A stretch of 64,000 nucleotides of DNA. It comes from Pelolinea sp. (GTDB lineage: Bacteria > Chloroflexota > Anaerolineae > Anaerolineales > Anaerolineaceae). How positions within the stretch are numbered: the first letter of the stretch is position 1; each line of letters opens with the position of its first letter. Below are positions 1 through 64,000 of this stretch, piece by piece. The DNA is taken from NCBI GenBank assembly GCA_030692365.1, contig JAUYCC010000019.1:1-64000 (forward strand), given 5' to 3'. The position numbers and the translations under genes were made by a program. Below the pieces are notes generated by a model. It was given only the letters and a program-made list of their open reading frames with translations. It did not search any database and was not told where the DNA came from.

Positions 1-156
1 GAAGTGCTAGATGCATATTTATTCAGCTCATTGGATGAAGCCAGAAGGATTACAGCAGACTGGTTGCATGATTACAATTCCATCCGCCCCCATGCTTCAT
101 TGGGAAACCAAACTCCTTACGAATACTCTACAGAAACTGTAAGTGTATACTTATGA
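1..156 (+). mobile_element. IS3-family transposase (OrfB), C-terminal fragment
   Basis: The window opens inside an ORF of 51 codons that ends in TGA at 154-156. Its sequence contains [18 protein letters not shown], the typical C-terminal signature of the rve/DDE integrase core of IS3-family OrfB proteins (YNxxRPHxSLGxxTP). Only the tail is visible, so nothing can be said about whether the element is intact to the left. The stop codon is followed directly by a probable terminal inverted repeat. Family assignment is firm; the subgroup is not determined. Confidence 0.85.
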
Positions 157-182
157 GTGGTACAACTTTTGGGGGCTTGACA
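157..182. repeat. Probable right terminal inverted repeat of the IS3 element
   Basis: Directly after the transposase stop lies a G/T-rich stretch ending in TTGACA at 177-182. Read on the other strand it begins TGTCAAGCCCCC, and the TG...CA end is typical of IS3-family termini. The left end is outside the window, so the pairing and a target-site duplication cannot be checked. Confidence 0.55.
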
Positions 183-547
183 TTTCTTAGATGCAACGCG
201 GGTGCAACGCCGGCGATACCGCATGCACAATATGCTCTGTGTGGACAAAATTTGTTGATTTTTGTGCACTGTATGCTCTGCATGCTCTCTATGCACACTG
301 TGGACGCCCTTACATGCTGACTTCGAATCAGCAGGTTGAGCGTTTCCGTGACTCACGTCAGGACTGGCGAATCGCTCCGGGGGCACCTTATTTAGCCCTT
401 TTTATTTGACTTATCCCAAGTTATGGAGTGATTATTTATATTCGAGAGATTTCTTGCTTTCCGCAGGTACAAGTGTCCCCGCCTTCTCCAATGCTCCTTA
501 CCGATAATTTACACAGGGTCTTCGCTACTCCCCCCAAAACCTACCCA
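183..547. other. Non-coding stretch between IS end and lys promoter
   Basis: No ORF with credible composition was found on either strand. The only local structure is a short palindrome around 314-332 (TGCTGA...TCAGCA). It is not a tRNA: no acceptor or anticodon arms surround it. Nothing else could be recognised. Confidence 0.5.
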
Positions 548-575
548 TTGACATATTTTAATTTAATAGTATAAG
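548..575 (+). promoter_or_regulatory. Sigma-70-type promoter for the lysine cluster
   Basis: A perfect -35 box TTGACA (548-553) is followed after 16 nt by TATAAG (570-575). Predicted transcription start is about 582, leaving roughly 240 nt of leader before lysS at 825. The same arrangement (TTGACA, 16 nt, A/T-rich -10, 10 nt, ATG) recurs upstream of argG at 6316-6354, which strengthens the call. Confidence 0.65.
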
Positions 576-585
576 TATGATCATT

Positions 586-693
586 ATGTTTAAAGACCGA
601 GCAGGTATCATCATAGAGGCTAAAGTTAAACATGTGCCACCTCTGCAACTTGGGTTGCTGGGGTTGGGCATGTTTCGGTTAAACAGGAATTAG
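586..693 (+). CDS. Possible leader peptide ORF upstream of lysS (35 aa)
   Basis: An ATG ten nucleotides after the -10 box opens a 35-codon ORF ending TAG (691-693). There is no Shine-Dalgarno and the ATG would lie about 4 nt from the transcript start, so it would be translated leaderless. The peptide starts MFKDRAGIIIEAKVKHVPP and has Lys codons at positions 3, 13 and 15, only a mild enrichment. It spans the leader hairpin at 628-675 and precedes the terminator at 742-776. Coding status is suggested mainly by the parallel with the argG leader; it could be a chance ORF. Confidence 0.35.
   Translation: MFKDRAGIIIEAKVKHVPPLQLGLLGLGMFRLNRN
628..675 (+). promoter_or_regulatory. Nested leader-RNA hairpin upstream of lysS
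   Basis: An inner stem CCTC-T-GCAAC (640-649) pairs with GTTGC-T-GGGG (654-663) around a TTGG loop, and an outer stem AAACATG (628-634) pairs with CATGTTT (669-675). The segment GGGCAT (666-671) could instead pair with ATGCCC in the downstream terminator (749-754). This would give two mutually exclusive folds, as expected of an attenuator. No known riboswitch class was recognised. Confidence 0.45.
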
Positions 694-741
694 ATATAGG
701 TAAAGTGTTGCTTTAGTTTTTCATATCTGTTTGTATGCCGT

Positions 742-776
742 AAAAAAATGCCCCCCGATAGGAGGGGCATTTTTTT
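742..776 (+). terminator. Intrinsic terminator in the lysS leader
   Basis: A-tract plus ATGCCCC (742-755) pairs with GGGGCAT plus T-tract (764-776), giving a GC-rich stem continued by A:T pairs and ending in seven T. It lies 48 nt before the lysS start and downstream of the promoter at 548, so it would act as an attenuator of the lysine cluster. It could alternatively end transcription from upstream. Confidence 0.7.
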
Positions 777-824
777 ATTTCATTGTTTCGAAGCTTCAAG
801 TATTAGGCTTCAGAAAAGGAACTT

Positions 825-2207
825 ATGGTCGAAATTTTAGACACAACTTTACGTGAAGGGGAACAAACACCATACGTCAACTTTACGGTTGACGAGAAGG
901 TGCAGATCGCTCAGATGCTCGACAGTGTTGGCGTGGACATGATCGAAGCAGGCGATCCAAGTGTTTCCCCAAATGTGGCGACAGCAATAAAGCGCATCGC
1001 CTCTCTTGGACTTCGGGCTGAGATTGTCGCCCATTCCATTGCCTCATGCCCAGGCATAGACAAGGCAAAAGCCTGCGGCGCAGATCGTGTGGGAATCTTC
1101 TATGCCACATCCAAAATCCATTTGGACGCAAAACTACACAAGACGCCAGAGGAAGCGATTGCCATCATCACCGAGCATATCGCCTACGCACGCGGACTTG
1201 GTTTGAAAGTTCGTTACACATCTGAAGACGCGACTCGCACGGATTTTGAATTCCTGGTACGAGTATGCAATGCCGCAATTAAGGCGGGCGCAGACCGAAT
1301 CAGTTATGCGGATACGTTGGGAATCATGCAACCTCATATTTTTTATGAGCGTGTGCACGCCCTGCGTGAGAGATTACTTCCCTGTAAAATTGACCTGCAT
1401 TGCCACGATGATTATGGACTCGCTCTGGCAAACGCAATGGCAGGGATTCGCGCTGGAGCAGACTGCATCCACACTACGGTCAATGGACTTGGCGAACGCA
1501 CAGGGATTCCTGATTTGGCTGAAACTATTGTCGCATTTCATAATCTTGAGGGGGTGGAGAAATATAACATCCAGCCGTTGATGGAAATATCAGCTTATCT
1601 TGAAAAAGTATCGGGGTTTTTCATCGCGCCAAACAAACCCATCACGGGACAGAATGCATTTACGCACAAAAGTGGCATCCACACGAACGGCATTCTCAAA
1701 GACCCACGCACGTATGAACCATTTGACCCGTCCCTGCTGGGGCGCGAGCGCAAGATTGTGATTGATAAATACACAGGCAAAAGTGCAGTGAAGGCTCGTT
1801 TGGATGAATACGGGATAGAGGTTAGCGCTGCGGAGTTGGAAGTGATCGTGACCCACATCAAAAATCTCGGCGACCAGCGCAAACAAATATTCGAAACAGA
1901 CATCATCGATATAGCCGAGCAGGTAACGGGGCGCGAAATGGACGTCATCCCGCATGACATCAACGCGTTGGTGATGCTGGAAGTCGAGTCACATGTGTAC
2001 ACGTCGATGGTGGTGCGCCGTCTGCGTGGATTTACGAACGTGAGCCATGTTTATGAGATCACGGGCGATTATGACATCAGCGCTTTTGTCAATGTGGAGA
2101 ATGTGGTGGCGTTGAATAACTTGATCGAGGAGGTTCGCACTATTAAAGGCGTAAAACGTACCGAGACACGCATAGTGCTGAAGAAATATAACGGAAATGG
2201 CAATTAG
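825..2207 (+). CDS. lysS: Homocitrate synthase with C-terminal RAM-like domain
   Basis: Condenses 2-oxoglutarate with acetyl-CoA to homocitrate, the first step of the alpha-aminoadipate lysine pathway. The 460-residue protein starts with the TIM barrel of the isopropylmalate/homocitrate synthase family: TTLREGEQTP near residue 7 and the metal-binding HCHDD at 192-196. The segment from about residue 378 to the end is an alpha/beta domain resembling the Lrp/AsnC ligand-binding (RAM) fold. In Sulfolobus LysS this domain takes the place of the LeuA regulatory domain and is linked to feedback control. Sited first in the cluster, with homoaconitase next, it is better read as homocitrate than isopropylmalate or citramalate synthase. 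The ATG has AAGGAA ahead of it. Confidence 0.88.
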   Translation: MVEILDTTLREGEQTPYVNFTVDEKVQIAQMLDSVGVDMIEAGDPSVSPNVATAIKRIASLGLRAEIVAHSIASCPGIDKAKACGADRVGIFYATSKIHLDAKLHKTPEEAIAIITEHIAYARGLGLKVRYTSEDATRTDFEFLVRVCNAAIKAGADRISYADTLGIMQPHIFYERVHALRERLLPCKIDLHCHDDYGLALANAMAGIRAGADCIHTTVNGLGERTGIPDLAETIVAFHNLEGVEKYNIQPLMEISAYLEKVSGFFIAPNKPITGQNAFTHKSGIHTNGILKDPRTYEPFDPSLLGRERKIVIDKYTGKSAVKARLDEYGIEVSAAELEVIVTHIKNLGDQRKQIFETDIIDIAEQVTGREMDVIPHDINALVMLEVESHVYTSMVVRRLRGFTNVSHVYEITGDYDISAFVNVENVVALNNLIEEVRTIKGVKRTETRIVLKKYNGNGN

Positions 2208-2256
2208 GTGACAGTCAATTTGGAAGTGACAGTCACATCAAACTAAAGGAGATTCT

Positions 2257-3513
2257 ATGGGTACGTTGATTGAAGAAATATTTTCACGCAAGATAGGCAT
2301 GTCTGTTCAGACAGGCGAAATTCTGTTATTGGACGTGGATTACATTATGAGTCACGACAACACTACGCCATTGGCAATTAAGGCATTTCGTGAGATTGGT
2401 AAACCAATTTTCAATAAAAACCGAATCGTGTTGCATCTCGATCATGCTTATCCTGCCCCGAATGTTTTAGCTGCAGAAAATCACAAAAAGATCTTCGATT
2501 TTGTTAAGGAACAGGGTTTGCCACATTTTCACAGGCAGGGCGTATGCCATCAAGTGATGATCGAAGAAGGATACATCACGCCTGGCGCAATTGTCATCGG
2601 CGCGGACTCACACTCAAACACGTACGGCGCGCTGGGCGCATTTGGCGCGGGTTTGGGATCGACGGAAATCGGAGTGGCTTGGGTGACGGGCAAGTGCTGG
2701 TTCAAAGTCCCTGAGACGATTCGCATTGAACTGACTGGCAAAACCCAGCCAGGAGTCTTTGCCAAGGATGTGATGCTACATATCGCAGGTTTGATGGGCA
2801 TGGATGGCGGAACTTATCGCGCAATTGAATTTGGCGGTGAATACATTGAATGCCTGCCGATGAATGAGCGCATCGTTTTCCCAAATATGTCTACAGAGAT
2901 TGGCGCAAAGTGCGGACTCATCGCCGCTGATGAGGTGACGATCAAATATCTCAAAAACGAGACCCCAGCCAAAGGTCCATTTGAGACGTTTGGTCCAGTC
3001 AATCCGCGTTATGAGCGCGTCGTCGAAATTGATGTGTCCACGCTTACACCGCAAGTTGCCTGCCATCCTGATGTAGATCATGTCAAGCCCTTAGAGCAGG
3101 TTGAAGGCCTGGAAGTAAACGAGGTTTATATCGGTACCTGCACGAATGCGCGTTATGAAGATATCGAGATTGTGGCGAACATGCTCAAAGGGAAAAAAGT
3201 GAATCCATTTACGCGCGTGATTGTTACGCCTGCCAGCGACCGAATTCATAAGAAGGCGATAAGGAATGGTTTGATCGAAATTTTATTGGATGCAGGTTGT
3301 ACTGTGACAGGAACTGGATGCGGCGCTTGTATTGGTCGTCACGGCGGTATCCTTGCGGCAGGCGAGCGCGCGTTGACTACGATGAATCGTAACTTCATTG
3401 GGCGCATGGGAAGCCCGCTTGCGGAGATTTACCTTGCAAGCCCAGCCACTGCCGCCGCCACCGCGTTGACGGGTAAGATTACTGACCCGCGTAATTATTT
3501 AGAGAATCTTTAA
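2257..3513 (+). CDS. lysT: Homoaconitase large subunit
   Basis: Catalytic subunit of homoaconitate hydratase, which converts homocitrate to homoisocitrate through cis-homoaconitate. The 418 residues match the large-subunit length of prokaryotic isopropylmalate isomerase/homoaconitase. [4Fe-4S] cluster cysteines are visible at C295 (IGTCTN), C355 and C358 (GTGCGACIG). GADSHSNTYGALGAFG near residue 110 is the substrate-pocket signature. A strong AAAGGAG lies ahead of the ATG. The small subunit follows, and the homocitrate synthase upstream and homoisocitrate dehydrogenase downstream favour the lysine rather than leucine role. LeuC activity cannot be excluded, since these enzymes can be dual-function. 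Confidence 0.88.
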   Translation: MGTLIEEIFSRKIGMSVQTGEILLLDVDYIMSHDNTTPLAIKAFREIGKPIFNKNRIVLHLDHAYPAPNVLAAENHKKIFDFVKEQGLPHFHRQGVCHQVMIEEGYITPGAIVIGADSHSNTYGALGAFGAGLGSTEIGVAWVTGKCWFKVPETIRIELTGKTQPGVFAKDVMLHIAGLMGMDGGTYRAIEFGGEYIECLPMNERIVFPNMSTEIGAKCGLIAADEVTIKYLKNETPAKGPFETFGPVNPRYERVVEIDVSTLTPQVACHPDVDHVKPLEQVEGLEVNEVYIGTCTNARYEDIEIVANMLKGKKVNPFTRVIVTPASDRIHKKAIRNGLIEILLDAGCTVTGTGCGACIGRHGGILAAGERALTTMNRNFIGRMGSPLAEIYLASPATAAATALTGKITDPRNYLENL

Positions 3514-3601
3514 CCACTAAGCGTACAAAGAAACACAAAGGTTTTAAATTTCCTTCGTGCAACTTCATATTCTTAGCGGTGAAAAAATAAAGGAGACCAT
3601 C

Positions 3602-4099
3602 ATGGGCAAAGCCTGGACGTTTGGCGAGAACTTGAACACGGACGAGATCATTCCCGGCCGTTTCAATATCACGATTGACCCGCTTGAACTTGCAAAGAAT
3701 GTCTTTTGTGAGATCAAGGCTGAGTATGCAAAAAATGTAAAGCCTGGCGATATCATCGTCGGCGGGCAAAATTTTGGATGCGGCTCTTCACGCGAACATG
3801 CGCCGATTGCCATCAAAGGCTCGCAAGCAAAGTGTATCATTGCATCTTCGTACGCGCGCATTTTCTTTCGCAACGCTATCAACATTGGCTTGCCGATCCT
3901 CGAATGTCCCGAAGCGGTCGCAGATATCGAAGAAGGAAATGAAGTAGATGTTGACCTTGCTAGCGGGAAGATCAACAACATCACGAAGGGACGTACGTAT
4001 CAAGCTCGCGCTCTGCCTGATTTTGTTTTGAAAATCGCAGATGCGGGCGGCATTGTGAACTTTCTCAAAGATCACGATATTCAAGAACTTTTAGCATAA
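3602..4099 (+). CDS. lysU: Homoaconitase small subunit
   Basis: Swivelling-domain subunit that completes the homoaconitase active site. The 165-residue product has the small-subunit motifs LNTDEIIPGRF (residues ~11-21) and FGCGSSREHAP (~58-68). The ATG at 3602 is preferred because GGAG lies 7 nt ahead; an upstream in-frame ATG at 3557 has no ribosome site. The preceding 88 nt hold no gene. It pairs with the large subunit at 2257-3513. Confidence 0.88.
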   Translation: MGKAWTFGENLNTDEIIPGRFNITIDPLELAKNVFCEIKAEYAKNVKPGDIIVGGQNFGCGSSREHAPIAIKGSQAKCIIASSYARIFFRNAINIGLPILECPEAVADIEEGNEVDVDLASGKINNITKGRTYQARALPDFVLKIADAGGIVNFLKDHDIQELLA

Positions 4100-4149
4100 C
4101 GGAGCACGCAATGCGTGTAGCATGGAGCGTGGTCCGTAAAGGAGAACTC

Positions 4150-5145
4150 ATGTATCGTATCTGTCTTTTACCTGGCGACGGCATCGGCCCCGAAGTGATT
4201 GACTGCGCCGAGCAGGTCTTGCGCACCCTGCCATTGGATTTTGAATTTACCCACGCCGAAATCGGATTCAGTGCCTATAAACGACTCGGCACACCCCTGC
4301 CTGATTCCACGCTGGAGAAAATTCGCAATGCCTCCGCTGCCTTATTTGGCTCCGTTACCACGCCGCCAGACATCCCAGGCTATTTTTCACCCGTCGTGCG
4401 AATGCGCCAGTCACTGGACTTGTATGCTAACCTGCGCCCAATCCGTTCCATTCCACATCCAACCTCCCGCGCAGGCATTGACCTGGTCATCGTTCGAGAA
4501 AATACCGAAGGTTTGTACTCTGGCATCGAGCGTCTCGAAGATGATGGCCAGCGTGCCATTACCGAACGAGTAATAACCCGCAAAGGCTCGGAAAGAATCA
4601 TCCGCAAAGCCTTTGAGATTGCCCGCCAAACGAATCGCAAGACCGTTCATCTTGTTCACAAAGCCAATGTACTGCGTCAAACTTGTGGATTGTTTCGCTC
4701 AGTCGCGCTCGAAGTTGTGAAGGATTATCCTGACATTGTGATGTACGAAATGCTCGTGGACACTTGTGCGATGGAACTTGTCCGCGCGCCTGAGCAATTT
4801 GAGGTCATCGTCACGACAAATTTATTCGGCGACATCTTGAGCGATGAAGCCTGTATGTTCGTTGGCGGACTTGGCGTGGCAGCTTCCGGTAACATCGGTG
4901 TGGATGCGGCGGTCTTTGAGCCAGTTCATGGCAGCGCACCGACTTTGGCAGGCACAGGCAAAGCAAACCCCATCGCCACCGTTCTTGCTGCAGCTATGAT
5001 GTTGGATTATCTTGGCGAAAAAGAACAAGCCATTCGCTTACGTAATGCAGTTGAAAGCAGCATCGCTGTTGGACAGGTAACGCCTGATCTGGGCGGTGTG
5101 TTAACGACGAATCAAGTAACAGAAAAAATTATTCAGAGATTGTGA
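4150..5145 (+). CDS. hicd: Homoisocitrate dehydrogenase
   Basis: Oxidative decarboxylation of homoisocitrate to 2-oxoadipate with NAD+. The 331-residue protein is a beta-decarboxylating dehydrogenase: LLPGDGIGPEV at residues ~5-15, YANLRPIRSIPH ~93, RENTEGLYSG ~115, and the metal-binding TNLFGDILSDE in the second half. Length is at the short end of the family, as for Thermus HICDH. The start at 4150 follows AAAGGAG; the longer in-frame start at 4111 would place that site inside the gene. Leucine-pathway isopropylmalate dehydrogenase and isocitrate dehydrogenase are the alternatives; position in the cluster decides. Confidence 0.87.
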   Translation: MYRICLLPGDGIGPEVIDCAEQVLRTLPLDFEFTHAEIGFSAYKRLGTPLPDSTLEKIRNASAALFGSVTTPPDIPGYFSPVVRMRQSLDLYANLRPIRSIPHPTSRAGIDLVIVRENTEGLYSGIERLEDDGQRAITERVITRKGSERIIRKAFEIARQTNRKTVHLVHKANVLRQTCGLFRSVALEVVKDYPDIVMYEMLVDTCAMELVRAPEQFEVIVTTNLFGDILSDEACMFVGGLGVAASGNIGVDAAVFEPVHGSAPTLAGTGKANPIATVLAAAMMLDYLGEKEQAIRLRNAVESSIAVGQVTPDLGGVLTTNQVTEKIIQRL

Positions 5146-5220
5146 CGGGGTCCGAAGTCTCCTGACCTCGGTTATGCAAAATTGAAGACTTTGCACTCTT
5201 AAATAAAATAAGGTGAAATC

Positions 5221-6069
5221 ATGATCCGTGTTGGATTTTTATATACCCGTTTGCGTGTCGAAGAGAAGTACCTGCTCGAAGAATTGGAGGGCAGACCCGA
5301 GGTCGAAGTGACGCGCATCTCCGACGGCGAGAAATTCTTCGACATCACACAAAAACCAGCCGAAGTGGATGTGCTCTTCGAGCGATCCATCTCGTACTCG
5401 CGTGGACTTTACATTTCACGTATCTTTGAAGCGCATGGCATCCCCGTGGTCAATTCATCTTTAGTGGCCGACCGATGCGGAGACAAATATGTCACAAGTC
5501 AGCTCCTCGTGCAGAACAGAATCCCAACCCCACGTGTAGTGATGGCCTTTGACGAGGAATCTGCCTTGGGGGCGGTTGAAGCAGTCGGTTATCCGTGCGT
5601 GCTCAAACCTGTCATCGGTTCGTGGGGACGCCTGCTTGCCAAAGTGGATAACCGTTATACGGCAGAATCTTTCATCGAACACAAAGCATCGCTGGGAATC
5701 AACCATCAAATTTTTTATGTTCAGGAATATATCAACAAACCTGGCCGTGACATCCGCGCTTTTGTGATTGGGGACGAGCTCATCTGTGCAATCTATCGTT
5801 CATCCGATAATTGGATCACTAATACCGCCCGCGGCGGCGTGGCGACGAATTGTCCCATAACTGATGAAATGGCTGACTTGTGCCAACGCGCGGCTCGCGC
5901 CATCGGCGGCGGACTACTTGCGCTTGATCTTTTCGAGGTTGAAAACGGATTTACCATCAACGAGATCAATCACACGATGGAATTTCGCAACAGCATTGCC
6001 ACAACGGGCGTGAACATTCCGCAAAAGATGGTGGAGTATGTGATTGCGAAGGCAAGTGCAGAATTATGA
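5221..6069 (+). CDS. lysX: LysW:alpha-aminoadipate ligase
   Basis: ATP-grasp ligase of the RimK type that joins alpha-aminoadipate by its amino group to the C-terminal glutamate of the carrier LysW, protecting the amine for the later steps. The 282 residues match Thermus LysX. The [13 protein letters not shown] nucleotide-binding segment lies near residue 130, PGRDIRAFVIGDE follows mid-protein, and NEINHTMEF begins at residue 247 and continues with RNSIATTGVNIP, very like Thermus LysX. Ribosome site AAGGTGA. The paralogue at 9398 diverges exactly in that last segment, so this copy is assigned to aminoadipate and the other to glutamate; that split is inference. Confidence 0.88.
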   Translation: MIRVGFLYTRLRVEEKYLLEELEGRPEVEVTRISDGEKFFDITQKPAEVDVLFERSISYSRGLYISRIFEAHGIPVVNSSLVADRCGDKYVTSQLLVQNRIPTPRVVMAFDEESALGAVEAVGYPCVLKPVIGSWGRLLAKVDNRYTAESFIEHKASLGINHQIFYVQEYINKPGRDIRAFVIGDELICAIYRSSDNWITNTARGGVATNCPITDEMADLCQRAARAIGGGLLALDLFEVENGFTINEINHTMEFRNSIATTGVNIPQKMVEYVIAKASAEL

Positions 6070-6315
6070 ATGATAAATGTGGAATTACGAATATCATGCA
6101 GATAACCTCAATTGTAGCCAGTGTCCCTTACGTCACCAGGTCACCGCTTAATCCGCTTATCCGCTTTATGAAGCTATGCGTTCCTGAATCAGTTAAGCCA
6201 ATTCACTTAGATTTTAACCATTACCGAATCACTAATGGAGGATAAAAGATAAATAATGACTTGAAAATAATAATAGCTTTCTGATGGTGGTTTCCAAATT
6301 GGTGCGGGTTTAGTA

Positions 6316-6343
6316 TTGACATATTTTGTGCGGATGGTAAAAT
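6316..6343 (+). promoter_or_regulatory. Sigma-70-type promoter upstream of argG
   Basis: TTGACA (6316-6321), 16-nt spacer, TAAAAT (6338-6343). The predicted start is near 6350, just before the ATG of the Arg-rich leader ORF at 6354. Layout matches the promoter at 548-575 base for base in spacing. It splits the biosynthetic cluster into a lys part and an argG-onward part. Confidence 0.68.
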
Positions 6344-6353
6344 ATCAAATACT

Positions 6354-6458
6354 ATGATTGCGGTGTTTGCGTTACTTCGTATCCGGCGTCGGGAACCCAC
6401 TTCTAAGAGAAGGTTGGGATTTTTTCGTTTGGACAACATGAATACAATGGTGCACTGA
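6354..6458 (+). CDS. Arginine-rich leader peptide (34 aa) upstream of argG
   Basis: A 34-codon ORF begins 10 nt after the -10 box, so its message would be nearly leaderless. The peptide contains LLRIRRREP and SKRRLGFFR, with Arg at positions 9, 11, 12, 13, 19, 20 and 25 encoded by cgt, cgg, aga and agg codons. The codons for residues 15-22 lie inside a hairpin followed by six T. A second terminator follows at 6478. This is the classical layout of a ribosome-stalling attenuation peptide whose signal would be charged tRNA-Arg. Its function is inferred; no homologue is known to me. Confidence 0.6.
   Translation: MIAVFALLRIRRREPTSKRRLGFFRLDNMNTMVH
6396..6425 (+). terminator. First attenuator hairpin in the argG leader
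   Basis: CCCA-CTTCT (6396-6404) pairs with AGAAG...TGGG (6408-6418, two-nucleotide bulge GT), followed by A and six T (6420-6425). It lies within the Arg-rich leader ORF, so a ribosome stalled at the upstream Arg codons would change whether it forms. Confidence 0.6.
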
Positions 6459-6477
6459 AACATACCTAAGTCAACCC

Positions 6478-6510
6478 AAACAGCCCTCCTTCTCAAGAGG
6501 GCTGTTTTTA
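6478..6510 (+). terminator. Second terminator hairpin directly upstream of argG
   Basis: AAACAGCCCTC (6478-6488) pairs perfectly with GAGGGCTGTTT (6497-6507) around an 8-nt loop, and the transcript continues as TTATTTT. It ends about 15 nt before the argG ribosome site (AAGGAG, 6523-6528), so argG expression from the 6316 promoter requires read-through. Confidence 0.75.
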
Positions 6511-6534
6511 TTTTCCCATATCAAGGAGTAAGAA

Positions 6535-7806
6535 TTGAATTCAAAATCAAAACCGCAGGTGAAGAAAGTTGTACTGGCCTATTCAGGAGGGCTGGATACA
6601 TCCGTGATCGTGCCATGGTTGAAAGAAAACTATGGCTGTGAAGTCGTTTGTTTTTGCGCGGACGTGGGGCAGGGCGACGAAGACCTGGTTGGTCTTAAGC
6701 AAAAAGCGATCAAGAGCGGCGCGAGTCAGTTCGTTTTGCATGACATGAAAGAAGAATTCGCCAGCGAATATCTCTTCCCTATGCTCAAGATGGGCGCTGT
6801 GTACGAGCATAAGTATTTGCTCGGCACATCCATTGCACGCCCACTGATCGCGAAACACCTTGTTGATGTTGCGCACGAAGTTGGCGCGGATGCAGTGGCA
6901 CACGGCGCGACGGGTAAAGGCAATGACCAGGTGCGATTTGAGATAACTGTAATGGCGCTTGACCCACGTTTGAAGATCATCGCTCCATGGCGCGAATGGG
7001 ACATCCGCTCACGTGAAGACGCGATTGCTTATGCGGCGAAATATAACGTGCCTGTAACCGCAACTATCAAGTCCATTTACAGCCGCGACTCAAATATGTG
7101 GCACCTCTCACATGAGGGCGGCTTGCTCGAAGACCCGTGGAACGAACCCGAAGAAATTATGTACCAAATTTCAGCTTCGCCCGAGAACGCCCCTGAACAG
7201 GTTGAATATGTTGAAATGGAATTCGAAAGTGGCAATCCTATCACAGTCAATTGGGAAAAACTTTCGCCAGCAAAAATCATCGAAACACTCAATGCAATTG
7301 GTGGCGCGAATGGCATTGGCCGAGGCGACCTCGTTGAAAATCGACTTGTCGGCATGAAGTCGTGTGGCGTTTACGAAACTCCAGGCGACACCATCCTGCT
7401 CTATGCTCATCGCGAACTTGAATCCCTCGTCATTGACCGCGAGACCATGCATTTCAAGGAGATGGTTGCAGTGAAATACGCTGAACTTGCTTATAACGGT
7501 CTTTGGTTCACGCCTCTGCGCGAAGCGATTGACGCCTTCGTCAATTCCACGCAAGGTCCTGTCACTGGCACAGTGCGCCTCAAACTTTACAAGGGTAACA
7601 TCATCTCCGCGGGCCGCAAGGCGCCATTCAGTTTGTATCGTGAAGATTTCGCCACGTTTGGTCAGGAGGATGTCTACGACCAGAGTCACGCGGAGGGATT
7701 CATTCGCCTCTTCGGTCTGAGCATGAAAGTCCGCGCGCTCAACAACTTGCCCGTCTCTGGTCTTGACATGCCTAAGCCCGATTATTCACGCTTCAAGAGG
7801 GACTAG
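6535..7806 (+). CDS. argG: Argininosuccinate synthase
   Basis: Joins citrulline and aspartate with ATP to argininosuccinate. The 423-residue protein has the N-type ATP pyrophosphatase loop [15 protein letters not shown] near residue 14, plus [14 protein letters not shown] and the long C-terminal synthetase domain ([18 protein letters not shown] near the end). The start is TTG, chosen because AAGGAG lies 6 nt before it and the sequence begins [18 protein letters not shown]. argH follows after one nucleotide. Its place between lysX and lysW, rather than in a separate arg operon, is the main hint that arginine is made on the LysW carrier here. Confidence 0.95.
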
Positions 7807-7807
7807 G

Positions 7808-9172
7808 ATGACGATACTTTGGGGTGGACGTTTCGCCCAAAAATTCGACACTGCGGCTTGGGATCTTAACTCCTCTTTGCCTGTGGATCAACGCATGGCA
7901 ATTCAAGATGTGGATGGGAGTCTCGCGTGGGTGAACGCTCTGCACAAAGCAAACATTCTTTTGGATGAAGAGCACACTTCAATCGCTCTCGGGCTTGCTG
8001 CCATCAAAGAAGAATTCTCTAGCGGGCAGTTTTCTTTCGTCCCCTCCGACGAAGATATTCATACTGCTGTCGAGCGCCGCTTGACAGAACTCATCGGCCC
8101 GACAGCAGGCAAATTGCACACGGGACGAAGTCGCAACAATCAAGTCACCACCGATTTTCGTTTGTGGATGTTGGGAGCCATTCCTGCGTTGGACTCTGCG
8201 CTGCTAAATTTTCAAGCGGCATTGGTTGAGCAAGCCGAACTTGCAGGTGAAGCACTCATGCCTGGTTACACTCACCTGCAACGCGCCCAACCAATTTTGC
8301 TGGCTCACTGGTGGCTGAGTCACTACTGGCCATTACAACGCGACCGCACTCGCCTCAAAGATTTAATAGTGCGTGTCTCTGTTTTGCCTCTTGGATGTGG
8401 GGCGCTGGCAGGTACCCCAGTCCCCGTTGATCGCACCGCGCTGGCTGTGTCACTTGGTTTTGCGGAGGCTTCGCCCAATAGCCTCGACGCTGTCTCAGAC
8501 AGAGACTTCGCCGCCGAGTTTTTATTCTGCGCTTCGATGATCGGGATTCATTTGAGCAAACTGGCTGAGCAAATCATTTTGTTTACCAGCACCGAGTTTG
8601 GGTTCTTTGAGCTATCAGACGCGTTCTCAACAGGTTCAAGTCTCATGCCTCAGAAGAAGAATCCCGATGTCTTTGAATTGACTCGCGGTAAGTCTGGTAC
8701 ATTATTGGGTTTGCTCACTGGATTTATTGTAACACTCAAAGGATTGCCATCAACTTACGATAAGGATCTGCAAGAAGATAAAGCACCTGTCTTCACTGCA
8801 ACCGATACATTGCTTACAATTCTTCCCGTCATCACTGGCGCATTGCGGACAATCACTGCGAAACTCGAGCGAATGCGCACTGCAATTGACTCTTTCATGA
8901 TGGCGACCGATTTGGCGGATTATCTGGTGACCAAGGGAATCCCGTTTCGAGAGACTCACACGATAGCAGGAAATGCCGTCCGTGCGGCAGGTGAGAAAAA
9001 GATAGGGTTGGATGAAATGCCCCTCGAAGTGTATCAGGCTCTCAGTCCCGCGTTTGAAGCGGATGTATATCAAGTCTTCGACCCGATGAGATCCGTCGAA
9101 AAAAGAAATGCGATTGGCGGCACGAGTCCCCAATCCGTTAAGAATCAAATTAAACAAATTAAAGGAGAATAA
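7808..9172 (+). CDS. argH: Argininosuccinate lyase
   Basis: Cleaves argininosuccinate to arginine and fumarate. The 454-residue protein of the aspartase/fumarase superfamily carries the signature GSSLMPQKKNPD near residue 276, with the catalytic serine, plus TGRSRNNQ near 99 and GYTHLQRAQP in the middle. The ATG at 7808 starts MTILWGGRFAQKFD, which is where ArgH proteins begin; an in-frame ATG 45 nt upstream lies inside argG. The argG stop and this ATG are one nucleotide apart, so translation is probably coupled. lysW begins 3 nt after its stop. Confidence 0.95.
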   Translation: MTILWGGRFAQKFDTAAWDLNSSLPVDQRMAIQDVDGSLAWVNALHKANILLDEEHTSIALGLAAIKEEFSSGQFSFVPSDEDIHTAVERRLTELIGPTAGKLHTGRSRNNQVTTDFRLWMLGAIPALDSALLNFQAALVEQAELAGEALMPGYTHLQRAQPILLAHWWLSHYWPLQRDRTRLKDLIVRVSVLPLGCGALAGTPVPVDRTALAVSLGFAEASPNSLDAVSDRDFAAEFLFCASMIGIHLSKLAEQIILFTSTEFGFFELSDAFSTGSSLMPQKKNPDVFELTRGKSGTLLGLLTGFIVTLKGLPSTYDKDLQEDKAPVFTATDTLLTILPVITGALRTITAKLERMRTAIDSFMMATDLADYLVTKGIPFRETHTIAGNAVRAAGEKKIGLDEMPLEVYQALSPAFEADVYQVFDPMRSVEKRNAIGGTSPQSVKNQIKQIKGE

Positions 9173-9174
9173 AA

Positions 9175-9345
9175 ATGTCTATTGTAACTTGCCCAGAATG
9201 TGCTGCGGAAATTATGTTGGAAGATGGAACCCAAGTTGGTGAGATTATTGTGTGTTCAGATTGCGGAGTTGACCTTGAAGTGACTGCTCTCGATCCTGCA
9301 GCGATTCAACTCGCGCCCATGGAGCAAGAAGATTGGGGTGAATAA
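9175..9345 (+). CDS. lysW: Amino-group carrier protein LysW
   Basis: A 56-residue carrier protein. Two CxxC pairs (C6/C9 and C27/C30) form the zinc-ribbon-like N-terminal half, an acidic segment follows, and the protein ends in the diagnostic EDWGE, whose terminal glutamate gamma-carboxyl accepts the amino group of aminoadipate or glutamate. Intermediates stay bound through LysZ, LysY and LysJ until LysK releases lysine (or ornithine). AAAGGAG ahead of the ATG lies within the last codons of argH. A second ligase follows 53 nt later. Confidence 0.93.
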
Positions 9346-9397
9346 AAACCCTCACCCCCAGCCCCAATCCCGCGGAGAGAGGGGGAGAAGAGTAATT

Positions 9398-10261
9398 ATG
9401 CAAAGACGATTAATAATTGGCGTTTTGTACTCACGTGTGCGCGTCGAGGAGAAATGGATTTTCGGCGCGATGGAAAAACGAGGAATTGATTATGACCGAC
9501 TCGATGACCGCGTAATCCATTTCGATTTGAACGACCCCGCACCGTGGCAACAATATGCCGCGGTGTTGGAGCGCAGTATCAGTTACAACAGCGGGTTGTA
9601 CGCGTTGCGGCTGTTGAACGCGTTTGGCGTGCCGACAGTGAATACTGCAGAAGTGGCTGAGATTTGCGGCGATAAGTTGATGACGAGCGCGGCGCTCACA
9701 CGTGACGGAATTCCTCAACCACATAACGCGATCGTGTTCACTCCCGAAGCCGCGCTGGAAGCGATTGAAGCGCTTGGCTACCCAGTGGTGTTGAAGCCTG
9801 TTATTGGTTCGTGGGGACGATTGCTGGCAAAGGTCAATGACCGCGACGCAGCAGAGGCGGTGCTTGAACATAAAGCCACGCTTGGGTCGGTGCAACATTC
9901 CATTTTTTACATTCAGGAATATATCGAGAAACCTGGACGGGATATTCGCACGGTGGTCATTGGTGATCGCGTTTTGACAGCGATGTATCGCAAGTCTGAG
10001 CATTGGATCACGAACACTGCGCGCGGCGGCAAAGGCGAGTTGTGTCCGATCACGCCTGAGATTGAAGATTTGTCTTTGCGCGCGGCGAAGTCTGCTGGCG
10101 GAGGCGTGCTGGCAATTGACTTGGTCGAACACCCAGAGCGCGGATTGATTGTTAATGAGATCAACCACTCTATGGAGTTTCATACAATACAGCCATTGAG
10201 CGGTATTGATATCGCGGGTGAGATAGTGGAATACACGGTGAGCACTGCGAAAGAGAAGTGA
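9398..10261 (+). CDS. argX: Second LysX-type ligase, probable LysW:glutamate ligase
   Basis: ATP-grasp ligase of 287 residues, paralogous to the product of 5221-6069: the same [25 protein letters not shown] and [12 protein letters not shown] blocks. The end of the active-site lid differs: [20 protein letters not shown] (from residue 253) replaces the HTMEFRNSIATTGVNIP-type sequence of the other copy. In Sulfolobus separate LysX and ArgX charge LysW with aminoadipate and glutamate; with argG and argH beside it, this copy is best read as ArgX. The ATG at 9398 follows GGGGGAGAAG. The short gap behind lysW holds a dispersed-repeat-like CCCTCACCCCCAGCCCC stretch. Substrate is inferred, not shown. 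Confidence 0.75.
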
Positions 10262-10308
10262 GCGATAAATATTGAACAGTAAAAAGTGAGTGATTTATTA
10301 ATAAGCCC

Positions 10309-10469
10309 GGTGGTCGAGTAGGCAACGTTTTTACACCGTACACTTTCACCGCACTGCATTTAGTGTAGTGTGGGTGTCGAGACCAACTGGGTACATATAA
10401 AAAAATATTTCTTACAAACATGGTAGTCTCGATACGCCCTTCATTATCGATTAGGGCTATTCGACCACC
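10309..10469. repeat. Intergenic element with inverted ends (REP-like), copy 1
   Basis: GGTGGTCGAGTAG at 10309-10321 is matched in inverted form by CTATTCGACCACC at 10457-10469, with GTCTCGATACGCCC just inside the right end. Related ends occur at 11541-11577 and 13578-13707. It fills the gap between argX and lysY; there is no ORF inside. Confidence 0.6.
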
Positions 10470-10493
10470 GAAGAATGGTGTTTAGGAGAACTT

Positions 10494-11528
10494 ATGACAA
10501 GTGTATCTATTATTGGCGGATCTGGTTATAGCGGCGGGGAGTTGTTGCGACTATTGTTGGCTCATCTGCTTGTGGAAGTGAAGCAGGTGACATCGCGGTC
10601 GCATTTGGGTGAGTATATATATCAAGTGCACCCGAATCTACGGAAGCAGACGCAACTCAAATTTAGTGACCCTGCCATGCTGGAGCCTGTGGATGTTCTG
10701 TTCCTTGCCCAGCCACATGGACAGTCGCAACACAAAATCAAGGAGTATGCGAAACTCGCGCCAAAAATCATTGACCTTTCGGCGGATTTTCGTTTGCGAG
10801 ACTTGGCGTTTTACGAGAAATGGTATGGCGAGAAACATTCCGCGCCTGAGTGGTTGAGTAAGTTTGTTTATGGCTTGCCCGAACTTCATCGCGCTGAGTT
10901 GGCTACTGCGAATTACGTCAGCGGGGTGGGGTGCAACGCGACGGCTAGCAATCTTGCGCTTTTGCCGTTGGTCAAATCGGATTTGATTGACTTGTCCGCG
11001 TCTGTCCTGATTGAAATAAAAGTTGGTTCGTCCGAATCGGGCGCGGTAGGAAACATGGGTTCCCATCATGCCGAGCGTGCAAATGTGATTCGCACATTCT
11101 CCGCTTTTGGTCATCGGCACACCGCGGAAGTGATTCAAGAGATGGGTTTGAGGGATGTGTCCCTAACAATGACGGCAGTGGATTTGGTACGCGGCGTGCT
11201 GGCGACAGCACATGCGAAAGTGAAACAAGGAATAGCCACAAAAGATTTGTGGAAAGCCTATCGTGCGGTAGCAACCGAAAATCCGTTTGTGCGCGTGGTG
11301 AGGGAACAACGCGGGATTTACCGCGTCCCTGAGCCGAAGATTCTTGCTGGCTCGAATTACGCCGATTTGGGATTTGAATTGGACGAGAGTAATGGGCATG
11401 TGGTGTCCATTTGCGCAATTGATAATCTCATGAAGGGCTCGTCAGGGTCGGCGGTGCAGTGTATGAATTTGATGATGGGGTGGGAGGAGACGACGGGGTT
11501 GGAGTTTGCGGGATTACATCCGATTTGA
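10494..11528 (+). CDS. lysY: LysW-aminoadipyl/glutamyl phosphate reductase
   Basis: NADPH-dependent reductase of the ArgC family that turns the carrier-bound acyl phosphate into a semialdehyde. The 344-residue protein has IIGGSGYSGGELLRLL at the N-terminal Rossmann fold and the catalytic cysteine at C147 in SGVGCNATAS. HHAERANVIRTFSAFGHRHT and the C-terminal NLMKGSSGSAVQ are typical of ArgC/LysY. Only one copy exists in the cluster, so if both lysine and arginine are made on LysW this enzyme must serve both. Ribosome site AGGAG. A classical ArgC acting on N-acetylglutamyl phosphate is the alternative, but no argB, argJ or argA is nearby. Confidence 0.85.
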   Translation: MTSVSIIGGSGYSGGELLRLLLAHLLVEVKQVTSRSHLGEYIYQVHPNLRKQTQLKFSDPAMLEPVDVLFLAQPHGQSQHKIKEYAKLAPKIIDLSADFRLRDLAFYEKWYGEKHSAPEWLSKFVYGLPELHRAELATANYVSGVGCNATASNLALLPLVKSDLIDLSASVLIEIKVGSSESGAVGNMGSHHAERANVIRTFSAFGHRHTAEVIQEMGLRDVSLTMTAVDLVRGVLATAHAKVKQGIATKDLWKAYRAVATENPFVRVVREQRGIYRVPEPKILAGSNYADLGFELDESNGHVVSICAIDNLMKGSSGSAVQCMNLMMGWEETTGLEFAGLHPI

Positions 11529-11540
11529 TAAACTCCGAAC

Positions 11541-11577
11541 ACCCTTCACAAAGAACGCTCAGGGCTACTCGACCACC
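11541..11577. repeat. REP-like right end between lysY and lysZ
   Basis: CCTTCACAAAGAACGCTCAG followed by GGCTACTCGACCACC resembles the right end of the element at 13578-13707 (CTCACAAAGAACACTCAG then AGCTATTCAACCAAC) and the right end at 10457-10469. No left end is visible, so this is a solo half-element. Confidence 0.5.
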
Positions 11578-11605
11578 ATATTAAACGAAAGCGTTTGGAG
11601 GAATT

Positions 11606-12421
11606 ATGAGTCAATCAATCACAGTTGTAAAACTCGGCGGCACGGAAGGCGTTGACTTTTCTGCAATCTGTAACGATGCCGTTGAATTATTGAAACAGGG
11701 CAAGCAACTTGTCTTTGTGCATGGTGGTTCTGCAGAAGCCAGTGCTCTTGGTGAAGCATTAGGCACACCGCCGAAGATGATTACTTCGCCATCAGGGTAT
11801 ACTTCCCGTTACACAGATCGTAAGACGCTTGAGATTTTTTTGATGGCGGTGAACGGCAAGGTCAATTCGTTGTTAACGGAGCAGTTGCAGATGTTGGGTG
11901 TCAACGCGTTTGGTTTATGCGGCTTGGATGGCAGACTCATGCAAGCCACCCGTAAAGATTCCATTCAAAGCATTGAGAATGGCAAGCGCAAAATCGTCCG
12001 CGATGATTACACGGGCAAAATTGATAACGTCAACAGTGAGTTGCTTCATTTACTATTGAGCGCTGGCTATCTGCCAGTGATTGCTCCTGTGGCAGTCAGT
12101 GAGAAAGGCGAGGCACTGAATGTGGACGCAGATCGCGCGGCTGCAATGGTCGCGTCTGCGTTAAAGGCGGAGACTCTAGTTTTGTTAACTGCGGTGCCTG
12201 GGCTGATGAAGAATTTCCCAGATGAGTCAACACTCATTCGGTTGTTGCCACAGAGTCAATTTTCGGCAGCGTCTGAGGCGGCGCAGGGTCGCATGAAGAA
12301 GAAAGTGCTTGGCGCGGAGGAAGCGCTCAAGGGGGGTGTGAGTCGCGTCGTCATCGCAGACGGAAGAATCCAAAATCCAATTTCAAATGCCATCGCGGGC
12401 AACGGAACGGTGATCCAATGA
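11606..12421 (+). CDS. lysZ: LysW-aminoadipate/glutamate kinase
   Basis: Amino-acid kinase of the N-acetylglutamate kinase family that phosphorylates the side-chain carboxylate of the LysW-bound substrate. The 271-residue protein starts VVKLGGTEG, has LVFVHGGSAEASALGE near residue 36 and SRYTDRKTLEIFLMAVNGKVN near 71, then NVDADRAAAMVASAL and the final nucleotide-site GRMKKKVLGAEEAL. It overlaps lysJ by the ATGA tetranucleotide, so the two are co-translated. The position of the kinase after the reductase is the usual LysY-LysZ order. Confidence 0.87.
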   Translation: MSQSITVVKLGGTEGVDFSAICNDAVELLKQGKQLVFVHGGSAEASALGEALGTPPKMITSPSGYTSRYTDRKTLEIFLMAVNGKVNSLLTEQLQMLGVNAFGLCGLDGRLMQATRKDSIQSIENGKRKIVRDDYTGKIDNVNSELLHLLLSAGYLPVIAPVAVSEKGEALNVDADRAAAMVASALKAETLVLLTAVPGLMKNFPDESTLIRLLPQSQFSAASEAAQGRMKKKVLGAEEALKGGVSRVVIADGRIQNPISNAIAGNGTVIQ

Positions 12422-13590
12422 ATGACAACGAAATATTTGCAATCGAAAACAAACACTCTTCGGGAACTTATACCAAACAACCACTTGTAATTGTGCGCGG
12501 ACAAGGCGCATCGTTGTTTACCGCGGATGGCACGGAATATTTAGATTGCTCGTCGGGACATGGCGTTGCCAATCTCGGTCACGCGCACCCGAAAATCGCT
12601 GAGGCGCTCTACAAACAGGCTTCTACGCTAGTCACTTTGTTCGAGACGTTTCCGAACGATCAGCGCGCGATGCTCATGGAAAAAATTACCTCCCTGGTTG
12701 ATGGCTTGGACAGAGTTTTCTTCTGCAATTCTGGCACAGAGGCTGTGGAAGCGGCGTTAAAATTTGCACGCCTCTCAACGGGACGAAAGAACGTGATCGC
12801 CGCCAAGCGGGCCTTTCACGGGCGGACTTATGGTTCTCTCTCCGCGACATTCAATAAAAAATATCGTGAAGGGTTTGAGCCACTTGTGCCAGGGTTTAGT
12901 CATGTGGCTTACAACAACATCGAAGCCTTGGATAAAGCAGTGACCGATGAAACTGCCGCGGTGATCCTCGAAGTGGTGCAAGGCGAAGGCGGCGTGTATC
13001 CCGCGAACAAGGAATATATTCAAGAGGCGCGCCGGATTTGTGATGAGCGCGGCGCGTTGTTTATTGTGGATGAAATCCAAACAGGCTTCGGCCGCACAGG
13101 AAAGATGTTTGCGATTCAGCATTTTGGAGTAACTCCTGATTTACTGACATGTGCCAAGTCACTGGCGGGAGGGGTGCCAATGGGTGCGGTGTTGATTGGC
13201 AAGAAAGTGCAGAACCTTACGCCAGGAGTCCACGGGTCTACATTTGGAGGAAATCCGCTTTCGTGCGCGGCGGCAAACACGGCATTGACTATTATGGAGG
13301 ATGAGGATTTGCCAGGTCAGGCCGAGGCAAAAGGGAACTATTTGATAGAGAAGTTGAAAAAGATTGAATCTTCGAATATTCGCGAAGTGCGCGGACTCGG
13401 CCTGATGATTGGCATTGAGATAAAGCAGAAGGTTTCGCCATACATCAAGATTTTGCAGGAGAAAAAGATCATCGTGCTGAACGCGGGGATGACGGTGATT
13501 CGTCTCTTACCACCGTTGGTGATTTCGTATGAGCAGATTGACCATTTGGTGGATGTGCTGGCGGAAGTACTAAACATGGTGGTCGAGTAG
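12418..13590 (+). CDS. lysJ: LysW-aminoadipate semialdehyde/glutamate semialdehyde aminotransferase
   Basis: PLP-dependent class III aminotransferase that converts the carrier-bound semialdehyde to LysW-lysine or LysW-ornithine. The 390 residues fit ArgD/LysJ length. VDEIQTGFGRTGKMF marks the cofactor site and CAKSLAGG the Schiff-base lysine (K247). HGSTFGGNPLSCAAA lies in the C-terminal domain. The ATG overlaps the lysZ stop (ATGA). The last four residues (MVVE) and the stop codon are encoded by the left end of a REP-like element (13578-13590), so the original C-terminus was probably a little different. Confidence 0.87.
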   Translation: MNDNEIFAIENKHSSGTYTKQPLVIVRGQGASLFTADGTEYLDCSSGHGVANLGHAHPKIAEALYKQASTLVTLFETFPNDQRAMLMEKITSLVDGLDRVFFCNSGTEAVEAALKFARLSTGRKNVIAAKRAFHGRTYGSLSATFNKKYREGFEPLVPGFSHVAYNNIEALDKAVTDETAAVILEVVQGEGGVYPANKEYIQEARRICDERGALFIVDEIQTGFGRTGKMFAIQHFGVTPDLLTCAKSLAGGVPMGAVLIGKKVQNLTPGVHGSTFGGNPLSCAAANTALTIMEDEDLPGQAEAKGNYLIEKLKKIESSNIREVRGLGLMIGIEIKQKVSPYIKILQEKKIIVLNAGMTVIRLLPPLVISYEQIDHLVDVLAEVLNMVVE

Positions 13591-13707
13591 CCTCGTGTCC
13601 GCCGGGGCATATCGACACAACCACGCTTCAAGAAACCATTCATTTTCATGTAACTTATTGGTTTCGATACGCCTCTCACAAAGAACACTCAGAGCTATTC
13701 AACCAAC
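13578..13707. repeat. REP-like element with inverted ends, copy 3 (overlaps lysJ stop)
   Basis: GGTGGTCGAGTAG (13578-13590) supplies the last codons and stop of lysJ. The inverted right end CTATTCAACCAAC is at 13695-13707, with GGTTTCGATACGCC inside. It ends 9 nt before the lysK start, which may be why lysK has no clear ribosome site. Confidence 0.55.
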
Positions 13708-13716
13708 GAATTATTT

Positions 13717-14802
13717 ATGGATCTTACAATTATGCCTCAAACAGATATTTCAACATTAATTGGTTTAGTATCGCAATACAGCCCATCAGGAAAGGAACGC
13801 GGCGCGGTGGATTGGCTCGTTGGGCGAATGAAGTTGCTTGGATATGACAAAGCTTTTATTGATGAAGCGGGCAATGCGATTGGTGTGATGGGGAAGGGAC
13901 TGAAGCAAGTGGTGTTACTAGGGCATATTGATACAGTGCCTGGGAAAATAAAAGTAGAGCAAGATGGCATCCTGCTATATGGCCGCGGCTCTGTGGATGC
14001 GAAAGGTCCTCTAGCGTGTTTTGTAGATGCGGTGGCGCGAGTTGGCAATAAAGAGGGATGGCAGTTTGTCGTCATTGGGGCGGTGGAGGAGGAACGTGAT
14101 TCAGAAGGAGCGCGGTTTGTGGCCGAACAGTATAAGCCTGATTTCGCGATTATCGGCGAGCCGAATAAATGGGACAGAGTCGCTTTGGGATACAAGGGGA
14201 GCGCGTGGGCAAATATATCAGTGAGACGCGGACAAGCTCATTCAGCGAGTGGCGAGCAGACTGCGGCTGAGGCGGCGGTGGAAGTGTGGTTAAAAATAAA
14301 GGCGTATGTTGATACATTCAACGCGGACAAGTTAAAAATGTTTGACAAATTATTGGTCACTTTAAGCGACATGGAATCAGCTTCTAATGATTTTGAGCAG
14401 CGGGCAAGTTTGAAAATCGGCATGCGTTTGCCTGTGAATGTTTCACCTACTGATTGGTATGAGGAATTAAATAATTTACTAAAGGTCTCCGGGACCTTTA
14501 GGGTCTTGGTAGAACCAACGGGTTTTGCTATCCCTGCGTGGAGAGGTTTAAAAAATACTTCGCTGGTACGCGCTTTTTTAAAGGGCATCAGGTTACAGGG
14601 CAGAGAACCACGCTTTGTCTATAAAACGGGAACGGCTGATTTTAACATTATCGCGCCTGTATGGAAATGTCCCGCCGTTGTATATGGACCTGGTGATTCC
14701 GCACTGGATCATACGCCCAATGAACATATTGAATTGGAAGAGTATGCGAAGGCGGTTGATGTTTTAATGGCAACATTATCAACGTTGGTAATGGAAAAGT
14801 AA
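13717..14802 (+). CDS. lysK: LysW-lysine/ornithine hydrolase
   Basis: M20 metallopeptidase that frees lysine (or ornithine) from the LysW C-terminus, the last carrier-bound step. The 361-residue protein shows the dinuclear-zinc motifs LLGHIDTVPG, RGSVDAKGPLACF, GAVEEERDSEGA and IGEPNKWDR in order, then the dimerisation domain, and ends FVYKTGTADFNI...PGDSALDHTPNEHI. No Shine-Dalgarno precedes the ATG at 13717; an ATG five codons later (13732) is an alternative start. If arginine also runs on LysW, this enzyme yields the ornithine needed upstream of argG; ornithine carbamoyltransferase is not in the window. Confidence 0.85.
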   Translation: MDLTIMPQTDISTLIGLVSQYSPSGKERGAVDWLVGRMKLLGYDKAFIDEAGNAIGVMGKGLKQVVLLGHIDTVPGKIKVEQDGILLYGRGSVDAKGPLACFVDAVARVGNKEGWQFVVIGAVEEERDSEGARFVAEQYKPDFAIIGEPNKWDRVALGYKGSAWANISVRRGQAHSASGEQTAAEAAVEVWLKIKAYVDTFNADKLKMFDKLLVTLSDMESASNDFEQRASLKIGMRLPVNVSPTDWYEELNNLLKVSGTFRVLVEPTGFAIPAWRGLKNTSLVRAFLKGIRLQGREPRFVYKTGTADFNIIAPVWKCPAVVYGPGDSALDHTPNEHIELEEYAKAVDVLMATLSTLVMEK

Positions 14803-15075
14803 CTTTCCTTTATTAAACGAAATATGTTCAATTATTGGAATCAAGTTTGGAAATTGTTTATCAAGGGCGTTTGCTAGCAAAACACGCACCAAGTACTTAC
14901 GCCGAAGACGATAAAGTTCAAATGGTTGTTAGCTGGCTCCAGGTGATGCATCAGAAATCCTTATCCTTTATTACCTACTGAAACGTTGTTTCTTGAATAC
15001 CAACTTTGCAATAAAAGAAATAGTCTGTTTCTCTATAGTGGGCGACTCTTTATGAAACTGTGTAATATTTCTACA

Positions 15076-15609
15076 TTAAACCCCTATCACAGTTCTAAGA
15101 AACTTGTTTAATTCATTCCCAACACAAATAATACTCTGCCCAATCGCTTTAAAATCTTGGTCGACAAAATCATTTGCCCACTTCTCAGTAAAACTACGCC
15201 TCTTATATTCAAATGGGAGTATCTGGATGCCGTATTTTGGTGTTTTTGACTTTAACGAAATTTGATGAGTTACGTCTACTAAACTATAGTGCTTCGTCGT
15301 ATTAACGTAGGCTTGAAGGTATTGAAACTCGGGTAACTGCTCAAATGTATCAACAGCCTTAACTACGTCTAGAGCAAATTTCTTTTTACGCATACCTTCA
15401 TTCACGTTTTGCAAGTTACGTTTATCCGCTGGGATTGGTTTTGTAAGGTTAATATCTAAATTTAAACCAACATATATCACCTGGGCTAGAATATCAGCAA
15501 TAGAATGCAATGATTGAGCAAATGCAATTAGATGAGCTTCTGATGATATTATAGCTATTATGAACTTATTAGCTTTTTCAGAACCAATTGAAGGTATTTT
15601 ATTTGACAT
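15076..15609 (-). CDS. Uncharacterised protein, probably 5'-truncated
   Basis: An ORF of 177 codons from ATG 15609. I do not recognise the family. The region from about residue 8 is mostly helical in appearance (FIIAIISSEAHLIAFAQSLH, then a KKKFALDVVKAVDTFEQLPEFQ stretch, then YVNTTKHYSLVD), loosely reminiscent of HEPN-type helical proteins; that is only an impression. The reading frame runs upstream to 15804, but that part is the antisense of a HAD-phosphatase fragment on the + strand, so the true N-terminus was probably lost where the two fragments join (about 15560-15600). A/T-rich and isolated from operons. Confidence 0.45.
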   Translation of the reverse strand: MSNKIPSIGSEKANKFIIAIISSEAHLIAFAQSLHSIADILAQVIYVGLNLDINLTKPIPADKRNLQNVNEGMRKKKFALDVVKAVDTFEQLPEFQYLQAYVNTTKHYSLVDVTHQISLKSKTPKYGIQILPFEYKRRSFTEKWANDFVDQDFKAIGQSIICVGNELNKFLRTVIGV

Positions 15610-15823
15610 GGGTGGCACCCTGCGCTTTACGATCAAGAAAAGCAGAGCTGAAAAAGAAGATGCGATCTGCCGGATTGTTGAGTTGCTTGATGCAAATGTC
15701 TCATCGGAAGAATTTGCCAAGCTGCTGATGAAACGTAGAAAGGCATATAAAAACTGGGCTGAGCAAACATTGATCGAACTAAACGAAGAAGATTTATGGA
15801 CCAAATGGATTCTTCCTGATTAG
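15560..15823 (+). pseudogene. HAD-superfamily phosphatase, N-terminal fragment
   Basis: The frame reads IEGILFDMGGTLRFTIKKS from about 15581, the HAD nucleophile motif (hhhDxGGTL), then a helical cap-like stretch, and stops at TAG 15821-15823 after under 90 codons; HAD enzymes usually exceed 200. The same frame continues after the TAG as PAERIRPIAIQSNN to about 15868, so a nonsense change as well as a truncation is likely. Its beginning overlaps the antisense hypothetical ORF, and the codons before the HAD motif do not belong to a HAD protein. Remnant, unlikely to be functional. Confidence 0.6.
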
Positions 15824-16049
15824 CCAGCGGAACGTATTCGCCCTATTGCGATCCAGAGCAATAATTAATAGAGAATTCTTAAGTGGTTTTGGAACCAGAA
15901 ATTTAATCAGGTCTTTGTTGGTTGGTTGCTTTGGGATAGTTCTGGTCATGCTTAGTACTTGTTATGGTCAAGTATATTCATCTAAGCACATTGAGATAAC
16001 CCTTGTCAAGTGCTATTGACCAACTAGGATAGATTTGTTATTTTAAAAT

Positions 16050-16229
16050 ATGGGGGATGAGTTTTTCGAGAAAACCAAAAAATATCTGAAGGTCGGTGGA
16101 ATTACAGCTGTGATTTTTTCAATTTTGATATCACTTTTCCTATACTACTTATATAGATTTACTTTCATCTGCTTTGATCCGGAATTATGCAGTAAAGCTG
16201 ATAGACCTATGATACAAATCCGTCCTTAA
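16050..16229 (+). CDS. Possible small single-pass membrane protein (59 aa)
   Basis: An ATG-started ORF of 59 codons: a charged N-terminus (MGDEFFEKTKKYLKV), one hydrophobic segment at about residues 15-36 (AVIFSILISLFLYYLY), and a C-terminal tail with two cysteines and basic residues. The hydrophobic/charged partition looks protein-like, but there is no Shine-Dalgarno and no conserved neighbour. It lies in a decayed stretch, so it may be a remnant or a chance ORF. No family recognised. Confidence 0.3.
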   Translation: MGDEFFEKTKKYLKVGGITAVIFSILISLFLYYLYRFTFICFDPELCSKADRPMIQIRP

Positions 16230-16422
16230 CTTTTTCGCGCTTGATTTTTATATTTTACGACAGCCCTCTCTCCCGTAAGCCCAAGCCCTTCGGGTTCGCT
16301 GCGCTCAGGCATTCCGTCCGAGGGGCTCCCAGCCGCTTTGAACAGCTCCGGCAGACTCATGGTGTCGCCCACATCAATTTAGATGTACTTGTCTTCCTTT
16401 CGGAAAATACTGTTTATATTAT

Positions 16423-16454
16423 ACAGGGATGCATTTGTGTGACTGCATCCCTGT
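16423..16454. terminator. Hairpin downstream of the CaCA antiporter
   Basis: ACAGGGATGCA (16423-16433) pairs perfectly with TGCATCCCTGT (16444-16454). It lies 33 nt beyond the stop of the - strand antiporter. No T-run follows on either strand, so it is a stable 3' hairpin rather than a clear intrinsic terminator. Confidence 0.45.
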
Positions 16455-16486
16455 CATCAATAAAATTTGAATATGGGAAATGTTGT

Positions 16487-17515
16487 TTAATCCACCGCAA
16501 AGAATATCGCGCGGAAAAAGATATACACAAAATACATACCAATCAGATAGAAGGCGTGCACTTTTTTCAATTTTCCCTTGGTAAACCATAAAATGGCCCA
16601 TAAGATAGCTCCGGTTATGGTTTCCCAGGGCAGATCCCACAAAATGAGCGGCCGCGGCACATAATAAGTGGAGAGCAGCGCACCACCGCCAATAGCCACA
16701 AGGGGATTCGTGATATTGGAACCCACCAGTGTCCCTAATGAAACGCCGTGCTCGCCGTGCCGAATGCCTGCCAGCGCTGTGATCAATTCGGGCATTGCTG
16801 AAGCTACACCCAATGTGACCACACCAATTAAAGATCCTCCAACGCCTGTGCGCACAACCACCTGTTCGGAAATTTTCAGCACAAAAGATGCTGCGACGAC
16901 AGTAATCGCCATCATCGCGAGACCTATACCGCTATCTATAAAGACCCCTTTCAGATTCTCCGGTATCTTTTCAGCGATTTCCTCACTTTGAACACTATTA
17001 TCCTCTTTTTTATAATGCTTGCGTTCATCCTTAAAAAGATAATAGGTATATGCGATAAAAGTACCAAACAAAATCGCTCCATCCAACCGAGAATAATTGC
17101 CATCCAAGCCAAAGAGGATGCACATAATGGTCGTCGCGATCATCGGTACCATGCTTTTCCAAAGGAAGTAGCGCCGGAAGTAGAGCGTGCCTGAAAGCAG
17201 CACCACAACACCCATGATCAGTGTCTGTTGTACAACATCCGATCCGATATTGCTGCCCAAGACAATGGATGAACCAATTTTATAATCCAGTGTGCCTGCC
17301 AGAATACCGGCTGACGCGGTGAGGTGGGAAGTGATTTCAGGAATGCTGGTTGCTAAAGAGAAGACTGTCATTCCCATAAAAGTCGACGAAAGGTGAAAAT
17401 ATGCCGCAATCCCGATCAGTTTTTTAACAGCCACATTGGCGCTGATGACCAGCACAACGATGGCCAAAAAACCAATCACAGCAATGGCAGGTGTTGAAAA
17501 CGAAGATATATCCAT
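16487..17515 (-). CDS. Sodium/calcium exchanger-family (CaCA) membrane antiporter
   Basis: Inner-membrane cation antiporter of 342 residues. The two inverted alpha-repeats of the CaCA superfamily are visible: FSLATSIPEITSHLTAS followed by GSNIGSDVVQQ in the first half, and LGVASAMPELITALAGI followed by LVGSNITNPLVAIGGG in the second. The acidic residues of the SxPE motifs bind the ion. About ten hydrophobic segments, with a charged cytoplasmic loop (KDERKHYKKEDN) between the halves. Ribosome site GGAGA before ATG. Which ion pair it exchanges cannot be told. A second, more divergent CaCA gene lies about 700 nt upstream in the same direction. Confidence 0.85.
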   Translation of the reverse strand: MDISSFSTPAIAVIGFLAIVVLVISANVAVKKLIGIAAYFHLSSTFMGMTVFSLATSIPEITSHLTASAGILAGTLDYKIGSSIVLGSNIGSDVVQQTLIMGVVVLLSGTLYFRRYFLWKSMVPMIATTIMCILFGLDGNYSRLDGAILFGTFIAYTYYLFKDERKHYKKEDNSVQSEEIAEKIPENLKGVFIDSGIGLAMMAITVVAASFVLKISEQVVVRTGVGGSLIGVVTLGVASAMPELITALAGIRHGEHGVSLGTLVGSNITNPLVAIGGGALLSTYYVPRPLILWDLPWETITGAILWAILWFTKGKLKKVHAFYLIGMYFVYIFFRAIFFAVD

Positions 17516-17576
17516 GTAAATTCTCCAAAAAGGCTAATCGAATATGTAAAAGCCATTCCGAAAACCTTAATTCAAT

Positions 17577-17596
17577 AAAAATGCCCGAAACGGGCA
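17577..17596 (-). terminator. Intrinsic terminator upstream of the CaCA antiporter
   Basis: On the - strand TGCCCG-TTT-CGGGCA (17596-17582) is followed by TTTTTA. It lies 62 nt before the antiporter start, so it either ends transcription from the 18201 gene or acts as an attenuator in the antiporter leader. No known cation riboswitch was recognised around it. Confidence 0.55.
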
Positions 17597-18200
17597 ACTC
17601 TTATTTATACCACTAATTATTAAGAAAGATATAATTGTGGAGGTTTAATAAATGAATACTCCTATATTAAAGATTGCCTAAATATTGAGTATTCTCATCA
17701 AAGTTCTGGAATCTAATTAGTAGATTTAATATCAGGATGTTGTTCTGGTGCCTTGAGGTCTTTTCCAGTTAGTAAAAAAATATTCGCCACTCACATTAAA
17801 CCACATTTGAGAAAATCAAAGAAAGGGAAGATTCTTGGTTATGGTATTGTTGAAATACCAAAATATAGTCATCTACGACAACCTATCAAAACGATTTTAA
17901 ATTTATAAATTCAAATAGAACAATACTAATTATATATAATCGTTTTCAGTCGTACAAGCTTTATTTTGCGACGAATCATTAGCCTCATTTTACAAAATAT
18001 TTCCTCATTTTTCTGTACTCTGTGCGTAGAATTTTCCTTTCGATATCCTATAATCCGACCATTTTCTGAGGATTTATTGAGGAATAATGTCTGAAATAAC
18101 TGGCTTAATTCGATTAACTGCAGCTCAGAAAGATTTTTATGCAAGTGATCGGCAATTAAATTAGGGTTTGAACCCTGATATCAATTGAAAGACCTGCGTA
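17597..18200. other. A/T-rich spacer between two antiporter genes
   Basis: About 600 nt without a convincing gene. A 72-codon ORF on the - strand (17926-18144, MHKNLSELQLIELSQLFQTL...) is K/R/N-rich and unlike any family I know; it has no ribosome site and is not called. The rest holds only short, A/T-biased reading frames. Confidence 0.4.
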
Positions 18201-19154
18201 TTAGAAAAACAGGAATAAGTAAGATAAAAAATATAGAATAATAAAAATTACTCCCGTTTTCTTGTCCAATTTCCGCCTTACAGCTAAAAATATAATAACG
18301 ATTGCTGCTACTATGATTGTATAAAGAATTGTTTGATTTGCTAAGTCGGTGGAAACTTTTTGCGGGAACAAGAATTGACCTATACCAATGGATAATGTCG
18401 CGTCAACTAAGCAGCTCCCCAGAATATCACCGATTGCAATATTGTATTGTTTTTTCCTTATAGCAGTGATATCTACAAATAATTCGGGTAATGAAGTTCC
18501 TATCCCAACAATAAAAAAGCTTATAAAGTATTCTGGAATATGGATATCTTCAGCAAGTTTTATAACTGAATTAATTACCAAAACAGAACCTGCTGCAACA
18601 CCAATTAAAAAAATCGAAACAAGAAGTATGAGATTTCTTTTTCTTTTTTCTGTGATGGGATTATTTGGTGTTTCAAAATCATCTTTTGCAACACTCGTTG
18701 TGATTATGATTGTGAATAATCCAAGACTGGAGATTAAGAAAAGTGCATTTAACCTTGAAAAGGAACCTTTTTCAAAAATACTGAACAGCAAAATCAAGGC
18801 CAGGAAAAGGCAGCTCCCAATTACTGCTAATTCTCTTCGTTTGAATTTTATGGGTCCTCCAAAAAAGGGAAGAATACCAAATATCAGGGTTAATTGGCTT
18901 AAAACAGACCCTACTGAATCACCTATACTGATGTCTGCATGTCCCAAGTAATTTGACAGAACAGAATTTACAATTTCCGGAAGGTCAGTCCCAAATGAAA
19001 TAAGTACAACACCAATTATTAAGGGCGGAATTTTAAAAGCTGAAGCCAGTTCTATCGAGTAGTCAATACTCTTCTTGCTGGAATAAATCATTAAAACTAC
19101 CCCAATAGCAAATAATGCAATTGCCAGAGAAGTCGAATTAATCGCAAAAGCCAT
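18201..19154 (-). CDS. CaCA-family cation antiporter, second copy
   Basis: Membrane antiporter of 317 residues, close to the usual YrbG/CaCA length. Alpha-repeat 1 reads ISFGTDLPEIVNSVLSN then GDSVGSVLSQLTL; alpha-repeat 2 reads GIGTSLPELFVDITAIRK then GDILGSCLVDATLSIG. About ten hydrophobic segments. It is only distantly similar to the product of 16487-17515 and more A/T-rich, so the two are probably separate acquisitions rather than a recent duplication. GGAGG for its start lies in the last codons of the upstream small ORF (19160-19423), suggesting coupling. Ion specificity unknown. Confidence 0.83.
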   Translation of the reverse strand: MAFAINSTSLAIALFAIGVVLMIYSSKKSIDYSIELASAFKIPPLIIGVVLISFGTDLPEIVNSVLSNYLGHADISIGDSVGSVLSQLTLIFGILPFFGGPIKFKRRELAVIGSCLFLALILLFSIFEKGSFSRLNALFLISSLGLFTIIITTSVAKDDFETPNNPITEKRKRNLILLVSIFLIGVAAGSVLVINSVIKLAEDIHIPEYFISFFIVGIGTSLPELFVDITAIRKKQYNIAIGDILGSCLVDATLSIGIGQFLFPQKVSTDLANQTILYTIIVAAIVIIFLAVRRKLDKKTGVIFIILYFLSYLFLFF

Positions 19155-19159
19155 CTAAT

Positions 19160-19423
19160 TTATCCTCCAGAAAATTCTTTACTGATATTCAAAATGGTTT
19201 TTTCTTCCATAATACTTAATCGAAGTCTTTCTAAAAAAAATCTTCTATTTGAATTTTTTGACTTTTTCTTCAGCCAGAAAATTTGCCTTCCCTCTGGTGA
19301 AAATATATATTTTTCAATAAAACTGAATAAGGCCCCGCTTACCTTCTCGAAAAAATCAGTATTATTTCTATTTATTATGTATCTTAATAAAATGTGGTTT
19401 AATGCCTTTACAAGGAAGATCAA
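19160..19423 (-). CDS. Small basic protein of unknown function (87 aa)
   Basis: An 87-codon ORF ending 5 nt before the second antiporter, whose ribosome site it contains. The product is rich in Lys, Arg, Phe and Ile (ending ILNISKEFSGG) with no recognisable motif. The tight spacing is its only support; low-complexity A/T-rich DNA here makes chance ORFs likely. It may also be a remnant of a larger protein. Confidence 0.3.
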   Translation of the reverse strand: MIFLVKALNHILLRYIINRNNTDFFEKVSGALFSFIEKYIFSPEGRQIFWLKKKSKNSNRRFFLERLRLSIMEEKTILNISKEFSGG

Positions 19424-19521
19424 CGATGATGATTGACTTGAGTGAAAAAGAAAATCGCTTTTAATAAGTCTTATTTATGATTATATAGAAAATTACTTGA
19501 ATTGCAAAATATTGTATAGGT

Positions 19522-19990
19522 TCAATACATATGAGACAGTTGGGGTGCAAACTGCGGGTAGTTAGACTGAATATACTCTTGAGGCGTTAGATTGTCCAGC
19601 GAGTGGTGCGGCCTGACCTGGTTGTAGATCCGTTCCCATTCTTGCAGGACCTGATTCATCACAGGCAGCTCCCAATCGTCCGCGTACACCTGGTAGAACT
19701 CTTCCACATGCGTGCGGTGCGCTCGTTCCACACAACCGTTCAGCTTGGGCGAGCGCGGCGGTAACACAAACAGGCGAATATTCTTTTCCTGACAGGCCTG
19801 TTCAAATTCGGCCATATACTCACTGCCTCCATCCACCTGCACCGCCTTGAGCGGAAAGGGCAGGCGCTGCTGGACAGTCTCCAGAAATCCTTTGGCGCTG
19901 TTGGCTGTGGCTCTCTGGCTAGCCTGCAGCACATCCCAGCGGCTGACCATATCCCGTGCGGTGAAGTAGGCTTTGATGTAATCGAGGTAC
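19522..19990 (-). mobile_element. IS481-type transposase, C-terminal remnant
   Basis: From about 19990 down to the TCA-encoded stop at 19522 the - frame reads KAYFTARDMVSRWDVL, AVQVDGGSEYMAEFEQACQ, FVLPPRSPKLNGCVERAHRT and ends with RPHHSLDNLTPQEYIQ. These are the integrase-core blocks of IS481-like elements, including the second catalytic Asp and the Glu. The N-terminal HTH half and first catalytic Asp are gone; upstream of about 19990 the frame is only the antisense of a PfkB-kinase fragment. The element is dead and marks a recombination junction. Confidence 0.75.
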
Positions 19991-20457
19991 TGGAAGCGAA
20001 AAAAGTGTTGCTGGCAGTGGATATGCAGGGTTTTGTTCGTGTTTTGCGTGGAAAGGAACTGAAATACGAACCCTGGGAAGAAATGCGGTCTACATTGGCG
20101 CATGTGGACATCGTAAAAAGCGATGCTGTCGAAGCAGAATTTTTGACTGGTGAAACCAACATCTTCAAAGCAGCCAAGTTCTACGCTGATATGGGGCTGA
20201 AGGAAATCGTCCTGACACATCGAGATGGGTTGCTCATTTATGCTAATGACAAATATCACGAGATGGGCTTTTTTTCTGCCCAACTGGATGGCAGAAGCGG
20301 GCGCGGCGAGACCTGTATTGGAACATATGTGACCAAGCGCCTCTCAAAACCCCCGCGCGAGTCTGGAATCTGGGCAGCCGCGGTCACCAGCCTAAAAATG
20401 GAGAATCTGGGGCCATTTAATCGATCCATCAGCGATTTCTCAGTTGGTACTGAATGA
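19984..20457 (+). pseudogene. PfkB-family carbohydrate kinase, C-terminal fragment
   Basis: The + frame reads EAKKVLLAVDMQGFVRVL, then HVDIVKSDAVEAEFLTGET and LKEIVLTHRDGLLIYAND, and reaches GRSGRGETCIGTYVTKRL, the position of the GAGD anion-hole motif with the catalytic Asp replaced (GRGET). The sequence before about 19984 is IS481 transposase DNA, so the N-terminal sugar-binding half is missing. Length about 155 codons against about 300 for the family. The altered catalytic motif adds to the case that this is debris, unless it came from a non-kinase paralogue. Confidence 0.6.
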
Positions 20458-20575
20458 ATTCAAAACAGGGTTTTCGAAAAGAAATTGTTCTAATTAAAAC
20501 CCGATATATTTTGATAGTCTCTACGAATTCTTTGAGATAGAATTGATCAACAACTCATATGGAGAAAAATATTAA

Positions 20576-22153
20576 ATGAGAAAATATTTATTTCTTACCG
20601 CCCTCCTGCTGGGTATTTCTTTCGACATTCTTTTCTGGGGAAAAATCCCGGGAATCTCTTTTCTTTTTTTTGTATTGTTATGTCTTGGGTCTGGTTATTT
20701 CCTTATCAAAAAAGAAAAACTACATCCATCAAGGAACAACTTTTTGCTCCTAATCCCTATCTTATTTCTTTCCATAATGACATTCGTCCGTAGAGAGCCG
20801 TTCACATCTTTCCTTAATTCTTCCCTGACCTTATTCCTTATGGTAGTATTAGCAATGACTTATCTCAGCGGCCAATGGGTTTCCTTCGGCGTTGGTGATT
20901 ATGTGGCTAATTTTATCCACTTGGTTGGGGGCATGTTCGTTCTTCCATGGCTCTCAAGCGCCAACAAAGATCCTCAAGAAAAAGACCGTGATGTTAAATC
21001 CTGGATAAAAAGCGTGAATCCCATTATTCGCGGTGTGCTGCTGGCGATACCGGTTTTATTGGTTTTCACTGCCCTCTTTTCTTCGGCTGACCTGATTTTT
21101 GCCAAGAAGATAAACTTACTGATCACAAATCTAAAACTGGAGAATTTGCCGGAATACTTATTCAGAGGATTCTTAATACTTATCATCGCTTATTTTTTTA
21201 CAGGGATTATTTTCTACGCCGCAAAGCGGAACAATAATATACGTCTGCTCGGAATAGACAAATCCATTGTCGCGCCCTTCCTGGGTTTCACTGAGACAAC
21301 AATCATTTTGGGAGGGGTTTTGCTCCTCTTCAGCGCTTTTGTGCTTATTCAATTTGAGTACTTTTTCTTTGGCCTGGCCAATATCACTCTTCAGGGATTT
21401 ACATATTCGGAATATGCACGGCGGGGATTTGGTGAACTTGTGGCCGTCGCAGTTTTCAGCATTATGCTTCTAAAAGGTCTAAGCATAATTTCAAAATGTG
21501 AAACGGTTAGGAAAATTAAGGCTTTCACCGGATTAACAATTGGCCTTGTTACCTTGGTCATGATAATTTTGGTGTCCGCTTTCCAGCGTCTTTACCTGTA
21601 TGAATCGGCCTATGGATTCTCACGTTCAAGAACCTATGCGCATGTTTTTATGATCTGGCTGGGCATTCTGCTGCTGGCAGTGGTGATTATGGAGGTTTTC
21701 CGGCGGCCACGGGCTTTTGCAAACATCGTCCTGGCCATTCTATTAGGTTTCAGCATTACGCTCAATCTGCTGAATGTTGACAGGTTCATTGTCCACAACA
21801 ATATAAACCGGGCAGTTCAAGGTGAGGAGCTGGACATTAGTTACTTATCCTCCCTATCAAATGACGCGATACCAGCATTGGTAAGTAATTTTTCCTCGGA
21901 AAAACTACCACCGAAAATCCATGAGGATATAGGCGCCGCCCTGATCTGTTTTCAGCAAAGCATCAAGAACTCCCCTGCGTCATTAAAGCATTGGCAGTCC
22001 TTCCATTTATCTAACTGGATCGCGGAGCGTGACCTCCAAAAAGTCGAGCAAGATCTGAAGGGGTATGGAGTTCAGGATAATGACTGGACAATAATTGGTA
22101 TGAGTCCGGATGGGGTAGAGTATCCCTGCCAGGGTTACACGGTTTTTGATTGA
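20576..22153 (+). CDS. DUF4173 polytopic membrane protein
   Basis: A 525-residue integral membrane protein with about a dozen hydrophobic segments starting at residue 4. The block GFTYSEYARRGFGELVAVAVFS around residue 280 is characteristic of the DUF4173 family, whose biochemical role is unknown. The last 100 residues are soluble (DISYLSSLSNDAIPALVSN...) and end with a small domain containing WTIIGMSPDGVEYPCQGYTV. GGAG precedes the ATG. The last 45 codons and about 50 nt beyond them are repeated at 33012-33192, where the rest of the gene is absent. Confidence 0.8.
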   Translation: MRKYLFLTALLLGISFDILFWGKIPGISFLFFVLLCLGSGYFLIKKEKLHPSRNNFLLLIPILFLSIMTFVRREPFTSFLNSSLTLFLMVVLAMTYLSGQWVSFGVGDYVANFIHLVGGMFVLPWLSSANKDPQEKDRDVKSWIKSVNPIIRGVLLAIPVLLVFTALFSSADLIFAKKINLLITNLKLENLPEYLFRGFLILIIAYFFTGIIFYAAKRNNNIRLLGIDKSIVAPFLGFTETTIILGGVLLLFSAFVLIQFEYFFFGLANITLQGFTYSEYARRGFGELVAVAVFSIMLLKGLSIISKCETVRKIKAFTGLTIGLVTLVMIILVSAFQRLYLYESAYGFSRSRTYAHVFMIWLGILLLAVVIMEVFRRPRAFANIVLAILLGFSITLNLLNVDRFIVHNNINRAVQGEELDISYLSSLSNDAIPALVSNFSSEKLPPKIHEDIGAALICFQQSIKNSPASLKHWQSFHLSNWIAERDLQKVEQDLKGYGVQDNDWTIIGMSPDGVEYPCQGYTVFD

Positions 22154-22199
22154 AACACTCATAGAAATTGCCAGGTTGCTCGAAGTGCGCAAGTGAACC
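22019..22199. repeat. Direct repeat, left copy (DUF4173 3' end and flank)
   Basis: This stretch, from ATCGCGGAGCGTGACC through the DUF4173 stop to CGCAAGTGAACC, matches 33012-33192 in the same orientation with about ten mismatches and no obvious gap by eye. Beyond it the left copy has about 50 nt not present on the right, then weaker similarity resumes over the methyltransferase 3' end. Confidence 0.85.
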
Positions 22200-22295
22200 C
22201 GACATGCAAACCAAGGATTTGTAATGATAAAAGATATTGTCAGACTGAAATCTGACCTACACCACCACCGAGTGCAGCGCCTTTTATTATAGGGA

Positions 22296-22404
22296 AGCAA
22301 CCCCATTTCGCAACCTTCCGCTTTGACCTCTTCACAAAGCCGCTGCCATGAATGAATGGGTTTTAGGGTTTTCAGTTCATAGGCCTGGTCAAAACGCCCA
22401 CTGC
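22296..22404 (-). pseudogene. MtmB-like methyltransferase, C-terminal remnant
   Basis: Read on the - strand, about 35 codons give RFDQAYELKTLKPIHSWQRL then CEEVKAEGCEMGL. This aligns with the last residues of the intact gene at 33208-34584 (RFDQAYNLKTLKPVPSWQQL then YEEVKAEVREMGL). The stop is lost and the frame runs on. Nothing upstream (above 22404) resembles the rest of the protein, so this is a 3'-end remnant left by the rearrangement that created the flanking direct repeats. Confidence 0.75.
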
Positions 22405-22413
22405 CTGCTTACC

Positions 22414-23040
22414 TTACTTTTTCACAGCGCGCCCAGATACTAATAGACCATTACTCCCAGAGGTCTGATTCAACGCGACAAGATTCCAGCGCCCTTCTTC
22501 CAGATCCAAGATAGTGTAGGAAGCGTTATCAAAATAAATACCTGACGCTTCTTCAATATCAATTTGCAGAAGCAGGCTCATCAACGCACGCATAAAATCG
22601 CCATGTGAGCACACTAAAACGGTCTGCCCCTTGTAATTGGCGGTCAATTCACTTAAAAAATCAGCGGCGCGCTGCCGCACTTCCAGCAGATTTTCACCGC
22701 CTTCAGGACGGAATAAAGAAAGCGGCACAACTGACTCCTGCAGCTTTTTCCTGAACACCTCCGCTGGCAAGCCGTCCAATACTCCGCAATGCCATTCTCC
22801 GACTAGCGGTGTTGTTTTTACCGTGAGACTGTGGTATCGCGCGATGGTAGCAGCAGTATCTTGCGCACGGCGCATATTGCTGGAAAAGATCTGGTCAATA
22901 GGGAAATCTTTCAGGTGTTTAGCCAGTTCTTCGGCTTGCTGAAGGCCCGTGGCGTTCAGTTCCCCGTCGCTCTGTCCCTGCAGAAAGTGGTTTAAATTCG
23001 CGTCCGTCTGCCCATGACGCACAAGGACTAATCGAAGCAT
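22414..23040 (-). CDS. Histidine phosphatase family protein (PGM/CobC type)
   Basis: Phosphomonoesterase of 208 residues in the histidine phosphatase superfamily. LVLVRHGQTDANLNHFLQG at the N-terminus holds the phospho-acceptor His, LVGEWHCGVLDG the general acid region, and VLVCSHGDFMRALM the second catalytic His. Could act as a sugar phosphatase or phosphoglycerate mutase; substrate cannot be told. Last gene of a - strand run that begins with PTS EIIC (28833), which suggests a sugar-phosphate substrate. Confidence 0.82.
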   Translation of the reverse strand: MLRLVLVRHGQTDANLNHFLQGQSDGELNATGLQQAEELAKHLKDFPIDQIFSSNMRRAQDTAATIARYHSLTVKTTPLVGEWHCGVLDGLPAEVFRKKLQESVVPLSLFRPEGGENLLEVRQRAADFLSELTANYKGQTVLVCSHGDFMRALMSLLLQIDIEEASGIYFDNASYTILDLEEGRWNLVALNQTSGSNGLLVSGRAVKK

Positions 23041-23100
23041 GAGGTATTATCTTTGAAATATGGTCGGGATTCATATGTCATGATTTATTTTTTTTGTCAA

Positions 23101-23403
23101 TTAATTTTCGGTTAGACGTTTTTCCACTTCCTCATAGAAAGCGGTCAGGACTGTTTCGACCACGCCCTTGCGCGCGCCGAACATCAACTTTTGGCCCACG
23201 GCATTGAGCGGATAAGCTTTAATGGCCATGTTCGTTCCGCCCTCTGCTTCATCTTTGAAATCAATCTCCAGCTTGCTGCGGTCGCCGAGAATTTTTCCGT
23301 GCAGTTTTTTATTCATCTGGGCATGCAGTTGTTTGTTAGCCAGATCATGTACTATTATCTTGCCCCCCATGCTTTTTATGCTGAGATAGGCGCTCTCGTA
23401 CAC
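23101..23403 (-). CDS. Uncharacterised 100-residue protein in the PTS operon
   Basis: I do not recognise this protein. It begins at GTG 23403 (VYESAYLSIKSMGGKIIVHD), but the coding pattern continues upstream without a stop (DSSKKYAYPFKK) to within a few nucleotides of the upstream kinase stop at 23456. An ATT start behind the GGAGG that overlaps the kinase stop is therefore possible. The product looks like a small alpha/beta protein with alternating basic strands (KKLHGKILGDRSKLEIDFKD) and a C-terminal helix ending VEKRLTEN. Wedged between a kinase and a phosphatase gene, it may belong to the same pathway. Confidence 0.5.
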   Translation of the reverse strand: MYESAYLSIKSMGGKIIVHDLANKQLHAQMNKKLHGKILGDRSKLEIDFKDEAEGGTNMAIKAYPLNAVGQKLMFGARKGVVETVLTAFYEEVEKRLTEN

Positions 23404-23455
23404 TTTTTTAAAAGGATAAGCATATTTTTTCGAACTATCAATATCGTAAGTAATG

Positions 23456-24385
23456 TCACACCTCCGTAATTTTGATTTTTTTTAACAGTTCTTCAACCAC
23501 ATCCCTCGCGGGCATGCGGGTGCCGGGTTGGCTGGCAGCCGCAGCGCCGCAGGCGATGCCCCAAGACAGCGCGGTGGCGAGTGATTCTCCGGACGCCAGC
23601 AAAAACACCAAGCCGCCTACCATGGCATCTCCCGCGCCGGTAGGATTTTGCTCCTTAATCGGAGGTGAGCTGCCCAACCAGTGTTTTTTCCCGTCGCTTA
23701 AAAGCGCGCCTTTTTTTCCGGCTGAAACGACAATATTCTGCGCGCCCAGTTTATGAATAGATGGAAGGAGCGTGGTGAGCTCTTCTATGGTATCGGCTGG
23801 CAGACCCGCGAGCTGCTCGGCTTCACTGGCATTGGGTTTTACCAGATAGGGCTTGGCCTGACAACCCAGAAATAGCGGCTGCCCGCTGGTATCCAGAATG
23901 GCACGCGCCCCACCCGCCTGCACCAGGGTGATGATCTGCGCGAATATATCCTCCGGTACACCCGGGGTCAGGCTGCCTGCCAGCACCCACCAGTCGCCGG
24001 ATTGAACCAATCCCCTGATTTTTTCCATCAACGCGCGGGTTTCCTCAGCGGCTACAAGCGGGCCGGGTTCATTGAGCTTGATATGCTGCTTATGCTGGTC
24101 ATCAAAAATGCTGATATTCGTGCGGCTTTCCTGCTCAATCCACACAAAATCGGTTGCGATGCCCATTGAAATCAGGCCATCCTGCAGCAGCTGCCCCGTA
24201 TGCCCGCCCACAAAACCCACCGCGCGGCTTTCTCCACCCAAAACAGCGAGCATACGGGAGACATTGAAACCCTTGCCCCCGTAATCTGCGCGCACGGATG
24301 ATGCCCGCAGAACTTCGTTCATAACGAGCTGCGGCACGGTATATTCCTTATCAATGGCGGGATTAAGGGTTACGGTATAAATCAT
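23456..24385 (-). CDS. PfkB-type hexose-phosphate kinase (1-phosphofructokinase family)
   Basis: Kinase of 309 residues. The N-terminus MIYTVTLNPAIDKEY is typical of the FruK/LacC/PfkB branch that phosphorylates hexose phosphates. YGGKGFNVSRMLAVLG gives the substrate site, SRTNISIFD the lid region, and NPTGAGDAMVGGLVF the catalytic GAGD. The likely reaction is ketohexose-1-phosphate (or tagatose-6-phosphate) to the bisphosphate. It lies downstream of a mannitol-type PTS and an MDR dehydrogenase, fitting polyol phosphate to ketose phosphate to bisphosphate. Its stop overlaps the ribosome site of the next small gene. Confidence 0.85.
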   Translation of the reverse strand: MIYTVTLNPAIDKEYTVPQLVMNEVLRASSVRADYGGKGFNVSRMLAVLGGESRAVGFVGGHTGQLLQDGLISMGIATDFVWIEQESRTNISIFDDQHKQHIKLNEPGPLVAAEETRALMEKIRGLVQSGDWWVLAGSLTPGVPEDIFAQIITLVQAGGARAILDTSGQPLFLGCQAKPYLVKPNASEAEQLAGLPADTIEELTTLLPSIHKLGAQNIVVSAGKKGALLSDGKKHWLGSSPPIKEQNPTGAGDAMVGGLVFLLASGESLATALSWGIACGAAAASQPGTRMPARDVVEELLKKIKITEV

Positions 24386-24419
24386 TGCGTGTGATTGTTC
24401 GGATTGATCGCTGCCTAAT

Positions 24420-24794
24420 TTAACCCAGTTTTTTTCGGGTAGCCATAAAATAACCCAGGCAAATACCAGTGAGCGTTGTGACCAGGACGACCGCGAACCT
24501 GCCCCCGATTTGTTCCGCCAGTTGACGGGCAGCCAGGGTGAGCAAGAAGACCGAATAAAACAACAGCGTCTCGAAATAATTTTTGATGATGATTGAAAAA
24601 GGCTGCTTCTTTTTCCAGAAGCGCACTGCCACTGTTATCAGGGCAGCCAAGATGCCCAAAATGATCGCGATTCCGTAATCGGGGTCAGTGCCAGATGGCT
24701 TGTAAAAAATGCCGTAATATAACCCGATAGCGGCGCCAATTAGGATATAGCGCTGCATTTCTCCTATAGCGGAAGCGGATTTTTTTGTCGTCAT
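24420..24794 (-). CDS. Small polytopic membrane protein of unknown function
   Basis: A 124-residue protein with about four hydrophobic segments (YILIGAAIGLYYGIFY; AIILGILAALITVAV; TLLFYSVFLLTLAA; VVLVTTLTGICLGYFM) and a basic end (MATRKKLG). No family recognised. Its start overlaps the end of the upstream dehydrogenase by 4 nt (24791-24794), so it is co-translated with the PTS pathway genes. A transport accessory or an unrelated passenger are both possible. Confidence 0.6.
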   Translation of the reverse strand: MTTKKSASAIGEMQRYILIGAAIGLYYGIFYKPSGTDPDYGIAIILGILAALITVAVRFWKKKQPFSIIIKNYFETLLFYSVFLLTLAARQLAEQIGGRFAVVLVTTLTGICLGYFMATRKKLG

Positions 24795-26551
24795 TCAACG
24801 GCTCCTGTCCAGAATTTTTCTATCAATGCTTTCTCCGCTTCACGCGTCCACAGATTATTCTCCCCCAAATGCTTGCCGATATCCGGGAAGCGGTCGCGAA
24901 ATTCATCCAGACTGACCAGCGGTAAACCGCTGATCTGCGGAAAGATGAGCACTTTACCCGCGTAAACACCGGTCATCATGGCTTGAATGCCGTCACGGGC
25001 GGATTCAATACCACCTACCGCGGCAACAGAGCGGTTGGGCGAGAGCTGTCCATTGAGTGTCTTGCGAATGACCAGGCGCTGGTCATCCATCGTGGAGCCT
25101 GAGGTTCCGGTCAGCTGCAGGTTGTGCAGATAAACCCGGCTGAGGTCCAAATGCGCAAAAGTACCTGCCGGCACACCCGCGAAAAAGACCAGCATGCCGT
25201 CTGGAACCAGAAGCCTGGCCGCTTCTTCCATTAAAGAAGCAATTGGTACGCACACAACCGCATCATCTGCGCCGTGTCCATCAGTGGCCTGATTAACAAA
25301 ATCCGCGGTGGTAACTGGCGCCTTTGCGGGGTTAAAGGTTAGCAGCCGTTTGCCTCGTGCTGCTGCTAATGGGGCGCAGATCTTTTCCAGTGCGGCCAGG
25401 CGGAAATCATTTACCTCCGTCGCGATGACTAATGCAGGACCTTTTTCCAATTCAAGTGCACGCTGCACGTGCATTTGTCCCATTGGACCACCTGCGCCCA
25501 CGAAAACTGCCGTACCGCCAGTGCGCAGCCCACATCGGTTACGATTTTCACCATACGAAGCGGCGATATCGGTCCCGGCGCTGCCAATATAAGTGGTGTA
25601 ATGATAATGGATGCGTCCCACATCAATTAAAGGCTCTCCGTCCAGAGGTTCGTTTCCAACCAAGTTGAAAGTACCCCGAAACCCGATCAATTTGGCTGCC
25701 GCACTCACCTGTTCAGCGGAACACGGCTGTAAAACGATAATGTCATCAAACCCGCGTCCCTCGCGCAGTTCAGTATTCAATGCCGGGTAGTCCTGCGGCA
25801 AAATATGCGGGCGTTCGATCACCTGGCAATCCTTGCGTTTATTTGCCAGAATAGTATGTTTTAAATCCTCAGGGATATCTGTCACCACGATGGTGCTAGG
25901 CGCGTCTAATCCGGAAGTAAAGGTATAGCGGCTGGTGTCGCTGGACTGCCCGATAATCCACATGATACCTTCGTTTTTCGGCGTCAGCCGCCGGCGCTGG
26001 GTGTAAGCCGCTTCAACGCAAGCCCAGGGTTCGGTAAGGGCAACTTCGGCGTAACCGAGATTGCCTTCTATAGGGATGACATAGGCGCCGCCATCGGCGT
26101 CCAGCACTTCCGGACCAATTAAATGGTACTGGATCAGTCCGCCAGGAATGGAATATCCATAAGCGGTGCTCATCTGGTTTTGGTAAATATCCGGCTGAAT
26201 GGCCAGGCGCTGGCCGGGAAAATACTGTTTGGTCAGGTCTTTGCCAACCTGGATCACGGTTACAGCCGCTTCATGACCAACCCGGGTGGGGTTGTTGGCC
26301 AAATCCCGGTTATATAATTTAGGATGCGCACCGCCCTGTTTAATCAGCTTGACATCAGAAAAACACATTCCAACCGCATCAACGCGAACCAGAATTTGGT
26401 CATCAGCGGGTTGGGACAGCGTGAACTCCTCTGGTTTGCCGTCCCGGCCGATGTTTTCAATCCCCGCGCCGTACATATTCCATGACCTGGTCTTCTCAGG
26501 GATGGGGTAATTTAACTGGCGGTAGGTTTCAAATTTTTTTGACATTATCAT
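24791..26551 (-). CDS. Long medium-chain dehydrogenase (MDR), 586 aa
   Basis: Zinc-type alcohol/polyol dehydrogenase superfamily member, far longer than the usual 340-400 residues. The GroES-like half has DAVGMCFSDVKLIKQGGAHP (near 57) and RVGHEAAVTVIQVG (near 91). The C-terminal Rossmann domain has GGTAVFVGAGGPMGQMHVQRA. Between them about 150 residues form what looks like an extra degenerate Rossmann-type unit (MWIIGQSSDTSRYTF ... FDDIIVLQPCSAEQVSAAAK ... FRGTFNLVG). The structural-zinc cysteine lobe is not apparent. Likely oxidises a PTS-imported polyol phosphate to a ketose phosphate, as SorE-like reductases act on sorbose-1-phosphate; that is inference from the operon. Confidence 0.78.
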   Translation of the reverse strand: MIMSKKFETYRQLNYPIPEKTRSWNMYGAGIENIGRDGKPEEFTLSQPADDQILVRVDAVGMCFSDVKLIKQGGAHPKLYNRDLANNPTRVGHEAAVTVIQVGKDLTKQYFPGQRLAIQPDIYQNQMSTAYGYSIPGGLIQYHLIGPEVLDADGGAYVIPIEGNLGYAEVALTEPWACVEAAYTQRRRLTPKNEGIMWIIGQSSDTSRYTFTSGLDAPSTIVVTDIPEDLKHTILANKRKDCQVIERPHILPQDYPALNTELREGRGFDDIIVLQPCSAEQVSAAAKLIGFRGTFNLVGNEPLDGEPLIDVGRIHYHYTTYIGSAGTDIAASYGENRNRCGLRTGGTAVFVGAGGPMGQMHVQRALELEKGPALVIATEVNDFRLAALEKICAPLAAARGKRLLTFNPAKAPVTTADFVNQATDGHGADDAVVCVPIASLMEEAARLLVPDGMLVFFAGVPAGTFAHLDLSRVYLHNLQLTGTSGSTMDDQRLVIRKTLNGQLSPNRSVAAVGGIESARDGIQAMMTGVYAGKVLIFPQISGLPLVSLDEFRDRFPDIGKHLGENNLWTREAEKALIEKFWTGAVE

Positions 26552-26709
26552 TTTTGTCCTTTGATTACATTCAGAACTACATATATAAATTAATGATGAG
26601 ATAATAACGAATAATTACTGACTTTCAATATTTAAAATAAAACTTATTTGAAAAACCTGCCTTTCGTTTTATTTCTTAATAAATTCGCAATAATTTTTAT
26701 TGGTAAAAC

Positions 26710-27171
26710 CTATTCCGATGCTTCCGCTTTTTTCTTGCGGGGTTGGGGATTCAGATATTTAAGCACAATTTCAGGGTCGGTTGTCTGTGCCAGGTGCCGG
26801 GCGTTATTTTCATCTTCAACCACTTTTGCCAGATTAGCCAGAACTTTGATATGCTCATTCGATGTGGCGGCGATCCCTACCAGCAGGTAGGCGATATTGC
26901 CAGGTTCCCATTCAATTCCCGCCGGCACCTGCAGCACAGAGATCCCCGTGCGCTTGACCAGGGATAAATCATCAAATTGTCCATGCGGAATGGCTACCCC
27001 GTTGCCGACAAATGTGGACATGCTTTTCTCGCGCGCCAGCATGCCATCAATATAGGCAGGCAGTACACACCCCCCTTGGACCAGTAGTTCTCCAGCCTGC
27101 CGGATGGCATCTTCCTTTGAGGCAACGCTCACCTGCAGCCGGATGGTTTGGAGAGATAGAATTTCGCTCAT
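26710..27171 (-). CDS. PTS EIIA component, mannitol/fructose type
   Basis: Cytoplasmic phosphocarrier of 153 residues in the PTS_EIIA_2 (mannitol-fructose-NtrPTS) family. The phosphorylated histidine is H63 in NGVAIPHGQFDD. VNA-type regulatory differences typical of PtsN were not seen, so a sugar-specific EIIA is likely. ATG 27171 has AGGA ahead; the frame extends upstream but without start signals. The C-terminal tail is lysine-rich (QPRKKKAEASE). It receives phosphate from HPr and passes it to the EIIB at 27338-27664; HPr and EI are not in the window. Confidence 0.87.
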   Translation of the reverse strand: MSEILSLQTIRLQVSVASKEDAIRQAGELLVQGGCVLPAYIDGMLAREKSMSTFVGNGVAIPHGQFDDLSLVKRTGISVLQVPAGIEWEPGNIAYLLVGIAATSNEHIKVLANLAKVVEDENNARHLAQTTDPEIVLKYLNPQPRKKKAEASE

Positions 27172-27337
27172 GGATAATTTCCTGTATGAATTCAATATTT
27201 TAATAAAAGCCAAATCCCGGAATCCGTGAACGGATCCCGACAAAATATTTTTATTAAACCAAGGTTGCCTCCTGCTTTATGTTTTCCTGTTAGCGGGAGA
27301 ACGGCTCAGTCAGGCCTATGTTTGCTGTAGCAAAAAG

Positions 27338-27664
27338 TTATCCTTCTTCGGTGATCTCGGATCCTTCAGCCAAAGCTTTGACCACTTTGTCGAATACCGG
27401 GTCATTAAAGAAGAAATTAAACCCAATCACAACAGCTTCAGGTGCGCGTGAGCGGGCCATCTTTGCCATTCCCTTGTGACAGATAACGAATTTTGCGTCC
27501 TGAGGCAGGCGCGATGAAGCCGCATGAATAACATTGATGTTTTCGACTTTGGCTAGTTTGAGCTTTTTCTTCAGCGCGTTAACGCTCATCAAGCTGGAGC
27601 CTATCCCGGCTTCGCAGACAAAAATGATGGTGGAGACATCTGAAGCTTTAATTGATTTTGGCAT
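27338..27664 (-). CDS. PTS EIIB component, mannitol type
   Basis: Cytoplasmic EIIB of 108 residues. The phospho-cysteine is C17 in IIFVCEAGIGSSLMSVNALKKK, the loop typical of mannitol-family EIIB. ATG 27664 is preceded by AGAGGA; an upstream in-frame start at 27718 would read through the region after the terminator and is less likely. EIIA, EIIB and EIIC are separate genes here, as in some Gram-positive mannitol and unlike the fused E. coli MtlA. Confidence 0.85.
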   Translation of the reverse strand: MPKSIKASDVSTIIFVCEAGIGSSLMSVNALKKKLKLAKVENINVIHAASSRLPQDAKFVICHKGMAKMARSRAPEAVVIGFNFFFNDPVFDKVVKALAEGSEITEEG

Positions 27665-27722
27665 GTCATATCCTCTTGTCCTGGTTTTTAACACCTGTTT
27701 CTTGCATGTAAAGATCAATATG

Positions 27723-27759
27723 AAAAAAAAGAGTCCTCTTAATCATACCAGAGGACTCT
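27723..27759 (-). terminator. Intra-operon terminator between EIIC and EIIB
   Basis: On the - strand AGAGTCCTCT pairs with AGAGGACTCT (10 bp, 27759-27730) and is followed by eight T (27730-27723). It lies 16 nt after the EIIC stop. It would reduce transcription of the EIIB, EIIA and metabolic genes relative to EIIC, or act as a read-through attenuator. Confidence 0.8.
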
Positions 27760-27774
27760 TCTGTTAAACAATTT

Positions 27775-28833
27775 TTACAAACCGGGAACCGTGTCGAGTT
27801 TTTCTTCAGCCTCGGCTGCCGCTTCCTTAACAGGGAATCGTTTGAGAAGCACAGAACCAACCAGGAAGGAAGCCACTGCGCCGATCAAAACGCCCATCAA
27901 AACCGGGAAGTGCTGTCCTTTGGGTGTCATTGCCAGATAAGCAAAGATTGAACCCGGTGACGGGGTGGCTACCAAACCAGCACCGGTGAAGACCCACCAG
28001 GTGTCAGCCAGGATGCCGCCGGCGTACATGGCCAGAAGCATAATGGGGTGCGCCAGGACATAGGGGAAGTAGATCTCATGGATGCCGCCGAAGAAGTGGA
28101 TGATGATTGAACCAGGAGCAGATTCTTTCAGCAGGCCTTTACCAGCGACCCAGTAGGCCAGCAGGAGACCGAGGCCGGGACCGGGATTGCTCTCGAGCAT
28201 AAAGTGGATTGCGCGACCAGTGGTCTGCGCGGCAGCAGCGCCCAGAGGGGCCAGCACGCCGATGTTGAGCGCATTGTTAAGGAACAATACCTTGGCGGGT
28301 TCAACAACCAGGTCAACCAGCGGGAGAAAACCAGTGTTGACCAGACCCTGCACCATGCTGCCAGCAGCGTTGCTGATAGCGGTTACGAAGGGGCCAACAC
28401 CAAGCATGGCGAGAAGGGTCATGATGACACCCAAAATCCCCAACGCAAAGTTGTTGATCAGCAGTTCAAAACCGATCGGGATTTTTGGTTCAAGTACTTC
28501 ATCAAGTTTCTTCAGTAGCCAAGCGGCGATCGGGCCCATGATCATGGCGCCGAGGAATTGCGGAATGGTGGAGCCAACAATTGTACCCATGGTCGCAACT
28601 GCGCCAATAACACCACCGCGATGGCCGTAGACGGCCTTACCGCCGGTATAACCGATGAGGATCGGGAGCAAATAGAGAATCATTGGGCCAACGAGCTTGC
28701 TGAAGTTTTCGTTTGGCACCCAACCAGTTGCAATGAATAACGCGGTAATCAAACCCCAGGCAATAAAGGCGCCAATATTGGGGACTACCATGGAGGCTAA
28801 GAAACCACCCCAACTTTGAATTCTTTCTTTCAT
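27775..28833 (-). CDS. PTS EIIC membrane component, mannitol type
   Basis: Membrane permease of 352 residues that takes in and presents a hexitol-like substrate for phosphorylation by EIIB. FFGGIHEIYFPYVLAHP carries the conserved GI(H)E substrate-site motif, and MVVPNIGAFIAWGLITALF opens the first transmembrane helix as in MtlA. IVGSTIPQFLGAMIMGP and LFLNNALNIGVLAPLG are further MtlA blocks. No fused EIIB or EIIA. It is the first gene of the - strand run down to 22414 and is preceded by AAAGGAG. Substrate could be mannitol or another polyol. Confidence 0.88.
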   Translation of the reverse strand: MKERIQSWGGFLASMVVPNIGAFIAWGLITALFIATGWVPNENFSKLVGPMILYLLPILIGYTGGKAVYGHRGGVIGAVATMGTIVGSTIPQFLGAMIMGPIAAWLLKKLDEVLEPKIPIGFELLINNFALGILGVIMTLLAMLGVGPFVTAISNAAGSMVQGLVNTGFLPLVDLVVEPAKVLFLNNALNIGVLAPLGAAAAQTTGRAIHFMLESNPGPGLGLLLAYWVAGKGLLKESAPGSIIIHFFGGIHEIYFPYVLAHPIMLLAMYAGGILADTWWVFTGAGLVATPSPGSIFAYLAMTPKGQHFPVLMGVLIGAVASFLVGSVLLKRFPVKEAAAEAEEKLDTVPGL

Positions 28834-29451
28834 AATAAAACTCCTTTTTTGTGTATAAATAAATTATTGTTTCAACTGACAAGCAAAGTTAATAAATACT
28901 TATCTCTATAAGTTCCATCCTCCTTTCTCGATTAGGCTGATAATTATTGAATAAAATCGGATTGGTGCTTTTTTTGTCCACAAATGAACGTGTCTCTTCT
29001 TCCTGTCACCAATTAAAGAAATAATATCTGAATGAATGTCCAAAACGATTATAGCATAACGGTTGGCATTATCAATTCATTTATTTTTCATCAGGATAAG
29101 CATGATTTTTGACTACTTTAAAAATTACATCCCTCATAATGCAGACAATGAAAAGGCATTTTCCCTAAAAACTAAGCCCTTGGGATTTACATTTTCAAAC
29201 CTCTGCATAATTGATTAACACTGTCAGCTTATTAGCGATACGAGATTCATATTTAACAAGCGTGTCAACGGCACAATATTTTCAAAAATTAGATGTAATG
29301 CCATCCGGTGCGGTGGTATTTACCCTGATTGGGCTAAAAATTACGCGTGGAATTTCAAAAATCAATTAATGCTATAATCGCTCGTGTCCTTGCGACAATC
29401 CAAAAAATCATAACTCTTTATCATCCTTCAATCCTAAAAATGGAGAAAAAT
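28834..29451. other. Divergent intergenic region between PTS and Gfo/Idh operons
   Basis: About 600 nt of A/T-rich DNA between two outward-facing operons, so it should hold promoters for both. I could not point to a convincing -35/-10 pair, operator palindrome or RNA gene. No regulator gene lies beside it. The only ORFs are short N-terminal extensions of the Gfo/Idh frame. Confidence 0.4.
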
Positions 29452-30420
29452 ATGAAATCACTCAATATTGGTGTTATCGGGCTGGGTGCCATTGGCCAGA
29501 AACACTGCACTGCCCTCGCGAAAATTGAACGGGCGAATATTTGTGCAATGGCGGATGTGAACGAGAAAGTGTTAGCTTCAACCGCCGCCCAGTACGGAGC
29601 AGCCCCTTATACCGATGTGAAACAAATGCTGGCACATCCAGGCCTTGACGCGGTGGTGGTAGCCACCCCGGACAACCTGCACCGCGATGCCTGCGTTTTG
29701 GCAGCGCAAGCCGGCAAGCATATCCTGGTTGAAAAACCTATCGCTACAACAGTGGAAGATGCCGAAGCCATCATCCATTCCGCGGACTCGGCTGGCGTAA
29801 AGCTGATGGTTGGCTTTTCGCTGCGCTTCTCGCTGCACTATATGCATGTCAAAAAAGTAGTCTCCGACGGCACCTTGGGAGACCTGGTGAGTATCTTCGC
29901 GCGGCGGCTGAACATCATTTCGCAGCCTGAACGGTTAAAAGGCCGCTGCGGCGTAATGATGTTTCTCGGGATCCACGACTTTGATGCGATGCGCTGGATT
30001 GTTGGCAGTGAGCCGGTGAGCGTGTATTGCCAGGCTTCCACCAGCGTGCCCAGCCAATACCCCATCGAAAATGAGGCTTTTTCCATTATCCGCTTCGCGA
30101 ACGGCGTGGTGGGCTGCGCCCATATCGGCTGGTATTTACCCGACCAGCACCCGGCAGGCCGCGATTTTAAACTGGACCTGAGCGGAAGCAAAGGCAGCCT
30201 CAACCTTGACCAGATGCGCCAGGGTATTGAAATTTACACCCAGAGCGGCGCCAAATTCCCGTCCATTTCGGCCGGGCTGGTGGATGAAGACCGCACATTC
30301 GTGGATTGCGTACTGGATAATAAGGACATGCCGGCCACCGGTAAAGACGGCCTGATCGCGTTGCGCATGGTATTGGCTGCGATGAAGTCAATTGAGACGG
30401 GCCAACTGGTGAATTTATAA
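29452..30420 (+). CDS. Gfo/Idh/MocA-family oxidoreductase
   Basis: NAD(P)-dependent sugar dehydrogenase-type protein of 322 residues. The N-terminal Rossmann fold begins NIGVIGLGAIGQKH; HPGLDAVVVATPDNLHRD and AGKHILVEKPIATT hold the EKP catalytic lysine; the C-terminal domain has the conserved LGIHDFDAMRWIVG with the His/Asp pair. GGAG lies 5 nt before ATG 29452, so the longer upstream frame is not used. First gene of a run with nanE and an FGGY kinase, suggesting an amino sugar or acidic sugar route; the substrate is unknown. Confidence 0.85.
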   Translation: MKSLNIGVIGLGAIGQKHCTALAKIERANICAMADVNEKVLASTAAQYGAAPYTDVKQMLAHPGLDAVVVATPDNLHRDACVLAAQAGKHILVEKPIATTVEDAEAIIHSADSAGVKLMVGFSLRFSLHYMHVKKVVSDGTLGDLVSIFARRLNIISQPERLKGRCGVMMFLGIHDFDAMRWIVGSEPVSVYCQASTSVPSQYPIENEAFSIIRFANGVVGCAHIGWYLPDQHPAGRDFKLDLSGSKGSLNLDQMRQGIEIYTQSGAKFPSISAGLVDEDRTFVDCVLDNKDMPATGKDGLIALRMVLAAMKSIETGQLVNL

Positions 30421-30565
30421 ACCCAGGTCTGCGTGCCCGTTGAGCGCATGAAAGTTATTGGGCATGCGCCGCGGAAGACTGCGGTATGTGGGAATCCCGC
30501 AAAAAGCCGCAGAGGCGTGCAAATGCCTGAAGAAATTATTTGATAGATTACAAGGAGTGACCCAA

Positions 30566-31279
30566 ATGACGGACTCGCGCGCAGAACGCCTTCAAAAATT
30601 TATTAAACAGGTTGAACACCATTTGATTGTATCTTGCCAGGCGTTGCCCGATGAAGCACTGTTTGGCTCAGAGATCATGGCGCGCATGGCTATATCCGTG
30701 GCACAGGGCGGCGCCCGAGCAATCCGCGCCAACACACCCGTGGATGTTAAAGCCATCCGGCAAGCGGTTGAACTCCCCATCATCGGTTTGTATAAGGAAA
30801 ATTTACCCGGTTATGAGGTCATCATCACACCGACTCTAAAGCACGCCCTTGAGATCGCCGCTGCCGGTGCGGACATTATTGCCATGGACAGCACCAGCCG
30901 CCCCCACCCGGATGGCAATTTGGCGGACATTATAGCCAAGATCCATGATCAGAGCGAGTGTATGGTTATGGCGGATATTTCCACCCTGGAAGAAGGCTTG
31001 GCCGCAGAGGCCGCTGGCGCAGATATGCTTTCCACCACGCTGTCGGGTTATACCAACTACAGCCCCCAGCAGAAAGATCCCGACTTGGATCTGGTAACCC
31101 GGCTGGCCGCGCGCAGCGCTATCCCCGTCATCGCTGAAGGGCGCTATCACACCCCGCAGCAGGTCAAGCAGGCTTTGGAAAACGGCGCGGTTTCGGTTGT
31201 GGTTGGGGGTGCCATCACGCGCCCCAGGCAGATCACCGAAAGTTATGTGCAAGCGATCAGCCATTTAACGCAGCGGTGA
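30566..31279 (+). CDS. nanE: N-acylglucosamine-6-phosphate 2-epimerase
   Basis: TIM-barrel epimerase of 237 residues that interconverts ManNAc-6-phosphate and GlcNAc-6-phosphate in sialic acid/ManNAc catabolism. NanE blocks are clear: [94 protein letters not shown] and [24 protein letters not shown] 30566 follows AAGGAGTGA. NanA lyase and a ROK-type NanK are absent; the neighbour is an FGGY kinase instead, so the pathway may be different from classical sialate use. Confidence 0.92.
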
Positions 31280-31375
31280 AACTAATCAAGTTGGACTGAC
31301 TTCGGTAGAGCAGACTGGCGGCTAAAGTGAAGCTGGGATCCTGTATTCTTTCACAAAATAAGAAGAAAAAAGGCG

Positions 31376-32914
31376 ATGGTTAAAGCTTACTTACTGGGTG
31401 TGGATATCGGCACCTATTCTTCCAAAGGGGTGTTAGTGGATGCGGAAACGGGAGATGTGGTGGCAGCGCATGTCATAGAGCATGGGCTGTCTATGCCCAA
31501 ACCGGGCTGGGTGGAGCATGATCCGGACCAGATTTGGTGGGGTGAATTTGTGTCCATCTGCCGCGAGCTTTTAGCGGAATCAGGAATTGACCCCAAACAC
31601 ATCAAAGGCGTGGGCGTCTCTGGCATTGGGCCGTGCGTACTGCCTATTGACGCGCAAGGCAACGCCCTGCGCCAGGGTATCCTGTACGGCATTGATACGC
31701 GTGCCTTTGACGAGATTGAACAGCTTGAAAAAGCCCTGGGCAGGGAAAAGATTTTCCAGCTCAGCGCCTCGCATCTATCCTCCTCCGCCAGCGGTCCGAA
31801 AATATTATGGATCAAAAATAACGAACCGCAGGTTTTTGCCAAAGCCAGATGGTTCTTAACCAGCCACTCCTACATCATTTATAAATTGACCGGTGAAGCG
31901 GTCGTGGATAAATACTCAGCCTGTGCATTCGCGCCTCTAATGGACGTTGAAAAGATCCGCTGGCTGGAAGGGATGGGCGAACTGATCACACCGGTTGAGA
32001 GCCTGCCGAATATGCTGTGGAGCTGCGATGTGGCGGGGTACGTGACGGCGCAGGCTGCCCGGCAGACTGGTTTAAAGGAAGGCACCCCGGTAATCGCTGG
32101 CACAACCGATTCCGCCGCCGAAGCCATCAGCGCCGGACTGGCAGATTTTGGCGACATGATGATGATGTTCGGCAGCAGCAATTCTTTCATCATGAAAACC
32201 AATAAACTGGTGCGTACCGACAATTTTTGGGGACTCAACTGGATGGAGCCGGGCACTTACGCCTTCGTGGGCGGTATGTCCACTGTTGGCAGCCTGACGC
32301 GCTGGTTCCGCGATAACCTTGCCCCCCTGGAAGTAGCCGCCCAGGCAGCCGGTGGACCGAATGCTTATGCTGCCATGGCTGAACTGTTGAAGGAAACCAC
32401 CCCCGGCGCCAGAGGGCTGATCGCGCTGCCTTATTTCGAAGGGGAGCGCACTCCCATGTATGACCCGGACGCCAAGGGTGTGCTGTTTGGGCTGACCCTC
32501 AAACACACCCGTGCCGATATATACCGCGCCCTGCTGGAAAGCATCGGGTTTGGCATCCGCCATAACGTAGATAGTATGCTGGCCGAAGGCCTTCGGCCCA
32601 AATGTATTCTGGCGGTGGGAGGCGGTACCAAAAACCTGCCATGGATGCAGATGATCAGCGATATCGCCAATATTCAAATGGCCATCCCGAACCAGCAAAT
32701 TGGCTCTTCCTATGGTGACGCTTTTATGGCCGGGGTGGGAGTTGGGCTCTTCAGCGGCCTGGGTGAGATCAGGAAATGGGTGCATGACAACCGCCAAATC
32801 ACGCCCGACCCACGCACAGCGGAAAAGTACGCACCGCTCTACAGCATTTACCTCAAGCTGTACGAACAGACCCGGGACTTGATGCGAGACCTATCCGCTC
32901 TTTATCGAGAGTAA
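31376..32914 (+). CDS. FGGY-family carbohydrate kinase
   Basis: Sugar kinase of 512 residues, closest in feel to the xylulokinase branch. The N-terminal ATPase phosphate-1 loop is LLGVDIGTYSSKGVLVD, the catalytic Asp is in YGIDTRAF, the phosphate-2 loop is VIAGTTDSAAEAISAG, and the adenosine motif is LAVGGGTKNLPWMQMISDI. IALPYFEGERTPMYDPDAKG is typical of this family. Substrate (a ketose, polyol or sugar acid) is not predictable. Third gene of the Gfo/Idh-nanE-kinase run; after its stop the duplicated DUF4173 tail begins within 100 nt. Confidence 0.87.
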   Translation: MVKAYLLGVDIGTYSSKGVLVDAETGDVVAAHVIEHGLSMPKPGWVEHDPDQIWWGEFVSICRELLAESGIDPKHIKGVGVSGIGPCVLPIDAQGNALRQGILYGIDTRAFDEIEQLEKALGREKIFQLSASHLSSSASGPKILWIKNNEPQVFAKARWFLTSHSYIIYKLTGEAVVDKYSACAFAPLMDVEKIRWLEGMGELITPVESLPNMLWSCDVAGYVTAQAARQTGLKEGTPVIAGTTDSAAEAISAGLADFGDMMMMFGSSNSFIMKTNKLVRTDNFWGLNWMEPGTYAFVGGMSTVGSLTRWFRDNLAPLEVAAQAAGGPNAYAAMAELLKETTPGARGLIALPYFEGERTPMYDPDAKGVLFGLTLKHTRADIYRALLESIGFGIRHNVDSMLAEGLRPKCILAVGGGTKNLPWMQMISDIANIQMAIPNQQIGSSYGDAFMAGVGVGLFSGLGEIRKWVHDNRQITPDPRTAEKYAPLYSIYLKLYEQTRDLMRDLSALYRE

Positions 32915-33011
32915 AAGAAAAAGGAAGCAGAAAAAGAATTATCCGCTTTACGCCAAATGTTAGACAGCGAGGTAATCGGTGATTCTTTTACGATAATATG
33001 AGGGGGGTGGA

Positions 33012-33192
33012 ATCGCGGAGCGTGACCTCCAAAAAGTCGAGCAAGATCTGAAGGGGTATAGAGTTCAGGATAATGACTGGACAATAATTGGTATGAGTCC
33101 GGATGGGGTAGAGTATCCCTGCCAGGGTTACACGGTTTTTGATTGAAACAATCAGAGAAATTGCCAGGTTACTCGAAGAGCGCAAGCGAGCC
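33012..33192. repeat. Direct repeat, right copy (orphan DUF4173 3' end)
   Basis: Same orientation and nearly the same sequence as 22019-22199, including the DUF4173 stop codon at 33144-33146. Here it begins abruptly without the rest of DUF4173 and is followed after about 60 nt by the intact 3' end of the MtmB-like gene. With the left copy it brackets about 11 kb. Confidence 0.85.
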
Positions 33193-33207
33193 TGACCTAC
33201 ACAAGGG

Positions 33208-34584
33208 TTACAGGGGTTTCAACCCCATTTCCCGCACTTCCGCCTTAACCTCTTCATATAACTGTTGCCAGGAAGGCACAGGTTTCAGCGTTTTCAGGTT
33301 GTATGCCTGGTCAAAGCGCACACCGGGATTGCCGTTCGGCATCTGAAAAACGTGCTCATAGCGGCTGAGCAATTGGCTGACCAACTGATTTGCTTGCGTC
33401 AGGGTCAACCCTTGGCTTGTCACCGCGTGACCCACCTCAGCCATCCAGCGCGCTTCCAGCCCGGTGCCGTTGGGCAGGGCTCCATCCGCTGAACCCACTC
33501 CCTCCAGATGCCCACCGCTCACGGTGATCACGATGGCGTTTGCCGCCACTTCATACAGCAATTCTCTGGTCAGCGCGCCGCTTTTGGGATAAATGTCAGA
33601 GATAATGATACATGGCGCGTGTCGGGCAAAAGCCTGCTCCACAGCGGACTGCACCCACATTACCCCGCGCGTGCTGGTGGCGACGTGCCGGATGTGAATG
33701 GGGTGTAATAAATGATAATCCGCCAGGCAAACCCAGTTTGCCAGCAGGAAGGATGCCACCTGCACTACTGCCGCTCCGGGCGCGTCACCGCCCAGGCCGC
33801 CCACCATCACCGTCGCCAGTGACGCGTTGCGCATGCCGTAATCTTCGGAGTTCAGCGCCCTGGCCATATTGATCTGATCGATGATCAATTCATTAAATAA
33901 CGCCACTAGGTGAGAATCGGTTGGCCGAAGATACTTTGGATTGGAAATCGCCAGGTCGCCCAGCTCCGTAACGGCGCTTTGGCCGGCCAGCAGCCCCATT
34001 CCCGGCCGCCCGACGCGGCGCAGGGCTTCGCGCAATTGGCTCAGCTCCCAGCGCGCGGCAACAATTTCCATAGGTTTACCGGTTTCCACATCACGCCCAC
34101 GCACCTGAGTCAACGATCCGCAAGTGGCCAAATCAACCAGCGGCTCCTGCATCCAGCTCATCACGCACGGCATGAACAATTCTTCCGGGGTGGGCGTGCC
34201 GGGGTTCCCGGCCCAGACCAGCGGAGGGCGCTCATCCATGACCTTGCGGACATACAATTCACGCGCGTCCTTCCCCTCACCCATCTGTAGAGTTCGGGGA
34301 ACTCGCGCAATGCCTTCGTTGATCTCTTCCTGGCTGAATTTGATCACCCTCCCTGTGGCAATGCAGTAGATGCCTGAAGAGACAGCCAATTCCATGCCCG
34401 CCTGAAAAAGCCGGTCAATGAGATCCTCATCTTCAGGGATGACCTGATTTTTATCCCATTCCAGCCGGTATTTCTTGACCAGGCGCCTGACCGGCAGGAC
34501 GACATAGTCCATATCCCAATCAGCTTTTGAGACTACAAGCCCCGTTTTTGCCCGGTCGAGAATATCCAGATATGAATGAATCAA
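33208..34584 (-). CDS. Monomethylamine methyltransferase (MtmB)-family protein lacking pyrrolysine
   Basis: A 458-residue protein that aligns along its length with methanogen MtmB, which is also 458 residues: RAKTGLVVSKADWD near the N-terminus, GIYCIATGRVIKFS, ELFMPCVMSW, GRPGMG at 192-197, PTDSHLVALFNELIID, HPIHIRHVATSTRGV and the final GLEARWMAEVGHAVTS and YNLKTLKP blocks. MtmB moves a methyl group from monomethylamine to a corrinoid protein and has an in-frame TAG (pyrrolysine) just after GRPGMG. Here those codons are CTG CTG (L198, L199), so substrate or chemistry must differ. No corrinoid protein or RamA-type activator is nearby. Its 3' end has a remnant copy at 22296-22404. Confidence 0.78.
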   Translation of the reverse strand: MIHSYLDILDRAKTGLVVSKADWDMDYVVLPVRRLVKKYRLEWDKNQVIPEDEDLIDRLFQAGMELAVSSGIYCIATGRVIKFSQEEINEGIARVPRTLQMGEGKDARELYVRKVMDERPPLVWAGNPGTPTPEELFMPCVMSWMQEPLVDLATCGSLTQVRGRDVETGKPMEIVAARWELSQLREALRRVGRPGMGLLAGQSAVTELGDLAISNPKYLRPTDSHLVALFNELIIDQINMARALNSEDYGMRNASLATVMVGGLGGDAPGAAVVQVASFLLANWVCLADYHLLHPIHIRHVATSTRGVMWVQSAVEQAFARHAPCIIISDIYPKSGALTRELLYEVAANAIVITVSGGHLEGVGSADGALPNGTGLEARWMAEVGHAVTSQGLTLTQANQLVSQLLSRYEHVFQMPNGNPGVRFDQAYNLKTLKPVPSWQQLYEEVKAEVREMGLKPL

Positions 34585-34607
34585 ACCAATTTTCCCTTAT
34601 ACAAGTT

Positions 34608-35717
34608 TTACTGTATCAATTGATGGGTTGATTGAATGATACCCCCACCAATAACCATATCATCCTGGTAAAACACGATGGATTGGCCGGGTGTGGCCAA
34701 GAATTGCGGGACCGTAAACAGCACTTCTACAGAATTTTCATCTTTGGGCGAAATGGCGCAGGGGATTTCTTTCTGGTGGGAACGCAGGCGCGCGCTGACC
34801 TCCAGCTGGCCATCCAGTTTATCAAAGGCTATCCAGTTCAGGTAAATGGCTGTCAGTCTATCCACTGCCAACTTTTCTTTTGGGCCAACCACGATCTGAT
34901 TTTTTTGAACGTCTATGCGCAAGACATACAGCGGTTCTTTGCTTCCGCCGATGCTTATGCCTTTGCGCTGGCCAATTGTGAAATTAATAATCCCGTCATG
35001 CTGTCCCAGAACATTCCCGTCTAGGTCAACGATCTCACCTTTTCGCCTGTCGGATTCAGAAAAGAGCGATTCATAAATACCGCCGTCAATGAAATCCTGG
35101 CTTTCTGGTTTATCCGCGATATCAGCGAATCCTACCTCTTTTGCAAGTTTCTTAATCTGCTCTTTTTTATATTCACCCAAAGGAAAGAGGGATTTTTTCA
35201 GCTGACTCTGGTTTAACCTGTAAAGAAAATAAGACTGGTCCTTTTTCAGGTCCGCGGCTTTTTTCAGAAGGTAACGATCGCGCGTTTTATCGTATTCAAT
35301 CCGGGCATAGTGGCCGGTGGCAAAGTAGTCAAAATTGATCCCCAATTCTGTTGCCTTTTCAAGCAGGGCGCCGAACTTGACCAGGGGATTACATAAAACA
35401 CACGGGTTCGGGGTTCGGCCGCCGAGATATTCGTGCGAAAAATTATCCAAAACCTTTGATTTATATTCCTGCGATAAATCCACAACATGGTGGGGAATGC
35501 CCAACCGTTCGCAGGCCTGCCGGGCAACCTGCGTGTCATAAACCTCGCCCGGGCCATAACACCCGCTTCTGGGGGATTCCTGCGCGGCGCCCTCCCCCTG
35601 CCAGATGCGCATGGTGATACCCGTGACCTCAAAACCCTTGTTCTTTAAAATATAAGCTGCCATGGTGGAGTCCACACCGCCGCTCATGCCAACCGCAACT
35701 ACTGTCTTTTTTTTCAT
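34608..35717 (-). CDS. mnmA: tRNA 2-thiouridylase-type protein (MnmA family)
   Basis: Adenylates U34 of certain tRNAs and inserts sulfur. The PP-loop VAVGMSGGVDSTMAAYIL is at the N-terminus, TPNPCVLCNPLVKFG at ~102-116 holds the conserved first active-site cysteine (C109, with C106 forming a CxxC), and FDYFATGHYARI follows. The usual second cysteine motif, ESQDICF in most MnmA, reads ESQDFIDGG here with no Cys, so a persulfide relay using C106/C109 or the extra C53 is implied. 369 residues from ATG 35717; an ATG ten codons upstream (35747) is possible and neither has a clear ribosome site. Confidence 0.8.
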   Translation of the reverse strand: MKKKTVVAVGMSGGVDSTMAAYILKNKGFEVTGITMRIWQGEGAAQESPRSGCYGPGEVYDTQVARQACERLGIPHHVVDLSQEYKSKVLDNFSHEYLGGRTPNPCVLCNPLVKFGALLEKATELGINFDYFATGHYARIEYDKTRDRYLLKKAADLKKDQSYFLYRLNQSQLKKSLFPLGEYKKEQIKKLAKEVGFADIADKPESQDFIDGGIYESLFSESDRRKGEIVDLDGNVLGQHDGIINFTIGQRKGISIGGSKEPLYVLRIDVQKNQIVVGPKEKLAVDRLTAIYLNWIAFDKLDGQLEVSARLRSHQKEIPCAISPKDENSVEVLFTVPQFLATPGQSIVFYQDDMVIGGGIIQSTHQLIQ

Positions 35718-35761
35718 TTTTTCCGATAAAAATATTCTACCTTGCATATCATGAAGGACAA

Positions 35762-36289
35762 TTAAATAGACTTAGACCAAGAATTGGGTTTTGGTCTACT
35801 TACGAACCAGAATATTTTCCAAGACCAAGGTAATGAAATATCATTTGCTGCCTGGATTGTAATTACTTTCACATCCTCTTCATCAACATGGTTATATATA
35901 TCAAATTTCAGCCGATCAAAAGATTGCCTGAGATTGTATGACGGCACACCCGCATTAATAACATAATATTTGAAACCTTCACTTGTAAGATTTTGAGCCA
36001 AGTAGAAGAGGTAAGTATCTTTATTTCCAATACCAGCGCCAAATGGAACAGAATCTCCAAGACATACAATAACATTTCGGGTATCTTCATAATTTTCAGC
36101 TTGAAGTGTTGTTCTTTCCCCCCACTGGTTTATGGGCATATTCTGTTCAACATCATAATAATCAGGGCGTAGCGTATATTTTCGACGATCATTTGTCGGT
36201 ACAATATAATTAACCTTAAAAGCTGAGTTTTCCCATAACCAGTGATTGTTTTTTATTCTATAATTTACCTGTAACAATATTTCCCCCAT
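35762..36289 (-). pseudogene. SGNH/GDSL hydrolase, C-terminally truncated
   Basis: 175 codons with the N-terminal half of an SGNH hydrolase: VIVCLGDSVPFGAGIGNKDTY (block I nucleophile Ser), VINAGVPSYNLRQSFDRL (block II) and ITIQAANDISLPWSW (block III Asn). Block V (DxxH) with the catalytic His is missing; the frame stops at 35762, 45 nt before mnmA starts. No signal peptide. It probably acted on extracellular polysaccharide or cell-wall acyl groups. Lost its 3' half by deletion, so likely inactive. Confidence 0.6.
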
Positions 36290-36569
36290 AATTAATGAAA
36301 AGAACTGAAAAGAAGATCAAGAATGTTTCTTTCCATTTTTCACTCGTTACAATTTCCCCTTTAATGGATTTATTCCCCATAAAATGTTTCCCAGCTGGTC
36401 TCGAAAAAGAGTTCCTGCCCCATATTCACCTCGCTATTATCTCATTGAAAGAATTATATTAAAGTTCATATACCCTGTCAAATTCATCAACTGTGTTTCC
36501 ACAGTCTCCATCCTTTTCCTTGATCTGAATCGATATGATAATATTATTGGGGATTTAATTGACTGGTGT

Positions 36570-38498
36570 ATGAGGGATTTTTTGAAAAATCGAATTCTTA
36601 CATTCATACAAATTGTTTTGCCCCTTCTTTTCTTCCTTGTTATATTTATTCCACGCGAAGTCGTTCTTCTAAAGACAATCAGCGTACTTGTTCGTTACAA
36701 CACCTCACGCTTTATTTTTATCGCATCCCTTCTATTATTCCTAACTCTAATAATCAAAAAAAGATGGGTTTCAAACTTGGCTGCCGCAATTGTGATTTAT
36801 TCTCTTTTCGCGCTATCGCTTGTTGGGCTTTGGGCTAGCGCTTATTCAGAGAATTATGTTATCGCTGGTCTATTACCCAGAAGTGACGCTTTTTATACCT
36901 ATACCGGTGCGATTCACCTAATGGAAAAGGGATACCTAAACGGCTTCACTTCCCGGCGCCCGATTTTTGGTGGTTTACTGGGATTTGTACTTTGGCTATT
37001 TGGCGGGAATCTACAATTCGCTTTAATTACTTTAACTCTGTTTAGCGCTACAGCCTGTTATTTTTTTACCATTGAAGTTAAGCGATTTCTTTCCCCATTG
37101 GCAGCCGTCGCCCTATTTATAGTGCAGTTTTTGTTTGTGCGCCGGTTCATTGGTATCACCATGTCGGAAAACATTGGGTATATCCTGGGTGCAGTTTCAA
37201 TGACGCTTTTCCTAATCATGTTGCGTACCTTTGAAGTAAACCGTAAGAGAGCGTGGATATATTTTTTTCTTGGCGTCCTGATGATTACGTTGGCACAAGC
37301 TGCCAGACCTGGCGCGATCACAACCCTTCCTTTATTAATCTTATTTGCCCTTTGGGTTAGCAGGATCAAAAAGAAAGTAATATGGGGAAAGGTAATTCTT
37401 ACTATATTGGTGATTGGCTTGGGATTTCTTTTGAATTTATTGCTGTTTAGAATTACCAGCAAAGAAAATACCACACAGACCAATAATATTGGATATGGGG
37501 TATATGGACTGGCGGTTGGCGGGAAAGGTTGGGAGCAGATATTTTTTGACCACCCGGAGGTCAATACGTTACCAACAGGTGAACGTGAATCAAGAATTAT
37601 GCAAATCGTTTTAACTGAAATATCACAGCATCCAGAAAACCTGATAAAAGGACTTGGATATCAATTCTCTGTGCTTTTTTCATTTCAGCCAACGAATAGC
37701 CTGTTTTCATTTGTTAATTCAAGTCATCCAGGATTCACAATTATTCTCATGGCAGCCCTGTTCTTCCTTGGCGGTCTTGGTATTATTGCCTGTATCCTGA
37801 AAAGATCGCAGCCCTTTTATCAAATGATGTTGGTATTTCTGGGCGGTTTTGCAACCTCCCTGGTTTTTGCGCCTGCTTACCAGACTCAATACATGCGCGT
37901 ATATGCAGCGAGCATACCATTGTTGGCGCTAATTCCTGCGGTTGGTCTGGAAAATACATTAGAATGGTCAGATAAGCGCTTCCATGTCCTTAAGAGAATC
38001 AATCCCAATAAGGATGATCGGGTCTCAATAACATTCATCATTTTTAGTTTGAGTCTGACCCCAATCATATTTTTTGGACCCATTGTGATGAAACTTTTTG
38101 CGGGTTTCAAAGGTCTAGATCCTATTGGATGTGATCCTGGCAAACAGGAAGCCGTTATAGATTTTTTACCCGGGACAAGCGTCACCATTTTTGAGAATAC
38201 ACCCGATAAAATGACCTGGGTGCCGAATGTTTCTCAGTTTGACTACAGACGGGATATTCACAGCATCTGCTGTGATGATGAGGTCCAATATTTCGAGAAT
38301 CTTCTAACTTCAGGAACTTTATATCCGGCTGTTAATCTACTGGATGGCAGGGGTCTTTATCTGGTTGCGCAGATCGGGCAGCTTCCCGAATCGCGCGGAA
38401 CCATTCGTGTCTGCGGAAAAATGGAAGATGTGTTGGGAGACCCATCTGGAAGAGATATTCTATACTCCTTTGAAATTGAGGAATATAAGCCTCATTAA
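36570..38498 (+). CDS. GT-C-type membrane glycosyltransferase-like protein
   Basis: About 642 residues with ten or more hydrophobic segments in the N-terminal two thirds and a soluble C-terminal portion. An acidic loop between the first helices, AGLLPRSDAFYTYTGAIHLM, followed by FTSRRPIFGGLLGFVLWLFGG, resembles the first extracytoplasmic loop of GT-C (ArnT/PMT-like) transferases that use polyprenyl-linked sugars. MITLAQAARPGAITTLP fits a later helix. The frame is open back to 36384, but those 62 codons look non-coding; ATG 36570 precedes a clean N-terminal helix. Donor and acceptor unknown. Confidence 0.65.
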   Translation: MRDFLKNRILTFIQIVLPLLFFLVIFIPREVVLLKTISVLVRYNTSRFIFIASLLLFLTLIIKKRWVSNLAAAIVIYSLFALSLVGLWASAYSENYVIAGLLPRSDAFYTYTGAIHLMEKGYLNGFTSRRPIFGGLLGFVLWLFGGNLQFALITLTLFSATACYFFTIEVKRFLSPLAAVALFIVQFLFVRRFIGITMSENIGYILGAVSMTLFLIMLRTFEVNRKRAWIYFFLGVLMITLAQAARPGAITTLPLLILFALWVSRIKKKVIWGKVILTILVIGLGFLLNLLLFRITSKENTTQTNNIGYGVYGLAVGGKGWEQIFFDHPEVNTLPTGERESRIMQIVLTEISQHPENLIKGLGYQFSVLFSFQPTNSLFSFVNSSHPGFTIILMAALFFLGGLGIIACILKRSQPFYQMMLVFLGGFATSLVFAPAYQTQYMRVYAASIPLLALIPAVGLENTLEWSDKRFHVLKRINPNKDDRVSITFIIFSLSLTPIIFFGPIVMKLFAGFKGLDPIGCDPGKQEAVIDFLPGTSVTIFENTPDKMTWVPNVSQFDYRRDIHSICCDDEVQYFENLLTSGTLYPAVNLLDGRGLYLVAQIGQLPESRGTIRVCGKMEDVLGDPSGRDILYSFEIEEYKPH

Positions 38499-38783
38499 TT
38501 ATTCCCGCGATAATTAAACACGGACTCTGGTCAATTCTTATATTGACTGGAAAATAGCTAGAAACACATCTTGATGAATTTTGAAAACGCCATTAATTAA
38601 TCCTTGTTAATAAAATAATTGCTTTAGTTTGAAAGAAGGATTTTTCTAGGTTCGGTTCTATTTTAATACAAGGAAGCACAAATTTTTTACTCACTCCCGA
38701 CAGCGAGGACGCCGTCGGGATAGGATGTTCTATAGGGCAGGTATTCATATTCCGCCCTTTTGCAAAGACCAAATAAATAATTC

Positions 38784-39515
38784 TTATTGCGTTCTTTGAA
38801 ATGACCAAATGAGGTAATCCAATTCCCTTAAAGTGAGCGACGGATAATCTTTTATTAATAATTGATGAGAGGCGTCCAGCAATTCTTGCGCCTGGGTGAT
38901 CGCGAGTTTATAACCGATAATCCTTTCCAGATACCCAAGTACCATTCTGTCCGGTTTTATCAACTTGGTATTCCCTGCCAGCATGAAAAAGTATTGGAGG
39001 GATATTCCGCTTCTTTGCCCAGGAATTTTACGAATTTCTTTTCTTAATCCCTCATCGTTTATGTGTGAAATGCAGTCTTGAAAATAATTAATTTTGAATG
39101 ACTGAAGCACTTTGCTGAATAGCAAGACCGCATCCGATTTCAGGATGCCACTTCTTGACGAAGTCCTCTGTCTGTTCCTGAAAACTTCGCTGACCATTTG
39201 TTTCGGGGTTATTGAATCTAAGAGTCTTACGAAATCATTAATGGATAATTGGTCTTCTATCGGAGGATATTCCCGGGAATACCTGCCTTCTTTACTAAAT
39301 CCTTCAATATTGAAATAATCACAAAATTTCTTTACTGTATTAATTGTTGATGAGTAGGTTACACCAATGGAGAAAACAGCGTCACTGACGCATAGTGGCA
39401 AGCATGAGTAGTAATACTCATCTGAAAGACCTGGATTACCTAAATCCAGGTTTTGTCTTGAAAATTCAGATATTAGCTGAGTTTCTTTTTCCATTTCATC
39501 CCGGAATGGCTTCAC
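38784..39515 (-). CDS. Hypothetical protein with a possible HhH-GPD-like motif
   Basis: A 243-residue protein with no family I can name. Near the C-terminus RKIPGQRSGISLQYFFMLAG followed by LIKPDRMVLGYLERI resembles the helix-hairpin-helix, Gly/Pro loop and conserved Asp of HhH-GPD DNA glycosylases (LPGVG...hxhDTHVxRh). The N-terminal half (PLCVSDAVFSIGVTYSSTIN) is also compatible with the helical fold of that superfamily. No Fe-S cysteines. Neighbours give no clue: GT-C gene on one side, DUF1232 on the other. A base-excision or restriction-related role would be speculative. Confidence 0.55.
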   Translation of the reverse strand: MKPFRDEMEKETQLISEFSRQNLDLGNPGLSDEYYYSCLPLCVSDAVFSIGVTYSSTINTVKKFCDYFNIEGFSKEGRYSREYPPIEDQLSINDFVRLLDSITPKQMVSEVFRNRQRTSSRSGILKSDAVLLFSKVLQSFKINYFQDCISHINDEGLRKEIRKIPGQRSGISLQYFFMLAGNTKLIKPDRMVLGYLERIIGYKLAITQAQELLDASHQLLIKDYPSLTLRELDYLIWSFQRTQ

Positions 39516-39655
39516 TCGTCAAGTTGACTGCCTTTAAACAACTTCGATACAGATAGCTTCACCCCTCTTCGAGGGGTTCGCAATGACAGAAAGCAGAGTT
39601 CTGCCCTACCACACTTTTTTTCTATCTGCGAGAACGCTGTCAGGTTTAACAATTC

Positions 39656-40060
39656 TTACTTCACCATCCCCCACACCCACCTCACACACAGCACCGCCAG
39701 CCCCACCCACACCATGATTATCACTGCAGCCACAATCCAATTGACCGGTTTGCCCTTGTCCATTTCCGCCTGCGCTTTCGCGCGGCATTCAGCCATCACC
39801 TCGGGCGGGATCATCTTAATAGCAACAGCCGCGCCAAGCGGGACCAGCACCAGGTCGTCCAGATATCCGAGCACAGGGATGAAATCCGGGATGAGGTCAA
39901 TCGGGCTGAAAGCGTAAGCTACCACCAGGCCGGTGAAGAGCTTGGCATACCAGGGCGTACGCGGGTCTTTATAAGCCAGGAAAAGCGCATAAGTTTCCTT
40001 CTTTAGGTTTCGTGCGCGCTGTTTCCATTTTTCAATAAATGACTCACGGTTTTTATCCAT
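39656..40060 (-). CDS. YkvA-family (DUF1232) membrane protein
   Basis: A 134-residue protein with the DUF1232 core [35 protein letters not shown] (pieces at ~38-72), followed by a C-terminal hydrophobic helix ([21 protein letters not shown]). Function of the family is unknown. Starts 13 nt after the M20 peptidase stop, so it may be transcribed as the last gene of the long - strand operon without sharing its pathway. Confidence 0.8.
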
Positions 40061-40073
40061 TTAGATATTCAAT

Positions 40074-41540
40074 TCAACTGTTTAAATACCTGTATGCGGT
40101 TAATAAATACAGTTTCGCGGCGAAGATTACACTCTCGATTATCACATATTCGTTGGCATTATGATGATTAAAGCCTTCCGGACCGACATTGAAAACATCC
40201 GTCATTCCGCCTGAAAGCATATTCCCGCCATCCGAAAATCCCGACGCGAAGGTGTAAATTGGTTCGGTTTCATATACCGCTTCAAAGGCACGGGCAAGCA
40301 CTTTTCCAAACCGCGTATCCTTGTCGATTAAAAAGCCTTCTCCTATCGTGATAACGCTTACCCTGACATCCACCGGTTCGTTCGCGAATTTGCCAATGGA
40401 CTGCTGCTTGTTCTGATACCCTATCGGGAGCTCAACCTTATATCCCAGCCTGGTACAGTAATCCGCGATCGCGTTAAACAGTTCTTGGGCGCTCAAGCCC
40501 GGCAGCACACGGAAATCCACATCCAGTTCGCACAGGTCCGGGACGATGTTGACCTTCTGCCCGGCACGAATGCGGTCAAAGCTGTAAGTGGTCTCAAAAG
40601 ACATGCCTATCCTGCGTTTGTCCTTTTCAAGTGGGTTTGGATTAACGGTTTTATGTGTGAGTAACTTAATAAGGTCAGGCAGTCTGTAACGTTTCAGGAA
40701 AGACTGTAATAGGGTAAAGGTATTGACAGGCAGCTTGTGTTTGGGAATTTTAAAAGAACTGCGGGAGTTGGCCATGAAACGCGCCGCTTTATTTAGCGCG
40801 TTGCTTTTTTGCTTGGGCACACTGCCATGTCCCGCCACGCCGTAGAAGGTGAACTTTAGCCAGTGCGGCCCTTTTTCACCAATGGTAATCACCGGTGTCT
40901 GCAGCGGCTCCTGAGATCGCGCTTCCGAAATAACTGTCGCGTCGGTTTTCACGATTTCCGGGTGGTGCTTGACCATATAGTCTGACCCGTACGCCCCGTG
41001 GGTTTCCTCATCGGGGGTGCACCACAACTGCAGCCGCCCGTTAAAGTCCACTTTGGATTCTTTGAGTAATTTCATTGCCATGATCTGTGCGGTGATGCCG
41101 GATTTCATGTCGCCCGCTCCACGGCCGTACATCCTACCATCCTTGATCACAGCGCTCAACGGCTGCGCATCCTTATTCCAGTTATCCGGGTTATACGCCA
41201 CGGTATCCAGATGCCCGTTGAACTGCAGGGATTTGCCCGTTGCCTTTCCGTCAATGAAAGCGATCAGATTGAAATAATACTGGTCTGTCTTTCCGCCAGG
41301 GAAGGGCACTTTGACCAGCTGCGTTTTGAATCCTTCTTTTCTTAAATATTTTTCGGTAAAGTGAAATATTTCGTAGCGCTCAGCATAGACGTCTTCGGAA
41401 ATATTGACCGAGTCAATTCTCACCAACTGCTGAAGAAGATCGATTAATTCCTGGCGGCGCTCATCCACCATTGAAAGCAACTTCTCTTCAGTTGGGTTTA
41501 GGGGCTGCAAGGGTTTTATTCTTTTCTCTGTAATGGTCAT
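40074..41540 (-). CDS. M20 family amidohydrolase/deacylase
   Basis: Zinc amidohydrolase of 488 residues in the ArgE/DapE/carboxypeptidase group. Zinc ligands and catalytic residues appear in LQFNGHLDTVAYNP (His and Asp), YGRGAGDMKSGI (bridging Asp), WCTPDEETHGAYGSDYM (catalytic Glu and ligand Glu), ISEARSQEP and a late GFNHHNANEYVI (His). The insert between is the dimerisation domain. Probably removes an acyl or peptide-like group from an amino acid. Last enzyme of the frl-like operon, 112 nt after the ureohydrolase, so its substrate is likely an N-modified basic amino acid. Confidence 0.8.
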   Translation of the reverse strand: MTITEKRIKPLQPLNPTEEKLLSMVDERRQELIDLLQQLVRIDSVNISEDVYAERYEIFHFTEKYLRKEGFKTQLVKVPFPGGKTDQYYFNLIAFIDGKATGKSLQFNGHLDTVAYNPDNWNKDAQPLSAVIKDGRMYGRGAGDMKSGITAQIMAMKLLKESKVDFNGRLQLWCTPDEETHGAYGSDYMVKHHPEIVKTDATVISEARSQEPLQTPVITIGEKGPHWLKFTFYGVAGHGSVPKQKSNALNKAARFMANSRSSFKIPKHKLPVNTFTLLQSFLKRYRLPDLIKLLTHKTVNPNPLEKDKRRIGMSFETTYSFDRIRAGQKVNIVPDLCELDVDFRVLPGLSAQELFNAIADYCTRLGYKVELPIGYQNKQQSIGKFANEPVDVRVSVITIGEGFLIDKDTRFGKVLARAFEAVYETEPIYTFASGFSDGGNMLSGGMTDVFNVGPEGFNHHNANEYVIIESVIFAAKLYLLTAYRYLNS

Positions 41541-41652
41541 AACCGATCTCCTCAGGTTGGTTTATAAGAGCATTATTTCGGAATTTCAGCAAACAAAAAA
41601 ATACAAAATTACTAAAATACTTTTTCTGGAAGTTCATCGGGAATAATCCCGT

Positions 41653-42573
41653 TTAATTATCCAGATTTCGCGCCAACGCGCCAATCGCGTTCCACGCGAC
41701 GCGCATGGCGGTGATAGTACCCAAGTGATTTACGTCCAACTCAGGCACCAGCTCCACCAGGCAGACACCCACCACTTGCGTTTTTAGCGCCACTGCCTGA
41801 AAAAGCTCAACCACATCCGCATAACTCAATCCGCCCGGCATCGGCGCGCCCACTGCCGGTATCACCGATGGATCGAGCACGTCGAAATCCATGGTGATGA
41901 AACATCTGCATCTATCCGGCAGATGAACCAATGCGGCATCAATACCTTCCCTTCTGATCTCGCATGAAGTCACCAGGTTCGCGCCATAATCCAGCGCCGC
42001 ACGGTATTCCTCTTCGCGGGCGCTGCCCACACCGCGCATGCCCACCTGGGTGATCCCCTTTACCCAGGGCATTTCCGACGCCCGCCGCATGGTGCTGGAA
42101 TAGCCCTCGCTGACACCATCCACATGGCTGCGCCAGTCGATATGCGCGTCCAGTTGCAGCACATAAAAGGGCTCCTGCTCTTCATAAGCGCGCAACACAG
42201 GAATAGGAATGGAATCATCGCCGCCCAATACTACCGGAATCGCGCCGGCTTTAAGGATCTTTTGAATCGCAGAAACTGCCGTTCGCCGGTTTCCCTGCGG
42301 GTCAGCCTGGCTTCCGGGCAGGTCGCCGCAATCCGCCACGCATGCGCCGGTGCGACCTAATAACGTATCACCCAGGTCAAAATCCCAGGCGATGGGATCA
42401 TCCGGGTAACGCACAGATTCTTGGCGAATGGCTGCGGGTGCGTTTAACGAATGGGTTGGTTTGGAAACATCATACGGCGTTCCATAAGGAATTCCGATAA
42501 CAGCGATATCTGCCTTTAACTTATCAAGATCAAGACACGATGGAAATCCGGCGAAAGTAATGGCGTTTTCCAC
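41653..42573 (-). CDS. Ureohydrolase (agmatinase/guanidinobutyrase family)
   Basis: Manganese-type ureohydrolase of 306 residues expected to split a guanidino compound into urea and an amine. Metal motifs: VVLGGDDSIPIP, LDAHIDWRSH (DAHxD), and ITMDFDVLDPSVIPAVGAP (DxD). The first motif normally reads GGDH; here the His ligand is Asp. The DAHxDW form and the ATGAPEPGG-like VGAPMPGG fit agmatinase/guanidinobutyrase/proclavaminate-amidinohydrolase relatives more than arginase. Follows two permease genes and precedes the M20 enzyme, pointing to catabolism of an imported arginine-like compound. Confidence 0.83.
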   Translation of the reverse strand: MENAITFAGFPSCLDLDKLKADIAVIGIPYGTPYDVSKPTHSLNAPAAIRQESVRYPDDPIAWDFDLGDTLLGRTGACVADCGDLPGSQADPQGNRRTAVSAIQKILKAGAIPVVLGGDDSIPIPVLRAYEEQEPFYVLQLDAHIDWRSHVDGVSEGYSSTMRRASEMPWVKGITQVGMRGVGSAREEEYRAALDYGANLVTSCEIRREGIDAALVHLPDRCRCFITMDFDVLDPSVIPAVGAPMPGGLSYADVVELFQAVALKTQVVGVCLVELVPELDVNHLGTITAMRVAWNAIGALARNLDN

Positions 42574-42582
42574 AATTACATC

Positions 42583-43260
42583 TTAACTACCGCGTTTGGC
42601 TGTTTCCAGCCCGGGAATGGTGGAGCGGCGTTCGATCTCATTTAGAAGTAACGTCATCGCACCGATCACCAGCAGGTAAACCATCCCAACCAACATATAG
42701 GTCTGCATGGGGTTGTAGTATTTGGACATTAATACCTTCGCCACATACAGCATCTCGGGTACGGCAATCAGGTAAACGATGGATGAGATCTTGACCATTG
42801 AAACCGCCTCATTGGACCAGGATGGGATGGCAAAACGGAATGCCTGGGGAATGATGACATGCCGGATGGCTTGCATACGGGTCATGCCGATCGAACGGGC
42901 AGCCATCATTTGGCCGCTGCTGATAGCCTGGATAGCGCCGCGGAAGTACTCCGACTGATAAGCGCCGCTGTTCAGCCCAATAGCCAGGTAAGCGGAAGTG
43001 AACGCCGAAAAGGTGATACCAAATTGCGGCAAACCAAAATAAATAAGAAAAAGTTGCACCAGCACCGGGGTGCCGCGAAAGATTTCGACGTATGCGGTCA
43101 CAAGCCAGCGCAGCCATTTGGGGCCGTAAACCCGCGCCAGGGCTACCGGAAAACCGATGACCATACCGATCACCAGACAAATTAAAGACACTTTAAAAGT
43201 AATCTGTAATCCGATCCAGATATTGGGAAGGGCAATTTGCAGATAATCTATAAAGCTCAT
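42583..43260 (-). CDS. Polar amino acid ABC transporter permease
   Basis: HisM/GlnP-type inner-membrane permease of 225 residues with five to six hydrophobic segments. The FRGTPVLVQLFLIYFGLPQFG region and the EAA loop (SIGMTRMQAIRHVIIPQAFRFAIP) that docks to the ATPase are clear. It pairs with the second permease at 44044-44685, with which it shares the EAA loop almost word for word. The ATPase gene lies between the two. Part of the frl-like operon. Confidence 0.9.
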   Translation of the reverse strand: MSFIDYLQIALPNIWIGLQITFKVSLICLVIGMVIGFPVALARVYGPKWLRWLVTAYVEIFRGTPVLVQLFLIYFGLPQFGITFSAFTSAYLAIGLNSGAYQSEYFRGAIQAISSGQMMAARSIGMTRMQAIRHVIIPQAFRFAIPSWSNEAVSMVKISSIVYLIAVPEMLYVAKVLMSKYYNPMQTYMLVGMVYLLVIGAMTLLLNEIERRSTIPGLETAKRGS

Positions 43261-43273
43261 TTGCTCTCCCCTT

Positions 43274-44026
43274 CTAATGCAGTCCGCTGATCTTGCCCAA
43301 AAACTGTTTGGTGCGCGGCAGGTCGGGATTGTTCAGCATCTTGTCAGGGAAACCCTGCTCAACAATCTCGCCGTGGTCCATGAAGACGATTCGGCTGCAC
43401 ACGTCGCGCGCGAAACCGATCTCATGCGTTACGCAGATCATGGTCATACCTTCCAAAGCCAGGTCTTTCATTACCATCAGAACCTCACCTATCAACTCCG
43501 GGTCGAGCGCGGAGGTCGGTTCATCAAAGAGCATCACGATGGGTTCCATGGCTAGTGAACGTGCGATAGCCACACGCTGCTTTTGCCCGCCGGAAAGCTG
43601 TCCGGGGTAATTACTGCATTTGTTCGCCAAGCCTACCCGCTTTAATTCCATCATGGTCTTGTCATGGGCTTCTTCTTTTTTCATACCCAGCACGTGGATC
43701 AACCCGAGCATAATGTTATCCAGCGCAGTCAGATGATTAAAGAGGTTGAAGTCCTGAAATACCATCCCGATATGCTGGCGGGCTTTATCAATATCGGTCT
43801 TCGGGTCGGTGAGTTCCACACCGTTGACCCACACTTTTCCGGAATCCGGCACGGTGAGTTGATTAATGCAGCGCAGTAATGTTGATTTGCCGGTGCCGGA
43901 AGGACCAACCAGAACCACTACTTCGCCTTCGGAAACGTCCATTGAAATTCCCTTGAGGACTTGTTCCTTCCCGTAGGCTTTGTGGATATTTTCAATTTTT
44001 ACGATCAATTTATCAGGTTTTGGCAT
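43274..44026 (-). CDS. Polar amino acid ABC transporter ATPase (GlnQ type)
   Basis: ATPase of 250 residues. Walker A VGPSGTGKSTLLRCIN, Q-loop in VFQDFNLFNHLT, signature LSGGQKQRVAIARSLA, Walker B VMLFDEPTSALDPE and H-switch CVTHEIGFARDVC are all present, with the short D-loop sequence typical of GlnQ/HisP. Drives import by the two flanking permeases with the lipoprotein at 45862-46659. Confidence 0.93.
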   Translation of the reverse strand: MPKPDKLIVKIENIHKAYGKEQVLKGISMDVSEGEVVVLVGPSGTGKSTLLRCINQLTVPDSGKVWVNGVELTDPKTDIDKARQHIGMVFQDFNLFNHLTALDNIMLGLIHVLGMKKEEAHDKTMMELKRVGLANKCSNYPGQLSGGQKQRVAIARSLAMEPIVMLFDEPTSALDPELIGEVLMVMKDLALEGMTMICVTHEIGFARDVCSRIVFMDHGEIVEQGFPDKMLNNPDLPRTKQFLGKISGLH

Positions 44027-44043
44027 GATTCCTTCCTCTATAC

Positions 44044-44685
44044 TCAGGCGGGGATTCTGATGCGGCGCTCAACCGCGTCCAGGCCGCGGTTGGTGATGAA
44101 GGTCAGCAAAAAATAGATCGCCGCGACCGTGATATAGGCTGTAAAGGGCTGGTAGGTGCGGGCGCTGTAATACTGCGCCTGGCGCAAGATCTCGGGTACA
44201 CCCAGCACATACACCAGTGATGAATCCTTGATTACGATAGCAGCTTCATTTGACCAAGACGGGATAGCATACCGAAACGCTTGAGGGATAATCACATGCC
44301 AGATGGCTTTGTAGCGGTTCATACCGATGGACCTGGCAGCCATCATCTGCCCGCCCGGCACCGATTGAATCGCGCCGCGGATAATCTCAGCCTGATAGGC
44401 GCTGCTGATGATCGCGAGCGACATTGACCCTGCCCAGAATGCCGACAGGTTCACAACGCGCGCGATCATGAAATAAAGAATTAGCAGCAGAAGGATATGA
44501 GGGAGCGCCCGCAAAATGGTGACATAATATCCAACCACCCTGGAGAGAATATTCCCGCCATACACCCTGAGGATCGCTAGGATAGAGCCAAAAAATAATC
44601 CGCATCCCAATGCAACAGCGGTGACTTCCAGTGTAACGCTCAATCCGCGCAGGATGTATGGGACGAGAACAGTCAAAACTTCCAT
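44044..44685 (-). CDS. Polar amino acid ABC transporter permease
   Basis: HisQ/GlnP-type permease of 213 residues. Contains VTILRALPHILLLLILYFMI and the EAA loop SIGMNRYKAIWHVIIPQAFRYAIP, plus SNEAAIVIKDSSLVYVLGVPE, typical of the family. Forms a heterodimer with the product of 42583-43260. Starts 23 nt after the ornithine-cyclodeaminase homologue. Confidence 0.9.
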   Translation of the reverse strand: MEVLTVLVPYILRGLSVTLEVTAVALGCGLFFGSILAILRVYGGNILSRVVGYYVTILRALPHILLLLILYFMIARVVNLSAFWAGSMSLAIISSAYQAEIIRGAIQSVPGGQMMAARSIGMNRYKAIWHVIIPQAFRYAIPSWSNEAAIVIKDSSLVYVLGVPEILRQAQYYSARTYQPFTAYITVAAIYFLLTFITNRGLDAVERRIRIPA

Positions 44686-44708
44686 CAGAAATATCCTTCC
44701 TCAGACTC

Positions 44709-45746
44709 CTAGATCCAGAGCGGTTTTTCCCATAACGCGATTTTCTGGCCTAATCCCTTGGCTTTGGCATTCTGATAAATACGTTCCGCGATGGTGATAT
44801 CCAAGCAGCCCATGCCCAGGTTCGCGAACAAAATGCGCTGGTCACAGTTGGTACGTCCGGGTTTCTCACCAATCAGGATCTTGCCAATATCCGTAATATC
44901 TTCGTCCTTTAATTTGCCAGCCATATGTAATTGCGTCGGGGGGAAGTAATCCCAGGTCTTCAAAGTTGCCCAGTTGTCCACAACCAGGCGGTCGGTGTTC
45001 AGGAAGGCAGCATTTTCCGCTTCAGCTTTAGACATATGCGCGTAATAACTGCCTTTGGGGATCCATTCATCCTTGACAAACGGCTTACGGGCAGTTGTTT
45101 GAGTTGTGATGATATCCGCGTCTTTAAAAGCTTCCTGAACGCTATCTACTACACGAACCTTGATCTTCCCTTCAAATTCTTTGGCAAGATCCTCAGCACG
45201 TTTCCGGTTCAGGTCAAACAGGCGGATTTCTTCCAGTTTGGACATAGCCGTGGTGAGCGACATGATCATGGTGCGCCCGATCACGCCCGCGCCGATCAAG
45301 CCCGCCACTTTGGAATCGGGATTAGCCAGTGTTCTGGCTCCAACACCGGCGACAGCGGAAGTGCGCATGGCGGTAATCAAACCTGCTTCCATGATGGCAT
45401 GCGGGATTGCATGTTCCAGATCATGCAGCAGAATAATATCAATTCCCATGGGCATATCGCCGCGTTTGGCATTGGCCATCGATTCGGCCGCCCATTTGTG
45501 CCCGATACGGTTGACAGTACCGCCAACATAAACAGGCATTGAAACAGCCAGGTAATACTGCTCTTCGCCTGTTTCCGGATTATCAAAGCGAAATACTGGT
45601 TTGTGCGGCTGGTTCACCTGTCCGGAAGCGAATAATTTATAAGTTAATTCCACATCATCCAGCGCGGCATGCATATCCAGCGCTCCGGCCGCGATCACAT
45701 CTTCCTGCGTGAGGAAAAGAAATTCGGGTTTGTATAATTCAGTCAT
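44709..45746 (-). CDS. Ornithine cyclodeaminase/mu-crystallin family enzyme
   Basis: NAD-dependent enzyme of 345 residues. The substrate Lys lies in NRIGHKWAAES, the dinucleotide fold in KVAGLIGAGVIGRTMIMSLTT, and TTQTTARKPFVKDEWIPKG and DRLVVDNWATLKTWD follow. The family converts ornithine to proline with loss of ammonia, or reduces imines (alanine dehydrogenase, ketimine reductase). With a ureohydrolase and a class III aminotransferase in the operon, ornithine or a related diamino acid is a reasonable substrate. True specificity is not predictable. Confidence 0.82.
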   Translation of the reverse strand: MTELYKPEFLFLTQEDVIAAGALDMHAALDDVELTYKLFASGQVNQPHKPVFRFDNPETGEEQYYLAVSMPVYVGGTVNRIGHKWAAESMANAKRGDMPMGIDIILLHDLEHAIPHAIMEAGLITAMRTSAVAGVGARTLANPDSKVAGLIGAGVIGRTMIMSLTTAMSKLEEIRLFDLNRKRAEDLAKEFEGKIKVRVVDSVQEAFKDADIITTQTTARKPFVKDEWIPKGSYYAHMSKAEAENAAFLNTDRLVVDNWATLKTWDYFPPTQLHMAGKLKDEDITDIGKILIGEKPGRTNCDQRILFANLGMGCLDITIAERIYQNAKAKGLGQKIALWEKPLWI

Positions 45747-45773
45747 GATTTCATCCTATATTTTTAAGAAATT

Positions 45774-45824
45774 CAGGGCAGAAACCGGCGCTTCAATAAA
45801 TTTTTGCGTTGCGCTTCTGCCCTG
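45774..45824 (-). terminator. Hairpin after the binding-protein gene
   Basis: CAGGGCAGAA (45774-45783) and TTCTGCCCTG (45815-45824) form a 10-bp stem with an inner GC-rich pairing. It sits 37 nt after the solute-binding-protein gene and 27 nt before the next start. Such hairpins commonly raise binding-protein mRNA over the membrane genes. No T-run follows, so it is likelier to act by mRNA stability than by termination. Confidence 0.45.
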
Positions 45825-45861
45825 TCTCTTTATCGTTTGTTACTCAGGTCTTAAGTTCTGA

Positions 45862-46659
45862 TTACTTAACACCATATTGGGTTAGCAGTTTTTCAATAAA
45901 GCCTTCATTAAGCATATCGGTTATATGCTTGTCGAGTTCAGTCTTGAGGGCGGTTTCACCTTGCTTAATGGCGATGGATTGACCTTCGGTTTCCATCTCG
46001 CCACGCCAGAGTTCCTTGAAACCAAAGGCGGGGTCGGCCATGAACTGTTTGCCAGGTTCCATGTCCATAACAGCGATGTCAATACGGCCAGCCTGCAGGT
46101 CGAGGGCAACCTGCTCATTGCGCTCATACAAAGACATGTTCTCTTTCTTCATAAGACCCGGGGTGATCAGGTTATTTTCTACCCAGTACTGCATAATGGT
46201 ACCGGATTGTGTGCCAATCTTGTAATCGGCAGCTTTCAACGGATCAGTAAAGGCGATTTTGGAATCCTTGGCTGCAAGCATGACATTGTCGCCGGCATAA
46301 TACATGACCGAGAAATCAATCGATTTTCTGCGTTCTGTGGTAGAAGCCATAGCCGCAATAGCCGCATCCACTTTACCTTCCTGAACAGCGGTCACTAGGG
46401 CATCGAAACCAAGGTCCTGGAATTCCACTTCAACGCCCATGCGCTTGCCAATTTCGCGCATGATCTCCATATCGATTCCGACAAATTTATCGTTCTCGTC
46501 CTTGTACTCCCAGGGTTCGTAATCCGCTGAGGTGCCCACCACGATCTTGCCCGCTTTTTTGATGGCGTCCAACCGTGAGGCAGGCGCCTTGGGACCGCAG
46601 GCGGCCACAAGAATCGCCAGGACAATTACCATCAACAACACTTTCATTAACTTTTTCAT
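45862..46659 (-). CDS. Polar amino acid-binding lipoprotein of ABC importer
   Basis: Family 3 solute-binding protein of 265 residues. Signal peptide with lipobox AILVAACG, so it is membrane-anchored outside the cytoplasm. IVVGTSADYEPWEYKDENDK is the usual N-terminal binding segment, MASTTERRKSIDFS contains the Arg that holds the ligand alpha-carboxylate, and YKIGTQSGTIMQYW and DIAVMDMEPGKQF line the second lobe. ATG 46659 follows AAAGGAGAAGG. The acidic residues in the cleft could suit a basic side chain. Delivers to the permeases at 42583 and 44044. Confidence 0.9.
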   Translation of the reverse strand: MKKLMKVLLMVIVLAILVAACGPKAPASRLDAIKKAGKIVVGTSADYEPWEYKDENDKFVGIDMEIMREIGKRMGVEVEFQDLGFDALVTAVQEGKVDAAIAAMASTTERRKSIDFSVMYYAGDNVMLAAKDSKIAFTDPLKAADYKIGTQSGTIMQYWVENNLITPGLMKKENMSLYERNEQVALDLQAGRIDIAVMDMEPGKQFMADPAFGFKELWRGEMETEGQSIAIKQGETALKTELDKHITDMLNEGFIEKLLTQYGVK

Positions 46660-46739
46660 CTTACCTTCTCCTTTAGGTTTTTTTGTGTTTTGGTTACAGG
46701 TAACCAAATACCCTTGTAGAATTATTTAGGGTTGAATTA

Positions 46740-48047
46740 TTATACTTCGCCCATTGACACCTCCAGGATTTCGAGCGCTTTATTAATTTGTTCTTTCGTC
46801 ACAACCAGAGGCGGGATTAAGCGGATAACCTGTCCGGTCGGTCCGGCCATGTAACCCACCAGGCCGTGGTCGAGTGCTTTCTGAAGAATTGCCATGGCTT
46901 TATCAGGATCGGGGTTTTTGCTGCCGTCAGGCTTGACAATTTCAAGAGCGACCATCAGTCCCTTTCCGCGCACATCACCGATAAAGGGATAGGAGGTTTG
47001 TATCTTTTTAAGGCCGTCCAGGAAAATCGTGCCCATCTTTCGGCTGTTTTCCAGAACGTTTTCCTCTTTCATCACTTCCTGGACTGCCAGAGCGGCCGCG
47101 CAGGCTACCGGGTTACCGCCGAAAGTGGTTCCGTGCGCGCCGGGCAGCCAGCGGCTCATGATATCGCGGCTGGCGACGGTCGCTGAGAGCGGAAAGCCGT
47201 TGGCGATGCCCTTGGCGACAGCCATAATGTCTGGCCTGACATCGTAGGTCTGGGCGGCAAACATTTCACCCGTGCGGCCAAAGCCAGACTGGACCTCATC
47301 AAAAATGAGGAAAATGCCGTGTTCATCGCAAATACGCCGCAATTCTTTGAGGAATTCAACAGGTGGGAAGATATAACCGCCCTCACCCTGCACCGGTTCG
47401 ACGATCATCGCCGCGACTTCTGTGGGTTGGATGTAATGGTTGAAAATCTTTTCAATGCTGGCCACACTCCAGGCAACTGCTTTCTCAGGGGTATCCCCAA
47501 TCGGGCAACGGTAAGGATTGGCAAAATCGGCAAAATAGATGCCCGGAACAAGCGGTTCATAATGCTTGCGGTACTTGGATTTCACCGAGGTGACCGATAC
47601 TGCGCCGTAGGTGCGCCCGTGGAAGCCGCCGGTAAAGGCAATGATGCCTGGGCGGCCGGAGACGTAACGCGCCATTTTCAGCGCGCCTTCCACCGCTTCG
47701 GAACCGCTGTTGCCAAAGAAGAACATATCCATGCCTTCAGGCATGACCTTGGGCAGCACTTCAGTCAGCCGGAGCAAAGGTTCATGAAGGGTGATGCCTA
47801 CCGCGCTGTGAGAAAACTTTTTCATTTGTTCGATGGCCGCGTTCAGGACTTTGGGATGGTTATGCCCAAGGTTGGTTACGCCTATTCCGGAGGTGAAATC
47901 CATGTATTCACGGCCGTCTTCGGTATATAAATACACGCCTTCCGCACGGACTGCGGGCAATTCTGGCCAGTCCTCCGCCAGCGAGGGCGCCAGGTTCGTT
48001 CTTACCTTGTTCAGCAACTGTTTGTAGCTCAATGATTGTTCAGCCAT
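46740..48047 (-). CDS. Class III aminotransferase (4-aminobutyrate/diamine type)
   Basis: PLP enzyme of 435 residues in the GabT/ornithine aminotransferase group. TSGIGVTNLGHNHPKVL at the N-terminus, FGNSGSEAVEGALKMAR phosphate site, IFDEVQSGFGRTGEMFA with the cofactor Asp, and AVAKGIANGFPLSATVAS with the Schiff-base Lys. Length and the E-V-Q-S-G-F-G-R-T-G form favour 4-aminobutyrate or omega-amino acid substrates. Guanidinobutyrase would give 4-aminobutyrate, which would then be used here; this link is inference. First gene after frlD on the - strand operon. Confidence 0.85.
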   Translation of the reverse strand: MAEQSLSYKQLLNKVRTNLAPSLAEDWPELPAVRAEGVYLYTEDGREYMDFTSGIGVTNLGHNHPKVLNAAIEQMKKFSHSAVGITLHEPLLRLTEVLPKVMPEGMDMFFFGNSGSEAVEGALKMARYVSGRPGIIAFTGGFHGRTYGAVSVTSVKSKYRKHYEPLVPGIYFADFANPYRCPIGDTPEKAVAWSVASIEKIFNHYIQPTEVAAMIVEPVQGEGGYIFPPVEFLKELRRICDEHGIFLIFDEVQSGFGRTGEMFAAQTYDVRPDIMAVAKGIANGFPLSATVASRDIMSRWLPGAHGTTFGGNPVACAAALAVQEVMKEENVLENSRKMGTIFLDGLKKIQTSYPFIGDVRGKGLMVALEIVKPDGSKNPDPDKAMAILQKALDHGLVGYMAGPTGQVIRLIPPLVVTKEQINKALEILEVSMGEV

Positions 48048-48074
48048 TTCCTTTTTCCTGTTCTGCTTTCTTAA

Positions 48075-48893
48075 TTATTTTTTATATAGTGGCGCCCCGT
48101 GGCCGAACGCGCCATAATACATGCATGTCTCCGCAGCAGATTTCGCCGCGTTTTGCAGCGCAACCTGCACAGAAAGTCCGCCCAGATAATCTACCATAAA
48201 ACGGGCGGCAAAGGCATCGCCGGCGCCCAATGTATCCACTACTTTTTCAACCGGGAGGATCGGTTGGTGGTAAAACTGACTGCCGTCATAAAGCAGCGCG
48301 CCTTGTTCACCACTGGTAACAAAAATAATATCAGGTCCAAAGGAAGATGCATAGTTAATTAACTCCTTATTTTCATCAATATTTTCAACCGGGTTTGAGA
48401 TCAGGGCTATATCCACAAAGGGAAGCGTTCCAGCCAGCGAATCCCCGTTCCATTCCTGGGAAAAATCATAGGAAAGTACTTTGGATAAAGATCTTAGCTG
48501 TTTTAGGAATGGGGTAATGAAACTGTAAACGCTGGTGTGGACCAGATCAAAAGTGGATATGAAATTCAAGTCTTCGTCATTCAGAGCAATTTGATCGCAA
48601 ACGCCTTCGCTGTAATCACCGAAAACGCGGTCACCGTCCTTCAGAGTGACCTCGCAGTTGGTGTTTTCCCCTTCAATCAAACGGCAATGCGAAACATCAA
48701 TTCCTTCTTCATAGATTGAGTTATAAACCAACAGCCCGTGCGGATCTTTGGCTAGCCAGCCGAGGTATGCGGCAGGATGACCCAACCGGTGGGCGAGAAC
48801 CGGTACATTGAGCGAGTTCCCACCAGGGAACATTTTTCCCAGGTGCAGATAACGGTCAACTGTGTTATCGCCAACCCCAATCACCCTGACCAC
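48075..48893 (-). CDS. frlD: Fructosamine (fructoselysine) 6-kinase-like PfkB protein
   Basis: PfkB kinase of 272 residues most like FrlD/FraD. It starts GVGDNTVDRYLHLGKMFPGG then NSLNVPVLAHRLGHPAAYLG, carries the distinctive DRVFGDYSEGVCDQIALND, and VDTLGAGDAFAARF gives the catalytic Asp. E. coli FrlD has matching GDN.VD....FSGGN..NV and DRVFGDY.EGV blocks. Phosphorylates the sugar part of an Amadori compound at C6 so the deglycase next door can cut it. Two-nucleotide gap from frlB. A ribokinase or other PfkB role is less likely given the neighbour. Confidence 0.82.
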   Translation of the reverse strand: MVRVIGVGDNTVDRYLHLGKMFPGGNSLNVPVLAHRLGHPAAYLGWLAKDPHGLLVYNSIYEEGIDVSHCRLIEGENTNCEVTLKDGDRVFGDYSEGVCDQIALNDEDLNFISTFDLVHTSVYSFITPFLKQLRSLSKVLSYDFSQEWNGDSLAGTLPFVDIALISNPVENIDENKELINYASSFGPDIIFVTSGEQGALLYDGSQFYHQPILPVEKVVDTLGAGDAFAARFMVDYLGGLSVQVALQNAAKSAAETCMYYGAFGHGAPLYKK

Positions 48894-48894
48894 T

Positions 48895-49923
48895 TTAATA
48901 ATCCACCTTTCCCATATAGCGGCGGATGGTCAGCGGGTGGCCGCGCAATGTTGCCAGTTCCTCCACAAGACTCGTGAGTGCTGAGTCGAGGATAAAAGGC
49001 GCGACAATCCCCCGCACCTCTGCGTGGATACCCCTCATTTCAAAATCCCGTGAGTCGTAAACAAAGCTGCTGCCAGCATATTGAACGCAAAAGCGTTCCA
49101 CGCGCTCTCCTTCGGGGCGGCTGGGGTCTTCGCCAACCAGCACCAGGAGCGGAACGGTCTTGTCAACCACTTCAAAAGGTCCATGGAAGAAGTCCGCTGC
49201 GGTAAGCGCGTGGGCGTGCATCCATTGCATTTCCATCAGGATACAGGCAGCAAACACATAAGCCGTGGTGTACATTGGTCCAGCCCCGATCACATACAAA
49301 AGATTTTGGGTAGCCAGCTCTTTTGCCTGAACAGCAGCGTTGGCAAGGTTAGCCTCTTTAGTGTCGGCTAACGCTGCCGGAAGATTTGGGAGAGATTCCA
49401 TCAATGCTGGATGAAATCCCCAGCCTTTCTCCCGTTCATTTAAATAGGCGCTGAAAAGCGTTTGGGCCAGGATATAAGCAGAAAAGTAACCCTGTGTAGT
49501 TTTACCGTAAGGTAATGAGCTCATCGTCGCTGACCCCAAAGGTGAAGATACTTCCTGAGTAATAGATAATGTCTTGCACGGTTTGGATTGCAGAAATTTC
49601 GCTGCGTCCAGTGCCTCTCGCGTAGTGCCAGAGTGTGACCCCAGAATAACCAGGGTCTTCTCATCGATCGCCGCGGGATTCTGGCTCACCAGGTCAACCG
49701 AGTAATAAACACGAATGTCCGTTTTGATCGCACTTTTCTGACCCCAATAAGCCAACAGGCGCATCATGTAATGCGGAGCTCCGCAACCCGCGAAAATGAT
49801 GTGGTTTATCCCCTCCCCTGCAAAATCTTTTCCCAATTGCTCAGCATTTTTGATCTGGTTTAGAGCACCCGAGAATTGGTTGATAAAATCAGTTTTGTCG
49901 AATTTCGTGTTTTGAACTGGCAT
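48895..49923 (-). CDS. frlB: Fructosamine-6-phosphate deglycase-like SIS protein
   Basis: SIS-domain protein of 342 residues related to GlmS isomerase domains, FrlB and FraB. INHIIFAGCGAPHYMMRLLA opens the first SIS domain, VILGSHSGTTREALDAA (here VILG written within TLVILGSHSG) is the phosphosugar loop, and ADFFHGPFEVVDKTVPLLV matches the EFRHGPLEIV of FrlB; it ends RRYMGKVDY, like RRYYGGLVEY of E. coli FrlB. Splits a 6-phosphofructosyl-amino acid into glucose-6-phosphate and free amino acid. The gntR stop is adjacent. A glucosamine-phosphate isomerase/deaminase role is the main alternative. Confidence 0.8.
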   Translation of the reverse strand: MPVQNTKFDKTDFINQFSGALNQIKNAEQLGKDFAGEGINHIIFAGCGAPHYMMRLLAYWGQKSAIKTDIRVYYSVDLVSQNPAAIDEKTLVILGSHSGTTREALDAAKFLQSKPCKTLSITQEVSSPLGSATMSSLPYGKTTQGYFSAYILAQTLFSAYLNEREKGWGFHPALMESLPNLPAALADTKEANLANAAVQAKELATQNLLYVIGAGPMYTTAYVFAACILMEMQWMHAHALTAADFFHGPFEVVDKTVPLLVLVGEDPSRPEGERVERFCVQYAGSSFVYDSRDFEMRGIHAEVRGIVAPFILDSALTSLVEELATLRGHPLTIRRYMGKVDY

Positions 49924-50715
49924 CTAATCAGGATCCTTAGCGACTTTGGTTTCGGTTATTTTTGGCTGAATCTCATTCATGGTTGTTTCGCTCTGAAAAG
50001 CGACCCGCTGTGGGTGGTTGATTGACTTGACAAATTCGAAAGGAAGTCCATCGCTATTAAAGACCACAGAGCGAAAATAAAGCACGGGGTCGTTCATTGA
50101 CAACCCTAAAAGTTCAACTTCCTGTTCGGTAGGCCAGGTGATCTTCAGTTTGTCGGTGCTGCGGGCAGGGATGATTCCGTAACGCTGCTTCAAGTAATCA
50201 TACAGGGAATTCTGGCTGGATACATCACCTTTTGATAATTCATTAAATATTTCTTTAGGCAAATAGCTGGTTTCAATACAAAAAGGAAAACCGCTGGTAA
50301 GACGCAGGCGTTGGATGATGTAGACCGGGCTCCCGCTCCGGAGGCGCAGGTATTTGGCAACTTTGGCAGGTGCTGGGATTTCATCAAACGATAATAACTT
50401 TGAGCCCGCCGCGCCACCCTTCCCTTGAATCTGCCGAGTAAGGCTTTGCACACTGCCAGGAGTAAAAGTGCGGATCACCTTTGGTTCACTGACGTACGTG
50501 CCGCTGGTTGAGCGGCGTTCTAGATACCCCTGCGCGGTAAGCATTTCAACCGCGCGCCTGACGGTCATGCGGCTTGCCTTTAATTTTTCAGCAATTTCCC
50601 GCTCAGACGGGATCTGGTCACCGGGTTCATATTCAATCCCGTCAATCATATCCCGAAGGGCTTCTTCGATCTGCAGGTAGAGCGGCTGTTGAGTTTTGGG
50701 CAATGCTTTATCCAA
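49924..50715 (-). CDS. GntR-family regulator with UTRA ligand domain (FrlR-like)
   Basis: HutC/FarR-type transcription factor of 263 residues. The winged helix at ~10-80 includes GDQIPSEREIAEKLKASRMTVRRAVEMLTAQGYLERR; the UTRA domain (~95-240) would bind a sugar-phosphate or amino acid-type effector. First gene of the 11-gene - strand operon, with a TTGGTATAGACCAA palindrome 36 nt upstream. It probably represses the operon and itself until an Amadori compound or its phosphate is present. Confidence 0.85.
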   Translation of the reverse strand: MDKALPKTQQPLYLQIEEALRDMIDGIEYEPGDQIPSEREIAEKLKASRMTVRRAVEMLTAQGYLERRSTSGTYVSEPKVIRTFTPGSVQSLTRQIQGKGGAAGSKLLSFDEIPAPAKVAKYLRLRSGSPVYIIQRLRLTSGFPFCIETSYLPKEIFNELSKGDVSSQNSLYDYLKQRYGIIPARSTDKLKITWPTEQEVELLGLSMNDPVLYFRSVVFNSDGLPFEFVKSINHPQRVAFQSETTMNEIQPKITETKVAKDPD

Positions 50716-50750
50716 ATTTCTCTAAACAAAATTATCAATGGATGAATTAG

Positions 50751-50764
50751 TTGGTATAGACCAA
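50751..50764. promoter_or_regulatory. Candidate GntR (HutC/FarR-type) operator
   Basis: TTGGTATAGACCAA is palindromic except for two central pairs and contains GTATAGAC, which fits the GTMTAKAC operator core described for the HutC/FarR branch of GntR regulators. It lies 36 nt before the start of the regulator gene, at a distance that would cover the promoter. One copy was seen. Confidence 0.6.
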
Positions 50765-50945
50765 TTATACCCCATCGATTGATGCTATTTCAAGGAAATA
50801 TCAAGTTATCATTCCAATATCCTGAAAATAAATATATCGATACTCGCCCGAATCAGGTATTACTGATATATAAAACCCGGCTTCTTGAAAGCCGCTTGTA
50901 CATTAATTTTTTGGATTTACCAAATTCAGGGATTGCAGAAAATTG

Positions 50946-52120
50946 CTAGATAACCGCAGAATCTGTTTCATCCGCGGTCTTTTCCTTGCAGCCAAAGAAA
51001 AAGAAGGTCAACAGAAATGAGATTGCCATGGAAAGCGCCGAAAGAAGCCCAAGCGTGAAATATGCGCTCTTGGCAACCAGTCTGCCACCCAGCAGAGCTG
51101 CGATGCCTAATCCCAGCTGAAAGGTAATCTCCAGCCAGGCTGAAGTTGCCATGTGCGACCTTTTTGTGGCGGTCGAAATTGTGTATGCGAACCATAGGGT
51201 TTGCGACAAACTGATGAATGACCTGAAGAAAATATAGGCGCTACCGCCGATAAAAGAGTTGGCTGTCAATCCCACAACAACCGCAAGAATGGCACTCAGG
51301 AACCGGCTTGCCAAAATAACCCGCAGATTTTTAAACCGCTTTGCCAATGCTGGTCCTATTAAAATGAAGAATACCATCGGAATGATCAATACAGCGTTCA
51401 TCACACCGAACGCTTCAATATTTGAACCATAGTGATAAATATAGAACAGGTTCATAAAAAATAACAGGAATGCAAATCCCAAACCAATAAACAGTTCGAC
51501 CTTGGCAAATTTTACAGTTGTGCGGTCGATACCTGTCAAATAAGGCGACAGGCTGATATGCGCAGTGTCCGCCGGTTTGTCGCGGTCAAGAAAAAATAAC
51601 GGGATGGTGCCGGCAATTATTAAGAGGCTGGATCCCGCCAGCGCCAACCTAAAGGACAACGTCTGGCTTAGAGTCAGCGGGTTGATCAGATGAGGCAGAA
51701 AATCACCTAGCAGAGCGCCAACTGAAGTGGCAGTATAGAAAATGATGCTGGTAAACGTGAATGCCTGGTTTTTATTCTCTCCGGCATAATGGGAAAGGAA
51801 GGCAATTGGATGCTAAAGTAACCGCAGGCCATTATCCCAGCCAGGAAGGAGCTTGCCAGAATAATCCAGCGGTTGGGACTAATAACACGCAGCAGGTAAG
51901 CCAACCCACAACCAGATTAACCAAAATAATGGAACGCTTATGTCCGATCTTTTCGGCCAGAAATCCGATGGGGATGGCCGCCAAAGCCTGGGCGAAATGC
52001 GTCAGGCTCAAAACGATCCCCCGAAAATCAGGGATTAGCCCCAGAGAGAATATATAAATTAAATTCCGTCTGAAATACACCGAAGCCCAGGTTGATCAGG
52101 CAGACTGTGACCAGATAGAC
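50946..52120 (-). pseudogene. MFS transporter, disrupted by frameshifts
   Basis: A major facilitator gene spread over three frames. The last frame (50946-51780) gives AGENKNQAFTF, then six hydrophobic segments to KEKTADETDSAVI. Upstream in another frame is NRWIILASSFLAGIMACGYF (about 51790-51890), and in a third FLAEKIGHKRSIILVNLVVG (about 51890-52045), the cytoplasmic loop 2-3 motif of the MFS. Before that VCLINLGFGVFQTEFN (to about 52110) is in yet another frame. At least three indels, so not functional. A hairpin at 50878-50894 may be its old terminator. Confidence 0.75.
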
Positions 52121-52218
52121 CTAATATTTTTATTCAGGCTGTTTATTTCTTTCAGAAATCCTGAAATTCGCCCTAGCAATATTTTCTCTCTCTGTTAGAT
52201 GAACGGTCAGATTTATAG

Positions 52219-53181
52219 TTAAGCCAGCCAAGTATTCAATACAAGCGAAGCGTACTTTTGCTGGTCAGCGTCTATTACTACTGCCACTTCTTTTCTTCCC
52301 GGATAAGCTTCGCCGCGTTGGTATTTTCTCCTGTCAACAACGGTCATGCCACGTGTAAATTCACCGCGAGTTTCGACATGGATCTGGTAATTTTCAATTT
52401 CCATTATCGAAGGATCAATTGCCGCGGCAACCGCCAGCAGGTCGGGTGGTGAAACAGCGCCTTCTTCCGTCACCTGTTTTCTGCCCATCTTGTGAACCAG
52501 TTCATGCGTCACATCAAAAATCTTTCCGGCTAGATTACACCAGAGCTTGTCGCTCGCAGCTTTAATTTTCTGTTGATCGCTCCACTTCAGGTAACCACCC
52601 AAAAAGAGTGGATCCAGTGGAACCATCATTTTAGGCATGGCGCTGTCAAAGACAATCCTTGCCGCATCTGGGTCTGCGAAGACATTGAACTCAGCCATCG
52701 GGCGCGTGTTGCCAGAGTCCAATCCACCGGCCATCATGGTCAGTAATCGGATTTTCTCCTCAATGCGCGGCTCCTTGCGAAGAGCGAGAGCGGCATTGGT
52801 CAACGGTCCGATTGTGATCCAGTCCATAGGTTCTTTCGCTTCCATGAAAGTACGGACAATAAAATCTATGGCGTGTTCATTTTCAACGGAATGTTTCGGC
52901 GCTGGCAAAGGTATCCCGCCCAGCCCGTCTGAGCCGTGGACTTTGGACGCGTTTTCATCAGCGTCAACCATTAATGCGCTTGTCGCGCCCGCATAAACAG
53001 GAACTTGTTTGCCTGATTGTTCAACCACACGCAGGGTGTTGTAAACAACCTTATCCAAGCCGACATTCCCGTTTACGCAGGTAATGCCCAAAACATTTAA
53101 CTCGGATGAGCGGAGCGCCAGCAGCAAAGCAACAGCGTCATCTAAACCGGTGTCACAATCAATGATTACATTTCGAGCCAT
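52219..53181 (-). CDS. Inosine-uridine-preferring nucleoside hydrolase
   Basis: Ribonucleoside hydrolase of 320 residues. The calcium/ribose motif VIIDCDTGLDDAVALLLAL is at the N-terminus; LGITCVNGNVGLDK, ITIGPLTNAALALRKEP, MAEFNVFADPDAARIVFDS and MMVPLDPLF follow in the expected order. Releases free base and ribose. Encoded alone, but with a second hydrolase at 59092 and ribokinase at 63084 it fits the salvage theme of this end. Ribosome site GGAGGA. Confidence 0.88.
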   Translation of the reverse strand: MARNVIIDCDTGLDDAVALLLALRSSELNVLGITCVNGNVGLDKVVYNTLRVVEQSGKQVPVYAGATSALMVDADENASKVHGSDGLGGIPLPAPKHSVENEHAIDFIVRTFMEAKEPMDWITIGPLTNAALALRKEPRIEEKIRLLTMMAGGLDSGNTRPMAEFNVFADPDAARIVFDSAMPKMMVPLDPLFLGGYLKWSDQQKIKAASDKLWCNLAGKIFDVTHELVHKMGRKQVTEEGAVSPPDLLAVAAAIDPSIMEIENYQIHVETRGEFTRGMTVVDRRKYQRGEAYPGRKEVAVVIDADQQKYASLVLNTWLA

Positions 53182-53376
53182 TTCTTTCCTCCACGATAAA
53201 TAAATATTCTTACATCAAGATTTTACCCTTCAGTTTGCTAGGCAGAATCCAAGTAATTCCTTCATTGCTTAATTAAAATTATTTAATCCCAACAACTTTT
53301 TTCTGCACAGGCAAAGATTCTAACATGTTTGTCGGACAATTAATTTTGCACTATAATTTCAGGTTAGGGATAAGCA

Positions 53377-53973
53377 ATGGATAAACGCATCAGCAGGCAA
53401 TACTTCAACAATCTGGCCGGAACTTGGGATGATACTGCCCGCAACAACGATCCGGTTAAATTAAGGGCTTTGGCGAAATGCCTGGATTTACCATCCGATG
53501 GTTGGATCCTTGATGTGGGGACTGGCACAGGGGTCTTTCTACCTTATTTAAAGGAATTAGTAAACGGAAAAAGCCAGATCCTATCCATGGATTTCGCGGT
53601 TAATATGGTGGCGCTCGCAAAAAGTAAACAGGCGGGTAATGGAATCCAGTTTATTTGCGCTGAAATTGAAACACTGCGCTTTGGCAGTGAACTTTTTGAT
53701 TCTGTCATCTGTTACTCCACCTTTCCCCATTTCCACAATAAACCCCTTGCCCTGAAAAATATTTACACCAACTTAAAACCCGGCGGCCGCCTTTTTATCT
53801 GCCATACCGCCAGCCGAGAGTTTATCAATCAAACCCACAGCAAAATTCCCGATTTAAAGGACCATTTGATCCCGGATAATGACGAAATGAAGGATTTATT
53901 AATTTCCTCCGGGTTTTTTGAACATGAGATTGCTTCAAAAGAAGATTACTACTTGGTAACCGCCAAGAAATAA
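53377..53973 (+). CDS. Class I SAM-dependent methyltransferase
   Basis: A 198-residue Rossmann methyltransferase. Motif I is WILDVGTGTGVFLPYLKEL, motif II ILSMDFAVNMVALAKSK, and motif III/post-I FDSVICYSTFPHFHNKPLALKN. The substrate is unknown; the N-terminal RQYFNNLAGTWDDTAR opening resembles UbiE/Methyltransf_11-type enzymes of anaerobes. Stands alone between a nucleoside hydrolase on the other strand and the BMP lipoprotein. Confidence 0.82.
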   Translation: MDKRISRQYFNNLAGTWDDTARNNDPVKLRALAKCLDLPSDGWILDVGTGTGVFLPYLKELVNGKSQILSMDFAVNMVALAKSKQAGNGIQFICAEIETLRFGSELFDSVICYSTFPHFHNKPLALKNIYTNLKPGGRLFICHTASREFINQTHSKIPDLKDHLIPDNDEMKDLLISSGFFEHEIASKEDYYLVTAKK

Positions 53974-54191
53974 TCCTTTTAACAGCAACAGATTAGTATG
54001 GTTAATTGTTTTTCAAATATTGATTTTAATAAAGGTGTAAGTGTTATATACTATATTTATTCTCTCAGCAAAGAGGATGGATTAATTCTTTGTCGTTCAA
54101 TTGATTGGGAATTTCAAAGGAGGTGACCATATTCGATTATTCTGCAAATTTTTTTTGGATCGTCAAAAATTAAATTTCTAGGAGAAACCAA

Positions 54192-55322
54192 ATGAAAAAG
54201 AGTATGTTAGTCGCTTTAGCTGCCCTGCTGATCGGTTCGTTGCTTTTCGCGGCTTGCGCCCCCAAAGCAGCAGAACCTGCTCCTGCCGAAGCGCCTGCTG
54301 AAGAAGCAGCCCCCGCCGAAGAGGCAGCACCTGCCCCAACCGAAGCTCCCAAATTCACCTGCGCGTTGATCACCCCCAATCCCTTGGGCGACCGATCCTT
54401 CATTGACTCATCAGCCCGCGGTATAGAACAGGCTAACGCAGAACTGCCCGTGAAATGCGACATCATTGAAACCAATGGCGTTGCCGAACACGAAGCCGCT
54501 CTGCGCGGCGCGGTTTCTGAGGGTTACGACCTGGTGCTTGGGCTTGCGATAGACCCGGCCTTGTTCCTTGCCCTGGCTGAAGAATTCCCGGATCAGAAAT
54601 TCTCATCACCTTCCGAAGTCTTCGCCGAATCTCTGCCTGCCAACTTCAGCTCCTACCTCATCGATGTGCATGAGAACAGTTTCCTGGCTGGCCTGATTGT
54701 CGGCAGCCTGACCAAGACCAAGACCGTCGGCGCAGTAGTCGGCGGTGATGCCCCTGGTTTGAACCAGTTCTTCTATGGTTACAAGCAGGGTGTTTTGGAA
54801 GTTTGCCCGGACTGCAAAGTGCTCGTCAGCTACCTCGGGTTCGAGTTCTCCAACCCGACCCTCGGTCTCGAAACAGCCCTCGGCCAGTATGAGGCGGGTG
54901 CGGACATCATCTACCAGGTTGCCGGACGTTCCGGCGAAGGTGTCCTGGAAGCCGCTGCCCAGAAAGACCTGTATGCCATCGGCGTGGACTCCAACCAGGA
55001 TGACATCCAGCCCGGCCATGTGATCGTCTCCGCTTTAAAGCGTGTTGATCAGACAACCTTTGATGCGATCAAACAGGTTGTCGATGGCACCTTCGCCGGC
55101 GGATTTATTCGTAAAGGCATGAAGGATGGATTTGCCGGTTTATCATGGGACGAGGGTTCAAAAACCTTTGAGGAAAATGGTCCCAAGGAAATGGTTGACA
55201 AGCTGCCAGAGGTCAAGAAACTGGTGGAAGAATACAAAGCCAAGATCATCAGCGGTGAGTATAAGGTTTGCGATGCGTTCGCCGCGGATTCAGAGGTTTG
55301 TGTAGCCCTGCTCGCAAAATAA
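54192..55322 (+). CDS. BMP/PnrA-family nucleoside-binding lipoprotein
   Basis: Solute-binding lipoprotein of 376 residues. Signal peptide MKKSMLVALAALLIGSLLFA with lipobox FAAC, then a 30-residue Ala/Pro/Glu linker, then the BMP fold: NPLGDRSFIDSSARGIEQAN, YDLVLGLAIDPALFLALAE, KTVGAVVGGDAPGLNQFFYGY, YEAGADIIYQVAGRSGEGVLEAA and AIGVDSNQDDIQPG. The family binds purine or pyrimidine nucleosides. AGGAG before ATG. Followed by a strong terminator-like hairpin and the ABC genes. Glu/Pro linker lengths like this are common in Anaerolineae lipoproteins. Confidence 0.88.
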   Translation: MKKSMLVALAALLIGSLLFAACAPKAAEPAPAEAPAEEAAPAEEAAPAPTEAPKFTCALITPNPLGDRSFIDSSARGIEQANAELPVKCDIIETNGVAEHEAALRGAVSEGYDLVLGLAIDPALFLALAEEFPDQKFSSPSEVFAESLPANFSSYLIDVHENSFLAGLIVGSLTKTKTVGAVVGGDAPGLNQFFYGYKQGVLEVCPDCKVLVSYLGFEFSNPTLGLETALGQYEAGADIIYQVAGRSGEGVLEAAAQKDLYAIGVDSNQDDIQPGHVIVSALKRVDQTTFDAIKQVVDGTFAGGFIRKGMKDGFAGLSWDEGSKTFEENGPKEMVDKLPEVKKLVEEYKAKIISGEYKVCDAFAADSEVCVALLAK

Positions 55323-55340
55323 GAAGTTCATAAATTATGT

Positions 55341-55373
55341 AAAGACCCCGAAGGATTGCCTTCGGGGTCTTTA
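55341..55373 (+). terminator. Strong hairpin between binding protein and ATPase genes
   Basis: AAAGACCCCGAAGG (55341-55354) pairs with all 14 bases of CCTTCGGGGTCTTT (55359-55372) around ATTG, followed by A and T. The ribosome site GGAGG of the next gene begins at 55375. It would end most transcripts after the lipoprotein gene and may hide the start of the ATPase gene when folded. Confidence 0.8.
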
Positions 55374-55387
55374 TGGAGGTAAACCGC

Positions 55388-56941
55388 ATGGCAAATGCAT
55401 TAGAGATGAAGGGGATTACCAAATATTTCAGCTCGACCGATGTTCAGGCGAATGATTCCGTAAACTTTGAGGTCAAAGCCGGTGAAGTTCACGCCCTGGT
55501 CGGAGAAAACGGAGCTGGAAAAACCACATTGATGAACATCCTCTACGGCCTGATCAAACCAGACGCCGGGGAAATTCTCATCAATGAGAAAAAGGTAACC
55601 ATTAACCACCCTGATGATGCCATCCGGAATGGTATTGGAATGGTACATCAGCATTTTGAACTGGTGCCTTCCTTTACAGTCGCGCAAAATATCATGCTAG
55701 GAATTGAACCCAATTCAGCCGGTTTTATCTCCCAAAAATCAGAAAATCAGATCGTAATAGACCTGGCAAATCAGTTCAACTTACCCGTAGATCCCAAAGC
55801 TGTCATCAGGGATTTGCCGGTCGGAATGCAGCAGCGGATTGAAATCCTCAAAGTGCTGCAGCGCAAGGCAAAATTTTTAATTCTAGATGAACCCACTGCT
55901 GTACTCACCCCGCAGGAAGTTAATGAGTTGATGGGTGTGGTGCGCAATCTTTCAAAAATGGGCTATTCCATCGTCTTTATTACTCATAAATTAATTGAGG
56001 TTATGCATGTTGCCGATCGCGTCAGTGTAATGCGCAACGGCAAAATGATGGGAACCAAAAAAGTTTCTGACACAGATATTCCGGACTTGGCGCGCATGAT
56101 GGTCGGCCGCGAAGTGCTTTTGAGCGTTAACAAGACCCCTGCCAAACGCGGGGAGCCTGTGTTTGAAGCCCGGGATGTCAGCGTTTCGGATGTCAACGGG
56201 CTAGCCGCAATTTCTCATGTTTCATTTACTGTGAACAGCGGCGAAATTGTCGGCATTGCCGGTGTCAACGGCAACGGTCAGACAGAACTTGTGGAAGTAA
56301 TTTCAGGCATGAAAGCCCTGGATGGCGGAAATTTATTGATCAAGGGCAAAGACATCACTCATTCCAGCGTCAGGGAGAGGCGTGATTCGGGTGTCGCCCA
56401 TATTCCTGAAGACCGTATGAAAGTCGGATTAAATCTGCAAACCATCCTTGATGAAAACCTGATCGTTTCCCGATATAACGATTCCGAATTCAGCAAGTTT
56501 GGTTTTCTTTTAGGAAAATCGATCAGAAAATTCACCGATTCGGTGATTGATGCCTTCTCCATTAAAGCGGCTGAATCCGGCGAGGGGATTTCCATGCTCT
56601 CCGGCGGTAATTTACAGAAAGTTGTAGTCGGTAGAGAGCTCTCCGGCAATCCTTCTTTCATCATTGCCAATCAACCCACCCGCGGGCTGGATGTGGGCAG
56701 CATTGAATTTGTCCATAAAACCCTGATCGAAGAGAGGGATAAATGCGCCGGTGTACTGCTGGTTTCGGTCGAATTGGATGAGATCATGTCCCTTGCAGAC
56801 CGCATCTTGGTTCTTTACCGAGGTGAAATTCAGGGAGAATTGGATGCCAGTAGCGCCACCGAAGAGGAGATCGGTATCCTGATGGCCGGCGGAAAAATTG
56901 ACAAAAACTCACCTAAACCTAACAAGAAGGGAGGGAAATAG
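55388..56941 (+). CDS. Nucleoside ABC transporter ATPase (two ATPase domains)
   Basis: A 517-residue duplicated ATPase of the NupO/RbsA type. Domain 1 has Walker A VGENGAGKTTLMNILYG and Walker B LILDEPTAVLTPQE with a degenerate signature (LPVGMQQRIEILK). Domain 2 has the weaker GVNGNGQTELVEVISG loop, a proper LSGGNLQKVVVGREL signature and FIIANQPTRGLDVGS. The asymmetry is usual for this family. ATG 55388 follows GGAGG. Two permease genes follow with 2-nt gaps. Confidence 0.9.
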   Translation: MANALEMKGITKYFSSTDVQANDSVNFEVKAGEVHALVGENGAGKTTLMNILYGLIKPDAGEILINEKKVTINHPDDAIRNGIGMVHQHFELVPSFTVAQNIMLGIEPNSAGFISQKSENQIVIDLANQFNLPVDPKAVIRDLPVGMQQRIEILKVLQRKAKFLILDEPTAVLTPQEVNELMGVVRNLSKMGYSIVFITHKLIEVMHVADRVSVMRNGKMMGTKKVSDTDIPDLARMMVGREVLLSVNKTPAKRGEPVFEARDVSVSDVNGLAAISHVSFTVNSGEIVGIAGVNGNGQTELVEVISGMKALDGGNLLIKGKDITHSSVRERRDSGVAHIPEDRMKVGLNLQTILDENLIVSRYNDSEFSKFGFLLGKSIRKFTDSVIDAFSIKAAESGEGISMLSGGNLQKVVVGRELSGNPSFIIANQPTRGLDVGSIEFVHKTLIEERDKCAGVLLVSVELDEIMSLADRILVLYRGEIQGELDASSATEEEIGILMAGGKIDKNSPKPNKKGGK

Positions 56942-56943
56942 CC

Positions 56944-58044
56944 ATGCAGAATAAAAAATTGAAAAAACTTCTTGATTCAATCCTTGTTCCCGCCCTCGCC
57001 ATTCTCTCTGGTCTGGTTTTAATGGCAGTGCTCATCGCGGTCACTAAAAAGCCGCTGCTCGAATCCTACGGCATTTTATTTTCAAAAGGTTTCGGCTGTG
57101 TAAAGATCGGCAACTGCGCTATACTGACCACCCTGGAACGTGCCACCCCTATTATCCTGACAGGCCTTTCAGCTGTGGTTGCCTTCCGCTCCGGGTTATT
57201 CAGCATTGGCCAGGAAGGGCAGTTTTTGATGGGCTCTGTGGTGGCTGCCTGGCTGGGGTACAGCATTCACCTTCCGAACGGAGTTCATCAGGTTGTCATC
57301 ATCCTGGCTTGTATGGCTGCCGGTGCCGCTTATGGGTATATCCCGGGAATTCTAAAAGTAAAACTTGGGGTCAACGAATTGCTGGCAACTATCATCCTTA
57401 ATACGATAGCCACATTATTTATTGAATATATGGTTCAATTTCCCCTTCGCGCGGATAAAGCCACCACAGCACACTCACCCATTATTGATAAAACGGCCGA
57501 ATTGGCAACATTCATGCCGGGTTCAAAGTGGGGCGTGGGATTCATTATCGCGATCGTGATGGTTATCGTTGTATATATATTCCTTTGGAAAACCAAAAAA
57601 GGATATGAGCAGCGCATGGCTGGACAGGCCAAACGGTTTGCCCTCTACGGCGGCATTGCCAGCGATAAAGCTGCTATCCGCGCCATGCTGATCAGCGGTG
57701 CCCTGGCCGGTCTGGCAGGCGCAGTTGAAGTGCTGGGCGTTCACAGGCGCATCATGACAGGATTCTCTGTTGGGCTGGGATTTGATGGTCTGACATCCGC
57801 TATTCTCGGACAGACTCATCCTTTCGGTGTGATGATCGTTGCCATTCTCTTCGCGGGTTTGAAACTGGGCGCCCAGCTCGGCCTCCAGTTAAAACTTGGC
57901 ATCCCGAGGGAATTGGGCGGCACCATCATTGGTTTCATCATCCTTTTCATTGCCGCGCGCAAGTTCTATGAAGGCAACATTGAATCCGTGCGTGGGTGGT
58001 TTAAAAGAAAAACAGAACACAAAACGAGAGGGGAAGGCGGTTAA
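56944..58044 (+). CDS. Nucleoside ABC transporter permease (NupP type)
   Basis: Membrane permease of 366 residues with 9-10 hydrophobic segments. TGLSAVVAFRSGLFSIGQEGQFLMG and LAGLAGAVEVLGVHRRI are the NupP/BmpB-type blocks; KLGVNELLATIILNTIA is the cytoplasmic loop that meets the ATPase. The first periplasmic loop carries two cysteines (GFGCVKIGNCAIL), also present in the paralogue at 60944. Partner of the permease at 58046. Confidence 0.88.
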   Translation: MQNKKLKKLLDSILVPALAILSGLVLMAVLIAVTKKPLLESYGILFSKGFGCVKIGNCAILTTLERATPIILTGLSAVVAFRSGLFSIGQEGQFLMGSVVAAWLGYSIHLPNGVHQVVIILACMAAGAAYGYIPGILKVKLGVNELLATIILNTIATLFIEYMVQFPLRADKATTAHSPIIDKTAELATFMPGSKWGVGFIIAIVMVIVVYIFLWKTKKGYEQRMAGQAKRFALYGGIASDKAAIRAMLISGALAGLAGAVEVLGVHRRIMTGFSVGLGFDGLTSAILGQTHPFGVMIVAILFAGLKLGAQLGLQLKLGIPRELGGTIIGFIILFIAARKFYEGNIESVRGWFKRKTEHKTRGEGG

Positions 58045-58045
58045 C

Positions 58046-59029
58046 ATGGAAGGATTCTTCAGCGTTTTTACGATTGAACTAGTCAACAGCGGCATCCGCC
58101 TTGCAACACCTATCATCCTGGCTGGTCTTGGCGGTGCGCTGTGCAACAAATCCGGTGTCTTGAACCTCGCCCTGGAAAGCAAAATGTTGTTGGGCGCGTT
58201 TATTGGAATCGTCTCAGCTTTTTACCTTGGTAATTCCTATCTGGGGCTGCTGGTTGCCATGGCGGCAGGTGGTATCCTTGGAGCGCTTTTCGCGTTCTTG
58301 TATCATCGCTATGAAGTGGACCTGGTCATTCTGGCAATTGCGTTTAACCTCATTATTTTGGAGTTGACCGTGTATGTCATGCGTGTGATGTTCGGCAATG
58401 TGGGCAGCTGGTCCGATCCGAGCATTGTCCGCATCCCTGACTTTGAAATTCCGCTGATTAAAAGTATTCCCGTCATAGGCGGCATTTTAAGCGGGTACAA
58501 CATCATTGTCTATTTTTCCTGGTTCGCGGCCATCATCCTTTATATCGTCCTCTATAAGATGAAATTCGGGCGCCATATCCGCGCGGTTGGTGAGAACAAA
58601 GAAGCTGCTGAGACGGTAGGCATAAATGCTCGAATGATCCAGACGCTGGCGCTGGTACTTTCGGGCATGCTGGCAGCGTTGGGGGGTGCTTTCCTTTCCA
58701 TCGGCCACCTCAAACTCTTTACCCGCAATATGAGCAACGGCCGCGGCTGGATCGCCATCGCGGCGGCGCTGTTTGGTGCCAACCACCCCATCGGCACCTT
58801 TTTTGCAGGCTTCTTCTTTGGCATAACCGAGGCGTTTGCGGTTCGCATCCAAAATGTAACCGACCTGCCGCCCAACCTGATTGAATTGCTGCCTCATTTT
58901 GCCACCCTTCTGATCCTGGTCTTTATCGCGCTGCGCGACAAGATCAAGGAATCCATGGCTCGCGGCCGGTTCCGCGCCAAGCTAAGGGCAGAATCTACCG
59001 AAGCCGTCAAGGAAATAAGCGCTTCCTGA
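58046..59029 (+). CDS. Nucleoside ABC transporter permease (NupQ type)
   Basis: Second permease of 327 residues. Starts at ATG 58046 one nucleotide after the NupP stop, with GGGAAGG ahead; a longer frame from 57896 overlaps NupP and is not used. TPIILAGLGGALCNKSGVLNLALESKML and GENKEAAETVGINARMIQTLALVLSGMLAALGG are the family blocks. Followed by an intrinsic terminator at 59051. Confidence 0.88.
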   Translation: MEGFFSVFTIELVNSGIRLATPIILAGLGGALCNKSGVLNLALESKMLLGAFIGIVSAFYLGNSYLGLLVAMAAGGILGALFAFLYHRYEVDLVILAIAFNLIILELTVYVMRVMFGNVGSWSDPSIVRIPDFEIPLIKSIPVIGGILSGYNIIVYFSWFAAIILYIVLYKMKFGRHIRAVGENKEAAETVGINARMIQTLALVLSGMLAALGGAFLSIGHLKLFTRNMSNGRGWIAIAAALFGANHPIGTFFAGFFFGITEAFAVRIQNVTDLPPNLIELLPHFATLLILVFIALRDKIKESMARGRFRAKLRAESTEAVKEISAS

Positions 59030-59050
59030 CAGGCGTGGAGAAATTAAGGG

Positions 59051-59086
59051 AATCAGGGATGTGACGGCAACCATCCCTGATTTTTT
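59051..59086 (+). terminator. Intrinsic terminator before the nucleoside hydrolase gene
   Basis: AATCAGGGATG (59051-59061) pairs with CATCCCTGATT (59072-59082), followed by TTTT. It ends 5 nt before the ATG of the hydrolase at 59092, which has no Shine-Dalgarno. It ends the transporter transcript and may shut or delay translation of the next gene. Confidence 0.8.
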
Positions 59087-59091
59087 CAACC

Positions 59092-60021
59092 ATGAAAGAT
59101 AAGCAAATCGTTTACATTGACACCGATATCGGTTTGGGCACACTCGGCGCGGAGATTGACGATGCTACAGCCCTGATGATGCTGCTTCACAATGCTGCTA
59201 TCCAGGTTGTCGGTATAGGTTCGGTTTTTGGCAATGTGCCGGTAAAGGACTCGGCTGCCAATCTCGCCAGGTTTGTGAAATTTTTCAAAAGAGATGATAT
59301 TCCTTTAGGTTTTGGCGCGGATCACCCGCTGGAAGGCGACCTTGCCTGGTTTGATGGGTGGAAGCAAGGTTACGAAAAAACCTTGTCTTACGAAGGCGAA
59401 CTACCGAGAACTAACTCCTGTGACCTGCTTATTGATTGCGTCCGCAAGTACCCTGACCAGGTTAGCGTCCTTACGCTTGGGCCAATGACCAACATTGCGC
59501 TGGCTATCCAGAAATCTCCAGAAATTATTAGCAAGGTAAAGGAAGTGATTGCCATGGGCGGGTCATTTGACGAGTGCCCCTCTTCCCCTGAGTTTAATAT
59601 CCATTGCGATCCGGTGGCGGCTGACAAAGTAATCCATACTGGTTGGCCAGTAACGTTGCTTGGTCTGGAGGTAACACGAAAGGCTTCTTTCACCAAAGCG
59701 GAATTCTTGGCGCTGAAGGATGCTGACCCGGCAACCGCTCTTCTCAAAAGCCAGGCCGCGGGCTGGATTGACCGGGTGGCTTCGAAGGGTTGGGAAAAGG
59801 ACGGCTGCGCCTTGCACGACGCTGTGGCCGCTGTGTACTTTCTGGATAAGGGATTGTTCAAAACAGTTCAGGTAGAAGTTCATGTTTCAATGGAAAAAGG
59901 GGCTTCCTGGGGGATGACATATATTAAAGAGGCATCCTCCATTTCTGGCAAGATACGGGTCGTTAAAGAAATGGACGTAAAGCGCTGTCGCAAAATGATT
60001 TGGGCATCTATAAACAGGTAA
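59092..60021 (+). CDS. Nucleoside hydrolase (IunH superfamily), second type
   Basis: Hydrolase of 309 residues. Its ribose/calcium motif reads DTDIGLGTLGAEIDDATALMMLL, with a short insertion between the usual DTDxG and DDA parts; VGIGSVFGNVPV, LTLGPMTNIALAIQ and FNIHCDPVAADKV follow. It differs from the standard-motif enzyme at 52219, so the two probably prefer different nucleosides. Begins 6 nt after an intrinsic terminator and lacks a visible ribosome site, but no other start would keep the motif. Followed by a PfkB kinase. Confidence 0.82.
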   Translation: MKDKQIVYIDTDIGLGTLGAEIDDATALMMLLHNAAIQVVGIGSVFGNVPVKDSAANLARFVKFFKRDDIPLGFGADHPLEGDLAWFDGWKQGYEKTLSYEGELPRTNSCDLLIDCVRKYPDQVSVLTLGPMTNIALAIQKSPEIISKVKEVIAMGGSFDECPSSPEFNIHCDPVAADKVIHTGWPVTLLGLEVTRKASFTKAEFLALKDADPATALLKSQAAGWIDRVASKGWEKDGCALHDAVAAVYFLDKGLFKTVQVEVHVSMEKGASWGMTYIKEASSISGKIRVVKEMDVKRCRKMIWASINR

Positions 60022-60032
60022 AGGGAGAAATA

Positions 60033-60947
60033 ATGAAAGAACCTTCAGTATTTTGTTACGGTGAGATCGGGGTGGACAATATCATTCAAGCCGACTGCCT
60101 GCCAACGCCCGAAATCGCGGTTTTCCCGAGCGCCGAGAGTTATCACATCGGCGGGGCGGCAGCCAATACGGCCGTTTGGTTAGCGCATATCGGTATCCCC
60201 ACTGGTTTATCAGGGAACGCCATCGGGAATGACCTTTACGGCCAGCAATTAAAGGGATGGCTTGGCCAGCACAACCACCTTGATTTATCCAACGTTGAAA
60301 TTATCCCCCGCCTGACCACACCTTTCACGCGCGCCATCGTCACGCCTGATGGGGAACGTTCATTTCTCATCTTCTATTATCCTCAGACACCTAAAACCAA
60401 ATTTTCACTGGAATTACTCAATGGCGCGCGATACCTGGCGCTGGACCTGTACGGCGGCCCGGAAAGGCTGATGGCTGCCAAGATTGCGCACGAAGCCGGC
60501 ATCCAAACAGCCATCGGGGATATTATCTGGCCGGACCATGCCGTCTTGCCATACACCAGTATTGCTACCAATTCTGGATCGTACATCCGAACGGAATTCC
60601 CGGGTATTGATGTACGCCAACACGCGCATGCCCTCCAGAGCATCAGTAAAGGAATTGTAATCACCACCGATGGCGGTGAGAAAATTTACGCTATTGATAA
60701 AAGTGGCACGTCATTTACAGTCACACCCCTTAAAGTGGAAGTAGTGGATGCCACCGGCGCCGGAGACGCGTTTAGAGCCGGGCTTCTTTACGGATTGGTG
60801 AATAGCCTTGACCTTCCCAAGTGCGTCTGCCTGGGCGTGGCAGCTGGTTCGCTTAAGGTAGGCCATTTAGGAGCAGCTACAACTCTGCCCTCGCTCGAGG
60901 AGATTATTTCTCTCGCTAATACACTGAAGACTATCCCGGTTCAATGA
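60033..60947 (+). CDS. PfkB-family sugar or nucleoside kinase
   Basis: Kinase of 304 residues starting VFCYGEIGVDNIIQADCLP. YHIGGAAANTAVWLAHIG is the substrate-binding stretch and DATGAGDAFRAGLLYGL the catalytic GAGD. Probably phosphorylates ribose or deoxyribose released by the hydrolase upstream, or a nucleoside directly. ATG 60033 follows AAAGGGAGA; the frame overlaps the hydrolase end further upstream. Its stop overlaps the next permease start (ATGA), so they are co-translated. Confidence 0.84.
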   Translation: MKEPSVFCYGEIGVDNIIQADCLPTPEIAVFPSAESYHIGGAAANTAVWLAHIGIPTGLSGNAIGNDLYGQQLKGWLGQHNHLDLSNVEIIPRLTTPFTRAIVTPDGERSFLIFYYPQTPKTKFSLELLNGARYLALDLYGGPERLMAAKIAHEAGIQTAIGDIIWPDHAVLPYTSIATNSGSYIRTEFPGIDVRQHAHALQSISKGIVITTDGGEKIYAIDKSGTSFTVTPLKVEVVDATGAGDAFRAGLLYGLVNSLDLPKCVCLGVAAGSLKVGHLGAATTLPSLEEIISLANTLKTIPVQ

Positions 60948-61966
60948 AAAGGATTACTTTCAGGAGTATCCTGAAAAAAGGTATTGCGCTTTTACTGCCT
61001 GTTTTAGCCAGCCTGGCAGCTGGTTCTATCCTTATCCTTATAAGCGGAAAAAACCCAATTCAGACCTATCTCAACCTCTTTGACGCCGGTTTCACCTGCC
61101 ATGACGGAGGCGGCCGCTGCGCGCTGCTGACCACGATGCAGTTCGCCACCCCGCTTATTTTCTCCGGGCTTTCTGCGGTGGTTGCGCTGCGCGCGGGATT
61201 TTTCTCAATCGGACAGGCTGGGCAGATGCTGTTTGGTGCGGCAGCAGCCACCTGGGTCGGCGCCCACCTGGTGCTGCCCCAACCCTTTCATCCGGTACTG
61301 GCATTGATTGGTGCTGCTATCTTTGGTGCCCTGTGGGGGCTTGTGCCCGCAATTTTGAGAGAATACATTGGGGTCAATGAGATCATCTCAACATTGCTCC
61401 TGAATTCGGTCGCGGGGGTGCTGGTAGGTCTTGTTCGCCTGGGAAGACTTTCTGAAACCGCCAGGTTATTATCACTGGTGGAAAGCACCAAGGTAACCGC
61501 AGGGATTCTGCTGGCGATAATCGCGGTTATTTCTGTTTATATCTATCTTTGGAAAACTGGCCGAGGATTGGAACTGCGCAATACCGCCCAGGCGCCGCGA
61601 TTTGCCATATACGGCGGTATCGCCAGGTACGCGACGGTACTGAGCGCCATGGCGCTCAGCGGTGCTTTGGCCGGGTTGGCGGGAGCAGTGGAAGTGTTAG
61701 GGGTGCAGTATAAATTTGTCACCACTTTTTCAGCCATCAATGATTTTGATGGTTTAATCATTGCCTTCGCCGGCCACCTCCACCCTGCTGGTGTGCTGTT
61801 GCTCTCCTTCCTGCTGGGCGGGCTGCGCGCCGGTTCCATTGTAGGACTACAAATCCGCTCCGGCATCCCGCGGGAACTGGGCGGCGCGCTCATTGCGCTG
61901 CTGCTTATATTCGCCACGATGCATAAGTTTTACAAGTCGGAAAAAGAAAAATCGGGCTCTCCTTAG
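60944..61966 (+). CDS. Nucleoside ABC transporter permease, third copy
   Basis: A 340-residue paralogue of the permease at 56944: FSGLSAVVALRAGFFSIGQAGQMLFG, REYIGVNEIISTLLLNSVAG and LAGLAGAVEVLGVQYK align block by block. The periplasmic loop again has a cysteine pair (FTCHDGGGRCALL). No ATPase or second permease accompanies it, so it may swap with the first NupP on the same ATPase or be a remnant of a second transporter. Last gene of the + strand run. Confidence 0.85.
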   Translation: MKRITFRSILKKGIALLLPVLASLAAGSILILISGKNPIQTYLNLFDAGFTCHDGGGRCALLTTMQFATPLIFSGLSAVVALRAGFFSIGQAGQMLFGAAAATWVGAHLVLPQPFHPVLALIGAAIFGALWGLVPAILREYIGVNEIISTLLLNSVAGVLVGLVRLGRLSETARLLSLVESTKVTAGILLAIIAVISVYIYLWKTGRGLELRNTAQAPRFAIYGGIARYATVLSAMALSGALAGLAGAVEVLGVQYKFVTTFSAINDFDGLIIAFAGHLHPAGVLLLSFLLGGLRAGSIVGLQIRSGIPRELGGALIALLLIFATMHKFYKSEKEKSGSP

Positions 61967-62196
61967 TAAGTCAAGTGAGAAACCGCGGATCAACACATAA
62001 ATTTAATTTTGTTGCGAGCCTGTCACGCGGGCTAAGCAATCTCAAACTTCATACACTAAATAATGAGATCGCCATGTCGTCGCTTCGCTCCTCCTTGCGA
62101 TGACAATGAATAAGAAAAGTTAAAAAGGGCGAGCAGCCCCCTCACAGGATCGGGGGTACTCGAAGTGCCTGCTCTACACAAATAATTTTAAATAAA
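61967..62196. repeat. Intergenic stretch with REP-like repeats
   Basis: No gene is visible. GATCGCCATGTCGTCGC then TTCGCTCCTCCTTGCGATGAC (62067-62104) is an imperfect palindrome of the kind scattered between genes in many environmental genomes; a related form is at about 39541-39590. A second GC-rich imperfect inverted stretch (GCGAGCAGCCCCC...GGGGGTACTCGAAGTGCC) lies at 62129-62170. Confidence 0.45.
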
Positions 62197-62226
62197 TGTG
62201 GAGACATGGCATGCCGTGTCTCCACA
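62197..62226 (-). terminator. Terminator after the uridine-phosphorylase-type gene
   Basis: TGTGGAGACATGGCA pairs with TGCCGTGTCTCCACA with a single G-T type mismatch and almost no loop. On the - strand it is followed by a T-rich stretch (TTTATTTAAAATTATTT). It lies 21 nt past the stop of the 62247 gene. Confidence 0.65.
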
Positions 62227-62246
62227 AGAATTATTTGATAATGAAC

Positions 62247-62972
62247 TTACTTTTTCATATCTTGCTGGGCGATCTTCCACATGGCATGCACTGCCACCTT
62301 AATGGAATTCTGCTCACCGGTGCGGAAATCGGCTTCCTTGTTCTCCGGTTTGGTCACACCGGGTTCACCATCGGAGGCTAACACCGTACCGGAGCGCCAG
62401 CCGCGGTAGGAGCTGACCACAAAGAGCGTGTCACTTTCCATTTCCACAAACACCAGTCCCGCGCCGATCATCGGGTCGCGTGCGCCCTCTTCGCGTGGCG
62501 CGTAAAATGCGTCGCCAGCAATACCGATGCCCACTGTGGTCGGTATGCCCAGCTCCTCGCCCGCCTCCACCAGCGCGCGCAGCACCTGAAAGTGCGGTAC
62601 AGCCGGGAAGATCGGCGGCAGATAAGCATTCGCAGTACCACCGGCGCGGACCGTACCGCTGGCGATGACCACATCCCCAGTTTTCTGACCTTTTTGAAAA
62701 ACACCGCAAGAGCCTACACGGATAAAAGTATTCGCGCCCATATGTGCCAGTTCTTCAATGCCGATCGCCACCACCGGGCCGCCCATACCCGTGCCGCAGA
62801 CTGTCATCGGAATCCCTTTATACACACCTGAATACACGGTATATCCGCGGCTTTCGATCACCAGATGATATTCGTCAAAATGCTCGGCTATTTTCTTGGC
62901 GCGCGCCTGGTCGCCTGGTGTGAACACGTATCGTGAAATTTCCTTTTCATCGCATTTGATATGCCATTCCAT
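62247..62972 (-). CDS. Uridine/purine nucleoside phosphorylase
   Basis: PNP_UDP_1 family phosphorylase of 241 residues. FTPGDQARAKKIAEHFDEY, MTVCGTGMGGPVVAIGIEEL, TFIRVGSCGVFQ and FVEMESDTLFVVSSYRGWR (ribose-contacting Glu-Met-Glu) are the conserved blocks, most like uridine phosphorylase. Splits a nucleoside with phosphate to base and ribose-1-phosphate. ATG 62972 follows GGAGGA. Divergent from the ribokinase gene. With two hydrolases in the window, the cell has both phosphorolytic and hydrolytic salvage. Confidence 0.87.
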   Translation of the reverse strand: MEWHIKCDEKEISRYVFTPGDQARAKKIAEHFDEYHLVIESRGYTVYSGVYKGIPMTVCGTGMGGPVVAIGIEELAHMGANTFIRVGSCGVFQKGQKTGDVVIASGTVRAGGTANAYLPPIFPAVPHFQVLRALVEAGEELGIPTTVGIGIAGDAFYAPREEGARDPMIGAGLVFVEMESDTLFVVSSYRGWRSGTVLASDGEPGVTKPENKEADFRTGEQNSIKVAVHAMWKIAQQDMKK

Positions 62973-63083
62973 GCTGTCCTCCAACGGGATAAGTGATTTT
63001 TCTCATTATAGCAAAACAGTCGGAAAGGTATAATTTCTTAATCAGTATCTAATCCTGAATAAATTTTTTTTGGAGGAAACAGA

Positions 63084-64000
63084 ATGGGTATTTTAGTATT
63101 CGGCAGCATCAATATGGACCTCACAACCTACGTCCCCAAACTTCCCCGCCCTGGTGAAACGCTGCGCGGCAGCTCGTTTATCACCGTGCCGGGCGGCAAA
63201 GGCAGCAACCAGGCTGTGGCTTGCGCACGCCTGGGCACCAAGACGTATTTTGTCGGCCGCGTGGGTAAAGACGCCTTTGGCCCGGAAGTGCTTGAGATTG
63301 TCAAGAAGGAGGGCGTGGATATCAGCCAGGCGATCATCGACCCAAAAAGCGGCACAGGTCTGGCCGTGATCAGTGTGGACGAGAACGCCGAAAATTCCAT
63401 CATCATCATTTCCGGAGCTAACCTTGCCCTGGATAACAGTGACGTAGAACGCGCCAAGACTCTCATGGAGGATGCCAATGTGCTCATGCTCCAGCTGGAA
63501 GCATCGCTGGAACCCACTTTTGAAACCGCGAAAGCCGCCAATCAGAAAGGGATTAAAGTAATCCTTGACCCCGCCCCCGCTTACCCCATCCCGCAGGACG
63601 TTTTTCCTTTTATTGATTTCATCACACCCAATGAGGTGGAAACCGAAGCGCTGGTCGGGTTTAAACCCGCCAACCAGGAAGACGCCGCCCGCGCGGCTAA
63701 AGCTTTGAAAGAAAAAGGCGTTCGTACCGCGATCATTAAAATGGGTTCACTGGGTGCCTATTACGACAGCCCGGAAGGCAGCGGATTTGTGCGCGCCTTC
63801 AAGGTCAACGCGATTGACACCGTCGCTGCAGGCGATGCCTTTAACGCCGGTTTAGCAGTTGCTATTTCCGAAGGGAAGTCCGTGTCTGATGCGGTGCGCT
63901 GGGGCGCGGCGGCGGGTGCCATTGCCACAACACGCAAGGGTGCGCTGCCATCCATGCCGCATCGCGATGAAATGTTGAAGCTGCTTAAGGAGCAAGCATG
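63084..64000 (+). CDS. rbsK: Ribokinase (runs off the window end)
   Basis: Phosphorylates ribose to ribose-5-phosphate. 305 codons are visible from ATG 63084 (GGAGG ahead): VFGSINMDLTTYVPKLPRPG, VPGGKGSNQAVACARLG, FITPNEVETEAL and DTVAAGDAFNAGLAVAI with the catalytic Asp, all typical of RbsK. The last two bases (TG after GCA) fit the start of a TGA stop, and the sequence ATG there suggests an ATGA overlap with a next gene, but the window ends. A TATAAT at 63029-63034 may be its -10 box. Confidence 0.9.
   Translation, partial: MGILVFGSINMDLTTYVPKLPRPGETLRGSSFITVPGGKGSNQAVACARLGTKTYFVGRVGKDAFGPEVLEIVKKEGVDISQAIIDPKSGTGLAVISVDENAENSIIIISGANLALDNSDVERAKTLMEDANVLMLQLEASLEPTFETAKAANQKGIKVILDPAPAYPIPQDVFPFIDFITPNEVETEALVGFKPANQEDAARAAKALKEKGVRTAIIKMGSLGAYYDSPEGSGFVRAFKVNAIDTVAAGDAFNAGLAVAISEGKSVSDAVRWGAAAGAIATTRKGALPSMPHRDEMLKLLKEQA

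Follow-up and report, generated by a model that had tools for sequence, protein, structure and literature searches.

A trp/his-type transcription attenuator that would sense the supply of charged tRNA-Arg very probably lies upstream of argG at positions 6316-6534 of the window, as we call the whole 64,000-nucleotide stretch of Pelolinea sp. DNA analyzed here. Ribosome-mediated attenuation by Arg codons had been put forward in the original prediction, and it is the best explanation of the locus given the conservation of the leader among relatives, the co-variation of two RNA regions, and a modelled switch. All features described below are on the forward strand.

The leader begins with a sigma-70-type promoter at 6316-6343, consisting of TTGACA (6316-6321), a 16-nt spacer, and TGgTAAAAT with the -10 at 6338-6343. 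The promoter matches 11 of 12 consensus positions, carries an extended -10 TG, and is the best in 1.7 kb. Since the ATG at 6354 is 10 nt past the -10, the argG leader transcript is predicted to be nearly leaderless. The leader-peptide ORF (6354-6458; MIAVFALLRIRRREPTSKRRLGFFRLDNMNTMVH) has 34 codons, including seven for Arg at codons 9, 11, 12, 13, 19, 20, and 25, three of them consecutive. The putative sensing codons, Arg-Ile-Arg-Arg-Arg (RxRRR; CGT ATC CGG CGT CGG), occupy 6378-6392, and Arg codons 11-13 end 3 nt upstream of region 1. Sequence and fold identify region 1 (6396-6404; CCCACTTCT) as the 5′ arm of hairpin 1, which spans 6396-6418. Region 2 (6407-6418; GAGAAGG-TT-GGG) is the 3′ arm and has two possible partners, as it can pair with region 1 (6396-6404 with 6408-6418) or with region 3 (6484-6494; CCC-T-CCTTCTC), which is the 5′ arm and loop of the terminator. 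The intrinsic terminator formed by regions 3 and 4 (6478-6513) has a perfect 11-bp stem (6478-6488/6497-6507) followed by TTATTTT, with a predicted energy of -17.7 kcal/mol. The leader stop codon (6456-6458) is 3′ of region 2 and 5′ of this terminator. Downstream are the argG ribosome-binding site AAGGAG (6523-6528) and argG itself (6535-7806), which starts with TTG, encodes argininosuccinate synthase (NF001770/TIGR00032, above cut-off), and is predicted to be the first controlled gene. The promoter, the nearly leaderless Arg-rich ORF, the hairpin ending in six T (6396-6418, then T at 6420-6425), and the 11-bp terminator just before the ribosome site (6478-6507) had all been named in the original prediction, and each is present as it was described.

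Taken alone, the signals in this single sequence are only modestly above chance. There are 6 promoter-like sites compared with 2.6 ± 1.8 in shuffles, 2 terminator-like sites compared with 2.1 ± 1.6 (no excess), and the folding z score of the argG leader is -2.0. Comparison with relatives was therefore needed, and conservation is decisive. We gathered argG genes of the same order using the window's argG as query (118 upstream regions), and a covariance model made from 12 leaders was used on the argG upstream regions and on the phylum. The model places the Arg leader 5′ of at least 95 of the 118 argG genes in the order, mostly with E values from 1e-5 to 1e-27. The ORF and its Arg codons, which the original prediction had proposed to look for in related genomes, are retained in these regions. 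A short ORF containing RR, with a terminator 0-75 nt past its stop, was found in 95/98 related leader regions compared with 5/98 in the reverse-strand control. The terminator is kept in all 97 leaders analyzed, the stop codon is always upstream of it (median gap, 30 nt), and in 76 of the 97 the ATG is 7-10 nt 3′ of the -10, as in the window.

In the part of these 97 leaders upstream of region 2, no residue is as frequent as Arg (21%), and two or more consecutive Arg residues occur in 94. Among 136 CGNCGN doublets in the first 51 nt, 130 are in the ATG frame and 6 are out of frame. The position of the first RR varies from codon 6 to codon 17, and the start of region 2 is spread over all three frames (31/40/26 leaders). 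The peptide tails encoded by region 2 vary (RRSG, EKVG, EGWE) while the RNA stays. Arg doublets held in frame, together with a region 2 found in every frame, indicate that selection maintains the codons in the upstream part and the RNA pairing in the downstream part, which is what attenuation demands. Of the Arg codons in the leaders, 73% are CGT and 19% CGC, and argG coding sequence shows the reverse (18% CGT and 64% CGC). This bias is not explained by charging alone; it may reflect avoidance of pairing with the G-rich region 2 or a higher sensitivity to charging.

Nascent peptides can themselves act as sensors, as in the fungal arginine attenuator peptide and SpeFL, so the leader peptide could in principle sense free arginine (or ornithine) and arrest the ribosome, with the codons not reporting tRNA charging. 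The peptides are Arg-rich, and those of close relatives share a recurrent RxRRPxPTS core, as this explanation would expect. We nevertheless consider it very unlikely, as conservation of the peptide across families is confined to the Arg run, the number and spacing of Arg residues vary, and the RNA stem, which encodes the PTS/EGW portion, is read in different frames in different relatives. The same architecture is also found with Lys, aromatic, or branched-chain codons, as described below.

The pairing of region 2 with region 3 was evaluated by permuting partners among leaders. The mean energy of the 2:3 duplex is -16.97 kcal/mol with the leader's own partner and -14.56 ± 0.21 kcal/mol with permuted partners (z of about -11), and the best of 2000 permutations reached -15.28. 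When the leaders were reduced to 74, 51, and 13 representatives, the z scores were -10.2, -8.9, and -4.0, with 0/10,000 permutations as good in each case; with only 4 representatives, the permutation test has no power. The flanks of an AAGG:CCTT core carry compensatory changes, such as GAG/CTC, GGG/CCC, GTG/CAC, and AAG/CTT. In the window, the 2:3 duplex is predicted at -17.1 kcal/mol, next to -17.7 for the terminator stem.

These data bear on the role of hairpin 1. The original prediction had described tandem terminators, and both hairpins are there. However, a T-run of at least 5 follows hairpin 1 in 27/97 relatives, and since it is not conserved, tandem terminators are not the conserved layout. 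Hairpin 1 is mainly a 1:2 protector or pause hairpin, with its 3′ arm acting as the antiterminator strand, and the T6 run (6420-6425) is possibly an extra terminator or pause, here and in some close relatives only. One could instead propose that two ordinary terminators insulate argG from the upstream lysX operon, with an incidental ORF and constitutive argG expression. The upstream lysX is indeed on the same strand, and hairpin 1 ends in T6 here. That proposal is almost certainly wrong, as it is contradicted by the conservation of in-frame Arg codons and 2:3 co-variation, and since the promoter is upstream of the terminators, they would block argG's own promoter.

Next to the permutation analysis stands a masking model, in which the RNA under a ribosome with its A site on the second Arg was removed and the remainder folded. 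A stalled ribosome raises the predicted 2:3 pairing in 94/94 leaders in silico; at the decision point, 2:3 pairs are expected to number 10.4 on average, compared with 1.4 without a ribosome (median 0.003). The optimal stall position is at or within 6 nt of the second Arg, and shifts of -12 and +18 nt lower the expectation to 7.4 and 5.1 pairs. In the window, a ribosome with its A site at codon 12 or 13 (6387 or 6390) would cover the RNA to about 6400-6403, masking the greater part of region 1 and leaving region 2 exposed. The model is simplified in that a ribosome at the stop codon is assumed to block 2:3 formation. Without a ribosome, 1:2 pairing dominates in the majority of leaders. The window's leader is an exception: its hairpin 1 is weak, and 2:3 pairing is already predicted at the decision point with no ribosome present. 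At equilibrium, the full-length leader RNA of the window folds into the terminator whether or not a ribosome is stalled, and the switch of the window's leader must therefore be kinetic, as antitermination is accepted to be in classical attenuators.

We propose that the attenuator would work as follows. Transcription would begin 0-5 nt upstream of the ATG, with a ribosome translating the leader peptide in the wake of RNA polymerase. Under a shortage of Arg-tRNA, this ribosome would stall at RxRRR and cover region 1, leaving region 2 free to pair with region 3 as an antiterminator before region 4 exists, and polymerase would continue into argG-argH-lysW-argX-argC-lysZJK. With ample Arg-tRNA, the ribosome would reach the stop codon, which is located past region 2 and short of the terminator. 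Region 2 would then be covered or would pair again with region 1, the 3:4 terminator would form, and transcription would end before argG, giving the leader its predicted response to arginine.

The same-strand genes likely controlled with argG extend from 7808 to 14802, as judged from NCBIfam matches and ORFs. NCBIfam identifies argH (from 7808), argX/lysX (9395), argC/lysY (10494), lysZ (11606), lysJ/argD (12418), and lysK/argE (13717), and lysW (9175-9345) was read from the sequence. The lysine half of the cluster lies upstream at 825-6069, from homocitrate synthase (825-2207) to the first LysX. Two LysX-family ligases (5221-6069 and 9395-10261) and a single lysW (9175-9345) are seen in the cluster, and two ligases fit separate LysX and ArgX enzymes for lysine and arginine.

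The lysine half has a parallel leader. A promoter at 548-575 (TTGACA, 16 nt, TATAAG) precedes an ORF at 586-693 (MFKDRAGIIIEAKVKHVPPLQLGLLGLGMFRLNRN) with Lys codons at 592, 622, and 628, and a terminator at 743-775, before homocitrate synthase, has a potential antiterminator partner at 658-672. An analogous near-leaderless Lys ORF was found in 13/13 full-length close homologues of homocitrate synthase, the window's included. The homologues' leaders contain 2-4 Lys codons, commonly as KxKRKP, and their region 2 has a partner in the terminator. Permutation support from these 13 leaders alone is modest (p 0.03).

Beyond argG, Arg-rich leaders were found 5′ of carA (L076 and L077 from the phylum covariance-model search, and L174-L176) and 5′ of lysW-argX-argC (L078, phylum search). 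An argG leader from a different family of the class (L072) also came from the phylum search. Arg-codon leaders before argG, carA, and lysW-argX-argC always precede arginine genes, that is, they appear to make up an arginine attenuator regulon. Outside the order, a relaxed search found an RR ORF with a terminator in 9/40 class-level argG upstream regions compared with 1/40 on the reverse strand, and a strict promoter-based search found few leaders. Some argG genes have no leader; most of these belong to other orders of the class or follow argA. The argG leaders of other orders in L215, L221, L228, L233, and L237 have in common a core (RR...PDHPSG or similar) and a terminator that both differ from those of the order's leaders; they are possibly an independent lineage of Arg attenuators. 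As a separate observation, the window's argG and homocitrate synthase reach 85-92% identity to their counterparts in genomes of another family (f12), with argG identity of only 63-66% within the same genus. This pattern suggests either that the cluster moved from one family to another or that the contig was mis-binned (contamination of the assembly, 5.6%).

Leaders with other codons were also recovered in the phylum covariance-model search. A Tyr-Tyr-Tyr-Phe-Thr-Trp leader (MIAHSFNAYYYFTWC...) precedes DAHP synthase-aroB (L074, G401), and a Leu/Val/Ile leader (MNSLLALVVILAVLVL...) with an 11-bp match between regions 2 and 3 (CCCGTTTAGGA/TCCTAAACGGG) precedes ilvB (L075, G560). Among relatives, no branched-chain or Trp leaders were found at 26 ilvB and 13 trpE loci, so the claim of a wider regulon rests on the Arg and Lys leaders in the order and on L074 and L075 as single examples elsewhere.

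The arginine repressor ArgR (PF01316) was detected in 0/61 relatives, including the window's own genome, with 9/14 control genomes positive, and an Rfam scan of the whole window found no riboswitch and no T-box. These results, along with the codon data, bear on whether the leader RNA could be a ligand- or protein-binding element (a T-box, a riboswitch, or ArgR-like control) with dispensable translation. The strong RNA-level conservation of regions 1-4 is in keeping with such an element. It is, however, extremely unlikely here, as there is no Rfam match and no ArgR in relatives, the Arg doublets are held in the ATG frame, and codon identity tracks the downstream pathway.

Returning to attenuation by charged tRNA, we think it probable that in many Anaerolineales without ArgR, the LysW-type cluster is under two leaderless attenuators, with Lys codons serving the lysine-specific half and Arg codons serving the arginine and shared half, that copies stand before carA and lysW, and that codon switching diversifies the architecture across the phylum. 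Arginine biosynthesis is the textbook case of ArgR control, or of T-box control in Firmicutes. In place of these, Arg-codon attenuation appears to operate across a broad group of Chloroflexota in which no ArgR is detectable. Arg and Lys attenuation also appear to be paired within a single cluster that provides enzymes for both amino acids, and separate leaders would explain how both branches could be tuned separately. The roughly 100 aligned leaders are a resource for studying attenuation with leaderless starts and offer natural codon-swap comparisons. Longilinea arvoryzae KOME-1 (L003 and L331) is cultured and carries the leader, which makes the attenuator testable there.

A search of the open-licence literature found no prior arginine-biosynthesis attenuator of the leader-peptide kind. 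The original prediction knew of no such leader in LysW-type clusters, and this stands for arginine in the open literature searched. For lysine, Tsubouchi et al. (2005, J Biol Chem) reportedly described a leader-peptide attenuator in the LysW lysine cluster of Thermus thermophilus. That attenuator belongs to a LysW-type cluster and resembles the Lys leader at 548-775, but it concerns lysine rather than arginine and is from Deinococcota.

A survey of Actinobacteria described leader-peptide attenuation with Cys, Trp, and branched-chain codons and detected no conserved RNA element upstream of operons for arginine or lysine (PMC1262725). Arginine T-box leaders exist (PMC1262725); they are also a form of RNA control by tRNA-Arg charging, but they bind the tRNA directly. 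Identity with the T-box riboswitch (RF00230) was rejected for want of a covariance-model match in the window, as was ArgR repressor control, with PF01316 absent from all 61 genomes.

The closest precedent with Arg codons is orf34 of the Salmonella speF leader, which has 34 codons with consecutive Arg at 12-13, where pausing alters mRNA structure (PMC6386406). The speF leader acts on ornithine decarboxylase expression via Rho, access to the ribosome-binding site, and RNase G, with no intrinsic terminator (PMC6386406). The window's leader is likewise a 34-codon ORF with consecutive Arg. However, it stands before argG, has an intrinsic terminator, and is without the HIRRT core, and we therefore rejected its assignment to speF orf34 or DUF2618.

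The best-known relatives are the attenuators of the trp/his/leu/thr type, including the his leader with its tandem His codons (PMC9413887). Of the features that define the trp/his type, we found the clustered codons, the 3:4 terminator, and the alternative 2:3 pairing in the sequence, and the masking of region 1 in silico only. What we propose is an established mechanism whose specificity and distribution here appear not to have been described before. Like the trp, his, leu, and thr attenuators, the Arg leader has a run of regulatory codons, mutually exclusive 1:2, 2:3, and 3:4 pairings, and a terminator before the first gene; unlike them, it uses Arg codons, precedes arginine biosynthesis genes, has a near-leaderless start, and belongs to Chloroflexota.

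Follow-up and report, generated by a model that had tools for sequence, protein, structure and literature searches.

That bacteria encode homologues of MtmB without pyrrolysine (Pyl) has been established before, and a function has been found for an archaeal homologue of this non-Pyl type. This enzyme, MtqB from Methanococcoides methylutens Q3c, has a pocket described as aromatic- and sulfur-rich, and work of 2026 demonstrated that it removes methyl groups from tetramethylammonium and choline; a phylogeny of 1,061 MtmB sequences contains many other non-Pyl proteins without known function (PMC13044021). An original prediction made from the letters of the present DNA, that the non-Pyl counterpart of MtmB is much less explored than that of MttB, has in part been overtaken by the demonstrated activity of MtqB. 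The joint action of a donor methyltransferase, a corrinoid protein and a homocysteine methyltransferase likewise has a precedent, in which the donor subunit is of the MttB type (PMC12478193). In the vitamin importer component YkoE of Bacillus subtilis, Glu77 and Gln95 hold the aminopyrimidine of thiamine and Tyr46 and Asp131 contact its thiazole (PMC5037267). What is new is the gene context of the MtmB clade described here; in the literature searched, which took in subscription papers only in small part, no paper connected MtmB with an ECF importer, with the methylation of homocysteine or with the breakdown of purines.

The window, meaning the whole stretch of 64,000 nucleotides from Pelolinea sp. 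that was analysed, carries a gene (Table 1) whose frame coincides exactly with the predicted coordinates and length. The protein matches PF05369 (MtmB) with E 9.9e-101 and 338.2 bits (cut-off 25), residues 6-455 aligning with positions 4-450 of the 450-position profile. PF05369 is the sole Pfam family matched, to the exclusion of PF06253 (MttB/COG5598), and the profile search for a better-fitting family thus returned none. Among PDB entries searched with phmmer, only MtmB1 from Methanosarcina barkeri (1l2q/1nth, 1tv2) matched, with 238 bits over the whole length, and all remaining entries had E > 0.1; no NCBIfam model matched at E <= 0.001, and the plasmids searched held no homologue. An AlphaFold2 model, computed from an input with two relatives, was discarded with a pLDDT of 36.5. 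Comparison with the 84% and 77% identical orthologues gave pS/pN values of 0.70/0.097 and 0.74/0.157, respectively, confirming that the gene is real and under strong purifying selection, neither a chance frame nor decaying.

Table 1. Features of the mtmB homologue in the window
Feature	Coordinates	Strand	Remarks
Pyrrolysine-free mtmB homologue	33208..34584	minus	458 aa, TTG start; PF05369 full length; MtmB1 1l2q full length; purifying selection
AAGGG, ribosome-binding-site-like	34594..34598	minus	9 nt before TTG; consensus only, putative
GRPGMG motif, residues 192-197, preceding the Pyl-equivalent position	33994..34011	minus	
Codon CTG of Leu199, equivalent of MtmB Pyl202	33988..33990	minus	Alignment to 1l2q and MAFFT
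DIYPK, residues 330-334	33583..33597	minus	Asp330 = MtmB Gln333; Tyr332 = Tyr335; Lys334 = Cys337

The window genome is an Anaerolineaceae-like metagenome-assembled genome (MAG) of 2.48 Mb in 102 contigs with 96% completeness, in which neither a second PF05369 gene nor a PF06253 (MttB) protein was found. The nearest named relatives of the protein come from an Anaerolineae MAG (84% identical) and a Pelolinea MAG (77% identical), and the family is patchy, being present in 17 of 101 relatives, in 7 of 400 genomes across the phylum and, with a clade-specific profile, in 51 of 400 genomes of the order. The phylogeny proposed as a check was computed with IQ-TREE from 85 sequences and placed the window protein in a monophyletic clade of 26 MtmB homologues from Anaerolineales (bootstrap 100), where each of the sequences branching closest to the window gene and its orthologues (L113, L119, L036 and L035) is linked to ECF genes.

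The two leucine codons that had been noticed after GRPGMG, at the site of the amber-coded Pyl of MtmB, are supported by the codons and three alignments alike. Residues 192-200 read GGG CGG CCG GGA ATG GGG CTG CTG GCC (GRPGMGLLA), and it is the second CTG, Leu199, that falls on Pyl202 in the pairwise alignment to 1l2q and in two MAFFT alignments. The gene has no in-frame TAG, and a search with the C-terminal domain of PylS gave no hit in the window genome. With the full-length PF05369 match, Leu at the Pyl site and no PylS, the central claim of a Pyl-free MtmB homologue in a bacterium stands. Across the clade the Pyl position is Leu in 25 of the 26 members and Met in one. We take Glu259, Gln333, Tyr335 and Cys337 to be the residues around Pyl202 that line the MtmB active site. 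The further claim that the motifs match MtmB throughout holds for GRPGMG and for Tyr335, which is retained in 25/26 clade members, but fails for Glu259, Gln333 and Cys337, which have become Leu, Asp and Lys in all 26. These replacements bear on whether the protein demethylates monomethylamine without pyrrolysine, a reading that PF05369 membership and the slight monomethylamine activity of MtqB (PMC13044021) would favour, but that is hardly credible with Leu at the residue of the methylamine adduct, Leu and Asp at the equivalents of Glu259 and Gln333 in the whole clade, and no Pyl machinery.

In the window, mnmA precedes the gene on the same strand at a distance of 23 bp, and a sugar kinase gene converges on it from the other side. 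Co-transcription with mnmA was considered, but no functional link is claimed, because mnmA is not beside the gene in loci L005 and L006. No evident metabolic partner was seen beside the gene in the window, and this stand-alone position is common to the two nearest relatives. The statement that no corrinoid protein is adjacent is true within the window, although two MtxC-type proteins are encoded elsewhere in the genome. No riboswitch was detected at the gathering threshold in the window or in the loci of eight relatives. Elsewhere in the window, an amino-acid/amine cluster at 40074-48047 (minus strand) encodes an M20 peptidase, an arginase/agmatinase family protein, an ABC transporter with a family-3 binding protein, an ornithine-cyclodeaminase family protein and a class III aminotransferase. 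About 18 kb from the mtmB homologue, a nucleoside-salvage cluster at 52219-62984 comprises two nucleoside hydrolases, a BMP-type binding protein, an ABC ATPase, permeases, a ribose-1-phosphate-kinase-like protein and a uridine phosphorylase.

Other members of the clade have richer neighbourhoods. An MtxC-type corrinoid protein (PF02607/PF02310) is encoded within 200 bp in 16 of the 26 members. Sixteen of the 26 have a YkoE-type S component (PF09819) no more than 400 bp away, with a double ATPase (ABC_tran) and a CbiQ-type protein (PF02361) encoded after it. RACo (PF14574) together with a homocysteine S-methyltransferase (hcyMT, PF02574) occurs within 8 kb in 5/26, and at four of these five loci the genes run MtmB, ECF genes, PF13769 protein, RACo, hcyMT, URO-D. 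In the other MtmB branches MtxC lies within 8 kb at 53 of 58 loci and YkoE near MtmB at one of 58, and 20 control stretches of 20 kb contained one RACo and one hcyMT but no YkoE, BMP, nucleoside permease, xanthine dehydrogenase or deaminase. The families counted were chosen after the loci had been inspected, so the contrast between clade and controls is descriptive rather than a blind test. Extended clusters running MtxC-MtmB-YkoE-ATPase-YkoC-PF13769-RACo-hcyMT-URO-D are found in L057, L112 and L115 and, from a contig edge, in L109, and the L036 cluster unites RACo, hcyMT, MtxC, MtmB and ECF genes. The corrinoid-protein linkage in 16/26 members, together with full length and purifying selection, argues against the window gene being a relic or having an unrelated function on the MtmB fold, a very unlikely reading for which the stand-alone position in the window and the two nearest relatives speaks.

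The proposed search of the genome for MtbC/MtmC-type corrinoid and RamA-type proteins was productive. Contigs C35 and C10 each encode an MtxC protein; the two share 92% identity with each other and about 64% with the MtxC from the L036 cluster, against 47% for the next best. The hcyMT, encoded on C76, shares 52% identity with its L036 counterpart, and RACo is encoded on C5. A donor methyltransferase, MtxC, a reductive activator and an acceptor methyltransferase are accordingly all encoded in the window genome, all unlinked. A TAG within RACo was considered as a readthrough codon and proved to be the terminal stop, the match ending just past the end of the frame. The only PF09819 protein of the genome, on C16, was rejected as an importer orthologue since it has no Gln95 and a different architecture, and no orthologue of the clade YkoE was found in the window genome. 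Among eight genomes tested whose MtmB has no neighbouring MtxC, an unlinked MtxC was present in all eight, 64-68% identical in five besides the window's own, and hcyMT in seven. In genomes G730 and G736, MtxC, RACo, DUF1638, CobW-like, hcyMT and URO-D/thioredoxin genes form one cluster, with mtmB and ECF genes elsewhere. From these unlinked genes and this split layout, a scattered system is usual in this branch.

Several features around the partner genes deserve separate mention. The C35 MtxC adjoins a URO-D/thioredoxin gene and the C10 MtxC sits in an MtaB/URO-D cluster, so either could serve other donors, and the C10 copy may serve the MtaB/URO-D system. This second corrinoid system (L031 415-13385, on C10) comprises MtaB (PF12176, 534 bits), URO-D proteins, the C10 MtxC with a transposase-like gene adjoining it, and an ABC transporter of the sugar type. 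At L030 6103-7506 (minus strand), a URO-D methyltransferase with a fused C-terminal thioredoxin-like domain (PF13192) adjoins MtxC. A gene without a Pfam match at 1e-5 is adjacent to RACo in L036 (7127-7825, minus strand) and L123 (3665-4384, plus strand), and DUF1638 takes the same place in L198 (3575-4357, plus strand); the RACo-adjacent gene or DUF1638 is possibly part of corrinoid activation.

The family, the loss of Pyl, the clade, the gene contexts and the presence of the partner genes are observed, and on this basis we propose, with a probability of roughly 0.55 for the explanation as a whole, that the window protein is a donor-side corrinoid methyltransferase acting in trans whose methyl group goes to homocysteine, the enzyme activity itself being predicted. 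The in-trans pairing is drawn from relatives, as the partner genes are not adjacent in the window. The TIM barrel would bind a methylated, probably cationic N-methyl compound without a pyrrolysine adduct. By analogy with the adjacent genes in relatives, the methyl group would then pass to Co(I) of the MtxC on C35, or to the copy on C10. As in the single cluster of relatives, the stand-alone hcyMT would accept it to form methionine and RACo would re-reduce the corrinoid.

The acceptor could instead be a thiol, methylated by the URO-D/thioredoxin fusion beside the C35 MtxC in the manner of a methyl-thiol or CoM-methyltransferase-like enzyme. Corrinoid:thiol methyltransferases belong to the URO-D superfamily (PMC10418091), the fusion gene adjoins MtxC in the window genome, and URO-D/thioredoxin, MtxC and an MtmB form an operon-like run in L038 and L123. 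This route is nonetheless improbable, as URO-D/thioredoxin is near none of the 26 clade members compared with five for hcyMT; both genes share one cluster in L197 and L198, for which reason the thiol and homocysteine routes are not exclusive.

Under the proposal of homocysteine as acceptor, the least certain step is the identity of the donor, which would be imported in relatives through the YkoE-type ECF transporter. The likeliest candidate, at somewhat less than even odds, is a small N-heterocycle with a 4-aminopyrimidine-like edge, possibly an N-methylated nucleobase such as would arise from RNA turnover. Three lines of sequence evidence point to N-heterocycle donors. The first is the S component: in the 16 clade proteins Glu77 and Gln95, which contact the pyrimidine, are retained, while the thiazole contacts Tyr46 and Asp131 have become Gln and Thr/Ser, and Trp49 has become Phe. 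The second is a set of loci in which clade members stand among purine genes. In L118 the clade member lies 4 bp after a nucleoside-type ABC permease gene and 16 bp before an adenine deaminase gene (TIGR01178, 503 bits against a cut-off of 472.5), all on one strand, and those of L117 and L108 accompany xanthine dehydrogenase, deaminases and nucleoside transporters; such direct purine context concerns only 3/26 members. The third is the company of the other MtmB branches, where 21 of 37 loci have purine- or nucleoside-type genes within 8 kb, including adenosine deaminase (TIGR01430, above cut-off). N-methylated adenines and similar bases would, on chemical grounds, be cationic or easily protonated methyl donors bearing a 4-aminopyrimidine edge.

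Purine-related genes were also observed in other settings. A xanthine-dehydrogenase-like gene lies upstream of hcyMT in the window genome as well as in both nearest relatives. Contig C18 of genome G543, which holds L117 and L118, has an island with at least five MtmB homologues from different branches and several MtxC, along with xanthine dehydrogenase, adenine, deoxyadenosine-type and cytosine-type deaminases and a nucleoside transporter. In L120, L121 and L125, another MtmB branch is clustered with adenosine deaminase, MtxC, xanthine dehydrogenase and a nucleoside transporter.

The main rival to a heterocycle is a quaternary amine, as for MtqB: the window protein would be a bacterial MtqB counterpart that demethylates choline, tetramethylammonium or another betaine with an MtxC partner and with homocysteine, tetrahydrofolate or a thiol as acceptor. 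Demonstrated activity among non-Pyl MtmB homologues is confined to MtqB (PMC13044021), the characterised non-Pyl MttB proteins use quaternary amines, and the module set is akin to the split methionine synthase/glycine-betaine demethylase MtgBCDE of Ruegeria (PMC12478193). We nevertheless hold this reading to be doubtful, as the importers of the clade are YkoE-type ECF and BMP-type nucleoside transporters instead of the expected betaine or choline importers, and as the Asp and Lys at 333 and 337 are invariant, in contrast to the aromatic and sulfur-rich pocket of MtqB, which was compared by its description.

For the preferred heterocycle, the clade neighbours (a vitamin-type importer, a B12 protein, hcyMT or purine-breakdown genes) suggest demethylation of methylated ring compounds with production of methionine. 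The original prediction had left donor and acceptor open, which is right for the window, where no partner lies, but the choice is narrowed by the MtxC, ECF importer, RACo, hcyMT and purine-catabolic genes adjoining the relatives and by the orthologues of MtxC, RACo and hcyMT in the window genome. Extended to the whole group, and only tentatively, the non-Pyl MtmB proteins of Anaerolineae may be corrinoid-dependent demethylases of N-methylated nucleobases or nucleosides, such as methylated adenines released by RNA turnover, a salvage coupled to methionine synthesis that works free of O2.

Of the many Pyl-free MtmB homologues, a single one has an established activity; for a large bacterial branch, the neighbourhoods now point to testable partners (corrinoid protein, RACo and hcyMT), a testable importer and a few candidate donors. 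Should these donors be methylated nucleobases, one-carbon units and purines would be recovered anaerobically from modified RNA, and the MtmB fold, like that of MttB, would have found broad use on cationic N-methyl groups independently of pyrrolysine.

Compared with the described systems, the window protein shares with M. barkeri MtmB full-length homology, length, GRPGMG and Tyr335, but differs in Leu for Pyl202, in Leu, Asp and Lys for Glu259, Gln333 and Cys337, and in being encoded in a bacterium without PylS and with no adjoining corrinoid protein. MtqB is also a non-pyrrolysine MtmB homologue; it is archaeal, feeds coenzyme M and methane, and has MtqC as its partner corrinoid protein; next to the window gene there is no corrinoid-protein gene, and 16 of the 26 clade members have MtxC within 200 bp. 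The transporter of the relatives resembles B. subtilis YkoEDC (PMC5037267, 5EDL) in its PF09819 S component with the kept pyrimidine contacts, fused double ATPase and CbiQ-type protein, whereas its thiazole contacts and Trp49 are changed and the eight loci searched yielded no thiamine riboswitch. MtgB and other non-Pyl MttB proteins (COG5598, PF06253) follow a like logic, a Pyl-free donor methyltransferase with MtxC and RamA/RACo, but form a separate family that the window genome lacks. In MtgBCDE of Ruegeria pomeroyi (PMC12478193), a separate donor methyltransferase, corrinoid protein and homocysteine methyltransferase likewise exchange methyl groups; the donor subunit there belongs to PF06253, in contrast to PF05369 here, where relatives additionally carry an ECF or nucleoside importer.
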